Shown here in pieces: positions 1-64,000 of a stretch of 64,000 nucleotides of DNA. Position 1 is the first letter of the stretch, and each line of letters begins with the position of its first letter. The notes under the pieces are model-generated. The model did not search any database. It saw only the letters and a program-made list of their open reading frames with translations, and was not told the origin of the DNA. The position numbers were made by a program, and so were the translations under genes. Source of the DNA: Thermomonas beijingensis (lineage in GTDB: Bacteria; Pseudomonadota; Gammaproteobacteria; Xanthomonadales; Xanthomonadaceae); contig NZ_JAIQDJ010000001.1 in NCBI RefSeq assembly GCF_020034655.1, positions 682,001 to 746,000 on the forward strand. The letters are read 5' to 3'.

Positions 1-1
1 G

Positions 2-1057
2 TTGCTGGATCTGGTGGCGGTGGGCACGGTGGCCGATATGGTGCCACTGGATGCCAACAATCGAGCCTTGGTCGGCGCGGGGCTGCGCCGGCTGCGGGCA
101 GGGCAAGGCTGCGCCGGTTTGCAGGCCTTGCTGGAGGTCTCCGGGCGCAAGGCCGGCACGCTGTCCACCACCGATATCGGGTTTGCCATCGGCCCGCGCA
201 TCAATGCCGCGGGTCGCTTGGAAGACATGGGCATCGGCATCGAATGTTTGTTGACCGATGATGCTGGCCAAGCGCGCGGGCTTGCCGCCATCTTGCAGGG
301 CATCAACGAAGAACGCCGCGCCCTGCAAACCGACATGCAAGACATGGCAGAGGCCAGTTTGGATGGCATCGACACCCGGTATGCCGCGTGTTTATTTGAC
401 CCCGACTGGCACCCCGGCGTGGTCGGACTGGTAGCATCGAAACTCAAAGAACGCCTGCATCGTCCGGCGATTGCCTTCGCCCCCGCTGAACCCGATAGCC
501 CCATGCTGCGTGGCTCGGCGCGTTCGATCCCGGGCTTTCATGTTCGCGATGCACTGGCGCTGGTGGATGCCCGCCACCCGGGCTTGATCGCCCGCTTTGG
601 CGGTCACGCGATGGCGGCCGGCATGAGCCTTGCGCGGGAGCAATTCGAAGCCTTTCGCAGTGCGTTTGTCGCGGTCAGCGCCGAGCTGCTAAGTGAAGAT
701 TTGTTGGTGGATGTGTTGCGCAGTGACGGTGGTCTGTGCGCCGATGAATTTCACATCAGCACAGCACATGCCCTGCGCGATGGCGGCCACTGGGGGCAGG
801 GTTATCCGGAGCCGCTGTTCGATGATGCGTTCGAAGTATTGCATTGGCGTGTTTTGAAAGAACGTCACCTCAAGCTGGAGCTTGGGCTGCATGGGCAACG
901 CTTCAACGCCATCCAGTTCAACGGCTGGGACGGCGTGGAGCCGGCACGAAAAGCACGCATCGCGTATCGCATCGTGCCCGATGACTGGCGTGGCGGTGAG
1001 GCTATCCAATTGCAGGTGGTGCATCGGGAAGCGGCAGCCGCGTCCTCTCCCGCTTGA
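2..1057 (+). CDS. recJ: Single-stranded-DNA exonuclease RecJ, C-terminal part (5' end outside window)
   Basis: RecJ is a 5'-3' exonuclease on single-stranded DNA used in RecF-pathway recombination and mismatch or base-excision repair. Only the last 351 residues or so lie here; the reading frame is open at base 2, so the start is beyond the window. Visible are the end of the DHH domain (GTVADMVPL near the left edge), the DHHA1 domain with its GGHAMAAG nucleotide-binding motif around base 600, and a C-terminal OB-like region. The stop lies inside the 3' end of the convergent acyltransferase gene (56-base tail-to-tail overlap). The family assignment is firm; the catalytic DHH motif itself is not in view. 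Confidence 0.93.
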   Translation: MLDLVAVGTVADMVPLDANNRALVGAGLRRLRAGQGCAGLQALLEVSGRKAGTLSTTDIGFAIGPRINAAGRLEDMGIGIECLLTDDAGQARGLAAILQGINEERRALQTDMQDMAEASLDGIDTRYAACLFDPDWHPGVVGLVASKLKERLHRPAIAFAPAEPDSPMLRGSARSIPGFHVRDALALVDARHPGLIARFGGHAMAAGMSLAREQFEAFRSAFVAVSAELLSEDLLVDVLRSDGGLCADEFHISTAHALRDGGHWGQGYPEPLFDDAFEVLHWRVLKERHLKLELGLHGQRFNAIQFNGWDGVEPARKARIAYRIVPDDWRGGEAIQLQVVHREAAAASSPA

Positions 1058-2192
1058 GCCCAAACAGCGGGCGCAGCCATTGCACGCGACGAATCAGGCA
1101 CTCGTGCAGCACAAGGCAGCCGGCCAGCGTGCCGAAGATCACCAGCGATGCTTCGATGCCGGCACCCAGCCGCATCGGAATCAACCAATAGGCCAGCACC
1201 ACGATCAAGGTCTGGTGCAGGATGTACCAGGAAAACACGGCTTCCGTGCAATAGGGGAGCCAGTGGAAGGGGCGGTTGAGGAGGGCGCGCGCCCAGCCGA
1301 ACAGGGTGAGCAGTGCGATCCAGGTGTAGATCACGCGGGCGATACGCTCGATCAAATACCACGGCAGCAGCATGGCCCAATCGGGAATGGGGCCGGAGGG
1401 TGGGTAGTGGCTGATCCAGCGCAGGCCAAGTTCCACCCCGATGGCGAACAGTGCCAGCGCCAAGGTGATCCAGCGTAGCCGCTGCACTGCGTCCCAAAAC
1501 CACACATGCGTCGCCAACAGGTAGCCCAGCAGGAACAAGGGCAGCGATTCCGCATGCACCGCCCAATCGTCGAACAGCGCATGGGTTTCCGGGAACTGCG
1601 GTGCCAGCCACAGCCGAACGCTCAATAGCCACACGATAGGCAAGATCACCAGCCCTGCGAGGGTGCGTGGCGACGGCAGCAGCCAACGTCTGGCCTGCTG
1701 CAGCAGTGGTGTGGCGAGCAGCAACAGCAAGGTGTAGGGCAGCAAATAGGCCAGATACCAGAGATGATTCCAAGTGGGCGTCAGCATGCATTGGCTGGCG
1801 CGGCAAAGCCCATGGGTCAGGTAAAGCGGGTAGAAGTGCAAGAGAGTGCCGGTATAGCCGTATTGCGCGCTGACCTGGACGTGGGTCTGTGGCGGTACCA
1901 CCAGCAACATGCCGAACACCAGCGGCATCAGCAGGCGCAAGCTGCGTGCTCCGGCGAAGCGCCAGCGGTGCCCTTCAATCCCAGCAAGCCCAATCGCAAT
2001 TCCGGAAATCATGAACAAAAGAGGCATCCGCCAGCGGTTGAGCGCGATCATTGGGTACTGCAACCATTCGGCTTGGTAGCTGCTTTTGATGTGGAAGTCC
2101 CAGCCGGCCACATAGACCATCGCCGCGTGGTACAGGATCAGCAAGCTGAAGGCAATGACGCGCAGGGCGTCGATATCGTGACGGCGTTGCAT
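1002..2192 (-). CDS. Membrane acyltransferase, acyltransferase-3 (MdoC/OafA-like) family
   Basis: This is a 396-residue polytopic membrane protein starting MQRRHDIDALRVIAFSLLIL, where the N-terminal R-x-D-x-L-R pattern is typical of acyltransferase family 3. About ten hydrophobic segments follow. Family members transfer acyl groups (often acetyl or succinyl) to sugars of glucans, O-antigen or other surface glycans; the substrate here cannot be read from sequence. I chose the ATG at 2192 because the longer frame lacks hydrophobic or family-like residues. It is transcribed divergently from the LytTR regulator that begins at 2348, so the 155-base gap probably holds both promoters and the regulator may control it. 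Its 3' end overlaps recJ. Confidence 0.85.
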   Translation of the reverse strand: MQRRHDIDALRVIAFSLLILYHAAMVYVAGWDFHIKSSYQAEWLQYPMIALNRWRMPLLFMISGIAIGLAGIEGHRWRFAGARSLRLLMPLVFGMLLVVPPQTHVQVSAQYGYTGTLLHFYPLYLTHGLCRASQCMLTPTWNHLWYLAYLLPYTLLLLLATPLLQQARRWLLPSPRTLAGLVILPIVWLLSVRLWLAPQFPETHALFDDWAVHAESLPLFLLGYLLATHVWFWDAVQRLRWITLALALFAIGVELGLRWISHYPPSGPIPDWAMLLPWYLIERIARVIYTWIALLTLFGWARALLNRPFHWLPYCTEAVFSWYILHQTLIVVLAYWLIPMRLGAGIEASLVIFGTLAGCLVLHECLIRRVQWLRPLFGLKRERTRLPLPDAPPAIG

Positions 2193-2347
2193 GCGGTGGA
2201 TTCCGCTTCCCAGAAGGTTGCCAGCATCGGCACCCACGCGCGCTCCGGCTATCCAGAAGTGACCGTGCGACGCGGGTTTGGGACGAACCGCGGAACGCGG
2301 TGACGAGTCGGGATGGGCGGGTTTCCAGTACCACCTACAATGCGCAG

Positions 2348-3232
2348 ATGCAGACTTCGCCGCCACCGTTCTACCAGCGCTATCAACCGTGGCGACGCGG
2401 CGTTGAGGTTGGCTATTGGGTTGTCCAGTACCTCGTCAGTGCATTGACCAACAGCATCACCGTGACGATGGATGTTGAACGCGCGCAATTGGGGTTCAAG
2501 GCATGGCAGCCAGTCGTCTGGGAAACCAGCTCCGCCGTGGTCGGGTTGGTATTGGTGCCGGCGGTGGTGTGGTTTACCCGGCGCTTCCCGCTGCATCTGG
2601 ATACTTGGCGACGGGTACTCCCCATTCACCTTGTGGGCAGCCTGCTGTGGTCGATCCTGCATGTGCTGGGAATGGTGGCGCTGCGCAAGCTGGCCTATGC
2701 CAGTATCGGCGACCACTACGATTTTGGTTCGTGGTGGCGGGAGTTTGGCTACGAATACCTGAAGGATGTGCGCTCTTATGCCGGCGTGGTGCTGACCATC
2801 GAGGGCTACCGCTTCATCCTGCGCCGACTGCAAGGAGAGGCCAGTGTGCTGGATGCCCCCGATGAAGGCACACCGGTGGAACCAGTGGATCGGCCGGAGC
2901 GGTTTTTGGTGCGCAAGCTGGGTCGCGAATTCCTGATCGCGGCCAACGATATCGAGTGGCTGCAAGCCTCCGGCAATTACGTGAACCTGCATGTGCGCGG
3001 CCACGACTACCCGTTGCGCAGTACGCTGGCCAGTATCGAGGCGAAGCTGGATCCGGCGTGCTTTACCCGTATCCATCGCAGCTATATGGTCAATCTGGAT
3101 CGTATCGCTTCAATTGAACCGCTGGAGACCGGTGATGCCCGTATTCATTTGAACGATGGGAGCAGCCTGCCTTGCAGTCGTACCTATCGTGGCGGATTGA
3201 AGCAAAGCGTGGGTCTTGACTCGGGCGGGTGA
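2348..3232 (+). CDS. Membrane-anchored LytTR-family transcriptional regulator
   Basis: A 294-residue protein with an N-terminal membrane module (hydrophobic helices around residues 35-165) and a C-terminal LytTR DNA-binding domain from about residue 195. Characteristic LytTR residues are visible: FLVRKLGREFLI, the I-x-W-x-x-A-S-G-N-Y-V pattern, and CFTRIHRSYMVNLDRI. It lacks a CheY-like receiver, so this is the one-component membrane type found in Xanthomonadales rather than an AgrA/LytR response regulator. The ATG at 2348 is preferred over an upstream in-frame start. It is divergent from the acyltransferase gene, a likely target. The signal sensed by the membrane part is unknown. Confidence 0.85.
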   Translation: MQTSPPPFYQRYQPWRRGVEVGYWVVQYLVSALTNSITVTMDVERAQLGFKAWQPVVWETSSAVVGLVLVPAVVWFTRRFPLHLDTWRRVLPIHLVGSLLWSILHVLGMVALRKLAYASIGDHYDFGSWWREFGYEYLKDVRSYAGVVLTIEGYRFILRRLQGEASVLDAPDEGTPVEPVDRPERFLVRKLGREFLIAANDIEWLQASGNYVNLHVRGHDYPLRSTLASIEAKLDPACFTRIHRSYMVNLDRIASIEPLETGDARIHLNDGSSLPCSRTYRGGLKQSVGLDSGG

Positions 3233-3249
3233 GTGACACCGATGACATC

Positions 3250-4035
3250 TCAAATCGACTGCATCCGTCCACCGTCCACCGCGATTGACTGGCCGTTGAC
3301 GTAGGCGGCCACTGGCGCGCACAAAAACGCGATGACGCCGGCGATTTCCGGGGCTTGTGCGAACCGCGCTACCGGCACCGTGGCCAGCATGCCGGCGGCG
3401 ACGTCTTCTTGCGATTTGCCGGATGCCGCGCTGCGGTCGCGCAGGATTTGCTCCAACCGTTGGGTGCGGGTGTAGCCGGGCAGGACGTTGTTGACGGTGA
3501 TGCCCGCGCCGCCCAATTCACGCGAGAGCGTCTTGGCCCAACTGGCCACCGCGCCGCGGATGGTATTGGACACGCCCAAGTTGGGGATGGGCTCATAGAC
3601 CGAGGTTGAAATCACATTGACGATGCGTCCCCAACCGGCGGTACGCATGCCCGGCAGCAACGTTTGCACGAGGGCCTGCCCGGCAATCACGTGCTTGTTG
3701 AAGGCGTCTTGATACGCGCCAATATCGGCTGTATGCGCCGGTCCACCGGGTGGCCCGCCGGTATTGTTGATCAAAATATGCACCGGTGTTGCCGCCGCCA
3801 GTGCACCCACGCGTGCGCGCAAGGCATCGGTATCGGCCATATCCACCGTCAAGTAGCCGTGGGTTTGCGACTGTGGGCAGGGCAGGCTTGCAACTGTGTC
3901 GCGCAATGCACCCTCGCGCCGGGCCAGCAGCGTCACGGCTGCCCCTAGCGTAGCCAGTTCCACTGCCGTTGCGCGGCCAATGCCTTCCGAGCCGCCGCAG
4001 ACCAGTGCGTGTTTTCCAGTGAGATCCAGTTGCAT
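3250..4035 (-). CDS. SDR-family oxidoreductase with altered catalytic YxxxK motif
   Basis: A 261-residue Rossmann-fold protein of the short-chain dehydrogenase/reductase family. The nucleotide-binding loop is GGSEGIG (residues 14-20), followed by NNTGGPPGG (90-98) and the serine region ISTSVY (142-147). Where classical SDRs have Y-x-x-x-K this one reads S156-N-T-I-R160, so both the catalytic tyrosine and lysine are replaced. A beta-ketoacyl-ACP-reductase-like SDR subgroup with a degenerate tetrad is known, and this fits it. Activity is therefore uncertain. The ATG at 4035 begins MQLDLTGKHALVCGG, the normal SDR start; the 34 upstream in-frame residues are not family-like. It ends 17 bases from the convergent LytTR gene. 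Confidence 0.85.
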   Translation of the reverse strand: MQLDLTGKHALVCGGSEGIGRATAVELATLGAAVTLLARREGALRDTVASLPCPQSQTHGYLTVDMADTDALRARVGALAAATPVHILINNTGGPPGGPAHTADIGAYQDAFNKHVIAGQALVQTLLPGMRTAGWGRIVNVISTSVYEPIPNLGVSNTIRGAVASWAKTLSRELGGAGITVNNVLPGYTRTQRLEQILRDRSAASGKSQEDVAAGMLATVPVARFAQAPEIAGVIAFLCAPVAAYVNGQSIAVDGGRMQSI

Positions 4036-4144
4036 GGGGCCTCCAACGATGAGGCTTGATTGTAAGCGTGCAAACGTAAGGCTCTGCAATGATCCAATCT
4101 TGCCGCTTGCGTGGGCATAGGGTGCCCAGCGCAACAAGCCCAGG

Positions 4145-4696
4145 TCAAAGCGGCATGCCCAGCAGCTGTATCAAGCACAGCGATGCGACCGCCAGCAGTG
4201 TGCCGATACCGGTTGCCGCCAGCACGTCGCTGGGGTAGTGCAGCCCCAACACGACGCGTGAAACCGCAACGCTTGCGGTGAACGGAATCAGCAACCAAGC
4301 CAGCTTTGGGTAATAAGCGACGGCGACCACGCTGAAGGCGACCGCGTGCAGGGTGTGTCCAGAGGGGAAGCTGTACTCATCCAAGGGTGCGATCCAGGCA
4401 CGAATACGCAGATCGCTGGCAAACGGGCGTGATCGCCGTGTGTGCCGTTTCAGCGATCGGTACAAGAGCAGGGCAACCACGCCGATAGCCGCCAAGTGCA
4501 GCGCGGCACGCAGGCCGGTCGCGCCATTGACGACTACCAACATGGCCATTAAGCCGTACCAGAACACACCATCGCCTAAGCGGCTGACGGTGGTGAAGTA
4601 GCGCAACATATAGCGCCGGCTGCATAGGGTATTGGCACGCAGGCACCAGGATTGTTCAACGGCGAGTAGCCGTTCATGGGAGCGCGGTTGCGACAT
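4145..4696 (-). CDS. PAP2-superfamily membrane phosphatase
   Basis: A 183-residue membrane protein with the three PAP2/acid-phosphatase signatures in order: K-x6-R-P (KRHTRRSRP), the PSGH motif in EYSFPSGHTLHA, and S-R-x5-H-Y-P-S-D. The histidines of motifs 2 and 3 form the phosphohistidine mechanism. Family members dephosphorylate membrane lipids such as undecaprenyl pyrophosphate, phosphatidate or phosphatidylglycerophosphate. The start (ATG 4696, or GTG 4705) lies inside the end of the glycosyltransferase gene, so the two are translationally coupled. The pair suggests glycolipid or lipid-carrier metabolism, but the substrate is an inference. Confidence 0.87.
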   Translation of the reverse strand: MSQPRSHERLLAVEQSWCLRANTLCSRRYMLRYFTTVSRLGDGVFWYGLMAMLVVVNGATGLRAALHLAAIGVVALLLYRSLKRHTRRSRPFASDLRIRAWIAPLDEYSFPSGHTLHAVAFSVVAVAYYPKLAWLLIPFTASVAVSRVVLGLHYPSDVLAATGIGTLLAVASLCLIQLLGMPL

Positions 4697-5822
4697 GGCG
4701 ATCACCCCGTATGGTCAGCGATTGCAGGATCTGGTCAAACGCTTCAGCCACCCGCGCCGGTTGCAAACCGGAGACAGCATCGCGGCAAGCCAGGCGCATT
4801 TGGGTGAGGTTGGTGTTATCACTTCCAAGCCGCATTGTGGCTGCGATAAAGGCAGCGTCGTCATTGCACGCGATCGCGGCGCCCTGCACACCGTCTTGCA
4901 GCGCCTCATGCGCTGCGCCGTAATCGAATGCAATCGTGGGGATGCCGCTTGCCAGCGCTTCCAGGGTCACGTTGCCGAAGGTTTCGCTAAGGCTTGGAAA
5001 CAAAAATAAATCACCACTGGCGAAGTGGCGCGCCAGTGCTTCGTTGCGTTGAATGCCGCAAAAAAGGAAGTCCGGATTTTCACGCTGCAAGGCTGCACGG
5101 GCGGGGCCGTCCCCAACCCAGATGAAGCGCGCTTGCGGGCGTATCTGTTGCAGTTGGCGAAAGGCGCGGACCGCCAATGGCAGGTTTTTTTCAGCGGCAA
5201 TGCGGCCGACATAAATCACCGCCAAATCGTCGTCTTTCAATCCCCAGCGCGCGCGCAGGCGTGGATCCCGCAGATTGGGGTGAAACATCTGTGTATCCAC
5301 CGCACGCGGTAACCGAATCACATTATTGAACCGCTGGCCTTCAAGAAACGCTTGCAGTTCACGCGTAGGCACCAAGGTGGCCTGCGCGCTGTTGTGGAAA
5401 TGCCGCATCCATCGCAATGCTGTGCCCTGTAGCCAGGGTGCACCGTAGCTGCGTACATAATCGTCGAAACGGGTATGGAACCCGCTGATGGCTGGGATTT
5501 GCAATTGCCTAGCGGCACGCAAAGCCGACCACCCCAGTGGACCTTCGGTAGCCACATAGATGGCATCCGGCCGACATTGCCGCCAGCGGTTGCGCAATAG
5601 ATGCGTGGCAGGGAGGCCAAACTTGAGGCCGGGGTAGCGGGGCAGGTTGGCGCCACGCACCAGCGTGCAATGTTCCGACGGACTGTGTTCTGCCTGTTGA
5701 CGTGGCCGCACCAAAGAAACGTTATGCCCGCGTTCGCGTAGGCCATGTTCGAGCCCCTGCACCGTCAGTGCAACGCCGTTGATTTCCGGGGGGTAGGTTT
5801 CGGTGACGAATGCGTAATGCAT
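4674..5822 (-). CDS. GT4-family glycosyltransferase (MgtA/PimB-like)
   Basis: A 382-residue GT-B fold glycosyltransferase. The N-terminus MHYAFVTETYPPEINGVALT is typical of the GT4 subgroup related to GDP-mannose-dependent alpha-mannosyltransferases. The C-terminal half has VIYVGRIAAEKNLPLAVRAF, WVGDGPAR and the nucleotide-sugar E-x7-E motif in LSETFGNVTLEALASG. It probably transfers a hexose from a nucleotide sugar to a lipid acceptor at the inner face of the cytoplasmic membrane. It overlaps the PAP2 phosphatase gene by about 23 bases at its 3' end, so they form one operon. Donor and acceptor are not determined by the sequence. Confidence 0.87.
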   Translation of the reverse strand: MHYAFVTETYPPEINGVALTVQGLEHGLRERGHNVSLVRPRQQAEHSPSEHCTLVRGANLPRYPGLKFGLPATHLLRNRWRQCRPDAIYVATEGPLGWSALRAARQLQIPAISGFHTRFDDYVRSYGAPWLQGTALRWMRHFHNSAQATLVPTRELQAFLEGQRFNNVIRLPRAVDTQMFHPNLRDPRLRARWGLKDDDLAVIYVGRIAAEKNLPLAVRAFRQLQQIRPQARFIWVGDGPARAALQRENPDFLFCGIQRNEALARHFASGDLFLFPSLSETFGNVTLEALASGIPTIAFDYGAAHEALQDGVQGAAIACNDDAAFIAATMRLGSDNTNLTQMRLACRDAVSGLQPARVAEAFDQILQSLTIRGDRHVATALP

Positions 5823-5915
5823 ATGCGCGGCGTAGGCACCAATTGAACGTGATCAGCCTCGGGCTCGGTCGTGACCACACGGTGTCGCTGGGATGACGCA
5901 ACAATGACGCGTAAA

Positions 5916-5944
5916 AATAAAGCCCGCACGTGGCGGGCTTTATT
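5916..5944 (-). terminator. Rho-independent terminator after tRNA-Leu
   Basis: A 12-bp perfect stem (5916-5927 with 5933-5944) and a five-base loop lie immediately beyond the 3' end of the tRNA on the minus strand. The run TTTATTTTT follows on that strand. Confidence 0.8.
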
Positions 5945-5953
5945 GCAAAACTT

Positions 5954-6040
5954 TGGTGCCGAAGGTGGGACTCGAACCCACACGCTTTTAAGGGCGGCGG
6001 ATTTTGAGTCCGCTGCGTCTACCGATTCCGCCACTTCGGC
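5954..6040 (-). tRNA. tRNA-Leu (anticodon CAA)
   Basis: This 87-base tRNA folds to a full cloverleaf with acceptor stem GCCGAAG/CTTCGGC, the long variable arm expected of tRNA-Leu, and the CCA end encoded. The anticodon loop CTCAAAA gives anticodon CAA, reading UUG. It lies between metX and the glycosyltransferase gene. A TATACT box at 6053-6058 (minus) sits 12 bases upstream of the mature 5' end and could be its -10 element. Confidence 0.96.
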
Positions 6041-6072
6041 GTGGAGCGTGCAAGTATAGCGGAGAGTTACGT

Positions 6073-7224
6073 TTATGCCACCCTGTTCGTGAAAATTTGT
6101 GTCGCAGGCAGGGTGCGCAGGAAGCTGGTGACTGCCGGGCCAAAGCGGGCGGCGTCGACCAGAAAGGCGTCATGGCCTTGTGGCGAGGGCATGGGCAGAA
6201 AGCGGGTTTCGCAGCCGGCATTGCGCAAACCGGCGGCGATTTCTTCTTGTTGCTGGATCGGGAACAGGATGTCGGTCTTGACCCCGATCACCAGTGCCGA
6301 GTGCACGCCCTCAATCGAGGATAGCCCGTGCAAGGTGTCGCCGCCGTGCGCTTCGCCCAGATCAAACCAATCCATCGAACGGCTCAAGTACAAATAGCAA
6401 TTGGGGTCGTACTTGCGTACAAAGCGGCGGGCGTGGGCTTCCAGATAACTTTCGACTTCAAACTCCAGGCCAAACGGCTCATCGTCCTCGCGCTGCTCGG
6501 CGTCCAGCCGCACGCGGCCAAAGCGGCCGTCCCATTCCAGTGCCGAACGATAAGTCACCACGCCCAGTTTGCGCGCCATGCGCATCCCGTTTTCGGGATA
6601 GTGGTCCTCACTGTAGTCGCCGCCGTTCCAGTGCGGATCGAGGCGAATGGCTTCGCGTTGCAACGAGCGAATCGCAATCGAAAACGGCAGCGCACGCGCC
6701 GCGCCGCAGATATTGATATGGCTGCGGGCGATGCCGGGGTGGCGCGCCAACAACGACAGCGCGGTCATGCCGCCCATCGAATTGCCCAGCACGCAGGCCA
6801 GTTGCTCGATGCCCAGCTCGCGCACAACCGCCAGTGCGGCGTCGGCACCGTCTTCGATGGACAGCTCCGGGAAATCGAGGCGATAGGACGCGCCAGTGTT
6901 GGGGTTGATGCTGGCCGGCCCGGTGCTGCCTTTGCAACTGCCCAGTGCGTTGACGCACAGCACAAACCAGCGCTGGGTGTCGATGGGCTTGCCGGGGCCG
7001 ATCATCCATTCCCACCAGCCAGGTGCGGGGTTGCCAGTATTGGACGCCGCGTGCGCATCCGGCGACATCCCGGTCAACACCAGGATGGCGTTATCGTGCG
7101 CGGCATTCAGCGTGCCCCAAGTTTCATACGCCATGCGCGCGCCGTGTAGCGCGCCGCCGCGCTTGATCGGAAACGGCGAGGGCAGATCAACCCAGCGGGT
7201 GCCGGGCGGGATGAATTCGGCCAT
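6073..7224 (-). CDS. metX: MetX-family homoserine (or serine) O-acyltransferase
   Basis: A 383-residue alpha/beta hydrolase-fold acyltransferase of the MetX family. The nucleophile elbow GNSMGG places Ser149, and the other triad members are Asp318 (GVKTDIL) and His351 (SPQGHDAF). MetX enzymes acylate the hydroxyl of homoserine on the way to methionine. In Xanthomonadales several MetX proteins are reported to be L-serine O-succinyltransferases acting in cysteine synthesis; the GSCKGSTGP segment (residues 95-103) could fit that group, but I cannot decide. The ATG at 7224 gives the normal family length. It is a single gene between the tRNA-Leu and ccm genes on the same strand. Confidence 0.88.
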   Translation of the reverse strand: MAEFIPPGTRWVDLPSPFPIKRGGALHGARMAYETWGTLNAAHDNAILVLTGMSPDAHAASNTGNPAPGWWEWMIGPGKPIDTQRWFVLCVNALGSCKGSTGPASINPNTGASYRLDFPELSIEDGADAALAVVRELGIEQLACVLGNSMGGMTALSLLARHPGIARSHINICGAARALPFSIAIRSLQREAIRLDPHWNGGDYSEDHYPENGMRMARKLGVVTYRSALEWDGRFGRVRLDAEQREDDEPFGLEFEVESYLEAHARRFVRKYDPNCYLYLSRSMDWFDLGEAHGGDTLHGLSSIEGVHSALVIGVKTDILFPIQQQEEIAAGLRNAGCETRFLPMPSPQGHDAFLVDAARFGPAVTSFLRTLPATQIFTNRVA

Positions 7225-7313
7225 GGCGATAACAAGGAAATTGAGCGATGGCCCATCTTCCTCCTTGCTTGTCCTGCCGGTGATGCCGAAACGGCATACC
7301 GTTATGCGTGTAG

Positions 7314-8318
7314 TCAGGGGGTGCCGATCACCAAGTCCACCGCGTCCTTGGCCGGCAAGTGCACGCGCAGTGGTTTGCTTTGCAGGTCACCGGCTTGCGG
7401 CATGGCCTCGCCAGTGGCCGATAGCCGCGCCACCAGTTCCACTTCGGTCATTTGCGAAAGCTTCAAGGTGGGCATGGGGCTGTCGGCGTCGCTGAGGCTG
7501 GCGCTGAACGGGAGTTCGGAGACGGCGTGTTTTTGTGCGGCGACCGGCATCGGCGGGCCGCCCACTTGGCGGGCGATGACAAATACTTTTGCATCCGGCT
7601 GCAAACGCACCCGCGCTGCCAGCGAGGGATCCAGTGACACCTTCACGGTTAGCAGGACGGATGCCGCCGCTGCCGGTGGTGCATCGGGCAGTGGCGGTTG
7701 CCCGGCCAAGTTGCGGGCGACGTTGATTTCCTTGCGCAAGCTGGCGGCGGTGCTGGCATCCACTTGCGCCAACAATGGCGCCCAGGTGGCCGCAGCTTGC
7801 GCATTCTGGCCGGCCTGGCGCTGCGTCACGCCGAGGAACCAACGCGCGCGCTGATGCTTGGGATTGATCTGCAAGGCGCGGTGCAAAAGTGCCAACGCCT
7901 GTGCATCGAAGTTGTGTGCGGCATCGGCCATGGCGCGGGCTTGCGCGGCATCGGTTTGCAGGTCGGCATCGTCGGCGGACAAGGCGGCGGCCTTGGCAAA
8001 CGCATCGCGTGCGCCGCCGGTATCGCCGGTGCGCTGATACGCCTGCGCCAGCAACACCCAACCTTCGGCTTGCTTGGGGTCGCGCGCCAGTGCGGTCTTG
8101 AGTTGTTCGATGGCCGCTTCCAGCGTTTGCGGGGCTTGCCGGGCGGCGGCATCCAGTGCCTGCGGGGTGCCGAGCAATTGATACAGCAAACCGGCCGAGA
8201 GCAGGCTGATGCCCGCAATGCCCAGTGCCACGCCGCGTGCGCTGGCCCACAGCGGGCGCAGCACGGTGGCCAGCACGATCAGGCCCAGGACGATGGCAAT
8301 AACGATGAGTGCGGCCAT
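7314..8318 (-). CDS. ccmI: Cytochrome c maturation protein CcmI (CycH)
   Basis: About 334 residues. Two hydrophobic helices lie near the N-terminus (MAALIVIAIVLGLIVLA and the segment around residue 40), then a periplasmic TPR domain (roughly residues 70-200, with WVLLAQAYQRTGD and ARWFLGVTQRQAG) and a C-terminal beta-rich region. CcmI holds apocytochrome c for heme ligation with CcmF and CcmH. The start at 8318 overlaps the stop of ccmH by one base (TGATG); an ATG six bases upstream (8324) is also possible. It is the last gene of the ccm run. Confidence 0.88.
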   Translation of the reverse strand: MAALIVIAIVLGLIVLATVLRPLWASARGVALGIAGISLLSAGLLYQLLGTPQALDAAARQAPQTLEAAIEQLKTALARDPKQAEGWVLLAQAYQRTGDTGGARDAFAKAAALSADDADLQTDAAQARAMADAAHNFDAQALALLHRALQINPKHQRARWFLGVTQRQAGQNAQAAATWAPLLAQVDASTAASLRKEINVARNLAGQPPLPDAPPAAAASVLLTVKVSLDPSLAARVRLQPDAKVFVIARQVGGPPMPVAAQKHAVSELPFSASLSDADSPMPTLKLSQMTEVELVARLSATGEAMPQAGDLQSKPLRVHLPAKDAVDLVIGTP

Positions 8319-8776
8319 CACCATTCCTGCCCATCGTCGTTGGCCACGTTGCCGGTAGCGGGTTTGCGTTTGCGCACGATGGCGGTGATCGCGCCTGCGC
8401 CCACCAGCAGCAGCAGTGCCGGGCCCACCCACAACAGCCAGGTGCTGCCTTCGAATCTGGGGTTGTACAGCACGAATTCGCCGTAGCGTTGCACCAGGTA
8501 GTCCTTGATCTGCGCATCACTCTTGCCTTGCCGCATCAAGTCCAAGACTTCGTGACGCAGTTGCAGGGCGATCAGCGCGTTGGAGTCGGCCAGCGATTGG
8601 TTTTGGCACATCACGCAGCGCAGTTGCAGGGTCAGCTGATGAAAGCGGGTTTCTTCGCCACTATTGCGAAACACCAAGGGCGCGGCGTCGGTTTGTTGGC
8701 CGGCTTGGGCGAACACCGGCAGCGCGACCGCCAGCGTGGCCAGCCAGAGCAATGCGGTGAGCAGAATCCGCATCAT
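8318..8776 (-). CDS. ccmH: Cytochrome c maturation protein CcmH
   Basis: A 152-residue periplasmic, membrane-anchored thiol oxidoreductase. A signal peptide (MMRILLTALLWLATLAVALP) is followed by the LRCVMCQNQS motif, whose CxxC pair reduces the apocytochrome c heme-binding cysteines with CcmG. A C-terminal membrane helix (STWLLWVGPALLLLVGAGAI) follows. The length matches single-module CcmH, with CcmI as a separate protein. The start is set by the four-base ATGA overlap with ccmG at 8773-8776; the longer upstream frame runs into ccmG. Confidence 0.92.
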   Translation of the reverse strand: MMRILLTALLWLATLAVALPVFAQAGQQTDAAPLVFRNSGEETRFHQLTLQLRCVMCQNQSLADSNALIALQLRHEVLDLMRQGKSDAQIKDYLVQRYGEFVLYNPRFEGSTWLLWVGPALLLLVGAGAITAIVRKRKPATGNVANDDGQEW

Positions 8777-9318
8777 TGCGCGGCCTCGATCTTGCCCAGC
8801 AGCGGCAGCAATTGAGTCTGGATGATGGCATCGGTCAATGGCCCCACATGCTTCCAACGCACGATGCCGTGGCCATCCACCAAGAAGGTTTCCGGCGCGC
8901 CATACACGCCCCAATTCAGTGCGGTGCGGCCTTCCACATCAGACAGCACCACCATGTACGGGTTGCCGAATTGTTCCAGCCAGCGCAGCGCATCGGCGGG
9001 TTCGTCTTTCCAGTTGTAGCCCACCACGCGCAGACGTTTGGTTTCGGCAAAGCGGGTCAATACCGGGTGCTCGACGCGGCATTCCACGCACCAACTGCCC
9101 CACACGTTCAGCAGGAACGGCTGGCCGCGCAGGTCGGACAATTTCACCGTGTAGTTGAGGTCGTGCAGCACCGGCAGCGCGAACTCCGGCGCGGGTTTGC
9201 CGATCAGCGTCGAGGGCAGGGCATCGCGGTCGGGTTTGCGGCTCATCCACACGCCTGCCGCCAACAGCGCGGCAAGCACGGCGAACGCCGCCAACGGCAG
9301 CCAACGGGCGGGTTTCAT
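8773..9318 (-). CDS. ccmG: Thiol:disulfide interchange protein CcmG/DsbE
   Basis: A 181-residue thioredoxin-fold protein tethered to the periplasmic face by an N-terminal helix (WLPLAAFAVLAALLAAGVW). The active site is WCVEC in NVWGSWCVECRVEHP, with the cis-proline loop YGAPET. It reduces CcmH or apocytochrome c thiols for heme attachment. It overlaps ccmF upstream and ccmH downstream by four bases each, as expected for a coupled operon. The family usually has WC-P/V-x-C; the V-E pair is within that range. Confidence 0.92.
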   Translation of the reverse strand: MKPARWLPLAAFAVLAALLAAGVWMSRKPDRDALPSTLIGKPAPEFALPVLHDLNYTVKLSDLRGQPFLLNVWGSWCVECRVEHPVLTRFAETKRLRVVGYNWKDEPADALRWLEQFGNPYMVVLSDVEGRTALNWGVYGAPETFLVDGHGIVRWKHVGPLTDAIIQTQLLPLLGKIEAAQ

Positions 9319-11240
9319 GCGCGCTCCTTGCGAATCGTGCGGAAGCGCTTGTCGGTGGCAGTGATGCCAGCGCCGAGCGCCATCAGCAGCGCGCCGGCCC
9401 AGATCCAGCGCACGAATGGCTTGACATGCACCCGCAGTGCCCAGGTGTTGTTGCCCAGCGATTCACCGAGGGCCACATAGGCATCAGCAAACACGCCACG
9501 GGCGATGCCCGACTCGGTCATCACTTGGCCACCGGCGCGGTAGCGGCGTTTTTCGGGATGCAGCTCCACATCGAAACGGCCGTTGTGCAGCACTTGCACG
9601 GTGCCGTAATCGGACACGTAATTGGGGCCTTGCACGCTGCGAATACCATCGAAGCGGAAGCTGTATGCGCCGAGTGTGACAGTGTCACCGGCTTTGACTG
9701 CCAGCTCGCGTTGCAGGTTCAGGCCTTCGACCAATAACGCGCCGATCAGGAACACCGCGATACCCAGATGGGCCACGCTCATGCCCAGCATTTCGCGGGT
9801 CATGCGCCCGCCCGGTGCGCGCAGGCGCGACCACACAAACCGTAGCGTGCCCAGCGCCACCCATACCGCACCCAGCACACCAGCGGCCACTTTCCATTGC
9901 CCTTGCGGGGCCAGAAAGAACGCCACCACCCCCAACAGCACGGCCAATGCCGCCCAGGGTGCCAGCAGGCGCAGCGGCGAGCTCATCTGTTCACGTTGCC
10001 AGCGGGTCAAGGGGCCCAGCGGGACCAGCGCCACCAGCGGGGCCATCAGCACGATGAACATGATGGCGAAGTAGGGCGGGCCGACCGAAATCTTGCCCAG
10101 CTCCAGTGCGTCGGCCAGTAGCGGATACAGCGTACCCAGCAGCACCATCGCGCAGGCGCAGGCCAGCAACAGATTGTTGAGCAGCAGCAGGGTTTCCCGC
10201 GAGCCGGCGGCGAATGGTTTGGCATTGGATTCGGTATCGGGTGCGCGCAATGCGTACAGCAGCAGCGAGCCGCCAATCACGATGCCAAGGAAGATCAGCA
10301 CGAAGAGGCCGCGCCCGGGGTCGGCAGCAAAGGCATGTACCGAGGTCAGTACGCCCGAGCGCACCAGGAAGGTGCCCAGCAGCGACAGTGAAAACGCGGT
10401 GATTGCCAGCAGCAATGTCCAGCCGCCAAAGCTGCCGCGTTTTTCGGTGACCGCTTGCGAATGCAGCAGCGCGGCACCGGCCAGCCATGGCATGAAGCTG
10501 GCGTTTTCGACCGGATCCCAGAACCACCAACCGCCCCAGCCCAATTCGTAATACGCCCACCACGAACCAATGGCGATGCCCAAGGTGAGAAAGGCCCAGG
10601 CCGCATTCGTCCACGGCCGCGTCCAACGCAGCCATTGTGCGTCGATGCGGCGTTCCAGCAGTGCGGCAATGGCAAACGCAAACGGCACCGCAAAGCCGAC
10701 GTAGCCGGCATACAGCATCGGCGGGTGCATGATCAGGCCGGGGTCTTGCAGCAGCGGGTTGAGGTCGCGGCCTTCGCCGGCGGCGGGCAGCAAGCGCGCA
10801 AACGGGTTGCTGGTGAAAATCAGGAACGCCAAAAAGCCTGCAGCCACAATCCCCATCACGCCCAGCACACGCGCCACCACGGGCTGCGGCAATGCGCTGG
10901 AAAAGCGCGCCACGGCGGCGGTCCACAGCGCCAGCACCAAGGCCCACAGCAGCAGCGAGCCTTCATGCGCGCCCCAGACTGCGGTGTAGCGGTACAGCAT
11001 GGGCAGCAGTGAGTTGGAGTTCTCGGCCACGTATTGCACCGAGAAATCACCCACCACAAACGCATGGGTCAAGATGGCAAACGCCAAGCCCACCAGCAGC
11101 AATTGCATGTAGGCCGCAGGCCGCGCAATGGCCATCAGCGGCGCGATACCGCGCTGCGCACCCAGTAGCGGCAGCAGCGCCTGCAGTGCCGCAACCAGGA
11201 ACGCCAGGATCAGGGTGATCTGGCCAAGCTCAGGCAGCAT
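9315..11240 (-). CDS. ccmF: Cytochrome c heme lyase subunit CcmF
   Basis: A 641-residue polytopic membrane protein. The WWD heme-handling motif is GGWWFWDPVENASFMPWLAG, and many transmembrane helices plus conserved periplasmic histidines are present. CcmF takes heme from CcmE and ligates it to the CXXCH of apocytochrome c with CcmH and CcmI. The start ATG overlaps the ccmE stop (TAATG) and the stop overlaps the ccmG start (ATGA). Length is usual for the family. Confidence 0.95.
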   Translation of the reverse strand: MLPELGQITLILAFLVAALQALLPLLGAQRGIAPLMAIARPAAYMQLLLVGLAFAILTHAFVVGDFSVQYVAENSNSLLPMLYRYTAVWGAHEGSLLLWALVLALWTAAVARFSSALPQPVVARVLGVMGIVAAGFLAFLIFTSNPFARLLPAAGEGRDLNPLLQDPGLIMHPPMLYAGYVGFAVPFAFAIAALLERRIDAQWLRWTRPWTNAAWAFLTLGIAIGSWWAYYELGWGGWWFWDPVENASFMPWLAGAALLHSQAVTEKRGSFGGWTLLLAITAFSLSLLGTFLVRSGVLTSVHAFAADPGRGLFVLIFLGIVIGGSLLLYALRAPDTESNAKPFAAGSRETLLLLNNLLLACACAMVLLGTLYPLLADALELGKISVGPPYFAIMFIVLMAPLVALVPLGPLTRWQREQMSSPLRLLAPWAALAVLLGVVAFFLAPQGQWKVAAGVLGAVWVALGTLRFVWSRLRAPGGRMTREMLGMSVAHLGIAVFLIGALLVEGLNLQRELAVKAGDTVTLGAYSFRFDGIRSVQGPNYVSDYGTVQVLHNGRFDVELHPEKRRYRAGGQVMTESGIARGVFADAYVALGESLGNNTWALRVHVKPFVRWIWAGALLMALGAGITATDKRFRTIRKERA

Positions 11241-11728
11241 TACGGTGTGCCTGCCGCGGGGGCGGGTTGCGCATCCTGCACCTGATGTTTCTTGTGCGCC
11301 TGCGCCATCTTGTCGGCGACTTCCTTGGGCATATAGGTTTCATCGTGCTTGGCCAGTACTTCTTCGGCCACGAACACCTTGCCCCGCATGCGGCCGGTGG
11401 CGACCACCGACTGATTCTCGCGGAACAGATCGGGCAGGATGCCGGTATAGACCACCGGCAGGCGCGCATCGCCATCGTCCACCTCGAAATGCGCCTCCAT
11501 CGAACCGACGGCACGCTTGAACGAGCCCTTGGCCACCATCCCGCCCAGGCGGAAACGCGCATCGCCATTGCTGACATGGGGGCCGGCGCTGCCGTTCAGG
11601 ATTTCATGCGGCGTATAGAGGTAGGCCACATTGCGTTGCAGGGCCATGGTGATCAACGCCGTGGCAATACCTGCGGCAGCAAGCAAGGCAAGAATCAGGA
11701 TCAAGCGGCGTTTACGAGTGGGATGCAT
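11240..11728 (-). CDS. ccmE: Periplasmic heme chaperone CcmE
   Basis: A 162-residue membrane-anchored OB-fold protein. After a basic N-terminus and one membrane helix (residues 8-28) comes the beta-barrel domain. The heme-binding histidine lies in AKHDETY (His128, Tyr132), where heme is held covalently before transfer to CcmF. I chose the ATG at 11728 ([13 protein letters not shown]); residues upstream belong to ccmD in another frame. It overlaps ccmF by one base. Confidence 0.93.
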
Positions 11729-11738
11729 GGTGTGTGGG

Positions 11739-11915
11739 TCAGTCCCGCGACAGCGGAAGGTCCGGGTTGCGAGTAGGAGAGGAGGGTTTGCGTGCATTGC
11801 GCAGCTTGGCGGCGCGCAGGGCGGCGTGGATTTGCAATTTGGGGATGAGGATGTCCCACAGCAGCACGCTGGCGAACACCGCGTAAGCACCGATGACGTA
11901 CTCGCGATAGCTCAT
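11739..11915 (-). CDS. ccmD: Heme exporter accessory protein CcmD
   Basis: A 58-residue protein beginning [20 protein letters not shown], with one membrane helix followed by a basic cytoplasmic tail. This is the usual make-up of CcmD, which helps release holo-CcmE from the CcmABC complex. The start overlaps the ccmC stop (ATGA at 11912-11915) and the stop is 10 bases before ccmE. The position between ccmC and ccmE is diagnostic. Confidence 0.88.
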
Positions 11916-12664
11916 CGCGCGCCCCCTGCGGCCAATTTGGCGACCCAATCCTTGCCGGTTTCGCGGCGCAGATTGTCGGCACGGGCGCGGGCCAGCAGTG
12001 AGCCCACAAACCACAATTTGGTGCCGATGATCATCCAGATCAGTGGCCACATCATGCTGGGGTCCATCTGCGATTTGCCGAACAGGCTGATGGTTTGGCC
12101 TTGATGCAGCGAGTTCCACCACACCACCGACCAGCGGATCACCGGCAACAGCGCAACCCCAACGATGGCCAGCAAGCCTGCCGCACGCGCGGCGTTGCGG
12201 CGGTCGTCGATGGCGGCATACAGGCCGATCACGCCCAGATACAAAAACAGCAGGATCAGTTCGGTGGTCAGCCGCGGATCCCAATCCCACCACGTGCCCC
12301 ACATCGGCCGGCCCCAGATCGAACCCGTCGCCAAGGTAATGAGAGTGAAGGCCGCACCGGTGGGCGCACATGCCATCGCCAAAATTTCACACAGCTTGAT
12401 CCGCCAAATCAGTGCGATGGCCGAATACAGTGCCATCAGCGCAAAGGCCGCCATGCTCATCCACGCGGCGGGCACATGAATGTAGAGAATGCGGAAGCTA
12501 TCGCCTTGCTGGTAGTCGGCAGGCACCTGCAAGAGGGCGCCATACAAGCCCACCGCCATGGTCAGCACGCCCAGCAGATAGGCCCACGGCGTCCAGCGGG
12601 CGGCAAAGCGATCAAAGTACGGCGGCGAGCCGAGTTGGTGGAACCAGCGGATCAATGGGGACAT
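11912..12664 (-). CDS. ccmC: Heme transport protein CcmC
   Basis: A 250-residue membrane protein with about six helices. The WWD motif MWGTWWDWDPRLT loads heme onto CcmE, and conserved histidines are seen in ILYIHVPAAW and NSLHQGQTI. The ATG at 12664 (MSPLIRWFHQLG) gives the family length; a TTG 51 bases upstream would add a tail with no family resemblance. It follows the azurin gene instead of ccmB, from which it is normally separated by few or no bases. Confidence 0.93.
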   Translation of the reverse strand: MSPLIRWFHQLGSPPYFDRFAARWTPWAYLLGVLTMAVGLYGALLQVPADYQQGDSFRILYIHVPAAWMSMAAFALMALYSAIALIWRIKLCEILAMACAPTGAAFTLITLATGSIWGRPMWGTWWDWDPRLTTELILLFLYLGVIGLYAAIDDRRNAARAAGLLAIVGVALLPVIRWSVVWWNSLHQGQTISLFGKSQMDPSMMWPLIWMIIGTKLWFVGSLLARARADNLRRETGKDWVAKLAAGGAR

Positions 12665-12715
12665 CGTGGCCTGAGACAGTGGCGGCGCAACGGCGGCTGC
12701 GGGCAATCCTGCCAA

Positions 12716-12745
12716 GGATACCAGCCCGCCTTGGGGCTGGTATCC
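12716..12745 (-). terminator. Terminator-like hairpin between azurin and ccmC
   Basis: A perfect 12-bp stem (12716-12727 with 12734-12745) with a six-base loop lies 20 bases beyond the azurin stop. No T-run follows on the minus strand, so it may attenuate or protect the transcript rather than terminate it fully. Confidence 0.5.
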
Positions 12746-12765
12746 CCATTCACCACGGAAACCGC

Positions 12766-13344
12766 TTACTGCACTTGGATGCTGCCCTGCATCAGCGCCA
12801 GATGGCCGGGGAAGCTGCAGAAGAACTTGAACGGGCCGCCGTCCTTGATCTTGGCCACATCGAAGCTGACCGAGGTGGATTCGCCACCGCCAATGACCTT
12901 GGAATGTGCAATCGCACGGGTATCGCCGGCCTTGACATGGGTGGCCGGGTCGGCTGCGCCATCGGCGGCGATGCCGGCCATGTCGGCTTCCTTCGCAATC
13001 ACCACGTTATGCCCCATCACATTGGCGGCCAGCTTGCCGGTGTGCTTGAGGTTGATGGTGAACTGGGTGCAGCTGGCCGGCACGGTGATCGAATCGGCGT
13101 TGTATTGCATCATGTCGTTGGCTTCGACGGTGGTTGCGCAATCGGCCACCACGGCCGGCTTGCTGCTGGCTGCCGCCGGTGCTGCTGCAGGCGCAGGTGG
13201 GGCTTCCGCCGGGGCCGCAGCAGGGGCTTCGGCAGCAGCCGGGGCCGCTGCGGGGGCAGTGGTGTCGGTGGGGGCTTCGGACTTGCCGCAGGCGGCCAGG
13301 GCCAACGCAACAGCACCGGCCAGCAAAAGATGACGGGACTTCAT
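12766..13344 (-). CDS. Azurin-like type 1 copper lipoprotein
   Basis: A 192-residue blue-copper protein. A lipoprotein signal (MKSRHLLLAGAVALALAACG, lipid site Cys19) is followed by an Ala/Pro-rich linker (about residues 28-62), then an azurin domain. Copper ligands are visible: His112 in NVMGHNVVI, Cys176 and His181 in FFCSFPGHLALM, and axial Met185. Cys69 and Cys92 match the azurin disulfide. This layout resembles the outer-membrane azurin (Laz/H.8) of Neisseria. It likely carries electrons in the periplasm to c-type cytochromes, peroxidase or a denitrification enzyme. The ATG at 13344 starts the signal peptide. It is inserted between ccmB and ccmC, with its own 149-base upstream region carrying an FNR-like palindrome. 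Confidence 0.92.
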   Translation of the reverse strand: MKSRHLLLAGAVALALAACGKSEAPTDTTAPAAAPAAAEAPAAAPAEAPPAPAAAPAAASSKPAVVADCATTVEANDMMQYNADSITVPASCTQFTINLKHTGKLAANVMGHNVVIAKEADMAGIAADGAADPATHVKAGDTRAIAHSKVIGGGESTSVSFDVAKIKDGGPFKFFCSFPGHLALMQGSIQVQ

Positions 13345-13420
13345 GGGTAGAACTCCATAGTTAGGGGGCTGGCCCTGCGGCCAGTACACGTATTGTCTGC
13401 CTGTGAATGTGAAGCTGGCC

Positions 13421-13434
13421 TTGACTTGTCTCAA
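13421..13434. promoter_or_regulatory. FNR/ANR-like palindrome upstream of the azurin gene
   Basis: The site reads TTGACTTGTCTCAA, matching TTGA-N6-TCAA of the consensus TTGAT-N4-ATCAA (8 of 10 informative bases). It lies 77 bases before the azurin ATG. An FNR homologue is encoded at 26962-27714. Confidence 0.55.
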
Positions 13435-13492
13435 GTGTGAATGGGGGCGTCCTGCAGCGCTTTACCGCCACGCAGTGTCCGATCACGGCGTG

Positions 13493-14164
13493 TCATTGAT
13501 GTGCAATCCGTAGCGCCGCTGCGGCGGTGACGGGGGCCAACACCAGCGACAGCACCAGCCCGGCACCCAGCAATAGCAGCGCGCCACTGGCATCCATGCC
13601 TTGCGCATGCGCGGCCACCGCGCCGGCACCGAATACCAGGACCGGCACATACAGCGGCAGTGCCAGCAGCGCCACCAGGATGCCGGCACGCCGCATGCCC
13701 ACGGTAAGGGCAGCCACTACCGCTCCCAGCAGGCTGAGAATGGGTGTACCCAGCAGCAAGGACGCCAGCAGTACCGGTAGTTGCGTATGCGGCAGATGCA
13801 ATAACTCACCCAGCAAGGGCACCGCCACAATCACCGGCAATGCGGTGGTCAGCCAGTGCATCACGGTGCGCACCAATATCAACCACCACAGCGGCACCGG
13901 GGCCAGCATCCATTGCTCCAGCGAGCCGTCTTCGGCGTCGCTGCGAAATAAATGATCCAGCGCCAGCAGCCCGGCCAGCAGAACCGCCAACCACAACACC
14001 GCCGAGGCCACCGGCGCCAGCGATTTGGCATCCCCCCCCAAGCCCAAGGCAAACAACACCACCGTCAACAGCGCAAACAGCGCCGGTTGCAGGGCATCGC
14101 CACGCCGCGCCCACAGCAAGTGCAGGTCGCGGGCCATCAGGGCGCGGGCGGCTTGCAGCATCAT
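13493..14164 (-). CDS. ccmB: Heme exporter membrane subunit CcmB
   Basis: A 223-residue integral membrane protein with six hydrophobic segments, beginning [20 protein letters not shown]. It contains the CcmB-type region [15 protein letters not shown]. It pairs with the CcmA ATPase to drive release of heme-loaded CcmE. The start overlaps the ccmA stop by four bases (ATGA). Confidence 0.92.
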
Positions 14165-14808
14165 GCGGCGTGCTTGCCCAGTTCCAGCAGGCGGGTGCGT
14201 ACCGGCGGCGCGGCATACGCGCCGTGGGTGGTGATCAGCGCGGCACCACCTGCGCGCAAATGCGCCTGCACCATTTGGTTGACCAAATGGATGCCGTCCA
14301 GATCCAGATTGGCATAGGGCTCATCCAGCAACCATAACGGCGCGGGGGAAAGCCACAGCCGCGCAAGGCCCAGGCGTTTTTTCTGGCCCGCTGATAACGT
14401 GCGCACCGCGGCATCTTCATACCCGGCCAAACCGGTGATTCCCAATGCCGCTTCCGCGGTTTGCGTGCGGCGACGGCCATGCAGGCCGCACAGATAATGC
14501 AGATTATGCAGTGCAGACAGATCCGCCTTCAGCCCCGGCAGATGCCCCAAATAGGCGATGTGCCGGGCACGCGAGGCTGCGTCGGCCGCCACGCCTTCGA
14601 TCTCGATCACCCCTGCATCAGCGCGCAGCAAACCCGCCAGGACGCGCAGCAGCGTGGTCTTGCCGGCACCATTGCCGCCTTGCACCAGCAAGGCTTCATT
14701 GGCATCGACGGAAAACGCCAATGGCCCGAACACCAAAACGTCATCACGCGAGAACGCAAGCGCGCGCACGGCAAGCAGAGGTAATGATGGCGAGGGGATA
14801 GTTGGCAT
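14161..14808 (-). CDS. ccmA: Cytochrome c biogenesis ATP-binding protein CcmA
   Basis: A 215-residue ABC ATPase. Walker A is [13 protein letters not shown], the signature motif is [14 protein letters not shown], and Walker B is [12 protein letters not shown]. It energises the CcmABCD complex. It is the first gene of the ccm run and is divergent from the aminotransferase gene (start 14915); the 106 bases between them should hold both promoters. I saw no FNR-type palindrome there. Confidence 0.93.
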
Positions 14809-14914
14809 GAATGGGCGATTTTAACCGGCTACGGCCACTGAAAGGCGCCGCCGTCACCAAGCTGGCCTGCGCGATTGCGTACACTTTCCATCCCCACACC
14901 GTTCAGAGCTGGCG

Positions 14915-16063
14915 ATGCGCGTTGAGACCAAACTGCCCAAGGTGGGCACCACCATTTTTACCGTGATGTCGCAGTTGGCGGCGCAGCATGGTGCGGTCAA
15001 TCTGGGTCAGGGCTTTCCGGACTTCCCGGTACCGGCGCGCTTGGTGGAGGCACTGACCCGTGCGATGCAGGCGGGGCATAACCAGTATTCGATGATGACC
15101 GGCATCCCTGCGCTGCGGCAGGCAATTGCCAGCAAGACCGCGCGCTGCTACGACTGGATGCCGGATGTGGATGCCGAAATCACCGTCACCAGCGGTGCCA
15201 CCGAAGCGATCTTCAACGCCATCCATGCGGTAGTGCGCGCCGGTGAAGAGGTCATCGTGCTGGATCCGTGCTACGACTGCTACGAGCCGGCGATCGAGTT
15301 GGCTGGGGCCACCGCCGTGCATGTGGCGTTGAATCCGCAGACCTTTGCCCCCGATTGGGACGCAGTGCGTGCGGCGATCACCCCGCGCACCCGCATGTTG
15401 ATGATCAACAGCCCGCACAACCCATCCGGGGCGATGTTCAGCGCGGCCGACATGCAAGCCCTGATCGCGCTATTGGATGGCACCGAAATTATTTTGCTCA
15501 GTGACGAGGTGTACGAGCACATCGTGTTTGATGGTGCGCGGCATGAATCGGCGCTGCTGTACCCGCAATTGCGGCAACGCGCTTTCGTGATCTCGAGCTT
15601 CGGCAAGACCTACCACTGCACTGGCTGGAAGTTGGGCTATGCGATTGCGCCGCCTGCGCTGTCGGCCGAGTTCCGCAAAGTGCATCAGTACAACGTGTTT
15701 TGTTCGTTCAATCCGGCCCAGCATGCGTTTGCCGAAATGATCGAGGCCGAGCCCGAGCATTACGAAACGCTGGGCGCGTTCTATCAAGACAAGCGCGACC
15801 GCTTCCGTGCGCAGCTGGCCACGACAAGATTGAAGCTGCTGCCGGTCCCGGGCGGGTATTTCCAGTTGGTGGATTATTCGGCGGTGAGCGACCTGCCCGA
15901 TTTGGAATTTGCGCGCTGGCTGACGCAAGCGCACGGTGTGACGGGGATTCCGCTATCGCCGTTCTATGCCAATCCGCCTGCCGGCCAACGGTTATTGCGG
16001 CTGTGTTTTGCGAAAAACGAAGCCACGGTGAACGCTGCGGTCGAACGCTTGTCCAAGTTGTAA
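14915..16063 (+). CDS. PLP-dependent aminotransferase, methionine aminotransferase (YbdL) type
   Basis: A 382-residue fold-type I aminotransferase. Visible are VNLGQGFPDFPVP near the N-terminus, NSPHNPSG, DEVYEHIVFDG and the PLP lysine in SSFGKTYHCTGWKLGY (Lys231). The HCTGWK context is typical of the YbdL/kynurenine aminotransferase III group, which uses methionine, glutamine and aromatic residues. It is followed by the Msr fusion and an omega-amidase-like gene. A glutamine or methionine transaminase with omega-amidase is a known pair in methionine salvage, so a role there is likely but inferred. Confidence 0.88.
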   Translation: MRVETKLPKVGTTIFTVMSQLAAQHGAVNLGQGFPDFPVPARLVEALTRAMQAGHNQYSMMTGIPALRQAIASKTARCYDWMPDVDAEITVTSGATEAIFNAIHAVVRAGEEVIVLDPCYDCYEPAIELAGATAVHVALNPQTFAPDWDAVRAAITPRTRMLMINSPHNPSGAMFSAADMQALIALLDGTEIILLSDEVYEHIVFDGARHESALLYPQLRQRAFVISSFGKTYHCTGWKLGYAIAPPALSAEFRKVHQYNVFCSFNPAQHAFAEMIEAEPEHYETLGAFYQDKRDRFRAQLATTRLKLLPVPGGYFQLVDYSAVSDLPDLEFARWLTQAHGVTGIPLSPFYANPPAGQRLLRLCFAKNEATVNAAVERLSKL

Positions 16064-16083
16064 TCCCGCCACCGGAGGCAGCC

Positions 16084-17421
16084 ATGTCCACCGACAAGTC
16101 CATCGCCCTGCTATTGGCACTGCTGCTGACCGCTGCTGCGGTGTTCTTGGGTTGGCGGGTGGTGAGCGCCCGTCCGATGCCCGTCCCCCCAACTGGAGCC
16201 ATGCCCGTGAGTAGCCGTCAATTGCAGGATATTTATTTCGGGATGGGCTGTTTTTGGGGCGCGGAAAAACGCCTGCGTGCGGTGCCCGGCGTGGCCGAGG
16301 TGGAAGTGGGTTATGCCGGTGGCGATGCGCCTGAAGTCGGTTATGAAGATGTGCTGCGGGAAGAACAACTGATTCGCGGTGGCCGCAGCCACGCCCGCAA
16401 CCATGCCGAAGTGGTGCGGGTGCGTTATGACCCCAAGCAGCTGGATTTGATGACGCTGCTGGCCACGTTCTGGGAAAACCACGACCCCACCCAGGTGGGC
16501 GGGCAGGGCAATGATCTGGGCAGCAATTACCGCAGTGCGATCTACTTCACCAATGCGGCGCAAAAGGCGTTGGCCGAACAAAGCCGCGACATCTATCAGG
16601 CCAATCTCGGCAAGGCCGGTTTTGGCACCATCACCACCGAAATCCTGCCGGTACGCAACTACAACCGCGCCGAGGAAAACCATCAGGACTATCTGCTGAA
16701 AAACCCGCAAGGCTATTGCGGGCTAGGCGGCACAGGGGTTGCCTTTGGCAAAGGTGTCAACCCGCAAGCCACGCCCGCATTGGATGCCAGCACCCTGAAT
16801 GCTGCGCGGCAGTTGGTGGTGTATGAGGCCGAAGACTGCGCCTATTGCGAACGCTTTCAGGCCGATGTGCTGGCGCATTGGTCTGCGCCGGTCGCCTTTG
16901 TGAAGACGCGCTCGCAGCAAGCACCCAGCGGCTGGGCATTGGCAAAATCACTGGTGGCCACGCCGACGATTGTGCTGTTCGAACACGGGCACGAAGTCTC
17001 GCGCTTCACCGGCTATGCCGGTGATGCCAAAAAATTCTGGCAGTGGTTGGGCTTTCATCTGCTTACAAAAGAGCAACAACAAATCGCCTTCGACAGTGGC
17101 ACCGAGCTACCCGGCACCGGCCCGTATCTGGACGAGCACCGCGCGGGCACCTATGTGGATCCGATCAGCGGCGTGGCGCTGTTTCGCAGCGATGCCAAAT
17201 TTGATAGCGGCTGCGGCTGGCCCAGTTTCTTCGAACCGAAGGCCGGCGCATTGGAATTCATCGACGACAACAGCCACGGCATGCACCGTGTCGAAGTGCG
17301 CAGCACCAGTTCCGGGATCCATTTGGGCCATGTGTTCGATGATGGCCCCCCGCCCACCGGCAAGCGTTATTGCATCAATGGCAAAGTGTTGAAATTCATC
17401 CCCGATCCGCCCAAGGCGTGA
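16084..17421 (+). CDS. msrAB: Methionine sulfoxide reductase fusion MsrA-thioredoxin-like-MsrB
   Basis: A 445-residue three-part protein. An N-terminal membrane segment (residues 6-24, IALLLALLLTAAAVFLG) probably anchors or exports it. MsrA follows, with catalytic Cys56 in GMGCFWGAEK. A thioredoxin/glutaredoxin-like module follows (about 245-325, with DCAYC). The C-terminal MsrB domain has FDSGCGWPSFF and catalytic Cys430 in RYCIN. It repairs both S and R epimers of methionine sulfoxide, probably in the periplasm, with its own reductant module. Neisserial PilB has the order thioredoxin-MsrA-MsrB, so the middle position here is a variant. The ATG at 16084 with GGAGG-like spacing begins the membrane segment. 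Confidence 0.87.
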   Translation: MSTDKSIALLLALLLTAAAVFLGWRVVSARPMPVPPTGAMPVSSRQLQDIYFGMGCFWGAEKRLRAVPGVAEVEVGYAGGDAPEVGYEDVLREEQLIRGGRSHARNHAEVVRVRYDPKQLDLMTLLATFWENHDPTQVGGQGNDLGSNYRSAIYFTNAAQKALAEQSRDIYQANLGKAGFGTITTEILPVRNYNRAEENHQDYLLKNPQGYCGLGGTGVAFGKGVNPQATPALDASTLNAARQLVVYEAEDCAYCERFQADVLAHWSAPVAFVKTRSQQAPSGWALAKSLVATPTIVLFEHGHEVSRFTGYAGDAKKFWQWLGFHLLTKEQQQIAFDSGTELPGTGPYLDEHRAGTYVDPISGVALFRSDAKFDSGCGWPSFFEPKAGALEFIDDNSHGMHRVEVRSTSSGIHLGHVFDDGPPPTGKRYCINGKVLKFIPDPPKA

Positions 17422-17437
17422 CACTTCAGGACACCGC

Positions 17438-18241
17438 ATGCAAAACCTCCGCGTCTCCATCGTGCAGGGCGATACCCGCTGGCATGACCCCGCCGGTAAC
17501 CGCGAGTACTACGGCCATTTGATTGCGCCGCTGCACGGCACCACGGATTTGGTGGTGTTGCCGGAAACCTTCACCAGCGGGTTTTCCAACGAGGCCATTG
17601 GCAACGCCGAAGACATGCACGGGCCCACCGTGGCGTGGCTGCGTGCGCAAGCGGTCAAGCTGCAAGCCGCCATCACCGGCAGCGTGCAGTTGCGTACCCC
17701 GGAAGGCGTGTTCAATCGCATGTTGTTTGCCACACCCGATGGCCAATTGATGCATTACGACAAGCGGCATTTGTTTTCCTTCGCCAAGGAGCACGAACGC
17801 TACGCCGCAGGCAGTACGCGGGTGGTGGTGGCGTGGAAAGGCTGGCGCATTTTGTTGCAGGTCTGCTATGACCTGCGCTTCCCGGTGTTTTCACGCAATC
17901 GCTTCGATGCCGATCAAGCCGGGCAGGCCGATTACGATGTGGCGCTGTATGTGGCGAACTGGCCAGCGGTGCGCAGCTACCCGTGGAAAACATTGCTGCG
18001 CGCCCGCGCCATCGAAAATTTGAGCTATGTGGTGGGCGTCAACCGCGTGGGCACCGATGGCAATGGTCTGCAGTATTCCGGTGACAGCGCGGTGATTGAT
18101 TTTCTCGGCCACCCACTCAGCGAAGCCACCGATGCCGAAGTGGTCTCCACCATGCTGCTGCAAGCCGCACCGCTGCTGGAACATCGCGCCAGGTTCCCGG
18201 CATTGTGTGATGCCGATGGGTTTGGGCTGGGCGTGGATTAG
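17438..18241 (+). CDS. Nitrilase-family amidohydrolase, omega-amidase (YafV) like
   Basis: A 267-residue carbon-nitrogen hydrolase with the Glu-Lys-Cys triad: Glu43 (VLPETFTSGF), Lys109 (HYDKRHLFSF) and Cys143 (QVCYDLRFPVFSRN). The spacing and the RFPVFSRN segment point to the omega-amidase/YafV branch, which removes ammonia from alpha-ketoglutaramate or alpha-ketosuccinamate. The start is 16 bases after the msr stop, so it is probably the last gene of the aminotransferase operon. That context supports an aminotransferase-omega-amidase couple. Confidence 0.87.
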   Translation: MQNLRVSIVQGDTRWHDPAGNREYYGHLIAPLHGTTDLVVLPETFTSGFSNEAIGNAEDMHGPTVAWLRAQAVKLQAAITGSVQLRTPEGVFNRMLFATPDGQLMHYDKRHLFSFAKEHERYAAGSTRVVVAWKGWRILLQVCYDLRFPVFSRNRFDADQAGQADYDVALYVANWPAVRSYPWKTLLRARAIENLSYVVGVNRVGTDGNGLQYSGDSAVIDFLGHPLSEATDAEVVSTMLLQAAPLLEHRARFPALCDADGFGLGVD

Positions 18242-18265
18242 TTAATTAGGATAATCATAAAGGTG

Positions 18266-18292
18266 TTGTTTACTTGAGTCGTTATTTATAAA
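18266..18292 (+). promoter_or_regulatory. Possible promoter of the RHS gene
   Basis: TTGTTT (18266-18271) and TATAAA (18287-18292) are separated by 15 bases in an AT-rich gap upstream of the RHS gene. Spacing is short of optimal, so this is tentative. Confidence 0.3.
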
Positions 18293-18325
18293 ATGGGCAA
18301 CAACCATTCAAGATAAGGAAATCGG

Positions 18326-21300
18326 ATGCCATACATTTCGCTATGCCAATTATTACAAAGATTACTAGCCCTCGCACTGCTTTTGAGTGGCATGACATAT
18401 ATACCTATGGTTCATGCCAACGGAATTTGCGGGCAGGGATATATAATGGGGATTGTCACGACCAAAGATCCGAAAACTAATAAAGTCAGTACAAGTGTGC
18501 AATGCGTACGGATGGATGTTATCAGTACGAGAGGTGGAGGCGCAGGTGGCGGAGGCGGTGGGGGTGCTGGCGGCTCAGGAGGACATACCTCCCATTTGTC
18601 CATGTCGGATGGCGGCGCAGGGTTCATAGGCAGCAAGGATTCTGGTGACGCGGACCAGACAAAGCTCCCGTGCGGGAACCCGGTCATCATCGACAACGGC
18701 AACAAAATTGAACCCGAATCAGACTTTGATACGTCTGGCGAATTTCCATTGCAGCTGACGCGCACCTACAACCACATGTGGAAAGGTGCGGGATTATTTG
18801 GCCGCTATTGGAACAGCAGCCTGGACTACAAGCTCACGTTTGGCGGCATGGAGTTGAATGCCTGCTATCCAAGACCGGGTGGCGGTACATGTACCATCGG
18901 CGCGGCAACCAGCATCTTTGCCTGGCGTCCTGATGGGCGCGTCGTGAAGTATGTCAAAGCAGCCGATGGCGTCTTCTACGAGAACAAGGCGGATCCGGTG
19001 GCACGGATCGTGAAGGAAACAGACGGCTCATTTACACTGCATGCCGATGACGACAGTACAGAAACCTATACCGCGTCCGGCTATATTTCAACCATCTCCA
19101 ATGCACAAAAAATCCGCTGGACATTCACTTACACCGGTACGACCTATCCGTATCGCGTCACCCATACATCGGGTCGATATATACAATTTACCTGGTCGGG
19201 AACGCAACTGACCCAAGTGCAGGATCCTGCCGGAAACTTGTACAGCTATTCGTATTCCGCGAACCAGTTCGGCACCGGCCTGCATCGATTGGCTGCAACA
19301 ACCTGGCCCGGGACACCCAACACAATCATCACCTACCACTATGAACTTTCCAACGATGCAAGCGCACTGACAGGCAAATCGCTGGGTGGCCTGCGTTATT
19401 CCACCTTCACCTACGATTCGACTGGACGTGCGACCAGCACCCAGCACAACGGATTCAACAAGTTCACTTTCGCCTATTCCACTGGTGCCGGGGGCACCGC
19501 GAACACCACGGTCACCAATCCCTTGGGCAAGCAGACGACATTTGTCCACGAAGGCGGGAAACTCAAGGCCGTGTCTGGTTCGCCCAGTGCGTACTGTCCT
19601 CTCACAACGCATGTGCTGACCGAATACGATGCAAACGGCTATCCAGCCCTGGCGCAGGATGCCAACGGCAACTTCACTGCATACAGCTACAACGCGAAAG
19701 GGCAATTACTCAGCCTCACCGAGGCTTATGGAACACCGCTGGCAAGGCAAGCGACGTACGTCTGGGATACGGGTTTCAATCGCGTGAAAGAGGTTGCAAA
19801 CACCGACCGCAAACTCGTCTATACCTATACGGCTGACGACCGTGTTGCCAGCATCTCCGAAATCAATCTGGGTGCGCCATCGCCGGCCACCAACCTCAAC
19901 GAGGTGCGTACAACAACCTTCACATACACCAAGCATGCAAACGGCATGCTGGCGACGATGACAATCAATATGCCATCCGCGGGAGGAAGCACAACCAACA
20001 CCTATGACGCGCTGGGCAACACGGTGTCGATCAGCAACAACCTTAATCACACCACGTCATACGCCAGCCACAGCGGCAACGGTCTTCCCGGGTCCGTCAC
20101 TGGCCCCAATGGAGATACTCATGAGTATGCCTACGATGCGCAAGGGCGCGTACTGACATTCAGGACGAAGTACAACGGATCAACGCAGAACTACATCTAC
20201 ACCTATAACGGCGACGGAAATCTATCGAGCATGGCAATGCCGGATGGTCAGTCGCGCACGTTCTATTACCATCCCGGCAACCGGGACTGGTTGAGCATCA
20301 TGCAAGACAGCAGGGCCCCTTGGCTGGGGCAACCCGCTTGGGACGGCATCAGTTGGACCCGGGATGCTGCCGGAAACGTCACACAGATTCGTACATACAT
20401 CAGCCACGACACCCCGCAGCCTTGTTCGCCAACCCCCTGCAGCCCACAAGGCGCACCAGAATCCGGCGAGGTGACGGGTGTACAGGACGTGCTGGCATTC
20501 GCACCATCATCGGTGCAGTCACCGGTGATGGCCGCCCTTGGCGGAGGGGGGTATATCGAAGATCTGAAAACACAAACGTTCATCGACTACGATGAGCTCA
20601 ACCGCGTTCGCGCACGTCGCGGCAATAATCAGCAGAACGTCCGCTACACCTATGATGCAAATGGAAATTTGGAGACGATCACCGACTCCCTCAACAACAT
20701 CACTCGGTTCACCTACGACGCCCTCAACCGAGTCATTGAAAACCGTGACCCGAACAATGAATCAACCCACTTTGCCTATGGCATCGCATCAGACAACATC
20801 GTTCGCGTAACGGATCCACGAGGAAAGCAGACCCACTACGTGTACGACGGATTCGGTCAACTGTGGCAGCAGGACAGCCCGGATACGGGAATAACCCATT
20901 ACACCTACGATGCACAAGGCCGGCAGACATCGATGACGCGGGCAAGCAATCAGGTCACGGCCTATACGCACGACAGTCTCGGCCGCTTGACGGGTGTTTC
21001 CGCAGACGGTTCCACACAAGCATTTACCTACGACACCTGCGCCAACGGCAAAGGCCGGCTGTGCATGGTCAGCGACCCTACGGGGAGCGCCAGCTTCAGC
21101 TACACCCCGCAAGGCCAGGTGCTGTCGCAGTCCAGCACCCTGCCAGCAGGGGGCACCGGTACCCTTGCCTACACCTATGACCTGATGGGCCGGCTCAGCA
21201 CCATCACCTACCCGGATTCCACGCTTGCCTCATACACCTACGCATACGGCAAGCCCGTGTCGATGAAAGCCACCATCAACGGCGCAAACCAATCCATCCT

Positions 21301-22705
21301 CACCCTGGCACAGAACCTGCCCTTCGGGCCTGCCACCCAATGGACGTACGGCAACGACGTCCGCCGTACCTATGCCTATGACCTGGACGGGCGCATCACA
21401 GGCGTTGGCGCAGGGGTACTGGCACAACCGCCGCTGCAGAGTCTGACGTATGGCTACAACGCCAACGACAACATCGCCCGGATCACCAACGGCATCAACG
21501 CCAGCCTGACGCAAGACTACGGCTATGACGCTCTGTCCAGGCTGACATCGGCAATGGCCACCGGCGCAAACCAGTCATTTGCTTACGACGCCAGCGGCAA
21601 CCGCACCCGCCATACCCGCAACAGCGCCATCGACACCTACACCATTGCGGGGACAAGCAACCGCTTGCTGTCCCTCGCCGGCGGCGTGTCGGCCAGCTTC
21701 GCCTACGACGCAAACGGCAATGTGACATCGGGTGACGGCAACAGCTATACCTACGACGCCTTCAACCGGATGGCCACGGCAACGCGGGCCGGAGTAACCA
21801 CCAGTTATGCGGTGAACGCCCTTGGCCAGCGGGTCTACAAGCAGGTGGGCGGGGTGGGTTCCTGGTTCCTGTATGGCGCAGGCAACACGCTGCTGTCTGA
21901 ATTCAGCACGGGACAGGGTTGGACGCACTACCTCCCGTTTGCGGGTGAACGAGTAGCGATGGTGCGGGGTGGCCAGGTGTATTACCTGCACAACGACCAT
22001 TTGGGGCGGCCGGAGATTGCGACCAACAGCGCGAAGGCCGTGGTGTGGCGTGCCAACAACGATGCATTCGACCGGACGGTGACGCTGGACGCCATCGGCG
22101 GATTGAACCTGGGCTTTCCGGGGCAGTATTTCGATGCCGAGACCGGCCTGTGGAGCAACGGATTTCGCGATGGCTACGACAGCAAACGTGGCCGCTATCT
22201 GCAATCCGATCCGATTGGGTTGGCGGGGGGTGTGAATACGTATGCCTATGTTTCCTCGAATCCAATCAGCAATATTGACCCCCTTGGGCTCGTAGATTGG
22301 AATGTTGGGACTTGGCAGATCAATGTTGGAAAAGGCCTCTTTGGAGCGGGAACAGGTCGTTTTACCGCAACCTCGGAATGCGTAGATGGCAAGTTCGCTG
22401 TCGTGTCTGGAGTTTTCAGCTTTGCTGGCGCAGGGTTTTCAGTTCCCGGAGTACAGGGGGCAACAAGCAAATTTTATGATGGAAATTCAAAGATAGACCC
22501 GAGTGTATTCAATGGTGGTTATGTCTCTTTGTCAGTATCAGCCTCTATCGGAGGTGGGATTGGATATTCCGCAACGAGAATTGGCGATGTCAAATCGGAT
22601 TTCAGTTTTGGAGCTGTAGGTGGGATTGGGGGCGGAACAAGTGCGGATTTTGGCGCCGCAGAAACAACCGGAGCAAACTTCTACAAATGCGGTTGCAGCA
22701 AATGA
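18326..22705 (+). CDS. Secreted RHS/YD-repeat protein with variable C-terminal tip
   Basis: A 1459-residue RHS-family protein. A Sec-type signal peptide (residues 1-32, ending VHANG) is followed by a glycine-rich stretch (about 70-90), a DUF6531-like region ([20 protein letters not shown]), many YD repeats ([15 protein letters not shown]) and the RHS core ([16 protein letters not shown] to [15 protein letters not shown]). The core ends at DPLGL (residues 1318-1322). The last 137 residues are an unrelated glycine/serine-rich, beta-type tip of lower GC, as expected of an exchangeable toxin domain. I do not recognise its activity. Start: ATG with an AAGGA site seven bases upstream. It overlaps the next gene by four bases (ATGA). 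Confidence 0.9.
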
Positions 22706-23001
22706 TTAGTTTATTGGGGGTTCTCTTTTTATTTCTTGGCCTTGTTTCTACTGTAGGCCGGATTTCGTTGTTTAGTTCCATTCGAAGAAGGTATCCGGTG
22801 GCCTACAAGAAGATAGGATCACCTTCTGTATATTTCATCAACTTTAATCCGGTCATCCCTCTCTCTGTAATTGAGATGGATGTTGGCAGCGAAGATTTTT
22901 CATCGTATAAAAGAATAAGATTTGCAATTATCGTTGCTGAAATGCTACTTGCTGCCTTTATTGTGGTTTTTGCATATCTCATATTTCTAGATTGGATTTA
23001 G
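22702..23001 (+). CDS. Small membrane protein, candidate RHS immunity protein
   Basis: A 99-residue protein starting [20 protein letters not shown], with an N-terminal helix and a C-terminal helix ([20 protein letters not shown]) around a soluble middle. It overlaps the RHS stop by four bases, so it is translationally coupled to the toxin tip. That is the normal place of an immunity gene in RHS/polymorphic toxin systems. No family is recognised; immunity is inferred from position, size and low GC. A membrane immunity protein would suit a tip that acts on membranes or in the periplasm. Confidence 0.6.
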
Positions 23002-23606
23002 CTAACATCTATACCTGTGACGGAAGGAATCCGGTTCCCCTCGTTGACCCGTGGGGCTTGGATGGTGCCGGTATGGGTTGGACGCCAGAGCAAATGCACC
23101 AAATGGGTGAGGCACACGGCAAGTACATTCATGATTATTCGGCAGGTTTGAGAGATTTTCTGTGCAACTATCTTGATATGCGAAATTTCAATACGATTGA
23201 TGTAGATAAATATTTTCACTACAAAGCTAATTGTGAGGCTACTAAGCAGGGTCAGGGAGGCAAGGGTGCAGCTTGCGATGTCAGCAATACACGAGAGAAA
23301 TTTGACCAGAACGTGAAAAGAGACCCAGCCTCTGCATCGGCGGCAGACCGGCAGACCAAGCTGCCAACATCTTCGGTCGCAGTAACGCTGGCTCAGGAAC
23401 CTGCAGCCAAGTATGTTCTGTGCACCGCCCATCGGGCTTGGGGTCGGAGTACTAGCATGAGGAAGGCGATGCAAGTAGCAGTGGTTCTGATTATTTTTTT
23501 AGTGGTGATCATGGTCGGATTTTGGATCAAACGCCAACTTTCTATCGACAGCTGCCTTGATGAGGGGGGTAAATGGAACTACTCACTATCAAGCTGCGAT
23601 AGATAA
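22992..23606 (+). CDS. Orphan RHS C-terminal tip (displaced toxin cassette)
   Basis: The frame opens with [20 protein letters not shown], which matches the end of an RHS core (N-x-Y-x-Y-x3-N-P-x-x-L-V-D-P-x-G-L) but has no repeats before it and no convincing start codon; the first possible start is a TTG. The tip after DPWGL (about 120 residues) has a Cys-containing segment (YFHYKANCEATKQGQGG, AACDVSNTREKFDQNV). It then runs on in frame into a small membrane protein. This is what a displaced cassette left behind by tip replacement looks like: silent unless recombined into a full RHS gene. No toxin family is recognised with certainty. Confidence 0.5.
   Translation: MDLANIYTCDGRNPVPLVDPWGLDGAGMGWTPEQMHQMGEAHGKYIHDYSAGLRDFLCNYLDMRNFNTIDVDKYFHYKANCEATKQGQGGKGAACDVSNTREKFDQNVKRDPASASAADRQTKLPTSSVAVTLAQEPAAKYVLCTAHRAWGRSTSMRKAMQVAVVLIIFLVVIMVGFWIKRQLSIDSCLDEGGKWNYSLSSCDR
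23457..23606 (+). CDS. Small single-helix membrane protein with C-x-D-x-G-G-x-W motif
   Basis: An internal ATG, preceded by GGAG seven bases upstream, starts a 49-residue protein: MRKAMQVAVVLIIFLVVIMV (one helix), then SIDSCLDEGGKWNY and a second Cys near the end. Small proteins of this form occur beside RHS cassettes and may be their immunity partners. It is in the same frame as the orphan tip, so it could also be just its tail; the ribosome site favours a separate gene. Confidence 0.45.
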   Translation: MRKAMQVAVVLIIFLVVIMVGFWIKRQLSIDSCLDEGGKWNYSLSSCDR

Positions 23607-23768
23607 GAAATACATATCCGGAAGCTTCGAAAAATACGGGGCTTCTTTATCCAGCTCTCATGCATGATATTTGATGATCAGGCGATCCAGCACTTCGCGC
23701 ACCACGCCTATTCGTTGATAAAATACGAAACATCAACAATTTGGTATGAAAGCAGTCGCCACCGCCTA

Positions 23769-23845
23769 TCCCCTTTGGATATTCCACCCAATGGGCGTAC
23801 GGCAACGACGTCCGCCGTACCTATGCCCTATGACCAAGGCGGGCG
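23769..23845 (+). pseudogene. Broken fragment of an RHS core
   Basis: Bases 23784-23845 nearly repeat bases 21333-21393 of the intact RHS gene, coding for [13 protein letters not shown]. There is one early substitution (tggacg to tgggcg) and one inserted C that shifts the frame, then divergence. Matching codons of the upstream PFG segment begin near 23769. It is a remnant of a second RHS copy. Confidence 0.75.
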
Positions 23846-23873
23846 AAAAACGGGGAAAACGGGGTCATAAGAA

Positions 23874-24470
23874 TTGAAGCCGGAGATGTTGAAAGAGTCA
23901 TATTCCCCGCTGGATGCTGATCGTTTTGCTCTCGCGTGGTCGCCCTCTCAGAGAGGGAGCAAACGTCAAGCAGTTGAGCTTGGCCAGGAACTAGTGCGCG
24001 ATGGCTATAAGCCCGCGCACTTGCTGATGGGATTGATTTATGAGTTTGGCGGTGACGGAATAGAAGTAGATCTATCCAAGGCAGTCGATCATTATCGAAT
24101 GACCGCCTATGCGATTCCGTCTCCGATTGGCTATATCCATTTAGCTCGGGCACTAATGAAGAAAGGTAAGGAAAGTTATCCGGAGGCCCTTAGATATCTG
24201 AAAGAAGCTGACAGGGAGGGAGCCACCCCAGAGTTGAATCTCGCTTATGCCAAGTATTATGAGCCCGCCTCTGTGCCCGACTACGCGACCGCACAGCAAC
24301 ACTATCTGAAAGCTGCGCTACGTGGTCGATTCATGGGGTTCTTTGGATATGCAACGATGTCGAGAAGACTGGGGCAGCATTTCAGGGCATTGCTGGTTGA
24401 TTGCACTCGGACCGCGCTAGGCCCTTTCATCTTCTTGCTTCTTGGAAAAACAGCAAGAAAAGGGTTTTAG
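23874..24470 (+). CDS. Sel1-like repeat protein
   Basis: About 198 residues with three helical Sel1/TPR-like units: AHLLMGLIYEFGGDGIEVDL with a DLSKAVDHYRMTA tail, IHLARALMKKGKES with YPEALRYLKEAD, and LNLAYAKYYEPAS with YATAQQHYLKAAL. A hydrophobic C-terminus (GPFIFLLLGK) may touch the membrane. Such proteins often sit at the end of RHS or T6SS effector arrays, as adaptors or immunity factors, but no role is shown. The start is unsure: TTG at 23874 or ATG at 23886. GC is lower than in neighbouring housekeeping genes. Confidence 0.65.
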   Translation: MKPEMLKESYSPLDADRFALAWSPSQRGSKRQAVELGQELVRDGYKPAHLLMGLIYEFGGDGIEVDLSKAVDHYRMTAYAIPSPIGYIHLARALMKKGKESYPEALRYLKEADREGATPELNLAYAKYYEPASVPDYATAQQHYLKAALRGRFMGFFGYATMSRRLGQHFRALLVDCTRTALGPFIFLLLGKTARKGF

Positions 24471-24511
24471 AGGTGGAAAGCAGGGTCAGGCTCACCTAAT
24501 CCGAAGGCTAT

Positions 24512-24537
24512 AAAAAAGGGACGGCTTGCGCCGTCCC
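24512..24537 (-). terminator. Rho-independent terminator of norB
   Basis: Stem GGGACGGC/GCCGTCCC with a four-base loop (24518-24537) is followed on the minus strand by six T. It lies 28 bases past the norB stop. Confidence 0.88.
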
Positions 24538-24564
24538 TGAGGGTGGTACCAAGGGGTTTTTGGA

Positions 24565-26811
24565 TTACTTGCTGAGGCTAGGCTTCAGCCATTTGCGGGC
24601 CACGAACAGGGCAAGCAGCAGGGCGCCGGCGGAGAACACCAGGTCGCCCGGCATGCGCATCCATACCAGCATGTCGATGATCGGGCGGTTCATGAACTCG
24701 GCCGAACGTGCGAACCAGTAGCCATGTTCCAGTGCGGCATTGAGTTGCAGTACGCCCATCGGCAGCAGCGTCAGCAAACCCATCAGGCCCAAGCCGATGT
24801 TCAGGCTCCAGAACGCGCCGCGTAGCAGACCTTCCGGCCATTGCACTTGCGGCTTCAGGCCGCGCAGGCAGAACAGCATCAAACCAATACCCAGCATGCC
24901 GTACACACCAAACAGCGCGGTATGGCCGTGCAGCGCGGTCAGGTTCATGCCCTGCATGTAGAACAGCGCCAGCGGGGTGTTGACCAGGAAGCCGAACAAG
25001 CCCGCGCCCACCAGGTTCCAGAAGCTGGTGGCCAAGAAGAACATGATCGGCCACTTGTAGCGTTCCATCCACGGGGTGGCGCGGCTATGGCTCCAGGTTT
25101 CATAGGCTTCCAGCCCGATCAGCGCCAGCGGCACCACTTCCAGTGCCGAGAAGCTGGCACCTAGTGCGACAGCCGCGGTGGTGGTGCCGGCAAAGTACAG
25201 ATGGTGGAACATGCCCAGCACGCCGCCGCTCAGATACACGATGGTGGCGAACAACACATTGATGGTGGCGGACTTGCCGCGCAGCAGCCCCAGTTTGACG
25301 AACAGGAAGCTCATCACGGCAACGGCGAACACTTCGAAGAAGCCTTCCACCCACAGATGCACCACCCACCAGCGCCAGTATTCGACCACCGAGATGTGGC
25401 TGTTTTCGCCCCACATCAGGCCGGCACCGTAGAACAGGCCGATGGCCACCGTGGACAGGAACAGCAGGCCCACGATCGAGGACATTTCATCCTTGCGCTG
25501 CATCGCCGGCCACAACGCACGGCCGACCAGGGTCAGCCACACCAGCAGGCCGACGAACAGGAACGCCTGCCAGAAACGGCCGATGTCCACGTATTCCCAG
25601 CCTTGATGGCCAAACCAGAAGTTGTACTTCAGGCCCAACTTCTGCATGACCGCAAACCACTGGCCGGTAAACGAGCCGACGACAATGATCAGCAAGCAGA
25701 CGAACAGGAAGTTGACGCCAGCGCGCTGGTATTTCGGTTCATGGCCGGAGATCGCCGGGCCGATATACAGGCCGGTGGCCAGCCACGCGGTGGCAATCCA
25801 CAACACCGCCAGTTGCGTATGCCAACTGCGGGTCAGTGCATACGGCAGGAACTCGGCAATCTTGAAACCGTAAGCTTCCTGGCCTTCCACCTGGAAGTGC
25901 GCGGTGGTGGCACCCAGCAGGATTTGGCACAGGAACAGCGCAATCACCACCCAGAAATATTTGGCGGTGGCTTTCATCGACGGGGTGATGGTCAAGCCCT
26001 GCAACGGATCCTGCGCGGGTGGTGTCGGCAGCGCTTCCTTGCCGTGATAGGCGGCGTAGTGCCACGCCAGCAAACCAACGCCACCAATCAGGAACAGGAT
26101 CGAGAACATCGACCAGATAAATGTATCGGAGGTTGGCGTGTTGCCAATCAGCGGCTCGTAGGGCCAGTTGTTGGTATAGGTGCGATGGGTTTCGCCGGGA
26201 CGATCGGTGCCGGCAGCCCATGCCGTCCAGAAGAAAAACGCGGTCATTGCGCGCCGATTGTCGGCATCCGGCACCGTGTTTTCACGCATGGCATAGGCTT
26301 CGCGCAGTGCATGCGTGGCGGGATCATTGGAGAACACGCTCTCGTAATGTGCGGCCACATTACTGATCGCTTGCGCCCGCATATTGCTGACGACGATGTC
26401 TTGTTTGCTGGCATCAAACGTGTTGGAGCGTATCAAGGGTTTGACGCTGGCCTGGGTCTTGGCCTGATCACCAGCCTCCATGCTGGCGTAGGACTGCCCG
26501 GCATCACTACGCGCCTGCAATTCCAGCATGGCTTCGATTTCGCGATGCAGCCAGTCAGCCGACCAGTCGGGTGCCAGCAGTGCACCGTGGCCCCAGATCG
26601 AGCCGAGTTGTTGGCCGCCGATGCTTTGCCAGACTTGGCGGCCGCGATCGATATCGGCTTTGGTGTAAAGGACTTGGCCGTTGGCGGCAACGACGCGGTT
26701 GGGGATGGGTGGGGCAGTGTGGATCAAATCCACGCCCAGCCAAGCCATAACCGCAAAACTTGCGATCAGCAGGGCGGCCAAGCCCAGCCAAAGCCGTTTC
26801 GTGGTGGACAT
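24565..26811 (-). CDS. norB: Quinol-dependent nitric oxide reductase (qNOR)
   Basis: A 748-residue polytopic heme-copper-oxidase relative that reduces two NO to N2O with electrons from the quinol pool. The N-terminal extension with the cytochrome-c-like fold, without heme-binding CXXCH, marks the quinol type (single-subunit, NorZ). The family signature WGHGALLAPDWSADWLHRE is near residue 75, and the non-heme iron ligands include His536-His537 in GMFHHLYF. About 14 membrane helices are predicted by eye. No norC neighbour is present, consistent with qNOR. The start at 26811 is the ATG of MSTTKRLWLG. An FNR-like site lies 73-86 bases upstream and a clear terminator follows. It serves NO detoxification or the NO step of denitrification. 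Confidence 0.93.
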   Translation of the reverse strand: MSTTKRLWLGLAALLIASFAVMAWLGVDLIHTAPPIPNRVVAANGQVLYTKADIDRGRQVWQSIGGQQLGSIWGHGALLAPDWSADWLHREIEAMLELQARSDAGQSYASMEAGDQAKTQASVKPLIRSNTFDASKQDIVVSNMRAQAISNVAAHYESVFSNDPATHALREAYAMRENTVPDADNRRAMTAFFFWTAWAAGTDRPGETHRTYTNNWPYEPLIGNTPTSDTFIWSMFSILFLIGGVGLLAWHYAAYHGKEALPTPPAQDPLQGLTITPSMKATAKYFWVVIALFLCQILLGATTAHFQVEGQEAYGFKIAEFLPYALTRSWHTQLAVLWIATAWLATGLYIGPAISGHEPKYQRAGVNFLFVCLLIIVVGSFTGQWFAVMQKLGLKYNFWFGHQGWEYVDIGRFWQAFLFVGLLVWLTLVGRALWPAMQRKDEMSSIVGLLFLSTVAIGLFYGAGLMWGENSHISVVEYWRWWVVHLWVEGFFEVFAVAVMSFLFVKLGLLRGKSATINVLFATIVYLSGGVLGMFHHLYFAGTTTAAVALGASFSALEVVPLALIGLEAYETWSHSRATPWMERYKWPIMFFLATSFWNLVGAGLFGFLVNTPLALFYMQGMNLTALHGHTALFGVYGMLGIGLMLFCLRGLKPQVQWPEGLLRGAFWSLNIGLGLMGLLTLLPMGVLQLNAALEHGYWFARSAEFMNRPIIDMLVWMRMPGDLVFSAGALLLALFVARKWLKPSLSK

Positions 26812-26883
26812 AGTGACTCTCCTGATTGATCAAGCCGAATAAAATCAGCGGTGGCATCGTCGGTGGTTCCGCGATGCCACTCC

Positions 26884-26897
26884 ATGACTTGTGTCAA
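26884..26897. promoter_or_regulatory. FNR/DNR-like palindrome upstream of norB
   Basis: Read on the minus strand the site is TTGACACAAGTCAT, matching TTGA-N6-TCA(A/T): seven of the eight half-site bases agree. It lies 73-86 bases upstream of the norB ATG, in the gap between norB and fnr. Confidence 0.5.
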
Positions 26898-26961
26898 TTG
26901 TGTGTGAAGAACGCAAAAATCAGGGCAAGTACCACGGCAGGATCATGCGTGTGCGACAGCA

Positions 26962-27714
26962 TCAGTCGCGCAGGATGGGCGCGGCGAGGGCTTCGATACG
27001 GTCCTGATCAAGCAGCTCGACTTCGCGGCGATCCACCGCAAGGATGCCGTCATCCTGCATTCGGCGCAGCACGCGGCTCACCGTTTCCGGTGCCAGGCGC
27101 AGGTAGTTGGCAATGTCGGTGCGTGCCATCGTCAATTGGAAGCGCGTGGCCGAAAATCCGCGTGCTGACAATCGCCGGGACATCCCCAGCAGGAACGCGG
27201 CAACACGCTGATCGGCGCTCCAATCACCCGCCAACAAGGCGGCGCGGCCGATGTCGCGGCTGAGCAGGCGGAACAATTCACGCTGCACGCCGGGTACCTT
27301 CGCCGCCAATACTGAAATCTTGGGGAAGGAGAATTTGCACAGCATCACCGTATCCAGTGCGATGGCATCGCAGGGGTAGCGGTGGCCGTCGATGGCGTTC
27401 AGTCCGATAACTTCGCCGGGGAAATGGAAGCCCAGCACATGCTCGTGGCCGTCGCGATCGGTCACGCAGGTCTTGACCGTGCCGGCGCGCACCGCAGCGA
27501 TGGCTTCAAACGGGTCACCTTCGCGGAACACATGTTCACCGGCATGGAACGGGCCAATGTGTTCCACCAGCACATGCAGTTCTTTCAGCGCACTCTTGTC
27601 CATGCCCTGCGACAAACAGGCGTGCGAGAACGCGCAGGTGGAGCAAAACTGCAGTTCATTGCCGTCATCGGACAGCACTTGCGGGCTCAGCCGCGGAAAC
27701 GGCAGGCCGCTCAT
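26962..27714 (-). CDS. fnr: FNR-type oxygen-sensing regulator (Crp/Fnr family)
   Basis: A 250-residue Crp/Fnr regulator. The N-terminus carries Cys24, Cys27 and Cys33 (CSTCAFSHAC), with Cys115 (YPCDAI) as the fourth ligand. This is the [4Fe-4S] arrangement of FNR and ANR. The cyclic-nucleotide-like beta roll (GEHVFREGDPFEAI) is followed by a helix-turn-helix with PETVSRVLRRMQDDG, whose E-x-x-S-R fits recognition of TTGAT-N4-ATCAA. It loses DNA binding when oxygen destroys the cluster. The ATG at 27714 has a CCGGAG site; upstream codons (TTG 27732) would only add six residues. It is 19 bases downstream of hemN, so they share an operon. Palindromes upstream of hemN, norB and azurin are likely targets. 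Confidence 0.92.
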   Translation of the reverse strand: MSGLPFPRLSPQVLSDDGNELQFCSTCAFSHACLSQGMDKSALKELHVLVEHIGPFHAGEHVFREGDPFEAIAAVRAGTVKTCVTDRDGHEHVLGFHFPGEVIGLNAIDGHRYPCDAIALDTVMLCKFSFPKISVLAAKVPGVQRELFRLLSRDIGRAALLAGDWSADQRVAAFLLGMSRRLSARGFSATRFQLTMARTDIANYLRLAPETVSRVLRRMQDDGILAVDRREVELLDQDRIEALAAPILRD

Positions 27715-27733
27715 CGCACACTCCGGCAACAAG

Positions 27734-29134
27734 TCAGATCGCGCGCGAGAAGCGCGGTTTGGTGTCGGCAGCGGTTGGGGTCAGGTATTGGTCGAAGCAC
27801 ATGGCAATGTTACGCAATAGCAGCCGACCTTGCGAGGTGGCTTCGATGTTGCCTTGGCCAAATCGCACCAATCCGTCCTCCTGCAGCGGCTGCAACTGCG
27901 CCAGCGCACCGGCGAAGTAGTCTTCAAAGCGGATACCGTAACGGCGCTCCAGTGCGGCTACCGGGATTTGGCCCTGGCACATCAGCGATTGGATCAGGTC
28001 GGCACGCAGCGTGTCGTCCTCGCTCATGCGCATCCCGCGGAACACCGGTAGCTTGCCGGTATCAATGGCGATCTCCCAACTGGGTAAATCGCGCGGATTT
28101 TGGCTGAAGGTATTGCCGATATGGCTGATGGCAGAGACGCCCAGACCAATCAAATCGCTATCCGCGTGGGTGGTGTAACCCATGAAATTGCGGTGCAGGC
28201 CGCCGCGCTGCTGCGCTTGTGCCAGATCATCATCGGGCAAGGCGAAATGGTCCATGCCGATATAGACATAGCCCGCGGCAGTGAGTTTTTCCACCGCCAA
28301 TTGCAGCAGCGCCAGTTTGGCGTCACCGTCCAGCAGCAGGGCCTCGTCGATTTGCTTTTGCGCTTTGAACAGGTGCGGCATATGCGCATAGCTGTACACC
28401 GCCAGCCGGTCTGGACGGATCTCGGTGACGATATCCAGCGTCTTGCCGAAGCCTTCCAGATTTTGCCCCGGCAGGCCATAGATCAAATCGATATTGACCG
28501 AACGGAACCCGGCACTGCGTGCGGCATCCACCACGGCACGGGTTTCTTGCACGCTCTGGATGCGATTGACCGCTTCTTGCACCTTGGGGTCGAAATCCTG
28601 CACGCCCAGCGATGCGCGGTTGAACCCGGTCGCGGCCAGTGCCGGCATCCATGCGGGGTCGCAGAAGCGCGGGTCGATTTCGATCGAAATATCGCTGTCG
28701 CGGCGGTCGGCAAAATGGAATTGCCGGCGCAGCACATCCACGGTGTCGGCCAATTGCGTGGGGTTGAGGAAGTTCGGTGTGCCGCCACCAAAGTGCAACT
28801 GGATCACTTCCCGATCACGGTCAAACGCGGGGGCAATCAACGCGACTTCGCGATACAGGCGCGCCAGATAGCTATCCGATCGGCCCAAATCACGGGTGAT
28901 GATGCGGTTGCAGCCGCAGTAAAAACACGGGCTAAAGCAAAACGGCACATGCACATACAGTGATAGCCGGCGCGGGATGGGTTCCTCATTGCTGGCCTGC
29001 ACGGCTTCGCGCAGCTGCACCTCACCGAACTCCGCGCTGAATTGGGGCGCGGTCGGGTACGAGGTATAGCGCGGGCCGGGGCGATCGTAGCGACGCGCCA
29101 AATCGGCATCAAAGGCAATAGTCTGGGAGTGCAT
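27734..29134 (-). CDS. hemN: Oxygen-independent coproporphyrinogen III oxidase HemN
   Basis: A 466-residue radical SAM enzyme. The 4Fe-4S motif CxxxCxxC is CFSPCFYC (Cys66, Cys70, Cys73) with a fourth HemN-typical Cys75. HFGGGTPNFL follows, and the C-terminal HemN domain is present. It decarboxylates coproporphyrinogen III for heme synthesis when oxygen is absent. It sits upstream of fnr in a two-gene operon and has a perfect FNR box at 29169-29182, centred 42 bases before the ATG, so the transcript would start close to the start codon. No strong ribosome site is visible before the ATG. Confidence 0.94.
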   Translation of the reverse strand: MHSQTIAFDADLARRYDRPGPRYTSYPTAPQFSAEFGEVQLREAVQASNEEPIPRRLSLYVHVPFCFSPCFYCGCNRIITRDLGRSDSYLARLYREVALIAPAFDRDREVIQLHFGGGTPNFLNPTQLADTVDVLRRQFHFADRRDSDISIEIDPRFCDPAWMPALAATGFNRASLGVQDFDPKVQEAVNRIQSVQETRAVVDAARSAGFRSVNIDLIYGLPGQNLEGFGKTLDIVTEIRPDRLAVYSYAHMPHLFKAQKQIDEALLLDGDAKLALLQLAVEKLTAAGYVYIGMDHFALPDDDLAQAQQRGGLHRNFMGYTTHADSDLIGLGVSAISHIGNTFSQNPRDLPSWEIAIDTGKLPVFRGMRMSEDDTLRADLIQSLMCQGQIPVAALERRYGIRFEDYFAGALAQLQPLQEDGLVRFGQGNIEATSQGRLLLRNIAMCFDQYLTPTAADTKPRFSRAI

Positions 29135-29168
29135 GGGCGCAGCTTAGGCAGATACGGGCAGATACGAA

Positions 29169-29182
29169 TTGATCTTGATCAA
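29169..29182. promoter_or_regulatory. Perfect FNR/ANR box upstream of hemN-fnr
   Basis: The sequence TTGATCTTGATCAA is an exact match to the TTGAT-N4-ATCAA consensus for FNR and ANR. It lies between tpm (stop 29198) and hemN (start 29134). Its centre is about 42 bases upstream of the hemN ATG, the usual class II activator spacing if transcription begins at the start codon. Confidence 0.8.
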
Positions 29183-29197
29183 TCACTTGCGATGCGG

Positions 29198-29851
29198 TCA
29201 GCGGCGATGCAAGGCATACACGGCAGTATCCACCCGCGATGCCCCATTCACGAAGCCGGGGTGAGCCGCGGGAATGTTGCGCCGTTCGCACAGCGCGACA
29301 TCCCAATGTTCGCCATAGCGTGCACGTACTTCGTCTTCGTGTACCGAGAACGGTGGGCCGTCGCGGTCTTGTTGCGGGTATTCCAGAGTAATCAGCAAGC
29401 CTTGGCAGTTGCTGGGCAGTGCTGCGTAGAGTTCTGCCACATAGCGTTGGCGCAGATCAGGGGGAAGTGCAATCAATGCGGCACGGTCGAACACGGCGGC
29501 ACAGCTTGATAGTGCGTCACGATCCAGCCCGAAGGCGTCGCCATGGATGATTTCAATACCACCGGCGAGGTAGTGCGTGCCGTAGCGGCTTTGACGCAGC
29601 TCCGGCATCAATGCGTGGTCAGCAAAAAATTGTTCGATGGCCAGTTGTGACAGTTCCACGCCCAGCACGCGATGGCCTTGTGCGGCCAGCCATGCCAGGT
29701 CCAGCGATTTTCCGCATAGCGGCACGAACACGGTGCAATCGGCGGCAACGCCCAATCCGGCCCAGTGCTTTTGCAATAACGGGGTGGGGGTGGATTGGTG
29801 AAAACCGATTTGCTGGTTGGCCCAGCGTTGGTGCCAGAAGTCGGGTTGCAT
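29198..29851 (-). CDS. tpm: Thiopurine S-methyltransferase family protein
   Basis: A 217-residue SAM-dependent methyltransferase. The N-terminus FWHQRWANQQIGFHQSTPTP is diagnostic of bacterial TPMT, and VFVPLCGKSLDLAWLAAQGH is the SAM-binding motif I; FDRAALIALPP follows. It methylates thiopurines in vitro; bacterial homologues methylate selenium and tellurium compounds, though the native substrate is unclear. The ATG at 29851 has an AAGGAGA ribosome site. The 26 in-frame residues before it run into the inverted repeat upstream. It precedes the FNR box and hemN but is not itself behind that box. Confidence 0.9.
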   Translation of the reverse strand: MQPDFWHQRWANQQIGFHQSTPTPLLQKHWAGLGVAADCTVFVPLCGKSLDLAWLAAQGHRVLGVELSQLAIEQFFADHALMPELRQSRYGTHYLAGGIEIIHGDAFGLDRDALSSCAAVFDRAALIALPPDLRQRYVAELYAALPSNCQGLLITLEYPQQDRDGPPFSVHEDEVRARYGEHWDVALCERRNIPAAHPGFVNGASRVDTAVYALHRR

Positions 29852-29868
29852 GGGTGTCTCCTTTGGAT

Positions 29869-29945
29869 CGCTGGTGAAGCCGCCGTGCGTTTCGCGTAGC
29901 CGCATTTCGAGCGACGTAGCGAAACGCACGGCGGCTTCACCAGCG
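29869..29945. repeat. 27-bp inverted repeat between parC and tpm
   Basis: Left arm 29869-29895 and right arm 29919-29945 are perfect reverse complements over 27 bases, with a 23-base loop. As RNA from the minus strand it is a very stable hairpin ending 8-10 bases before the tpm ribosome site. I saw no second copy in the window. There is no T-run, so it is not a typical terminator. Confidence 0.85.
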
Positions 29946-29955
29946 TTGGAATGGT

Positions 29956-32211
29956 TCAGGCTTCCACCATCAATCCATCCACTTTTTGCCAGCCACGCGG
30001 CAGCAAACCACCGCGTGAGCCGCGCGCGCCCAGATACGGCTCCAATTCCTTGTACGCGAGCGTCATCGTGCGTGCACCCGATTGCACCAACAACTTGCCG
30101 GTGGCGGGCACGACTGCAATCGCCACCACATGCTCGGTGCCGCGCTTGGCTTTGGGGATGTCGATGATCTTGTTGCCCTTGCCTTTATCCAGCTCCGGCA
30201 ATTCGCTGATGGAAAATGCCAGCACGTGACCGGCACTGGTGATGGCAACGATGCGAGCGGCCTCGATGTTGGCCACTGGCGCGGGTGGCAACACCGTGCC
30301 ACCTTCCCCCAGCGACAGCAGCGCCTTGCCGGCTTTCTGGCGTCCGGTCAGGTTTTCAAAGCGGGTGACGAAGCCATAGCCGTGGCTCGATGCGATCACG
30401 AATTTATGGTCGTTATCGCCGCTGGCAAGTGCCTGGAAGGTGCTGCCGGGTGCGGGCGAGAAGCGCCCGGTGAGTGGCTCGCCATTGCCGCGCGCGCTGG
30501 GCAGGGTGTGCACGGCAGTGGAGTAACTGCGGCCAGCGGAATCAATGAACGCCACTTGCTGATTGCTGCGTGCGCGCACCGCCAGCAGCAGGCTGTCGCC
30601 ATCGCGATAACTGAGCGTTGCGGCATCGATATCGTGGCCTTTCGCAGCGCGTACCCAGCCCTTTTCACTCAGCACCACGGTCATTGGCTCACTGGCCACC
30701 AGCTCGGTTTCATCCAGTGCTTGCGCGGCTTGGCGTGCCACCAGAGGGCTGCGGCGGGCATCGCCAAACTTCTTGGCATCGGTCAACAATTCATCCTTGA
30801 CCAGTTTTTTCAGCTTGGTTTTGTTGTCCAGGATTGAAATCAGTGTTTGACGCTCGGCCGCCAGCTCGTCCTGCTCGCCACGAATCTTCATTTCTTCCAG
30901 CCGCGCCAATTGCTTCAGGCGGGTATCCAGGATGTAATCGGTCTGCTCCTCGCTGAGGCTGAAACGTGCCATCAGCACCGCTTTGGGCTCGTCCTCGCTG
31001 CGAATGATGCGAATGACTTCATCCAGGTTGAGGAAGGCCACCAGCAAACCTTCCAGCAGGTGCAGGCGACGTTCAACTTTTTCCAGCCGATGCTGCAAGC
31101 GGCGGATGACGGTGTCTTGACGGAAAGTCAGCCATTCGGATAGCAGCATTTTCAGGTTTTTGACCTGTGGGCGGCCATCCAACCCGATCACATTCATATT
31201 GACCCGGAAGCTTTTTTCCAGGTCGGTGGTGGCAAACAAATGCCCCATGAGTTGGTCGGCATCCACGCGGTTGCTGCGCGGCACCAGCACGATCCGGGTG
31301 GGATTGGCGTGGTCGGATTCATCGCGGATGTCTTCCAGCCACGGCAGTTTCTTGGCCCGCATTTGTGCGGCAATCTGCTCGATGATTTTGGACGGCGAAA
31401 CTTGATGTGGCAGTTCGGTGATGACGATATTATTGTGTTCTTTCACAAACACGCCACGTGCCCGCACGCTGCCGAGGCCGGTTTCATACATCGCCAGCAA
31501 GTCGCCGGGCGAGGTGATGATTTCCGCCGCAGTGGGGTAATCCGGGCCGCGCACGTGTTCGCACAGGTCGCGCACCGTGGCGTCGGGGTCATCCAGCAAG
31601 CGCACGCAGGCGCTGACGACTTCATTGAGGTTGTGCGGCGGCACATCGGTGGCCATGCCGACGGCAATGCCTGTAGTGCCGTTGAGCAGCAGGTGCGGCA
31701 AGCGCGCCGGCATCCACGTGGGTTCTTCCAGCGTGCCATCGAAATTGGGCACCCAATCGGCGGTACCGTGGCCCAATTCACCCAGCAACACTTCGGCAAT
31801 CGGCGACAGTTTGGATTCGGTATAGCGCATCGCCGCGAACGACTTGGGGTCATCGCTGCTGCCGAAATTGCCCTGCCCTTCGATCAGCGGGTAGCGGTAC
31901 GAAAATGGCTGCGCCATCAGCACCAATGCTTCATAGCAGGCGCTGTCGCCATGCGGATGGTATTTGCCGATCACGTCGCCCACGGTGCGTGCCGATTTTT
32001 TCGGCTTGGCCGATGCCGCCAGCCCCAGCTCGCTCATCGCATAGATGATGCGGCGCTGTACCGGCTTCAGGCCATCGCCGATGAACGGCAGGGCGCGGTC
32101 GAGCACCACATACATCGAGTAGTCAAGATACGCGCGCTCGGCGTATTCGCGCAGGGGGATTTGTTCAAAGCCGTGAAACGTGGTGCGCAGGAGGTCGTCG
32201 GTCATCTGCAT
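29956..32211 (-). CDS. parC: DNA topoisomerase IV subunit A (ParC)
   Basis: A 751-residue type II topoisomerase A subunit, ParC rather than GyrA by length and motifs. The catalytic tyrosine is in [11 protein letters not shown] (Tyr130). The quinolone region reads [18 protein letters not shown], with Ser90 and Glu94 at the positions of E. coli Ser80 and Glu84, so no classic resistance change is present. C-terminal beta-pinwheel blades follow (from about residue 500). It decatenates chromosomes after replication. Start ATG at 32211, or the ATG two codons later; neither has a strong ribosome site. parE is not nearby. Confidence 0.95.
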
Positions 32212-32268
32212 AGTCTAAGGCTAGCGCCGGTCAACGAACATTGCGTACAGAAGTTGCGGCTGTTTCAC

Positions 32269-33321
32269 TCAGGCCTGATGCTGCCGTAGCGCCCATTCCA
32301 CATGCTCACGCACCACCGGCGAGGGGTGGTCGCGGCGGGAGTGAAGTGCCGCCAGCACTGCGGGTGTGGTGGGTGCGTTGCCCAGCGCGATGGCGATATT
32401 GCGCAGCCAGCGTTCATGCCCGCTGCGGCGGATGGCGCTGCCTTCGCTGCGGCGCAGGAATTCGTCTTCTTCCCAGGCAAACAGGTCCACCAGGCTGGCG
32501 TTGTCGAGGTCATTGCGGACGCGGAAGTCCGGCTCGTCGCTGCGTTTGGCGAATTTGTTCCACGGACAGACCAACTGACAGTCATCGCAGCCGTAGATAC
32601 GGTTGCCTATCAGTGGGCGCAACGCTTCGTCGATGCTGCCTTCATGTTCGATGGTGAGATAAGAAATGCAGCGGCGCGCATCCAGCCGATAAGGCGCGGT
32701 GATCGCGCCGGTGGGGCAAACATCGATACAGCGCGTGCAGCTGCCGCAATGCGCGCTGGCGGGCGGGTCGATGGGCAGAGGAATATCGACAAACAATTCA
32801 CCCAGAAAAAACCAGCTGCCACCGTGTTTGTCGATCAAGCAGGTGTGTTTGCCAATCCAGCCCAGCCCGGCATTGCGCGCCAACGCGCGCTCCAATACGG
32901 GCGCAGAATCGGTGAAGGCACGGTGGCCGAATGGGCCGATTTCCGCCTGCACGACCTCCGCCAATTTTTGCAGGCGGTTGCGCATCAGCTTGTGGTAGTC
33001 GCGGCCCAGCGCGTAGCGCGCCACGTAGGCGCGTTCGTGCGCGCGCAGGTTGGCCCATGCGGCGTCGGGGTCCTTGCCGTAATCCAGGCCCACCGAAATC
33101 ACCCGCAAGGTGCCGGGCAGCAATTCGGCAGGCCGCGCACGCAGCGTGCCGTGGCGGGCCATCCATTCCATCGAGCCGTACAAGCCTTGCTGCAACCAAT
33201 CCAGCAGATGTGCTTCGTCTTCACCCAGTTCGATGCCGGAAATTCCCACGCGCTGGAAGCCAGCCGCATGGGCAAGTTTGCGGATACGCTGCGCCAGTGC
33301 GTTGTAGTCGGGTGTGGACAT
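32269..33321 (-). CDS. queG: Epoxyqueuosine reductase QueG
   Basis: A 350-residue iron-sulfur and cobamide protein that reduces epoxyqueuosine in tRNA to queuosine. Two 4Fe-4S motifs are seen: CGSCTRCIDVCPTGAI and CDDCQLVCPWN. N-terminal QueG regions include SVGLDYG and GRDYHKLMRNRLQKL, and the C-terminal HEAT-like tail ends HVEWALRQ. The ATG at 33321 (MSTPDYNALAQRIRK) is chosen, since the longer frame lacks a family match. It is divergent from nnrD, as in E. coli (queG/nnrD pair). Confidence 0.93.
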   Translation of the reverse strand: MSTPDYNALAQRIRKLAHAAGFQRVGISGIELGEDEAHLLDWLQQGLYGSMEWMARHGTLRARPAELLPGTLRVISVGLDYGKDPDAAWANLRAHERAYVARYALGRDYHKLMRNRLQKLAEVVQAEIGPFGHRAFTDSAPVLERALARNAGLGWIGKHTCLIDKHGGSWFFLGELFVDIPLPIDPPASAHCGSCTRCIDVCPTGAITAPYRLDARRCISYLTIEHEGSIDEALRPLIGNRIYGCDDCQLVCPWNKFAKRSDEPDFRVRNDLDNASLVDLFAWEEDEFLRRSEGSAIRRSGHERWLRNIAIALGNAPTTPAVLAALHSRRDHPSPVVREHVEWALRQHQA

Positions 33322-33368
33322 GGCGCAAATTATAGGTCTGCGCCGCGTTGCCACCCCGGAGTCCTTCG

Positions 33369-34841
33369 ATGCATAGCCCGTATCCACTGTTTGATCCTGC
33401 GGCACTGCGCGAAATGGAAGCACGCGGCGCGCATTATTTTGATGGCGATGCCTTTGCATTGATGGCGCGTGCCGGGCAGGCCGGTTGGCGCTGCCTGCTC
33501 AAGCATTGGCCGCAGGCACTGCGGATTGTGGTGGTGTGCGGGCCGGGCAATAACGGTGGCGATGGCTATGTGCTGGCGCGGCATGCGCACACTGCGGGGC
33601 GTACGGTACGTGTGGTGCAGCTCGCGCCACCTGCAACCCCATTGGCACAGCGGGCATGCGCGGAGTATGTCGAAGCGGGTGGCGCGTTTGGCCCTGCATT
33701 GGGTGATTGCGATGTGATTGTCGATGCACTGTTCGGCATTGGCCTGTCGCGTCCGTTGGATGCGGTCACTGCGGCACATATCGACGCGATCAATGCGTAT
33801 CCCGCCAAGGTGTTGTCACTGGATGTGCCCAGTGGCATCGATGCGCGCAACGGGCATGCGGTTGGCATGGCCATCCTGGCCGATGTGACGGTGCAATTCC
33901 TCGCCCGGCACCGTGGCTTGCGCACCGGCATGGCCTTGGATCATTGCGGGAAATTGGAGTTGGCGGGATTGGACTTGCCCGAGGCATTGTGGACGGGTAT
34001 TGCACCGTCGGCGCTGGCGTTTCGTGCCGATGCCTTGCACGAGTGTTTGCCGCTGCGCCCGCGCAATGGCCACAAAGGGCGCAATGGCCATGTGCTGTGC
34101 ATCGGCGGCGAACATGGCAGCGGTGGCGCGATTGTCCTGGCCGCGCAAGCCGCGTTGCGCACGGGGGCCGGCTTGGTCAGCGTGGCGACGCGTGCCATGC
34201 ATGTGCCAGCGCTATTGGCGCGCTGCCCGGAAGTGATGGCGCATGCCGTGGAAAGCAGTGCCGAGTTGCTGCCATTGTTGGCACGTGCCGATGTGATTGC
34301 CATTGGCCCCGGTTTGGGCCAGGGCGAGTGGGGCCGGGCGATGCTGGCCGCTGTGCTGCACGCGCTCACGCCGCGGGTGCTGGATGCCGATGCGCTCAAT
34401 CTGCTGGCCGCATCTGCCACGACACTGGGCGAGGACGACATCATCACCCCGCATCCAGGCGAAGCCGCACGCTTGTTGGCAACCACCACGACGGATATTC
34501 AAGCCGATCGCTTTGCGGCAGCCACTGCCTTGCAGGACAAGTTCGGCAGCAGCGTGGTACTGAAAGGTGCGGGCAGCCTGGTGCAAGCGGCGGGCAGCGT
34601 GCCGGCGGTGATTGGCGCCGGTAATCCCGGCATGGGCGTGGGCGGCATGGGCGATGTGTTGACCGGCGTGATTGCAGCCTTGCGCGGGCAAGGTTTTGCA
34701 GCACCAGCGGCGGCCACCATCGGCGCACTGCTGCATGCCGCCGCCGGCGATGCGGCCGCATTGGACGATGGCGAGCGCGGCTTGTTGCCCAGTGATTTGC
34801 TGCCTTGGCTGCGCAGATTGGCCAATCCAGTGCGACGGTAA
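33369..34841 (+). CDS. nnrD: Bifunctional NAD(P)H-hydrate epimerase/dehydratase
   Basis: A 490-residue two-domain repair enzyme. The N-terminal YjeF_N epimerase domain (to about residue 210) contains GPGNNGGDGYVLARH and DALFGIGLSRPLD. The C-terminal ADP-dependent dehydratase has GHVLCIGGEHGSGGA, PHPGEAARLL and GNPGMGVGGMGDVLTG. Together they restore damaged hydrated NADH and NADPH. The ATG at 33369 has a GGAG site eight bases upstream. In many gammaproteobacteria tsaE follows directly; here recC comes next after 120 bases. Confidence 0.94.
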   Translation: MHSPYPLFDPAALREMEARGAHYFDGDAFALMARAGQAGWRCLLKHWPQALRIVVVCGPGNNGGDGYVLARHAHTAGRTVRVVQLAPPATPLAQRACAEYVEAGGAFGPALGDCDVIVDALFGIGLSRPLDAVTAAHIDAINAYPAKVLSLDVPSGIDARNGHAVGMAILADVTVQFLARHRGLRTGMALDHCGKLELAGLDLPEALWTGIAPSALAFRADALHECLPLRPRNGHKGRNGHVLCIGGEHGSGGAIVLAAQAALRTGAGLVSVATRAMHVPALLARCPEVMAHAVESSAELLPLLARADVIAIGPGLGQGEWGRAMLAAVLHALTPRVLDADALNLLAASATTLGEDDIITPHPGEAARLLATTTTDIQADRFAAATALQDKFGSSVVLKGAGSLVQAAGSVPAVIGAGNPGMGVGGMGDVLTGVIAALRGQGFAAPAAATIGALLHAAAGDAAALDDGERGLLPSDLLPWLRRLANPVRR

Positions 34842-34961
34842 TGTCGCTGATTCACGCCGCCTCCCTCTATGGATTCGAGGAATCGCTCTCAACTCATGTT
34901 GCGTCGCAGCCGATGAGATGCCGCTGTGCTCAAATGGCGTTTCAGATCCGAGGGCCGACGG

Positions 34962-37900
34962 TTGAATACTGCTGAACACGATGCGGGCCTGATCCTGCTG
35001 CGCGCCAGCCGGCTGGAGGCGTTGCTGGAACCACTGGAATCCCTATTGGCGCAAACGCGGCCGGTGCACCCGCTGGCCCCGCAGACGGTGATCGCCGCGC
35101 ATCCCGGCATGAAGCAATGGCTGGCCGGCGCACTGGCACGGCAGGTGGGCGCAGGCCGCATCGTTGCCAATCTGGATGTGCAATTGCCCAGCACTTGGCT
35201 GGACCGGCTTTCGGCCGATCTACTGGACGCACGCGCGGTGGCCCTGCCGAATTACCGCCGTGGGCATCTGCGCTGGACCCTGCACGCGATGCTGGGCGAT
35301 CCGTCCGCGCATGGCGTCACCGACCCACGCGTGCTGTCCTACCTGGACGCTTCGGCCAGCGCCGATGAGCGCGCTCTGCGCCGCTTCCAACTGGCCGACC
35401 GGCTGGCGCGGGTGTTCTCGCAGTACCTGGTGTATCGCAGCGACTGGCTGCAGGCCTGGGAGGCGGGCAAGCACGCCTTCGCCACCGCCAAGCATGGTGA
35501 TGCGGCGTTGAGGGCACTGGAATCGGCCTGCCTCGCGCCGCTCTGGCAGGCGGTCGTCACAGCGCTGGGTGAGCATCGCGGCCGCTTGGTCGATGCGCTG
35601 GTCTCGGCACTGCAGGCGGATCCCGCGCCGCGCGCGCCGCTGCACGTGGTGGGTCTGTCGCACCTGCCGCCGGCGGAACTGTCGGTGCTGCGGGCCTATG
35701 CGCGCCGCGCGCCGGTGTTCCTGTACGTGCCCGATCCCTGCCGCGAGTACTGGGGTGGCCTGCACAGGGCGACGGGGCAGGGCGGCTGGCGCAAGCCCGA
35801 TGCGTCCGGTTGGCAAGCCTTCCGCGATGAAGAGCAGGCGCGCTTCGACGATCCCGGCGCGCTCGACTGGCGCGATCAGGGTCATCCGCTGCTGGCGCGC
35901 TGGGGGCGCCTGGGCCAGCACTTCTTCGCCGCCCTGGTGGACGGCGAGCTGCGCGAAGATATCCGCCACTGGCAGGACGACGGCGCCGGCACGCCGCCCG
36001 ATCGACTGGCGCGCCTGCAGGACAGCATCCGCCGCTTGCAGCCGGAGTTGCTGCAGGAGGATGCGGTCGCCGCCAATGCCACGGCCGATCCCAGCCTGCG
36101 CATCCACGCCTGCCACACCCGCCAGCGCGAGCTCGAAGTGCTGCGCGATGCGCTGCTGGATGCCATCGATAAAGCGGGGGTGCGTCCCGGCGATATCGCG
36201 GTGATGGCACCCGACATCCAGGCCTACCTGCCGTTGATCCCGGCGGTGTTCGGTGAGCCGGGCTCCGCGCGCGAGCGGCTGTTGCCCTACCACCTCGCCG
36301 ACGTGCCCGTCGCCCGCAGTCATCCGCTGTTTGCCGTGTTCGACACCCTGCTGGGGCTGGGCGCATCGCGCATCACCGCGCCCGAGGTGGTGGACCTGCT
36401 GGGCGTGGCGGAGGTGCGCGCCGCCTTGGGACTGGATGCGGGCGATGCCGATATCCTGGTCGAATGGCTGCGCAACAGCCGCGTGGCCTGGGCGCTGGAC
36501 GCTGCGCACAAGCAGGCACTGTCGCTGCCGGCGCGCGCCGAGCACAGCTTCGCCTGGGCGATGGACCGGCTGCTGGCCGGCTACCTGATGGCCGACGTGC
36601 CGGGCGGGATCGATCCGCAGCCGGTCACGCTGCCCGATGGCACCGCACTGCTGCCACTGGCCGGCATCGAAGGCCCGTCCGCGGCGGCGCTGGGCAGTCT
36701 GGACCGGCTGCTGTGCGAGCTGCAGGCGTGGCGCGACCTGGCCCCGATCGAACAGCCGGCAAGCCGGTGGGCGACGGTGCTGCGCGAGCGCGTGGACGCG
36801 CTGCTGCGCATCGACCGCACCGATGCCGACGCCCGCGCCGCGCTGTCGGTGGTGCATCGCGCGATCGCCCAGCTCGCCGCGGAACCGGCGCGCAACGGCG
36901 AGGACCCCGCGCTGCGCATGCCGGTGGTGTGTGAGCTGCTGCAGGACGCGCTGGCCGCCGCGCCGGAGCGCCAACGCTTCCTGATGGGCGGCATCACCTT
37001 CTGCGGCATGGTGCCGCAGCGCGCGATCCCGTTCGCCATGGTCTGCGTGTTGGGGCTGGACGAAGGCGCGTTTCCGCGCCGGCCATCCGATGGCGGCATC
37101 GACCTGATGGCGCGCCTGCGCCGCCTCGGCGACCGCGACGTGCCCGGCGACGACCGCTACCTGTTCCTGGAAACCGTGATGTCCGCGCGCAAGCGGCTGC
37201 ACCTGTCGTACATCGGCCAGGGCGCGCGCGACGGCAAGCACCGCAACCCGGCCGCGCCGCTGGCCGAGCTGCTGGCCGAACTCGACCGTGCCTGCGGCAA
37301 CGCGCCCGATGACGACAAGGCGCCGCGGCCGTGGCTGGTGCGACATCCGCTGCAACCGTTCGACGGCCGCTACTTCGACGGCACGCATCCGGCGCTGTTT
37401 TCGTTCTCGCCGGCATTCGCGGGCATGCGCGGGGCGGGCAGGGGAACGCTGCCGCGCCTGCGCGACGGCAATCTCCCCGTGCCGGAACCGCTGCCGGAGC
37501 CGCTGCCGCTGGCCACGCTGGAAGGCTTCTTCAAGGACCCGGCCAAGGCGCTGTTGAAGGAGCATCTGCAGCTGTCGCTGGATGCGCTGGACGACGACGT
37601 GCGGCTGGCGGAAGACGAGCCGATGGATGCGATTTCAAGGATCCACGCGGTGGCGCGCACGGTGTTCCTGCAGCAGGTGCTGCCGCGCAAATGCGGCGAT
37701 CCCGCGTGGGCCTGGGACCGCCAGCCGCCGGCGTGGGTGGGGCTGGGCGGGCTGTTGCCGCTGGGCGCGGCCGGTGAAGCCGCATGGGCGAAGGAAGCGG
37801 ACGCAGTGGATGCGCTGTGGAGCCAGGCCGATGCCTGTGGCCGCTTCGATGCGCGCGGCGAGCACGGCGGCCAGGCGATAAGGATCGACGTGCCGCTGGT

Positions 37901-38717
37901 GCTGCCCGGCGACGCGATTGCCGGGGCAAGCGCACCGCAGCGCATGACCGGGTTGCTGCGTAATGTGTTCCCGCTCAACGGGGTGGCGGACGGCGTGCAG
38001 ATCGTGTTCGCATTCCCCAATCCGAAGGATGGAAAGAAGCATCTCAAGGCTCCGAAGGATCTCGGCTTCAAGGAGCGCGTCCCCGCTTTTCTGCAGTGGG
38101 CGCTGCTGCGCCTGCAGCACGCAAGCACCGACACGCCTGCGCCGGTGCGCCTGACCATGCTGGCGGCCGGCGAGCCGGATCTTGCCATGCAGGCGAATGA
38201 CTGGGATGCGAGATACTGCGCCGCCGACACTGCGAAGCGTGCGGCCATGGAAGCCGACCTGCGCCGGCGCCTGCGCGCCTTGGTCGAGCTGATGCGGATG
38301 GGCCGCGAGGGCACCTCCTGGTTCCATCCGAAGTCCGGGTGGGCCGCCTTGCAGGCACAGCAAGGCGTGCCGAAAAAAGCCAAGGGCAAACAGGGCGAGG
38401 CCGAGGCGGAGAAGGACGCCGACTGCGCAGACGAGCCTTCAGCGGAAGCAGCGGCGCAGCAGTCGCGTGAGGCCGCGATCGCCAAGGCGGTGCGCGGCAA
38501 GTGGGTGAGTGAGTCCGGCCAAGGCGTCGGCGAGCGCGACTACGCCCCTGGCTACGCGCAGTTGCTGGAAGGCGACCTGATCTTCGGCGATCCCGACACC
38601 GACCCGGACAGTCGCGCCCTGCACGCACTGCTGCAGGACGCGCAGGCCATCCACGCCCTGATCCTGCTGGGTGACGGCGACGCCAGCCCTGCAAACGCCA
38701 GCGAGGAAGCCGCATGA
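34962..38717 (+). CDS. recC: Exodeoxyribonuclease V subunit gamma (RecC)
   Basis: RecC (1251 residues here) recognises Chi in the RecBCD helicase-nuclease. Family regions include PLAPQTVIAAHPGMKQWLAG at the N-terminus, NLDVQLPSTWLDRL, and LPYHLADVPVARSHPLF. A nuclease-like C-terminal domain lacking catalytic residues is expected. The start is uncertain: TTG at 34962 follows a GAGGG site, while GTG at 34926 would add 12 residues; no ATG fits. It overlaps recB by four bases (ATGA). This gene and the next two are far richer in GC than nnrD before them. Confidence 0.93.
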   Translation: MNTAEHDAGLILLRASRLEALLEPLESLLAQTRPVHPLAPQTVIAAHPGMKQWLAGALARQVGAGRIVANLDVQLPSTWLDRLSADLLDARAVALPNYRRGHLRWTLHAMLGDPSAHGVTDPRVLSYLDASASADERALRRFQLADRLARVFSQYLVYRSDWLQAWEAGKHAFATAKHGDAALRALESACLAPLWQAVVTALGEHRGRLVDALVSALQADPAPRAPLHVVGLSHLPPAELSVLRAYARRAPVFLYVPDPCREYWGGLHRATGQGGWRKPDASGWQAFRDEEQARFDDPGALDWRDQGHPLLARWGRLGQHFFAALVDGELREDIRHWQDDGAGTPPDRLARLQDSIRRLQPELLQEDAVAANATADPSLRIHACHTRQRELEVLRDALLDAIDKAGVRPGDIAVMAPDIQAYLPLIPAVFGEPGSARERLLPYHLADVPVARSHPLFAVFDTLLGLGASRITAPEVVDLLGVAEVRAALGLDAGDADILVEWLRNSRVAWALDAAHKQALSLPARAEHSFAWAMDRLLAGYLMADVPGGIDPQPVTLPDGTALLPLAGIEGPSAAALGSLDRLLCELQAWRDLAPIEQPASRWATVLRERVDALLRIDRTDADARAALSVVHRAIAQLAAEPARNGEDPALRMPVVCELLQDALAAAPERQRFLMGGITFCGMVPQRAIPFAMVCVLGLDEGAFPRRPSDGGIDLMARLRRLGDRDVPGDDRYLFLETVMSARKRLHLSYIGQGARDGKHRNPAAPLAELLAELDRACGNAPDDDKAPRPWLVRHPLQPFDGRYFDGTHPALFSFSPAFAGMRGAGRGTLPRLRDGNLPVPEPLPEPLPLATLEGFFKDPAKALLKEHLQLSLDALDDDVRLAEDEPMDAISRIHAVARTVFLQQVLPRKCGDPAWAWDRQPPAWVGLGGLLPLGAAGEAAWAKEADAVDALWSQADACGRFDARGEHGGQAIRIDVPLVLPGDAIAGASAPQRMTGLLRNVFPLNGVADGVQIVFAFPNPKDGKKHLKAPKDLGFKERVPAFLQWALLRLQHASTDTPAPVRLTMLAAGEPDLAMQANDWDARYCAADTAKRAAMEADLRRRLRALVELMRMGREGTSWFHPKSGWAALQAQQGVPKKAKGKQGEAEAEKDADCADEPSAEAAAQQSREAAIAKAVRGKWVSESGQGVGERDYAPGYAQLLEGDLIFGDPDTDPDSRALHALLQDAQAIHALILLGDGDASPANASEEAA

Positions 38718-41700
38718 GCCAGCCCATGGATTGGACCACCTTGCCCTTGCAGGACGGCGGCCGCAGCCTGGTGGAGGCCAGCGCCGGCACCGGCAAGACC
38801 TGGACCATCGCCGTGCTGTACCTGCGCCTGCTGCTGGAGGAGAAGCTTTCGCCGCGGCAGATCATCGTCAGCACCTTCACCAACGCCGCCGCCGCCGAAC
38901 TGCGCGAGCGCCTGCGCGGCAAGCTGCTGTGGGCGCTGGCCGAGGCGAACCAGCACCAGCAGGGCATCGCCAGCGACGCGGGCAAGCATGCGGATCGCGA
39001 CTGGATCCGCAAGCGCTGGCGCGACCAGCCGGCCGCGCTTGATGCGGACGTGCAGCGCCTGCAGGCCGCGCTGGCCGAGTTCGACGCCGCGCCCATTTCC
39101 ACCCTGCACGCGCTGTGCTCGCGCATCCTTGCCGACCATCCCTTCGCCGCCGGCGCCTTGTTCCGCGGCCGCGAGATGATCGACGGCAAGACGCTGGAAG
39201 CCGCGCTGGTCGCGGATCTGTGGCGGGTGATCGCGCAGGGCGATGAAGCGGATGAGCTGGTGGCGCTGGCCCGCGCGGCCGGGATCACCCTCAATTCGCT
39301 GAAGAAATACGTGCCGGTGTTGTTGCAGGCGGATGTGGAGGTGGGGTGTCTGGATCTCAATGCGCTTCGTGGCCGGCTGGGTTTTCTTGGCGATCTGGAT
39401 GCGTGGGCGAGCAGGGTACGCGGCTTGCTTGACGATGATTGCTGGTTCCACCAACGCAGCGCGCTACGTCAGACGTGGCGCAGTCTGGTTGATGTCATCG
39501 TGCCGTTGCCGGGTGTGGTGCCGGGTGAAATTGATCTGGCGAAGCTCAAGGCCGCAAAGGCGCTCACGGCAATCAGCAAGGCGGGTGTTGCAAATCCTGA
39601 TATTCAGGCATTGGCAAACGTATCCGGTGATATCGCTGCGGTGTTCTCTGATGAGGAATGGGATCGTGCCGGCAGCATCCCGCTGCGCCAATTCCTCGCC
39701 GTCGCCCAGCACTGGTGCCGCGCCACCCTGCAGGCGCGGCTGGATGCCGCCAACCAGTCCAGCTTCGACCAGCTGCTGGTCACGGTGCGCGACGCGCTGG
39801 CACCTCGCGACGGGCAGCGGGTGCTGGCCGATGCGCTGTTCGCCGCCTGGCCGGTGGCGCTGGTGGACGAGTTCCAGGACACCGACCCCGTGCAGTTCGG
39901 CATCCTCGATGCGATCTACAGCGACGAGGACAGCGCGCAGCGCGGGCGGCTGGTGATGATCGGCGACCCCAAGCAGGCGATCTACCGCTTCCGCGGCGGC
40001 GACGTTGCGACATACGAGCGAGCCAAGGCGCTGGTACCGGACGCAGACCGGCTTACGCTGGGCACCAACCATCGCTCCAGCCGGGGCTATGTCGAGGCGG
40101 TCAACCAGTTCTACGCGAACACACGCGCCGAACTGGGGCCGCAGCAGTCGGCGACGTCCATCCGCTATCAGCGCGTTGCGCCGAGCGGCCGCCGCGACGG
40201 CCAGCCGCTGCGCGCCGCGCACGACAATACGCCCGTCAGCCGTCCGCTGATGCTGCACCGGCTTGCGGCGGACGACGCTGCGCCCGACCTCGAAGCGCAC
40301 GCGCTGCGGGTGTGCGCGGGGCAGATCGCGTGGGCGCTGTCGGAAGATGGCTATTCCATCGGCGAAGACCGGCTCCAACCCGGCGACATCGCCGTGCTGC
40401 TGCCGAGCAATGCGCAGATCGTCAAGCTGGCGGTGATGCTCAAGGCGCGTGGCGTGCCCTGCGTGACGGGCTCGCAGAAGAGCGTGTTCGACACCGCCAT
40501 CGCCCGCGAGCTGCGGCTGGTCCTGCACGCGGCGCTGCACCCCGAGGATCCGCGCACGCTGCGTGCCGCGCTGGCCACGCGCCTGATAGGCGCGAGCCTC
40601 GGCACGCTGCAGGCCCTGCGCCACGATGCGGCAGCCTGGGACAGCCACGCCAGCCGCTTCCATGTCCTGCACGCCACGCTGGAGCGCGGCGGCCCGCTGG
40701 CGCTGGTGGCGGCGTTGCTGGAGCAGCACGCCGCGCGCTTGCTGGACACGGCGGAAGGCGAGCGCATCCTCACCGACCTGCGCCACCTCGGCGAGCTGCT
40801 GCAGGAAGCCTGGGACGAAGGCGGCGGCGAACGGCTGCTGGCGTGGTTCGCCGAGCAGATGGCCGATGGAGCCGAAGGCAGCGACGCCGTCGACGCACGC
40901 GCGCTGCGGCTGGAATCGGATGCCGCGCGGGTCAAGCTGATGACCCTGCACGCCAGCAAGGGGCTGGAGTTCGGCGTGGTGTTCCTGCCGCTGATGTGGA
41001 AGCACGGTCGCTCGAAGATCGCCGAGCGCAAACCGCATGTGCTGGCCAGTGCCGACGGCAGCGTCAAATATCTCGTCGAAGGGCCGGCCAAGGACATCGT
41101 CAAGCAGCAGGAATCCGAGGAGCGCCATCGCATCCTCTACGTGGCGCTGACCCGCGCCATCCATGCCTGCCATGTGTTCGTGCTGCCGACGGGCGATGTT
41201 CTGGCCGACGCCATCCGCAGCGCGAGCGCAAAGGACGTGGCGTTGAACGACCTGGAGCTGTCCGTGTTCCCGACCGACGAGGCCAACTGCATCCACGTCG
41301 TCGACGGCTGGGATCCACATCCAGACCTCGTATGGCTGGGTGGCGGAGAAGTGGCCGAGGCGCGCAGCGCCCGTCCGTTGCCCGCCGCACCGCCCGGCCC
41401 GCTGCCGATGCGGCACAGTTTCACCACGCTCGGCGGTGGTGGCCGGCATCGCCTGGGGTTCGAGGACAGCGCGGCCGAGGATGAAGCGCAGACCGAGCAA
41501 TTCGCCGCTGAGCAGACCGATGCCGCTGAGGTGACAGCCGCGCCGATCATCGAGGCAACCCGCCATCCCGAACTCGACGCACTGGCTGGCGTCGCCGGTG
41601 CCGACTTCGGCAACGCCGTGCATGCATTGTTCGAGCATCGCGTGCCGGGGCAGCCGATTGCGCCGCACACCGTGCTTGCCGCCCTGCACGAGCATGGCGT

Positions 41701-42334
41701 GCGCCCGCGCGAAGGCGAGCTCGACGCGCTGGCCGCGCCGTTGACGCGGCGCCTGCAGAAGGTGCTGGAGGCGCCGCTGGCGGATGGCGGCGGTCCGCGC
41801 CTGTGCGATCTCGCGGCGACCGACATGCGCGCGGAACTTGAGTTCAACTACCACCTCGACGGCGTATCGCTGCGCGCCTTGCGCAAGGCCTGCGAGGCCC
41901 ATGGGGAGCCCGGCCTGGTGCCGGTACGCGAACAGACCCTGGCGGGCTTGATGAACGGCAAGATCGACCTGGTGTTCGCCCATGGCGGGCGCTTCCATGT
42001 GCTGGACTACAAGGGCAACCAGCTCGCCGCCGGGCCGCAAGGCTGCCTGCAGGACTACGCCCCCGAAGCGCTGGAGACGAAGATGCTGGCCACCGGCTAC
42101 CGCCTGCAGGCACTGCTCTACACCGTTGCGGTCGAGCGCTACCTGCGCGAGCGCCTGGGCAAGGACTACCGCCGCGACCAGCACCTCGGTGACTGCTGGT
42201 ACCTGTTCATCCGCGCGGTCGGCCTGCGCCTGCCGGACGGCACGCCCTGCGGCGTCTGGCGCCACCGGTTTGATGATGGCTTGCTGGATGCCGTGCAGGG
42301 CGTGCTGGGGCTGGACCTGGAGGAGGCTGCATGA
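38714..42334 (+). CDS. recB: Exodeoxyribonuclease V subunit beta (RecB)
   Basis: A 1206-residue UvrD-type 3'-5' helicase plus nuclease. Walker A is EASAGTGKT (21-29), Walker B is VDEFQDTDP, motif V/VI is MTLHASKGLEF. The C-terminal nuclease keeps the E. coli spacing: Asp1085 (GKIDLVF), Asp1098 and Lys1100 (VLDYK). It processes double-strand ends with RecC and RecD and loads RecA. It overlaps recC and recD by four bases each. A patch of about 370 bases (39290-39660) has much lower GC than the rest and may be of different origin. Confidence 0.94.
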   Translation: MSQPMDWTTLPLQDGGRSLVEASAGTGKTWTIAVLYLRLLLEEKLSPRQIIVSTFTNAAAAELRERLRGKLLWALAEANQHQQGIASDAGKHADRDWIRKRWRDQPAALDADVQRLQAALAEFDAAPISTLHALCSRILADHPFAAGALFRGREMIDGKTLEAALVADLWRVIAQGDEADELVALARAAGITLNSLKKYVPVLLQADVEVGCLDLNALRGRLGFLGDLDAWASRVRGLLDDDCWFHQRSALRQTWRSLVDVIVPLPGVVPGEIDLAKLKAAKALTAISKAGVANPDIQALANVSGDIAAVFSDEEWDRAGSIPLRQFLAVAQHWCRATLQARLDAANQSSFDQLLVTVRDALAPRDGQRVLADALFAAWPVALVDEFQDTDPVQFGILDAIYSDEDSAQRGRLVMIGDPKQAIYRFRGGDVATYERAKALVPDADRLTLGTNHRSSRGYVEAVNQFYANTRAELGPQQSATSIRYQRVAPSGRRDGQPLRAAHDNTPVSRPLMLHRLAADDAAPDLEAHALRVCAGQIAWALSEDGYSIGEDRLQPGDIAVLLPSNAQIVKLAVMLKARGVPCVTGSQKSVFDTAIARELRLVLHAALHPEDPRTLRAALATRLIGASLGTLQALRHDAAAWDSHASRFHVLHATLERGGPLALVAALLEQHAARLLDTAEGERILTDLRHLGELLQEAWDEGGGERLLAWFAEQMADGAEGSDAVDARALRLESDAARVKLMTLHASKGLEFGVVFLPLMWKHGRSKIAERKPHVLASADGSVKYLVEGPAKDIVKQQESEERHRILYVALTRAIHACHVFVLPTGDVLADAIRSASAKDVALNDLELSVFPTDEANCIHVVDGWDPHPDLVWLGGGEVAEARSARPLPAAPPGPLPMRHSFTTLGGGGRHRLGFEDSAAEDEAQTEQFAAEQTDAAEVTAAPIIEATRHPELDALAGVAGADFGNAVHALFEHRVPGQPIAPHTVLAALHEHGVRPREGELDALAAPLTRRLQKVLEAPLADGGGPRLCDLAATDMRAELEFNYHLDGVSLRALRKACEAHGEPGLVPVREQTLAGLMNGKIDLVFAHGGRFHVLDYKGNQLAAGPQGCLQDYAPEALETKMLATGYRLQALLYTVAVERYLRERLGKDYRRDQHLGDCWYLFIRAVGLRLPDGTPCGVWRHRFDDGLLDAVQGVLGLDLEEAA

Positions 42335-44196
42335 GCGCGTACACCGCCGGCGAGGCATTCGGTTTCGCTCGACAGCAACGGGTGGTGGACAGTCCCGACG
42401 AGTGGCGCGACCTCGATCGCGCGGTCTGGCACTGGGTGATGGCGCATGGTGGCGACGAGGCGACCGCCCGAGCGGCGGCTTGGGCCAGCCACGCCGAAGG
42501 CCAGGGCCACAGCGCGCTGCCGCTGGCGTATTGCGACAGCAGCGGGCGACGGGTGCTGGATGACCGGCAATGCGACGCGCTGGCGCGAAGCCCGCTGGTG
42601 GCCGCGGTGCAGGCGGGTGATGCGCCGGAGGCACGGCCGCTGGTGCTGGATGGCGAGCATCTCTACCTGCTGCGCAATCATCGCGCCGAAGTGGACGTGG
42701 CCCGTGCGCTGCGCGCCCGCCGCGATGCCGCGCACGCACCGCGCAGCCCGATCAGCGATGCCGACCTGCGCGCGCTGTTCAACGGCAGCTGGCAGGACGC
42801 CGAGGAGCGCCAGCGCGCCGCCGTGCGCCAGGCCCTCGGCCGTCGCCTGATGGTGCTGACCGGTGGTCCGGGGACCGGCAAGACGACGACCGTGCTGCGC
42901 ATGCTGCTGGGCCTGTCGTGCGAACACCACGCCGTCACCGGCCGTCTGCCGCAGCTGCGGATCGCCGCGCCCACCGGCAAGGCCGCGCAACGGCTGGCGG
43001 AATCGTTGCGGCAAGGGGCCGAGCGCCTGCACGGTGGCGCACAGCCAATCGGGGCGGAATGGCTGCCGCATCTTGGCGCGGTGCTCACCGCCGATGCCGC
43101 CACCGTGCATCGCCTGCTGGGCAGCCGCGGCCGACATGGCGGATATGCCTTTAACGCCGGCGAGCCGCTACCGGCCGACATCGTCGTCATCGACGAAGCC
43201 TCGATGCTCGATCTCGGCCTGCTGCGCGCCCTGCTGGCGGCATTGCGCGAGGACGCGGTGCTGGTGCTGGTGGGCGATGCCGACCAGCTCACCTCGGTCG
43301 GTACCGGCTCGGTGATGATGGACGTGGTGCAGGCACTGGAAGACGACCTGCGCGGCGACCTGGTGCGGCTGTCGCACTGCTTCCGCGCCGATGTCGCGCT
43401 GGTGCCGATCAACGAAGCCGTGCGTGCCGGGGATGTCGCGGCGTTCGATGCCGCCATCGGCGCCGCCACTGTGCATGCGGTGCCCGACGTGGCCAGCCTG
43501 CGCCGCCGCCTGTTCGCCTGGGCGCGCGACCTGCAGGCCGCGCTGGAAGCAGTGGCCATCACCACGCCGGTTGCCGCGAACCACCAGCGCGCATTGGCTG
43601 CGCGGCTCGCGGTATTGCGTCGCCAGCAGTTGCTGTGCGCCCTGCGCGAAGGCTCGTTCGGTGCGACCCAGGCCGCCGAAACGATTGCCGCGCGCCTGCG
43701 CGCGTGGGAGGCGCTGGCGCCGTGGTCCGGCGGCGCGTGGTATCCGGGCCGCTGCGTGATGGTGACCCGCAATGACCACGCCGCGCGGCTCTACAACGGC
43801 GATGTCGGCGTGTGCGTGCTGGTCGATAACGGCGCCGGCAAGCCGCTGTTGCAGGTTGCGTTCGAGCCTGCGCCCGATGCGTCCTCTGCCATCCGCGAAA
43901 CAACTGCCGCCGGCTTGCGGCTGCTCGATCCAACCACACTGCCGCCACACGAGGACGCATTTGCACTGACCGTGCACAAAAGCCAGGGCTCCGAGTACGA
44001 CCGCGTGGCGGTGCTGCTGCCACCCGATCCCGCCTCGCCCCTGCTGGTGCGCCAGATGCTTTACACCGGCATGTCCCGCGCCAAAACCGTCGTCGAGTTG
44101 TGGGCGCTGTCGGAGGTCACGAAAAAAGCCCTGTCCACGCGGCTGGCGCGGCATGGGCGGCTGGCAAACCGAATAAGCGCATCCCGGCATGGATGA
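42331..44196 (+). CDS. recD: Exodeoxyribonuclease V subunit alpha (RecD)
   Basis: A 621-residue SF1B 5'-3' helicase. Walker A is GGPGTGKTTT (Lys184), Walker B VVIDEASMLDLGLL, and the C-terminal FALTVHKSQGSEYD motif is typical of RecD. It drives unwinding on the 5' strand and regulates RecB nuclease. It starts within the recB stop (ATGA). It closes the recCBD operon and lies 110 bases from tRNA-Asn on the opposite strand. Confidence 0.94.
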   Translation: MSAYTAGEAFGFARQQRVVDSPDEWRDLDRAVWHWVMAHGGDEATARAAAWASHAEGQGHSALPLAYCDSSGRRVLDDRQCDALARSPLVAAVQAGDAPEARPLVLDGEHLYLLRNHRAEVDVARALRARRDAAHAPRSPISDADLRALFNGSWQDAEERQRAAVRQALGRRLMVLTGGPGTGKTTTVLRMLLGLSCEHHAVTGRLPQLRIAAPTGKAAQRLAESLRQGAERLHGGAQPIGAEWLPHLGAVLTADAATVHRLLGSRGRHGGYAFNAGEPLPADIVVIDEASMLDLGLLRALLAALREDAVLVLVGDADQLTSVGTGSVMMDVVQALEDDLRGDLVRLSHCFRADVALVPINEAVRAGDVAAFDAAIGAATVHAVPDVASLRRRLFAWARDLQAALEAVAITTPVAANHQRALAARLAVLRRQQLLCALREGSFGATQAAETIAARLRAWEALAPWSGGAWYPGRCVMVTRNDHAARLYNGDVGVCVLVDNGAGKPLLQVAFEPAPDASSAIRETTAAGLRLLDPTTLPPHEDAFALTVHKSQGSEYDRVAVLLPPDPASPLLVRQMLYTGMSRAKTVVELWALSEVTKKALSTRLARHGRLANRISASRHG

Positions 44197-44273
44197 CCTG
44201 GACGGCTACGCTGAACGAGTGCGCATGCAGTCACTGACGATTGGCTACGATTTGGCTAGGCTAGGAACGAGAA

Positions 44274-44293
44274 AGGGCCGCCGAAGCGACCCT
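44274..44293 (-). terminator. Terminator of tRNA-Asn
   Basis: On the minus strand an eight-pair stem (AGGGTCGC with GCGGCCCT) around a TTCG tetraloop is followed by TTTCTCGTT. It lies 17 bases past the tRNA end. Confidence 0.72.
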
Positions 44294-44309
44294 AAATCAT
44301 TGAAAAAAT

Positions 44310-44386
44310 TGGCGCCCGAAGTTGGACTCGAACCAACGACCCCCTGATTAACAGTCAAGTGCTCTAACCGGCTGAGCTATTCGGGC
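44310..44386 (-). tRNA. tRNA-Asn (anticodon GTT)
   Basis: A 77-base cloverleaf with acceptor GCCCGAA/TTCGGGC and encoded CCA. The anticodon loop CTGTTAA gives GTT, reading AAC and AAU. tRNA-Asn genes are common integration targets; here the recCBD block ends next to it. Confidence 0.96.
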
Positions 44387-44467
44387 GGGGAGCGGCATTG
44401 TAGTCGGCAGTCTCCGTTCGGGCAAGCGCTTGCAGCGAAAATATTGCAATTGATGACGGGTACGCGC

Positions 44468-44998
44468 TTATGCGGGGCAGGGCGTGGTGGCTTTTGGATG
44501 TTCGCTGCGTGGGCGTCCCATGTTGTTGACAATCACTTGGCCCAGCAGCTCACCGGCGTGGTTGCAGATGGAAATGGTGAGATTGCTGCCGGCGCTGCTG
44601 CCATCGGGCAGGTAGCGTAATTGCTGACGCCCGGTGGTGCTGACCACGCGCAGGTGTGTGCTGGTGGGTTGCAGGTCCACCCGTAGGATGTCGTCATTGT
44701 GGTCGGGACGGCGGTTGCCATCGTCGTCCACGAACAGCATCCAGCCGGTGCTCCAATCGATACCAGCGGCGCAGCTGGTACCGTCGCTGGAGGGGCACAA
44801 CACGGCGCGGCGGTTGCGGCTGACGGCAGCCATTCGCGCTAGTTGCATGTGCGTGGTCAGGGAAGCTGCGGCGGCCGTGGCGCGTTGGTGTTCGATAAAA
44901 CTTGCCATGGCCGGGCCCGCAACACCCGCCAAGATCGCGATGATCGCCAAGGTGATGGTCAATTCGATCAGAGTGAAGCCAAAGTGCTGGCGGCGCAT
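44468..44998 (-). CDS. fimT: Type IV pseudopilin, GspH/FimT family
   Basis: A 176-residue pseudopilin. The prepilin cleavage site FGFTLIEL is at the start, so a PilD-type peptidase should cut after Gly. A hydrophobic spine (TLIELTITLAIIAILAG) and a GspH-type C-terminal domain follow (GWMLFVDDDGNRRPD, NLTISICNHAG, GRPRSEH). Such proteins are minor pilins of type IV pili or type II secretion. The ATG at 44998 puts the cleavage site nine residues in. It stands alone, with no other pilin genes in view. Confidence 0.85.
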   Translation of the reverse strand: MRRQHFGFTLIELTITLAIIAILAGVAGPAMASFIEHQRATAAAASLTTHMQLARMAAVSRNRRAVLCPSSDGTSCAAGIDWSTGWMLFVDDDGNRRPDHNDDILRVDLQPTSTHLRVVSTTGRQQLRYLPDGSSAGSNLTISICNHAGELLGQVIVNNMGRPRSEHPKATTPCPA

Positions 44999-45170
44999 GG
45001 CGAGATTCCCGTGGGTGTGCAAGTCAGGCTAGGCGCGCCGGACTGAAGCGGGGATCGGCAGACGCCTGGACGCGATGTCGGAAAACCCCGAAATTGGGTC
45101 AGGAGTTTTGAGGTCTGTGCCTCAGGCGGCTTCGGCGTAAACTCAGCGGTTGCCCTTTGCCGTGCCCGCG

Positions 45171-47219
<2,049 letters not shown>

Positions 47220-47234
47220 TTGCGGGCGCTGTGC

Positions 47235-47264
47235 TTGTCGTTCGCCTCAAGCACAGGCTATAAT
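47235..47264 (+). promoter_or_regulatory. Promoter of tRNA-Val
   Basis: TTGTCG (47235-47240) and TATAAT (47259-47264) are 18 bases apart. The tRNA begins 25 bases downstream and a GC-rich CACCGGCCCC stretch follows the -10, as in stringently controlled promoters. Confidence 0.65.
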
Positions 47265-47289
47265 CACCGGCCCCGTGTTTGGGGATAGC

Positions 47290-47364
47290 GGGCGGTTAGC
47301 TCAGCGGTAGAGCACTACCTTGACATGGTAGGGGTCACAGGTTCGAACCCTGTACCGCCCACCA
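47290..47364 (+). tRNA. tRNA-Val (anticodon GAC)
   Basis: A 75-base cloverleaf (acceptor GGGCGGT/ACCGCCC, CCA encoded). The anticodon loop TTGACAT gives GAC, reading GUC and GUU. It lies between uvrB and thrS. Confidence 0.96.
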
Positions 47365-47520
47365 CGCCAGATTCTCGTAAAGTAAGAGCGTTGGCGTGGC
47401 AACACATCGGAGACCAAGGTGGCCTGCGGCAGCGCAGGTCTCGCGTGCGACATGAACACTACCTGCGCCCATTGCTGAGTCTGCCGACGCATTCGTCCAC
47501 GTGTTGACGTGGGTTATCGA

Positions 47521-47542
47521 AAGGCGCTTCGGCGTCTTTTTT
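47521..47542 (+). terminator. Terminator between tRNA-Val and thrS
   Basis: A seven-pair stem around a TTCG loop (47521-47538) is followed by a run of six T. It lies 60 bases before the thrS ATG, so it may end tRNA transcripts or act as an attenuator in the thrS leader. The bases 47365-47520 hold a weaker CACGCCA/TGGCGTG hairpin and no gene. Confidence 0.72.
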
Positions 47543-47601
47543 CGTTTTAAATTCCGCAACCGGCCGCGCGCCAGTGCTTACGACTTTTGAGTGTTGTCAC
47601 C

Positions 47602-49503
47602 ATGATCAATATCACGCTTCCCGATGGTTCCGTGCGTTCGTTCGACAATCCCGTCACCGTAGCCGAGGTGGCTGCCAGTATTGGCGCAGGGCTTGCCAAG
47701 GCCACCCTGGCCGGCAAAGTGAACGATGTGCTGGTGGATGCCAGTACCCTGATCGACCACGATGCCGCGCTGGCGATCGTCACCGAAAAATCCCCGGAGG
47801 CGCTGGACATCTTGCGCCATTCCACGGCCCACTTGTTGGCGCAGGCTGTGCAGCGCCTGCATCCCGGTGCGCAGGTCACCATCGGCCCGGTGATCGACAA
47901 TGGCTTCTATTACGACTTTGCCTACGAGCGTCCGTTTACGCCGGAAGACCTGCCCGCGATCGAAGCGGAAATGCAAAAGATCGTGAAGGAAGCCCTGCCG
48001 CTGAGTCGCAGCGTGAAATCGCGCGACGAGGCGGTGGCCTACTTCAAGGGGATTGGCGAGGCCTACAAGGCCGAAATCATCGAAAGCATTCCGGCCGATC
48101 AAACGCTGTCGCTGTACACGCAGGGCGAGTTCACCGACTTGTGTCGTGGCCCGCACGTGCCCGGCACCGACAAGCTGCGCGCGTTCAAATTGATGAAGGT
48201 GGCCGGCGCGTATTGGCGTGGCGACCACAACAACCAGATGCTCAGCCGCATTTACGGTACGGCATGGCTGAACGACAAAGAGCTGAAAGCGTATCTGACC
48301 CAGCTGGAAGAGGCTGAAAAACGCGATCACCGCAAAATTGCCAAAGCGCAGGATTTGTTTCACCTGCAGGAAGAAGGTCCAGGCTTGGTGTTCTGGCACC
48401 CGAAAGGCTGGAGCATTTGGCAGACGGTTGAGCAGTACATGCGCAAGGTCTACCGCGACACGGGTTATGGCGAAGTGCGTTGCCCGCAGATTCTGGATGT
48501 GGAGCTGTGGAAGAAGTCCGGCCATTGGGACAACTACAAGGACAACATGTTCTTCACCGAGTCCGAAAAGCGGACCTACGCGGTGAAGCCGATGAATTGC
48601 CCCGGCCATATCCAGGTGTTCAATCAGGGTCTGCACAGCTACCGCGACTTGCCGATCCGCTACGGCGAGTTCGGCGCCTGCCACCGCAACGAGCCGTCCG
48701 GCGCGCTGCATGGCATCCTGCGCGTGCGCGGCTTCACCCAGGACGATGGCCATGTGTTCTGTACCGAAGGTCAGATCGAATCCGAAGTGCGGGCCTTCCA
48801 TGAGCAGGCCCTCAAGGTTTACTCGGACTTCGGTTTCAGTGACATCCAGATCAAGATCGCATTGCGCCCGGACTCGCGCCTGGGTGACGATGCCACATGG
48901 GACAAGGCCGAAGACGCCCTGCGCAGTGCGCTGCGTGCATCGGGCGTGGAATGGCAGGAATTGCCGGGCGAGGGCGCGTTCTATGGCCCGAAAATCGAGT
49001 ATCACCTAAAGGACGCGATTGGCCGCACCTGGCAGCTGGGCACCATGCAGGTGGACTTCATGATGCCGGGCCGTTTGGGCGCGGAATATGTGGATGAACA
49101 CAGCCAGCGCAAGCATCCGGTGATGTTGCATCGGGCCATCGTGGGCTCGATGGAGCGCTTCATCGGCATCCTGATCGAACACCACGCTGGCCAGTTCCCG
49201 CCGTGGTTGGCGCCGGTGCAGGCGGTGGTGCTGAATATCACCGATGCGCAAGCCGATTATGTCGATGAAGTAAGGAAATCCCTTGCAAATCAAGGTTTCC
49301 GTGTAATCGCCGATTTGCGGAACGAAAAAATCGGCTATAAAATCCGCGAACACACGCTGCAGCGCGTGCCCTATCTACTGGTGGTCGGTGACCGCGAGAA
49401 AGAAACTGGCCAGCTGTCCGTGCGTACGCGGGGTGGGGAAGACCTCGGTACCCTGTCCGTCGCCGAGTTCGCAGCGCGTTTGCGTGAAGAACAGGCGGGC
49501 TGA
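47602..49503 (+). CDS. thrS: Threonyl-tRNA synthetase
   Basis: A class II synthetase of 633 residues. An N-terminal TGS domain ([19 protein letters not shown]), the editing domain ([11 protein letters not shown] and the Cys-containing site), the catalytic core with Zn-binding [10 protein letters not shown], and a C-terminal anticodon domain are seen. The ATG at 47602 agrees with family starts; a TTG at 47587 precedes it. It heads the thrS-infC-rpmI-rplT-pheS-pheT-ihfA run. In E. coli thrS is autoregulated at its leader; the hairpin before this gene could serve that. Confidence 0.96.
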
Positions 49504-49523
49504 CGGGCCGCCCCTGCAACAAC

Positions 49524-49551
49524 CGGTCATTGATTCCGGAATCAATGACCG
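49524..49551. promoter_or_regulatory. 28-bp perfect palindrome between thrS and infC
   Basis: Arms 49524-49537 and 49538-49551 are exact reverse complements with no spacer. It lies 20 bases past the thrS stop and 38 bases before the infC ATC. It could be a hairpin, processing site or protein operator. Confidence 0.75.
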
Positions 49552-49589
49552 TTCCGGCCGATAACGGCCAACCCTTGGAGACAGCCACA

Positions 49590-50114
49590 ATCAGTACCCC
49601 CGACAACAAGCAGAACCGCAGGAACCTCGAAATTCGAGTGCCGCGCGTGCGCGTCATTGGTAGCGACGGCGAGATGATCGGCGTTCTGTCGCGTGATGAA
49701 GCCTTGCGCATGGCCGAAGACGAGGAGCTTGATCTCGTCGAGATCCAGCCCAACGCGGATCCGCCGGTCTGCAAGATCATGGACTTCGGCAAGTTCAAGT
49801 TCGAACTGCAAAAGAAGGCCAATGAAGCCAAGAAAAAGACCAAGCAGGTCGAGATCAAGGAAGTCAAATTCCGCCCGGTGACGGACGAAGGCGACTACCA
49901 GATCAAGCTGCGCAAGATGCGCGAATTCCTGGTCGAAGGCGACAAGATCAAGGTCAATATCCGCTTCCGTGGCCGCGAGATGAGCCATCAGGAGCTGGGA
50001 CGCGAAATGGCGGCCCGGATTGAAGGGGATCTTGGCGAAGACATCGTCATCGAGTCGCGTCCGCGCCTGGAAGGCCGGCAGATGGTGATGATGATCGCGC
50101 CGAAGAAGAAGTAG
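49590..50114 (+). CDS. infC: Translation initiation factor IF-3 (rare ATC start)
   Basis: A 174-residue IF-3, which blocks premature joining of the 50S subunit and checks start codons. N-domain [16 protein letters not shown] with [19 protein letters not shown] and C-domain [17 protein letters not shown] are present, ending MMIAPKKK. I place the start at ATC 49590 (then AGT ACC CCC GAC), because GGAG lies nine bases upstream and family proteins begin S/T-P-D-N. E. coli infC uses AUU, so IF-3 can repress its own translation; an ATC start allows the same. An ATG at 49545 in frame would add 15 residues but lacks a ribosome site. Confidence 0.92.
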
Positions 50115-50128
50115 GTTTTGCGCGGGCG

Positions 50129-50253
50129 ACTGCCGGGGATTACGGGCAGTCAGTCCTGCCCGCCGGAATACCGGCGGGCGTGCAGACCAATGGTCTGCAC
50201 GCGCAGCCTGACTCACCCCCGATACTTGCTTTGTGCCCGCAATCCCCGGCAGT
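50129..50253 (+). ncRNA. Structured leader of rpmI-rplT (candidate L20 operator)
   Basis: A nested fold of four elements is visible. A 20-base outer stem pairs 50129-50148 with 50234-50253 with one mismatch. Inside it are a six-base stem (50148-50153 with 50208-50213), an eight- to nine-pair hairpin with an AATA loop (50159-50166 with 50171-50178) and a ten- to eleven-pair hairpin (50179-50188 with 50192-50201). It fills most of the 385-base gap between infC and rpmI. Ribosomal protein L20 binds such a region in E. coli and represses rpmI-rplT. Bases 50254-50499 show no gene. The fold is read by eye. Confidence 0.55.
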
Positions 50254-50499
50254 GGCGGTGGCGTTGTGTGGCACACCGCAACGTCCGGATGTTCAGGACA
50301 AAGATTGCAAATCCGGTTGTGGCCCGCCATAATTGGCGGCCCGGTTCGCCGGAATTGTTGTCAGCAGTACCCAGGACCCGCCCTGATTCGCTCCTGAATC
50401 ACAGGCTTACCCACCGGCAAGGCAGGATGGAAAGCGTGATCGCGCCCTCGTGGCAAGATTGCCGCCTCAGCCAGTTAGTTGATTTCGCAAGGACTCCCA

Positions 50500-50697
50500 A
50501 TGCCCAAGATCAAGACCAATCGGGCGGCGGCCAAGCGCTTCCGGAAGACCGCTTCCGGCAAGTACAAGTGCGGCCACGCCAACAAGAGCCACATCCTCAC
50601 CAAGAAAGCGACCAAGCGCAAGCGCAACCTACGGCAGACGAACCATGTTCGTGCCGAGGACGCGGGCCGCCTGGACCGCATGCTGCCGTATTTGTGA
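50500..50697 (+). CDS. rpmI: 50S ribosomal protein L35 (bL35)
   Basis: A 65-residue basic protein starting [20 protein letters not shown], the universal bL35 start, and ending in [10 protein letters not shown]. The ATG at 50500 has an AAGGA site seven bases upstream. It sits 11 bases before rplT and is preceded by the structured leader. In E. coli translation of rpmI and rplT is coupled and repressed by L20. Confidence 0.96.
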
Positions 50698-50708
50698 GGA
50701 GATAAGAC

Positions 50709-51068
50709 ATGGCACGAGTTAAACGTGGTGTGACGGCACGCGCCCGTCACAAGAAAATCCTGAAGCAGGCCAAGGGCTACTATCACGCCCGTCGCAAAGT
50801 CTTCCGCGTCGCCAAGCAGGCGGTGACGAAGGCTCTGCAGTACGCCTACATCGGCCGCAAGCAGAAGAAGCGTCATTTCCGCACCTTGTGGATTGCGCGT
50901 ATCAATGCCGCAGCCCGCGCCAATGGCCTGAGCTACAGCCGTTTCATGAACGGTCTGTTGAAGGCCGGCATCACCTTGGATCGCAAAGTGCTGGCGGACA
51001 TCGCCGTGCATGATGCGGCGGGCTTTACTGCCCTGACCGAAAAGGCCAAGGGCGCTTTGGCGGCGTAA
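50709..51068 (+). CDS. rplT: 50S ribosomal protein L20 (bL20)
   Basis: A 119-residue 50S assembly protein beginning [19 protein letters not shown], with the [17 protein letters not shown] and [18 protein letters not shown] regions and C-terminal domain. It binds 23S rRNA and, in E. coli, its own leader mRNA. GAGGAG before the ATG is a good ribosome site. Confidence 0.97.
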
Positions 51069-52181
<1,113 letters not shown>

Positions 52182-52190
52182 GGTGCTGTG

Positions 52191-54575
52191 ATGAAATTCT
52201 CCGAAAACTGGCTGCGCCAGCATGTCAAAACCTCGGCCAGCCGTGATGCACTTGCGGCCACGTTGACCGCAATTGGCTTGGAAGTCGAAGCGCTCACCAC
52301 CTTGGGCGAGCAGCTCGATGGTGTGGTGGTGGGCAAAATCCTAGCGGCCGAAAAACATCCCGAAGCCGACAAGTTGCAGGTCTGCCAAGTGGACGTTGGC
52401 GGTGCCGCGCCGCTGCAAATCGTGTGCGGCGCGCCCAATGCGCGTGCAGGGCTGATGGCGCCACTGGCCACCATTGGCACGCAAGTGGGCAACTTGACCA
52501 TCAAGGCTGCCAAACTGCGCGGCGTTGCGTCCAACGGCATGCTGTGCTCGGCCAAGGAATTGGGCATCGATGCCGATGCTTCGGGTTTGCTGGAATTGCC
52601 GGACGATGCGCCGGTCGGCAAGCCGCTGGCTGACTATTTGGGCCTGCCCGACGCCAGCATCGAACTCAAACTCACCCCCAACCGCGCCGACTGTTTTGGC
52701 GTGCGCGGGATCGCGTTTGACGTGGCGGCAGCCACGGGCTGCGAGGTAGAACCGCTGCATGCAGAACCGGTTGCGGCGGTGACAACCGCAGCGATGGCGG
52801 TGGAATTGAGCGCCGGTGCCGATGCGCCGCGCTTTTGCTGCCGCGTGATCGAAGGCGTGAATGCAACCGCAAAAACGCCATTGTGGATGGCGCAGCGTTT
52901 GCTGCGCAGCGGTGTGCGCCCGATCAGCCTGCTGGTGGATGTCACCCAGTACATCATGCTGGAGCTGGGTCAGCCGATGCATGCGTATGACCGCGATTTG
53001 CTCACGGGCCCGCTGGGTGTGCGCCATGCGCGCGCCGGGGAAACCTTGACGCTGCTCAATGGCGATGCCGCCGAATTGGACGCGCAATTTCTGGTCATCA
53101 CCGACGCCGATCGCGTGGTCGGGCTGGCCGGCATCATGGGTGGCGATGCCACCAAGGTGAGCGATGGCACGCGCAATGTGGTGCTGGAAGCCGCACATTT
53201 TGCACCGGCCGCCATCATCGGCCGCAGTCGCAAACTGGGATTGCATACCGATGCCGGGCACCGCTTCGAGCGCGGCGTGGACCCTGAGCTTCCGCCGATT
53301 GCCATCGAATACGCCAGTCGCCTGATTCTGGAGATCGCCGGTGGCACACCGGGGCCGTTGGTGGATGTGGCGCGTTTGTCTGATATGCCGCAGCCGCAAG
53401 TGGTGCGCTTGCGGCGTGCGCGTTTGGCGCGAGTGCTTGGCACGCAAGTGGACGATGCCGAGGTCACGCGCATGTTGGGCGCGCTTGGGTTTGCGGTGGA
53501 ATACACCGACGCGGGCTGGACGGTGACTGTGCCGCCACGCCGCTTTGATATTGCCATCGAAGAAGATTTGGTCGAAGAGATTGCACGCATCCATGGCTAT
53601 GACGCGATTCCCGCAACCCTGCCGGCGGGTTCCACGCGCTTGATCGCACCCTCGGAAACCCGCAGCAGCGAACACGATACACGTCGGCAATTGGTGGCAC
53701 GCGAATATCTGGAAGCGATCAACTATGCGTTTGTCGATGCCGCGCTGCTGGCCTATTGGCAGCTGGATACGGGCAGCGTGGCGCTAGCCAATCCACTGAG
53801 TGCAGAGCTCGGTGTGATGCGCACGCGCTTGTTGCCGGGGCTCACTGCCGCGTTGGCGCGCAACAGCGCACGCCAGCAATCGCGGGTGCGGTTGTTCGAA
53901 TTGGGCCGCACGTTTGCGGCGGGCAGTGCTGCGCCGATCGAAACCCGGCGCATTGCCGCCGTGGCCTGTGGTGATGCCGCCAGCGAGCAATGGGGCGTGG
54001 CTGCGCGCAAGCTCGACTTCCATGACATCAAGGGTGATCTGGACAGCCTTGCGGCAATATCAGGCGCAACACTGGAGTACCGTGCTTCCACGCAGCCATT
54101 TGCACACCCGGGCCGCAGCGCCGAGGTGTATCGCCTGAATGAAGCCGGGGATGCCGTGTGCATTGGCTGGATTGGTCAACTGCATCCACGCGTGCAGCAG
54201 GCGATGGCTATCGATGCCGAGGTGTACGGCTTCGAGCTTGAGCTCGATGCGCTGCTGGTGCGGCCACTGCCGCGTGCGGCGGCGTTGTCGCGCTACCCGT
54301 CTGTGCGGCGTGATTTGGCGTTTGTCGTCCCGGAGTCCGTGCATTGGGCGGTGATGCAGGCGACTGTGCGGCAGGCTGCCGGCAACCAGCTGCGCGACCT
54401 GCAGTTATTTGACCGTTATGTGGGCAAGGGCGTGGAAAGCGGATGCAAGAGTTTGGCTATGGCCTTGATTTTGCAAGATGATTCCCGCACTCTGACTGAT
54501 CGTGACGTGGATGCCGTGGTGGCCGAGGTAGTGGCCGCGCTGAGCGCAAACCATGGCGCGGTGATTCGCGGTTGA
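52191..54575 (+). CDS. pheT: Phenylalanyl-tRNA synthetase beta subunit
   Basis: A 794-residue subunit. The N-terminus MKFSENWLRQHVKTSASRD, a tRNA-binding (EMAP-like) region KHPEADKLQVCQVDVG, B3/B4 editing, B5 and the C-terminal anticodon FDX-ACB domain (SRYPSVRRDLAFVVP) are present. The ATG at 52191 has GAGGTG upstream. It is followed 12 bases later by ihfA. Confidence 0.96.
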   Translation: MKFSENWLRQHVKTSASRDALAATLTAIGLEVEALTTLGEQLDGVVVGKILAAEKHPEADKLQVCQVDVGGAAPLQIVCGAPNARAGLMAPLATIGTQVGNLTIKAAKLRGVASNGMLCSAKELGIDADASGLLELPDDAPVGKPLADYLGLPDASIELKLTPNRADCFGVRGIAFDVAAATGCEVEPLHAEPVAAVTTAAMAVELSAGADAPRFCCRVIEGVNATAKTPLWMAQRLLRSGVRPISLLVDVTQYIMLELGQPMHAYDRDLLTGPLGVRHARAGETLTLLNGDAAELDAQFLVITDADRVVGLAGIMGGDATKVSDGTRNVVLEAAHFAPAAIIGRSRKLGLHTDAGHRFERGVDPELPPIAIEYASRLILEIAGGTPGPLVDVARLSDMPQPQVVRLRRARLARVLGTQVDDAEVTRMLGALGFAVEYTDAGWTVTVPPRRFDIAIEEDLVEEIARIHGYDAIPATLPAGSTRLIAPSETRSSEHDTRRQLVAREYLEAINYAFVDAALLAYWQLDTGSVALANPLSAELGVMRTRLLPGLTAALARNSARQQSRVRLFELGRTFAAGSAAPIETRRIAAVACGDAASEQWGVAARKLDFHDIKGDLDSLAAISGATLEYRASTQPFAHPGRSAEVYRLNEAGDAVCIGWIGQLHPRVQQAMAIDAEVYGFELELDALLVRPLPRAAALSRYPSVRRDLAFVVPESVHWAVMQATVRQAAGNQLRDLQLFDRYVGKGVESGCKSLAMALILQDDSRTLTDRDVDAVVAEVVAALSANHGAVIRG

Positions 54576-54587
54576 CAGGGGGCGGAA

Positions 54588-54905
54588 ATGGCGTTGACGA
54601 AGGCGGAAATGGCCGAAAAGTTGTATGACGAAGTCGGCTTGAACAAGCGCGAGGCGAAGGAATTCGTCGATGCGTTTTTCGATGCACTACGCCAGGCATT
54701 GGAGCAGGGCCGGCAGGTCAAACTGTCGGGCTTCGGCAATTTTGACCTGCGGCGCAAGAATCCACGCCCGGGGCGCAACCCCAAGACCGGTGAGGAGATC
54801 CCGATCACGGCGCGTACCGTAGTGACCTTCCGTCCCGGCCAAAAGCTGAAAGAACGCGTTGAAGCGCTGTCCAGCAACCAGAACGCGGAGCTGGCACATG
54901 CTTGA
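54588..54905 (+). CDS. ihfA: Integration host factor alpha subunit
   Basis: A 105-residue HU/IHF-fold protein: [41 protein letters not shown] and the C-terminal [16 protein letters not shown]. It bends DNA as a heterodimer with IhfB. It is the usual gene after pheT in proteobacteria. It overlaps the MerR-family gene by eight bases. Confidence 0.96.
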
Positions 54906-55254
54906 TCCCGGCAGCAATCGCGAACTTCCACCGATCCCCGCCAAGCGTTACTTCACCATCGGCGAGGTCAGCGAGCTGTGCGACGTCAAGCCGCATGTGT
55001 TGCGCTACTGGGAAACCGAGTTCCCGAGTCTGGAGCCGTCCAAGCGTCGCGGCAACCGCCGCTACTATCAGCGCCATGACGTGTTGATAGTGCGCCAAAT
55101 CCGCAGCTTGTTGTACGAACAGGGCTATACCATCGGTGGTGCGCGATTGCGCTTGGATGGCGAAGGTGCCAAGCAAGAGTCGGCACTGAGCAACCAGATC
55201 GTGCGGCAAGTGCGTACCGAGCTGGAAGAAGTGTTGCAACTGCTGCGCCGCTGA
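54898..55254 (+). CDS. MerR-family transcriptional regulator
   Basis: A 118-residue protein with an N-terminal winged HTH of the MerR type ([20 protein letters not shown], then [20 protein letters not shown]). A short C-terminal coiled coil follows, with no metal-binding cysteines. Homologues are found right after ihfA in many gammaproteobacteria; their signal is unknown. The ATG at 54898 has GGAG eight bases upstream and overlaps ihfA. Confidence 0.9.
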
Positions 55255-55268
55255 GCATGTCTTTCGGC

Positions 55269-55274
55269 TATAAT
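55269..55274 (+). promoter_or_regulatory. TATAAT -10 box of tRNA-Pro
   Basis: TATAAT is followed by CGCCGGCC and lies 14 bases before the mature tRNA 5' end. No good -35 element is seen at the right spacing. Confidence 0.45.
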
Positions 55275-55287
55275 CGCCGGCCAATCT

Positions 55288-55364
55288 CGGGGTATAGCGC
55301 AGCCTGGTAGCGCACTTGTCTGGGGGACAAGTGGTCGTCGGTTCAAATCCGGCTACCCCGACCA
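55288..55364 (+). tRNA. tRNA-Pro (anticodon GGG)
   Basis: A 77-base cloverleaf (acceptor CGGGGTA/TACCCCG, CCA encoded). The anticodon loop CTGGGGG gives GGG, reading CCC and CCU. Confidence 0.95.
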
Positions 55365-55391
55365 ATTTTCAGTGTGCCATCGGCGCATCGC

Positions 55392-55416
55392 AGAACCCCG
55401 CCCACAGCGGGGTTCT
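55392..55416 (+). terminator. Hairpin terminator after tRNA-Pro
   Basis: A ten-pair perfect stem (AGAACCCCGC with GCGGGGTTCT) with a five-base loop is followed by TGCATTT, a weak T-tract. Confidence 0.68.
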
Positions 55417-55478
55417 TGCATTTGGGCGATACTTGCATGCCTGCACTGCAGCAACGATAGAAGGACAGGGCCGTTCGC

Positions 55479-56534
55479 ATGACAACATGGCTGGTGACCG
55501 GCGGTGCCGGGTTTATTGGTGGCAATTTCGTATTGGAAGCAGTTGCACGCGGCATTCGGGTCATCAATCTGGATGCGCTGACCTATGCAGGCAACCGCGA
55601 TACCTTGCGTTCAATTGAAGCCGACACCCATCATGTGTTTGTGCATGGTGATATTGGTGATCGCGCACTGGTGGCACGCTTGCTGGCCGAGTACCGACCC
55701 GAGGCGGTGGTGAACTTTGCGGCCGAAAGCCATGTCGATCGTTCGATTGACGGGCCGGCAGCCTTCATCCAAACCAATGTGGTGGGGACGCTGGCGCTGT
55801 TGGAAGCGGTGCGTGACTACTGGAAGGCGTCGGATGCTGCCGCCAAGCACGCATTCCGCTTTCTGCATGTCTCCACCGATGAGGTGTATGGCAGTTTGGG
55901 TGAAACCGGCAAGTTCACCGAGACCACCGCGTATGCGCCCAACTCGCCGTATTCGGCATCAAAGGCGGCCTCCGATCATTTGGTGCGTGCCTTCCATCAC
56001 ACCTACGGGCTGCCGGTACTGACTACCCATTGCAGCAACAACTACGGGCCGTATCACTTCCCGGAAAAACTCATTCCATTGGTCATCGCCAAGGCGTTGG
56101 CGGGTGAGCCGCTGCCGGTGTACGGCGATGGCAAGCAAGTGCGTGACTGGCTGTTTGTGAGTGACCATTGCGAAGCCATCCGCACGGTGCTGGCCGCCGG
56201 CCGTGTGGGCGAGACTTACAACGTGGGCGGCAATGCGGAGAAGCAGAACATCGAGGTGGTCAACGCCATCTGCGCGCTGCTGGACCAGCGGTGCCCGCGC
56301 GAGGACGGCCAGCCGCGCGCCTCGCAGATCACCTATGTCACCGACCGGCCGGGCCATGACCGCCGCTATGCCATCGACGCGAGCAAGCTGCGCGACGAGC
56401 TGGGCTGGGAGCCGAAATATTCGTTTGAATGCGGCATCGCGCAAACCGTCGATTGGTACTTGGATAACCAGGATTGGGTGAACCGCGTGTTGGATGGCAG
56501 TTATCGCATGGAAAGAATCGGGGTGGTGGCATGA
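55479..56534 (+). CDS. rfbB: dTDP-glucose 4,6-dehydratase
   Basis: A 351-residue extended SDR. NAD site [11 protein letters not shown] (7-17), catalytic STDE (132-135) and Y158-x-x-x-K162 ([11 protein letters not shown]) are present. It makes dTDP-4-keto-6-deoxyglucose, the second step to dTDP-L-rhamnose for surface polysaccharide. The start at 55479 has a GGACAGGG purine stretch upstream. It overlaps rfbA by four bases, so the four rfb genes form one operon in the order B-A-C-D. Confidence 0.96.
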
Positions 56535-57430
56535 GCCCGCTGACCAGCGGCCGCAAAGGCATCATCCTCGCTGGTGGCAGTGGCACCCGGCTGTATCCGA
56601 TCACCCAGGCCATCAGCAAGCAACTGCTGCCGGTGTACGACAAGCCGATGATCTATTACCCGCTCAGCGTGTTGATGCTGGCCGGGATCCGCGAAGTGCT
56701 GATCATCAATACCCCGCACGAACAGGCACTATTCCAGCGCTTGTTGGGTGATGGCACGCAATGGGGCATGCGCATCGAGTACGCGGCGCAGCCCAGTCCC
56801 GACGGTTTGGCACAAGCATTCCTGATCGGTCGCGAATTCCTGGCTGGTGGCCCGTCGTGTTTGGTGCTGGGTGACAATATTTTTCATGGTCACGGACTCA
56901 CCGAATTGCTGCAGCACGCAGATGCGCGCAGCGCCGGTGCTACCGTGTTCGGCTATTGGGTGCGCGACCCGGAACGCTACGGTGTGGCCGAGTTTGATGG
57001 CACCGGCAAAGTGGCGGGTCTGGAAGAAAAGCCGACACGGCCGCAGTCCAATTACGCGGTAACCGGGCTATATTTTTATGACCATCGGGTGTGTGATTTC
57101 GCTGCGGAGTTGCAGCCATCGCCACGTGGTGAGTTGGAAATCACCGACCTCAACAAGCGCTATCTGGAAGATGGCAGTTTGCATCTGGAGAAAATGGGGC
57201 GTGGTTATGCGTGGCTGGATACCGGCACGCATGAGTCCCTGGTGGAAGCCTCGACCTATATCGAAACCATTGTCAAGCGCCAAGGCCTGCGGGTGTGTTG
57301 CCCAGAGGAGATCGCTTATTTCAACCATTGGATCGACGCCGACCAGTTGCGCGCGCTGGCGCAGCCGCTGGCCAAGAACGGGTATGGCCAGTATCTGCTT
57401 GGCCTACTCAAGCATGGACGCATCGCATGA
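56531..57430 (+). CDS. rfbA: Glucose-1-phosphate thymidylyltransferase
   Basis: A 299-residue nucleotidyltransferase that makes dTDP-glucose. The motif [15 protein letters not shown] (9-23), substrate loops [12 protein letters not shown] and LGDNIFHG, and [20 protein letters not shown] are seen. The ATG at 56531 is within ATGA shared with the rfbB stop. It is the first step of the pathway. Confidence 0.96.
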
Positions 57431-57990
57431 AAGTGATGGAAACAAACCTGCCCGGTTGCAAGATCATCGAACCTGCCGTGTTCGGTGATGCGCGTGGTTA
57501 TTTTTACGAAGGTTGGAATGCCGCACGCTTTGCGGAGGACGGTCTGCCGACACGGTTTGTGCAGCACAATGTGTCGCACTCGCAACGCGGTGTGCTGCGG
57601 GGACTGCACTACCAATGGCCGCACAATGTGCAAGGCAAGTTGGTGAGTGTGCTGGTTGGCGAGGTGTATGACGTGGCGGTGGATCTTCGGCGTGGATCCC
57701 CCACGTTTGGCCAGCATGTGGCGGCCATCTTGAGTGCGGAAAACAAGCGCCATTTCTGGATCCCAGAAGGTTTTGCGCACGGGTTTTTGACTCTAAGCGA
57801 TACCGCCATCTTCACTTATCTTTGCACCGCCCCATATGATCGCGACAGCGATTGCAACTTGCTTTGGGATGATCCGCAGCTGGCCATTGATTGGCCGCTG
57901 GCGGAAGTCTCGCTGTCGGCCAAGGACAGCGTTGCGCCGGTATTGGCAGACATCGCGGAAGCACGTTTGCCAAAGTTCATCGCGCCGTGA
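57427..57990 (+). CDS. rfbC: dTDP-4-dehydrorhamnose 3,5-epimerase
   Basis: A 187-residue cupin-fold epimerase. [16 protein letters not shown] carries the catalytic His region, [16 protein letters not shown] and [16 protein letters not shown] follow. It epimerises at C3 and C5. ATG 57427 overlaps the rfbA stop (ATGA). Confidence 0.95.
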
Positions 57991-58877
57991 AAATTTTACT
58001 GTTAGGCGGTAATGGCCAAGTCGGGCGCGAGTTGCGTCGCAGCCTGCCGACACTGGGTGAGGTCATCGTAGCGACGCGTGATGGTGTGGGCGCGCAATGC
58101 AGCGCTGATTTCGATTCGCCCGGGCGATTGACCGAACTGGTGTTGCAACTGTCGCCAGATGTGGTAGTCAATGCGGCGGCCTATACCGCGGTGGACCAAG
58201 CAGAGTCCGATGCCGAAGCCGCCTTTCGGATCAATGCAGAAGCCCCTGCGGCACTTGCGCGTGCGTGTGCAGCAAGAGATGCGCTACTGCTGCAGTATTC
58301 CACCGACTATGTGTTCGACGGATGCAGTACGCAACCGTATCGCGAAGACGCGGTTACTGCACCACTGGGCGTGTACGGGGCCAGCAAACTGGCGGGCGAA
58401 CAGGCTATCCGCGACAGTGGTGCGCGCCATGCCATTCTGCGCACGGCGTGGGTCTATGCCGCACATGGCAAGAACTTCTTGCTGACGATGTTGCGCTTGG
58501 CGGCAGGGCACGATGCCTTGCGGGTGGTGGCCGATCAAATCGGCGCGCCCACATCCGCTGCCTGGATTGCCGATGCCAGCACGCAACTGTTGCAGCAAGG
58601 TGTGCAGAGTTCCAATACCTGGCACCTGGTCTGTGCCGGGCAAACCAGCTGGCATGGGTTTGCCCAGGCAATTGTGCATGAGGCACATGCACTGGGCTTG
58701 TTGCAACGGCTGCCGCAGGTCATCCCTATTTCGACATCGGATTACCCGACACCAGCGCAGCGCCCGGCCTATTCGGTATTGGATACTGCGAAATTGCAGC
58801 ATGATTTTTCCATCGCGCCACCGGATTGGCAGCACGCGCTGCGCACGACCTTGCGCGTGTTGGCATCAACGCGTTGA
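57987..58877 (+). CDS. rfbD: dTDP-4-dehydrorhamnose reductase
   Basis: A 296-residue SDR-type reductase giving dTDP-L-rhamnose. NADPH motif LLLGGNGQVGREL, VNAAAYTAVDQAE and catalytic Y-x-x-x-K in GVYGASKLAGEQAI are visible. I chose GTG at 57987, which shares GTGA with the rfbC stop; the first ATG in frame would drop the nucleotide-binding site. It overlaps the convergent acyltransferase gene by 12 bases. Confidence 0.94.
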   Translation: MKILLLGGNGQVGRELRRSLPTLGEVIVATRDGVGAQCSADFDSPGRLTELVLQLSPDVVVNAAAYTAVDQAESDAEAAFRINAEAPAALARACAARDALLLQYSTDYVFDGCSTQPYREDAVTAPLGVYGASKLAGEQAIRDSGARHAILRTAWVYAAHGKNFLLTMLRLAAGHDALRVVADQIGAPTSAAWIADASTQLLQQGVQSSNTWHLVCAGQTSWHGFAQAIVHEAHALGLLQRLPQVIPISTSDYPTPAQRPAYSVLDTAKLQHDFSIAPPDWQHALRTTLRVLASTR

Positions 58878-59903
58878 GGCATTCGATACGTTCAAACGCC
58901 GCTTCCATTGCAGCGCCGGACGTTCAATGGCAAACCACGAACCCGCCGCACACAACAGTGCCAATACAGTGGCCGCCAGCATGTTATGCAGCGGGCCACC
59001 TGGCGAGTAGGTTTGCACCAGTTGCGCCATTGGCCAGCCATACAGGTATACACCGTAAGACAGATCGGTGTGACGGATTTGCGGCAATGTCGGGATCAAG
59101 GCCAGCCACAACGTGCCATAGGTGACCAGTGCGAAATATGGCAGATGGAACCACACGGTACCGCGTGCGGCGGCGGCGATGGCCAGCAGTCCCAATAGTG
59201 GCCAGACCTGCAACCGAAGCCGCGTACGATTGACCCAAAACAAGGTGCCGGTGATGAAGCACGCGGTACACCACAGAGCGTTGGTCCACATCTCGGGCAA
59301 GGGATGCCGCCACACTGCAAACGCATACGCGCCAGCCACGGCCAACGCCCACAGCGGTGTATAGCGCGGGGGGGTCAGGACGCCGCACAGGCTCGCCACC
59401 AGTAGCGCCAAGTACAGCCGTGCCTCGCCGGGCAATGTCCACAATGAGCCGTTGACTGCGGTGTAGGGCAGGTGCTCAAACACGCCGGGCAAGGTGTGCG
59501 TGGTAGACCATAACGAGGCATTGAGCAGCAGGTAGCGCCACGTTTGCGGGCTATGCCAATAGTCGCGTGCGGTCGTCAATAGCGGGCCCAGCACGAACAC
59601 GCTCAGCGCCACACAGGTCACCAATGCCGGCAAGATGCGCAATGCACGTGCCTGCAAGTAGTTGCGCACGGAATTGCGTTGCAAACTGGCTGCAATCAGA
59701 AATCCGCTGATGACAAAAAACAGATCGACCGCGACTGCGCCGGCGAATTTGAATTGGGTCAACCAGGTGATGACGTCCTGGCCAGCAGTTCCGGTGATCG
59801 CCCATGCGTGGCCATAGATCACCATCCATGCTGCGACAAGGCGCAATGCATTGAAATTATTGCGGCCACTGGCCCACGCTTCGGCAATGGTGGGCGCTTT
59901 CAT
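58866..59903 (-). CDS. OafA-type membrane acyltransferase
   Basis: A 345-residue acyltransferase-3 family protein with about ten helices. The N-terminus NFNALRLVAAWMVIYGHAWA and VDLFFVISGFLI are typical of OafA/NodX-like O-acetyltransferases, which modify O-antigen or exopolysaccharide. The nearby rhamnose genes fit a surface-polysaccharide role. The ATG at 59903 overlaps the peptidase stop (ATGA), so it is expressed with the gene upstream. Confidence 0.88.
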   Translation of the reverse strand: MKAPTIAEAWASGRNNFNALRLVAAWMVIYGHAWAITGTAGQDVITWLTQFKFAGAVAVDLFFVISGFLIAASLQRNSVRNYLQARALRILPALVTCVALSVFVLGPLLTTARDYWHSPQTWRYLLLNASLWSTTHTLPGVFEHLPYTAVNGSLWTLPGEARLYLALLVASLCGVLTPPRYTPLWALAVAGAYAFAVWRHPLPEMWTNALWCTACFITGTLFWVNRTRLRLQVWPLLGLLAIAAAARGTVWFHLPYFALVTYGTLWLALIPTLPQIRHTDLSYGVYLYGWPMAQLVQTYSPGGPLHNMLAATVLALLCAAGSWFAIERPALQWKRRLNVSNASTR

Positions 59904-60718
59904 GCCTCGCCAAAACGCCAATGCCACGGCTCGTAGATGATCCCGTGCGGATTGTCGCGGGGGTAGCTCATCGCGAAGCCATATGCACTTGCATGGCTAT
60001 GCAGCCACGCAAACGCGGGTGTGGTTTCGAAGGCCTCTTCGGCGGGCGCTGCGTCCGGCGTGCCGATATCCAGTGCCAGCCCGCTGTGGTGTTCGGAAAA
60101 CCCGGGTGCGGCATTGACCGCAAGGATGTCCGGCATCGAAAGCCCACGCCCCAGCTTGCGTTCGAAAATTCCCAATTGGTAATCGTGGCTGCGATAGCCT
60201 GAAATGGCGTCCAGCATCACAGCATCGGCCAATGCAGCCGCTTGCATCCGCAGCCATGCGCGCGCGGCGTCGATGTGCAGCCAGAGCGGACGCTGAAATT
60301 GGTCGAAGCCGGCAAACGCCAGCCAGTTGGGCTCTGGCACCAGCGGCAGACCCACCTGCACCGAGTAGCTTTCGACATCCAGCCCCAGCCACTGCAAGCG
60401 CTCATGCAGGCGATGCAGCGGCAAGCGGATGACGTGCTCCAAACCGTTGCGGGTGTGCGGCAGGGCATCGCGCAAGGCCGCTTGCGCCGCGCGCAGGCCG
60501 GGTTCGCGGGCAAGCCCCGGGACCAAGGCGTGCAGGCCATCGTCCAATTCGGCGGCCAAGTACACGCCATCGCGCTTGCGCCGCAACACGCGCCGGGCAC
60601 GCGCCAACAAGCGTGCGTGCGCATTGCTGCGCGCACGCAGCAGGCTGGCCGGCCATAATTCAATGTCGTCGGTATTGCGCAGCGCGAGTTTCAACGGGGC
60701 AGGTTGCAGGTGCGGCAT
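59900..60718 (-). CDS. M15 (VanY/LAS-type) peptidase
   Basis: A 272-residue protein with a C-terminal LAS metallopeptidase fold. Arg176 (ISGYRSHDY), zinc ligands His210 and Asp217 (SEHHSGLALDIG), catalytic Glu263 and zinc ligand His266 (EPWHWRFG) match the M15B D-alanyl-D-alanine carboxypeptidase family. The N-terminal 130 residues have no clear domain. No signal peptide is seen at the ATG 60718, which is unusual for a murein enzyme; an upstream in-frame start is not convincing. It is translationally coupled to the acyltransferase. Confidence 0.87.
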   Translation of the reverse strand: MPHLQPAPLKLALRNTDDIELWPASLLRARSNAHARLLARARRVLRRKRDGVYLAAELDDGLHALVPGLAREPGLRAAQAALRDALPHTRNGLEHVIRLPLHRLHERLQWLGLDVESYSVQVGLPLVPEPNWLAFAGFDQFQRPLWLHIDAARAWLRMQAAALADAVMLDAISGYRSHDYQLGIFERKLGRGLSMPDILAVNAAPGFSEHHSGLALDIGTPDAAPAEEAFETTPAFAWLHSHASAYGFAMSYPRDNPHGIIYEPWHWRFGEA

Positions 60719-60749
60719 CGGGCAAGCATAACGGGCCAGCAGGATGCCG

Positions 60750-61286
60750 TCAGCGATTGCCGGCGCGCAGCGCATCCAGCAGCGCTTGTGGTCGTTCAAG
60801 ACTGATCAAATACTGCGTTTTGCCATCTCTGCGCGGCAGCCACAGGACTTTCTGGGAGTTGGTGATCAAGCAGAAGGCTTTGCCGAAATGCTCACGCAGA
60901 CGGAAATAGCCCGCAGTGAAACCCGGTGTGGCAAACCCATTGGTCTTGATGAATGGCTTGAGTTCGGTGTGCTCTGCCAAATCCACGATGCGTGCGCGTT
61001 CTGTATCCAGTTCGGATACGGCCACGTTCTGCGTATACAGTGCGGCGCGAATTTCCAGCACGCCATTGTGCAACATCACCGAGCGGCGGCGCATGGTGAG
61101 CAACAGCAATGCCAGCACCATCGGGATGATGAAGAGTGCCGGCGTTGCGCCATGCGCAGGGTTGCCTGAGAGCGCCAGCATGCCGATGATGCCCAGCGGC
61201 AGCAGACCGGCCAAGCCGGCCAGTAGCCACCACGCCCAAGCGGGCGGCGGTGGCACGGCAAACGATTGCGCTTGTGGGGTAGCCAT
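60750..61286 (-). CDS. Membrane protein with PH-like domain
   Basis: A 178-residue protein with two membrane helices (around residues 18-45 and 55-72) and a cytoplasmic domain resembling the bacterial PH/YcxB fold (LEIRAALYTQNVAVSEL, FRLREHFGKAFCLITN, VLWLPRRDGKTQYLISLERP). The role is unknown. The ATG at 61286 follows the hydrolase stop by one base, indicating an operon with the genes upstream. Confidence 0.75.
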   Translation of the reverse strand: MATPQAQSFAVPPPPAWAWWLLAGLAGLLPLGIIGMLALSGNPAHGATPALFIIPMVLALLLLTMRRRSVMLHNGVLEIRAALYTQNVAVSELDTERARIVDLAEHTELKPFIKTNGFATPGFTAGYFRLREHFGKAFCLITNSQKVLWLPRRDGKTQYLISLERPQALLDALRAGNR

Positions 61287-61287
61287 C

Positions 61288-62601
61288 TCAGTGCTGCTTA
61301 ACCCAAGCGGCCACATCAGTGAGCAAGTGTGCATCCACATGCCCGGGTTGCTGGTATTCGGCCAGTGAACCTTCGCCTTCACCGGCAATCCCCAGATGAT
61401 TGAGCTTGGGGTAGAGCTTGAACGTGGCCTCGGCATCGTCAGCAAAGGCATCGCGCCAGTTCTGCCAGTCGGCATCCACCACTTGAATATCGCGTGCGCC
61501 TTGCAAGAGCAGCATCGGCAACCTCACCTGTTGTGCCTCGCTAACCGCATCCACTGCCTCGATACTGCGCCAGTAGCCTGCGGGTTGGCCCATCACGGTC
61601 GGGCTGGTGGCAGCGGTTTTGGGGTCGCGGGTGATGCGCACTTGTTCGATGATGGCGTTGATCGCGGCGCGTTCGGCATCGTCGATTTTGCCGTCGTTGA
61701 GTGCCGCCAGCCGGCGGTTTTGTTCGATCAGGATATCCAGCAGCGGGCGCGTGGGCGCAGCCATCAGAATCAGTCCTGCCACATGCCCGGAGACGGCGGC
61801 AATGCGCGGTGCCAGCATGCCGCCTTGGCTGTGGCCCAGCACGAAGATGCGCTTGGGGTCGATGTCATCGGTCTTGCGCAACGCATCTACCGCGATCACC
61901 GCGTCATTGGTGGTTTCATCATCCACCCCGAAATTGCCGCCGGCAAAATCCTGCGGACGTGCCTTGGTGCGCTTGTCATAGCGCAACACGGCAATGCCCT
62001 GCGCGGCCAGCGTGCGCGCGATGTCCAGAAAGGGTTTATTGGGGCCAATGGTTTCATCGCGGTCTTGCGGGCCGGAGCCATGCACCAGCACCACGGCGGG
62101 GAACGGGCCATTGCCTTTGGGCATGGCCAAGGTGCCGGGCAGGGCGCGCTCGCCGTCGCCCACGCTGAAATCGCGTTCGCTGAAATTGGCATCGGCGGCC
62201 ACCGCAGGTGCGGGGGAGGTGGATTGCGCGGGTTGAATCAAAAAGCCGACGATTTTGCCGCTGGCGTCGATGGCAAACTTCGCCACCAGTTCGGCTTTTT
62301 CAAAATGCAGCGGGATCTGCACAAAATGGGTGTCGCCTTGCGCGCTGACCTGCGCTTGCTCGCGGCCCTTGGCGTTGCCCATTTGTGCGGGCAGTGACTC
62401 CCAAATGGCTTGCAGCTTGTCAGCCGGCACTGCAGCGGCCATCTGTGGGCCAAACAGTTGCTCCACTTGCGCGTAGTGACCGGCATCCAGCGCATCCAAG
62501 GCTTGCTGTGCGAGTGCGGCAGGGTCGGCAGTTTGCGCATGGCTGGTACCGGCGATGGCAAGGCTGGCGGCAAGGACGGAGGCGATGAATGTATGACGCA
62601 T
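61288..62601 (-). CDS. Secreted alpha/beta hydrolase with DUF3887-like N-domain
   Basis: A 437-residue protein with a signal peptide (residues 1-23, cut near SHAQT). The N-terminal part (about 25-125) resembles DUF3887, then an alpha/beta hydrolase with oxyanion loop VLVHGSGPQDRDE, nucleophile Ser258 (LGHSQGGM), an acid in GARDIQV and a C-terminal His (KLNHLGI). Such proteins are esterases or acyl-peptidase-like enzymes of the periplasm; the substrate is unknown. The ATG at 62601 begins the signal peptide. DUF4177 lies two bases upstream. Confidence 0.87.
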   Translation of the reverse strand: MRHTFIASVLAASLAIAGTSHAQTADPAALAQQALDALDAGHYAQVEQLFGPQMAAAVPADKLQAIWESLPAQMGNAKGREQAQVSAQGDTHFVQIPLHFEKAELVAKFAIDASGKIVGFLIQPAQSTSPAPAVAADANFSERDFSVGDGERALPGTLAMPKGNGPFPAVVLVHGSGPQDRDETIGPNKPFLDIARTLAAQGIAVLRYDKRTKARPQDFAGGNFGVDDETTNDAVIAVDALRKTDDIDPKRIFVLGHSQGGMLAPRIAAVSGHVAGLILMAAPTRPLLDILIEQNRRLAALNDGKIDDAERAAINAIIEQVRITRDPKTAATSPTVMGQPAGYWRSIEAVDAVSEAQQVRLPMLLLQGARDIQVVDADWQNWRDAFADDAEATFKLYPKLNHLGIAGEGEGSLAEYQQPGHVDAHLLTDVAAWVKQH

Positions 62602-62602
62602 C

Positions 62603-62791
62603 TCAGGCTTCCTTCTTGAAGATGAGGGTGGGGGAGGACACCGTGGGCGTGGCATGGACGACATTGACCAGTTCCCAACCATTGCGGCCTTGCTTGTCCA
62701 ATTCTTCCTGCAAGGTTTCCAGCTTGAAGCCGCCCATCAGGCCGGTTTTCAGTTCAATGACTTGATATTTCCATTGGGTGCTGGTGTTCAC
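62603..62791 (-). CDS. DUF4177 family protein
   Basis: A 62-residue protein starting [17 protein letters not shown], with the DUF4177 pattern LQEELDKQGRNGWELVNVV and a KKEA end. The function is unknown. It overlaps the Arc-type gene by four bases (ATGA) and is part of the slipin operon. Confidence 0.85.
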   Translation of the reverse strand: MNTSTQWKYQVIELKTGLMGGFKLETLQEELDKQGRNGWELVNVVHATPTVSSPTLIFKKEA

Positions 62792-62970
62792 GTTGCATCG
62801 TCCTCGGGTGTTTGGGTTGGCGCGGGCAGGCGCCCGGCTTTGCGCAGGGATTCGCGCAGTACGTATTCGATTTGCGCGTTCAGGCTGCGCAGTTCGTCAT
62901 CGGCCCAGCGCTGCGCGGCCGCCAGGATGTCGGCATTGATACGCAGCGGGTAGGCTTTTTTTTCGGCCAT
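62788..62970 (-). CDS. Arc-type ribbon-helix-helix DNA-binding protein
   Basis: A 60-residue protein: [20 protein letters not shown] gives the beta strand and first helix of an Arc/MetJ fold, [17 protein letters not shown] the second. It probably binds DNA as a dimer. The 23-bp palindrome at 63895-63917, upstream of the operon promoter region, is a likely target. It sits between the slipin and DUF4177 genes. Confidence 0.8.
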
Positions 62971-62973
62971 GGC

Positions 62974-63858
62974 TCAGTACAGCGAGCCGGTATTGACGAT
63001 CGGTTGGGTGCTGCGCTCGCCGCACAAGACCACCAGTAAGTTGCTGACCATGGCCGCTTTGCGTTCTTCGTCCAGTTGCACCACGCCGTTTTTTTGCAGC
63101 TCGGCCAGCGCCATTTCCACCATCCCCACCGCACCGGCGACGATCCGCGTGCGCGCGGCAATGATCGCGTTGGCTTGTTGGCGCTGCAGCATCGCTTGGG
63201 CGATTTCTGGTGCGTAAGCCAAGTGGCTGATGCGTGCGTCGATCACTTGTACACCGGCATCGGCCAGGCGCTCTGCGAGTTCATCACGTAAATGTTGTGA
63301 GACTTCCGTGGCATGACTGCGCAGCGCAATCTGGCCGTCTTCATGCTGATCATACGGGTAGCTGGTGGCCATCGTGCGCAGTGCGGATTCCGACTGGATG
63401 TGCACGAAACTTTCGTAGTCATCCACGTTGTAAACCGCCTCGGCACTGTCTTGCACTTGCCAGACAATCACGGCGGCAATTTCAATCGGGCTGCCGTCGA
63501 GCTCGTTGACCTTGAGCTTGCCTGACTCGAAGTTGCGCACCCGCAGCGAGATTTTTTTCTTCGCATAAAACGGGTTGTTCCAACGCAGGCCGTCGTGTTT
63601 GACGGTGCCCACGTATTTGCCGAACAAGCTGAGCACGGCGGCTTGGTTGGGCTGCACCATGTACAGGCCGGTCAGGCTGAACCCGGCCAATACAGCCATG
63701 CCGATGCCGCTGAAAACGCTACCGATGGAGGCTGGGCCTGCGGCATTGGCATCGGGGCCGATGCCGGTGATCAGCAACCAGATGCCGGCAGCGGCGAGCA
63801 GCAGCATCGCCAGCAAAAAGGGAATGCCGGGGAGGGAGGACAGCGGGTTTTCTTTCAT
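62974..63858 (-). CDS. SPFH/Band 7 (slipin-like) membrane protein
   Basis: A 294-residue SPFH protein. Two N-terminal hydrophobic segments (about residues 12-30 and 45-62) precede the band 7 domain ([38 protein letters not shown]) and a coiled-coil tail ending in [13 protein letters not shown]. Such proteins form membrane microdomain scaffolds. The ATG at 63858 is chosen; upstream codons are not hydrophobic-signal-like. It is the first gene of the operon slipin-Arc-DUF4177-hydrolase-PH protein. Confidence 0.88.
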
Positions 63859-63894
63859 GGCAAGGCTCGCATACGCCCGTCTGGGCTTCGGCAT

Positions 63895-63917
63895 ATTGAT
63901 ATCAAAATGATATCAAT
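63895..63917. promoter_or_regulatory. 23-bp palindrome upstream of the slipin operon
   Basis: Ten-base arms (63895-63904 and 63908-63917) are exact reverse complements around AAA. It lies 37 bases before the slipin ATG and includes two TGATATCA-like cores. It is a probable operator, perhaps of the Arc-type protein in the operon. Bases 63918-64000 show no gene. Confidence 0.68.
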
Positions 63918-64000
63918 CAATGCAAGCGTCGTCCGACGAACGGTAGGCTGCCTGCCTGATCGGATGCGGCAGCTATTGCTGCGGAACGAGGTAATACAGG

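What the first reader, a model, noticed from the sequence alone, without database searches (positions are those of the whole stretch)
18326..24470. RHS toxin locus with displaced cassette and debris
An intact RHS gene with a Sec signal is followed by a coupled membrane-protein gene (putative immunity), an orphan tip beginning at NPVPLVDPWGL, a small membrane protein, a broken RHS core fragment and a Sel1-repeat gene. This is an array in which tips are exchanged. Neither tip is assignable by me, so the toxic activities may be new.
Basis: partly seen in the sequence, partly recalled or inferred. Interest (0 to 1): 0.65.

Follow-up and report, generated by a model that had tools for sequence, protein, structure and literature searches.

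The report
RHS toxin array with SAA-like cassette
A bacterium carries a secreted RHS toxin gene and, just behind it, the decayed remains of a second toxin whose active part is a relative of human serum amyloid A, followed by an intact tiny membrane protein that in many other bacteria sits beside the same toxin and probably protects against it.

Summary
The locus is real: an RHS polymorphic-toxin array. The main gene (18326-22705) has a Sec-like signal, 14 RHS-repeat stretches, a full Rhs core and a glycine-rich tip; neither that tip (bar one chance-level match) nor its overlapping membrane partner had a relative in 398 genomes sampled. The 'unassignable' orphan tip is assignable: a serum amyloid A domain (Pfam PF00277, 71 bits, cut-off 30.8), a predicted lipid-headgroup enzyme already in print as a toxin tip ('prok-SAA', Lipocone superfamily, eLife 2025). 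Its frame is broken inside the fourth helix, so the sNxxGR motif and the tail are lost; the 49-residue membrane protein behind it is an intact ORF. Relatives suggest that this is the tip's usual partner: 29 of 47 complete SAA loci carry a small membrane-anchored protein with C[LM]DxGGxW within 600 nt downstream, against 0 in 666 kb of the rest of those loci. Three viral SAA loci of one scan have it, three of a second do not, and the family also occurs away from SAA genes. RHS debris (75 bp, 87%) is real; Sel1 is below cut-off. Same-genus genomes carry similar arrays with other tips. Toxicity and immunity remain inferred.

The parts
18326..22705 (+). main RHS gene, 1459 aa: Sec-like signal, Gly-rich linker, DUF6531, 14 RHS-repeat stretches, Rhs-associated core with DPIGL...DPLGL junction at residue 1322
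   Evidence: signal peptide and linker by eye
22292..22702 (+). main tip (tip1), glycine-rich, some strands in a model of very low confidence, ends in CGCSK; unassigned
22687..23001 (+). 104-aa protein with two hydrophobic stretches (by eye), start overlapping the RHS stop by 19 nt; candidate immunity for tip1; no relative found
23028..23348 (+). orphan tip, first part, beginning at the NPxxxxDPxGL core boundary; serum amyloid A domain with the H, E and (at its very end) D positions
23351..23455 (+). tail of the same SAA tip in another frame (sNxxGR motif, cysteines, C-terminal RPxGL...EY)
   Evidence: E 0.013 for the 34-aa piece alone
23457..23606 (+). 49-aa single-pass membrane protein, outside part IDSCLDEGGKWNYSLSSC (topology by hydrophobicity and charge only); candidate immunity protein of the SAA tip; GGAG seven bases before its ATG (by eye)
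23771..23845 (+). remnant of RHS core DNA
   Evidence: 65 of 75 identical to 21320-21393, E 3e-20
23874..24470 (+). Sel1-like ORF (198 aa, TTG start), possibly the leftover immunity gene of a lost tip
   Evidence: Sel1 26.2 bits, below the 30.7 cut-off; a lipoprotein that looks Sel1-like by eye follows another RHS tip of this genome

Best explanation
This is a chromosomal RHS polymorphic-toxin locus of the Sec-exported kind (no PAAR domain found). The main RHS protein is exported, forms the RHS shell and carries tip1, which is released at the DPLGL core boundary and attacks neighbouring bacteria; the overlapping 104-aa membrane protein protects the producer. Behind it lies a displaced older cassette: a tip that is a serum amyloid A (prok-SAA Lipocone) domain and its own immunity gene. 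The SAA domain is predicted to cut or swap phosphate-linked headgroups of membrane or carrier lipids at the outer face of the inner membrane. Its neutraliser is a 49-residue membrane microprotein that shows only about 20 residues with a C-x13-C loop (IDSCLDxGGxWNY) to the periplasm. Here the toxin frame is broken inside helix H4, right after the catalytic aspartate, so the sNxxGR motif and the tail are lost and the orphan tip is most likely dead, while the immunity gene is an intact ORF and may be kept as an orphan immunity gene. Shown: anatomy, SAA homology, fold of an intact relative, frequent pairing, frame break, RHS debris, similar arrays in the genus. Inferred: toxicity, enzymatic activity, immunity, topology, direction of cassette displacement, expression.
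For: RHS anatomy. SAA: PF00277 71.1 bits, 1 place in the genome; a profile of four bacterial tips (window's first part included) finds human SAA1 at E 2.9e-24; a model of an intact relative (L014, mean pLDDT 84.7) matches mouse SAA3/human SAA1 at Z 18.5/18.3, rmsd 1.1 over 103/104 residues, 44/47% identity. H57, E83, D100, N104, G107, R108 (L014 numbering) are invariant in the 34 tips that I aligned out of 47 complete ones, the H-E-D triad and sNxxGR of the Lipocone paper (PMC12419801 section 7 and passages). Pairing: 29 of 47 complete tips (3 of 50 loci are cut before the stop) are followed within 600 nt by C[LM]DxGGxW; 0 in 665,938 other strand-bases of the same loci (the motif was chosen); C-x13-C in 28 of 29 plus the window. 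Three viral SAA loci have the partner directly behind, profile E 9e-11 to 1e-7. SAA is fused to a peptidoglycan-binding domain in 5 of 10 selected ORFs. In the genus arrays one tip is an M15/VanY-type carboxypeptidase and several next ORFs have lipobox-like starts by eye.
Against: No experiment shows toxicity of an SAA tip or protection by the microprotein; the searches listed none that I could recognise. The microprotein profile also hits 15 of 298 other genomes of the phylum (E up to 0.01; 4 genomes below 1e-6), and none of these 16 loci holds an SAA DKYxH or RHS-core motif within about 1.5 kb, so the family has other lives. 18 of 47 tips lack the strict motif: 8 have a different lipoprotein-like partner (by eye; exact LDTN in 6 of the 8), 5 a relaxed motif by eye of which the profile confirms L041 only, 2 other membrane-type proteins, 2 nothing seen, 1 no room. 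None of three further viral SAA loci fits: L141 and L142 have a longer four-Cys protein (L142 E 0.041, L141 no hit there), L143 shows none. The orphan shares no significant DNA with the main gene at its boundary, so recombination into it looks hard. The H, E and D residues all stay in the first frame, so a residual activity of the truncated tip is not strictly excluded. Tip1 and its partner have no convincing relatives.
Confidence: 0.7

Rival explanations
1. The microprotein is not an immunity protein but a partner that helps the SAA domain act or travel (a lysis- or membrane-delivery factor, holin- or spanin-like, or a small regulator like MgrB), kept next to SAA genes for that reason.
For: In phage-like stretches a peptidoglycan-binding SAA gene and the microprotein gene overlap, between head and tail genes in L135 and L045 and between two tail genes in L136; profile members occur without an SAA neighbour; weak MgrB match of the L012 copy, E 0.11.
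Against: A gene directly behind a polymorphic-toxin tip is in the usual immunity position (PMC12419801, PMC3967940); 8 tips have a different lipoprotein-like protein in the same place; the MgrB score is far below its cut-off (12.7 against 40).
Confidence: 0.2
2. The frame break is a sequencing or assembly error and the orphan tip is an intact cassette.
For: Both frame pieces match consecutive parts of PF00277; the assembly has 60 contigs.
Against: The break coincides with the only exact 8-bp tandem duplication in 64 kb, which looks like a slippage mutation rather than a homopolymer error; the nearby debris also speaks for decay.
Confidence: 0.15
3. Tip1 is not a toxin but a structural or adhesive glycine-rich end of a secreted RHS protein, and the 104-aa protein is unrelated to immunity.
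For: Weak matches to tape-measure proteins (PHROG E 0.0029; PDB E 0.022); no toxin family matched.
Against: Architecture, position after the core, the membrane gene overlapping by 19 nt, and genus arrays in which some tips in the same place match peptidase-type families; the weak matches may reflect composition.
Confidence: 0.25

Closest known systems
prok-SAA toxin tips of the Lipocone superfamily (Burroughs, Nicastro, Aravind, eLife 2025, PMC12419801; sections 7, 29, 30 and passages seen)
   Same: SAA domain as the tip of a polymorphic toxin, H/E/D and sNxxGR positions, membrane-anchored partner gene next door
   Different: Here displaced and frame-broken; the partner has two Cys and about 20 residues outside the membrane, whereas the prok-SAA immunity named in section 30 is an alpha-helix plus four strands with four conserved Cys
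Orphan rhs-CT/rhsI modules of Salmonella LT2 (Koskiniemi et al. 2014, PMC3967940; abstract and passages seen)
   Same: Displaced tip plus linked immunity gene downstream of a main rhs gene
   Different: No long stretch shared with the main gene (there 522 bp at 95%), and the toxin frame is broken
RHS proteins with SAA motif in EHEC (PMC7216683; passages seen)
   Same: PF00277 in RHS C-terminal regions
   Different: Those are PAAR-Rhs T6SS candidates discussed as possible immune modulators; this RHS has a Sec-like signal and no PAAR
Animal serum amyloid A
   Same: Fold, and 44-47% identity of the L014 relative
   Different: Animal SAA is a secreted blood protein, not a toxin tip (recalled and PMC12419801)

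Membership tests
RHS polymorphic toxins | RHS/YD repeats and Rhs-associated core with DPxGL boundary | tested here: met
   14 repeat stretches; TIGR03696 67.5 bits, cut-off 32.5
RHS polymorphic toxins | variable C-terminal tip between related RHS genes | tested here: met
RHS polymorphic toxins | toxic tip neutralised by the adjacent gene | not testable with these tools
   only adjacency and overlap seen
T6SS PAAR-Rhs effectors | N-terminal PAAR domain | tested here: not met
   no PAAR family at E up to 1; a T6SS cluster exists elsewhere in the genome (other genes by eye)
Serum amyloid A / prok-SAA | PF00277 above cut-off | tested here: met
   71.1 bits against 30.8
Serum amyloid A / prok-SAA | SAA fold | tested here: inconclusive
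   met for the intact relative L014; the broken window tip itself was not folded
Serum amyloid A / prok-SAA | H (H2), E (H3), D (H4) and sNxxGR in one frame | tested here: not met
   H, E and D in 23028-23348, AANIFGR in another frame. Homologous, but not an intact member
Lipocone enzymes | lipid headgroup chemistry | not testable with these tools
   prediction of PMC12419801
Orphan rhs-CT cassettes | displaced tip with a linked immunity gene | tested here: inconclusive
   displaced tip and linked gene present; that the gene gives immunity rests on pairing in relatives
Orphan rhs-CT cassettes | homology to the main gene that allows recombination | tested here: not met
   only 8 of 19 residues at the boundary (E 0.40); the 75-bp debris lies behind the tip
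Four-Cys Lipocone immunity domain (PMC12419801, item iii) | four conserved cysteines | tested here: not met
   two Cys in the window protein; a remote link through L010 and L129 (profile E 2.7e-4, 3.4e-5) is possible
MgrB | NCBIfam NF007635 | tested here: inconclusive
   no hit for the window protein, E 0.11 for L012's copy

The most novel reading that the evidence does not exclude
Serum-amyloid-A toxins across several bacterial phyla and some of their viruses share one tiny immunity system: a membrane-anchored microprotein, mostly 44 to 82 residues long, whose whole business end is a C-x13-C loop with CLDxGGxW, which plugs an SAA lipid-headgroup enzyme in the periplasm and can outlive its toxin as an orphan shield, as in this window.
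Probability: 0.4. Interest if true: 0.62.

Novelty: new variant of a known kind. Interest (0 to 1): 0.45.

Why it matters
What serum amyloid A does at the molecular level is an old open question (recalled; PMC12419801 proposes lipid-headgroup chemistry). A bacterial SAA toxin with a frequent small neutraliser candidate would give a genetic assay for it in E. coli: does an SAA domain attack lipids, which residues matter, and can a short loop block it? The microprotein had no Pfam match, one NCBIfam match far below cut-off and one unnamed PHROG family below E 0.001 (phrog_12086) here. The main tip and its partner are without convincing relatives in the genomes sampled.

Tried and rejected
Tip1 relatives: plasmids and phages none; 99 relatives, own only; 398 phylum genomes, own plus G108 at E 0.0018 (32% over 56 aa), whose neighbourhood looks like housekeeping genes by eye, so taken as chance; viral contigs none; fetched loci by phmmer, nothing beyond that hit below E 0.5; genus tips, best E 0.062. 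Its single-sequence model has pLDDT 35.6 and was not searched. The 104-aa partner: own genome only, 1 of 398. SAA in plasmids and phages: no match with the window piece (plasmids), L135's protein (phages) or P0001.

Empty-site comparison: the nitrilase neighbour (17438-18241) is present in 25 of 25 same-genus genomes; in 20 fetched stretches downstream of it (two short, L091 and L104) neither RHS nor NorB gave a hit, so no clean empty site was obtained.

MgrB kinship of the microprotein and a paper search with it (none) led nowhere. In the structure comparison only SAA chains stood out; Wnt, TelC or PTDSS did not appear in the lists, which tests nothing about them. A paper search for a CxC tail on RHS toxins listed one paper, seen as a listing only. 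The organism was not identified.

Full report
Anatomy. ORF calling confirms a 1459-aa RHS gene at 18326-22705 and, overlapping its end by 19 nt, a 104-aa ORF at 22687-23001. The RHS protein has DUF6531 (residues 117-174), 14 RHS_repeat stretches and an Rhs-associated core ending at residue 1322; by eye it has a Sec-type signal, and no PAAR family was found at E up to 1. The tip (1323-1459) is glycine-rich and ends in CGCSK.

The orphan tip. The 204-aa ORF 22992-23606 matches Pfam SAA (serum amyloid A) at 71.1 bits, E 1.1e-19, profile positions 3-80 of 102; it is the only SAA match in the genome. The missing end of the domain is there in another frame (23351-23455; 34 residues, E 0.013 alone, positions 76-102). 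A short exact tandem duplication sits at the break, the only exact 8-bp one in the window. The catalytic H, E and D positions stay in the first piece, the D as its last residue; the rest of helix H4 with the sNxxGR motif and the tail are out of frame. After the break the first frame runs on into a separate 49-aa membrane protein (23457-23606), which has its own ATG with GGAG before it (by eye).

Homology and fold. A profile of four bacterial tips, the window's first piece included, finds human SAA1 (4ip8) at E 2.9e-24. A model of the intact tip of L014, made with 34 aligned relatives (mean pLDDT 84.7), matches mouse SAA3 and human SAA1 with Z 18.5 and 18.3, rmsd 1.1, 44 and 47% identity; unrelated chains fall to Z 4.9 and below. 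In these 34 tips, of 47 complete ones, H57, E83, D100, N104, G107 and R108 are invariant, the positions that the Lipocone paper gives as active site and sNxxGR (PMC12419801, section 7 and passages). In all 47, DKYxH stands in 47, partly by construction since the scan used a DKY..H pattern, sNxxG[RLQ] in 44 and the wider D..sN...G pattern in 40. The window's own broken tip was not folded.

Distribution. SAA is rare: 2 of 299 genomes of the phylum, 3 of 369 of the class and 1 of 25 of the genus, own included each time. A scan of named genomes gave 50 loci in Pseudomonadota, several delta lineages, Acidobacteria, Nitrospira/Nitrospirota, Campylobacteraceae, a cyanobacterium and a Bacteroidales MAG (many are MAGs). 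By hand, 33 of 47 complete tips follow an RHS-type boundary and 4 a stretch like a peptidoglycan-binding domain; Pfam confirms PG_binding_1 in L039, L045, L058 and the viral L135, L136, 5 of the 10 ORFs given (the fourth by hand, L056, was not scanned).

The partner. Of 50 loci, 3 end before the tip's stop. Of the other 47, 29 carry C[LM]DxGGxW within 600 nt downstream on the same strand; the same motif occurs 0 times in 665,938 strand-bases of the rest of these loci (motif chosen after on the same loci). The proteins have an N-terminal hydrophobic stretch (one, L044, has a start called too late and one, L029, holds Ns) or, in L014-L017, a lipobox, and C-x13-C in 28 of 29 and in the window's copy. 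Sixteen aligned copies share D31, C33, L34, D35, G37, G38, W40 and C47. Of the 18 others, 8 have a second, lipoprotein-like partner (by eye; exact LDTN in 6 of 8), 5 a relaxed motif by eye (the profile confirms L041 only), 2 other membrane-type proteins, 2 nothing seen, 1 no room. Three viral contigs (L134-L136) have the partner directly behind SAA (profile E 1.2e-7, 9.2e-11, 1.6e-10; the strict motif in two of the three). None of three more (L141-L143, new among six loci) fits: L141 and L142 have a longer four-Cys protein, L143 none seen. The profile also finds 15 of 298 other phylum genomes, 16 loci; none of these loci shows an SAA DKYxH or RHS-core motif within about 1.5 kb, and 4 of the 16 hold the strict motif; those opened are free-standing small membrane proteins where an ORF with the motif was seen. 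So the pair is common but exclusive on neither side.

The array. Twelve of 25 same-genus genomes, own included, have RHS genes similar to the window's core. In L169, L171 and L174, three of eleven stretches fetched, RHS genes or core fragments stand in a row with different tips and mostly an overlapping or close next ORF. Tips there include an M15/VanY-type carboxypeptidase and HExxH proteins matching eCIS_core, and several next ORFs look like lipoproteins by eye, so this RHS type may be aimed at the cell envelope. The window thus shows one full cassette (tip1 plus 104 aa), one displaced and decayed cassette (SAA plus microprotein), 75 bp of RHS core and a Sel1-like ORF below cut-off that may be a third immunity relic; a lipoprotein that looks Sel1-like by eye also follows another RHS tip of this genome.

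Mechanism. Best reading: exported RHS shell, tip released at DPLGL, tip1 acts at or across the membrane; the SAA tip once attacked lipid headgroups outside the inner membrane and the microprotein blocked it there; now only the shield is an intact ORF. The target is inferred from the Lipocone paper, the predicted outside position of the partner's loop and the peptidoglycan-binding fusions. Nothing here measures toxicity, and the truncated SAA piece keeps its three catalytic positions, so its death is likely, not shown.

What is known and what is new. SAA tips are in print (PMC12419801 sections 29, 30 seen; PMC7216683 passages seen). Section 30 of PMC12419801 names for prok-SAA a four-Cys immunity domain; a two-Cys CLDxGGxW microprotein is not in the passages and sections I saw, nor did I recognise one in the listings; the supplements could not be opened. 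Displaced tip-immunity modules are in print (PMC3967940, abstract and passages seen). New here: the count and anatomy of the microprotein pairing, its viral and peptidoglycan-binding settings, and an unassigned tip. Hence a new variant of a known kind.

Noticed in passing
L135:3749-4517, L136:3650-4466 (viral contigs); L045:3704-4511, L039:3809-4616, L058:3743-4645: PG_binding_1-SAA proteins with the microprotein directly behind (a longer Cys-rich protein in L058, outside the profile); between head and tail genes in L135 and L045, between two tail genes in L136. Could be a phage lysis or exclusion pair.
   Followed up: partly
L141:3638-4321, L142:3335-4333 (viral contigs): SAA behind a stretch with an HPNCKC motif that looks like a phage minor-head (MuF-type) protein by eye, followed by a four-Cys membrane protein.
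   Followed up: partly
window 22685-22702; L145, L146, L147, L152, L157, L171: 8 of 15 distinct same-genus RHS tips end in CxC within the last 8 residues against 12 of 893 other mechanical ORFs of at least 100 aa. Two pairs of the 8 are nearly alike, so about 6 tip types; the pattern used dropped one more tip ending CGCAN (L169). Unexplained.
   Followed up: partly
L019, L021, L022, L027, L028, L034, L057, L062, L013: A second partner type behind SAA tips, about 146-209 aa, lipoprotein-like, with WxPxxLPxSA and mostly LDTN; no Pfam family above cut-off in the four scanned (L019, L022, L028, L034).
   Followed up: partly
L112:1295-2104 and 6848-10174: The end of another RHS gene of this genome and its neighbour lipoprotein occur twice in one contig end, either a true duplication or an assembly repeat.
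   Followed up: no
L116:2528-13328: A T6SS cluster (several Tss genes by eye; VipB by profile) lies elsewhere in the genome, although the RHS of the window has no PAAR.
   Followed up: no
window 34001-44000: Block of higher GC (0.65-0.72) than most of the window (about 0.60).
   Followed up: no
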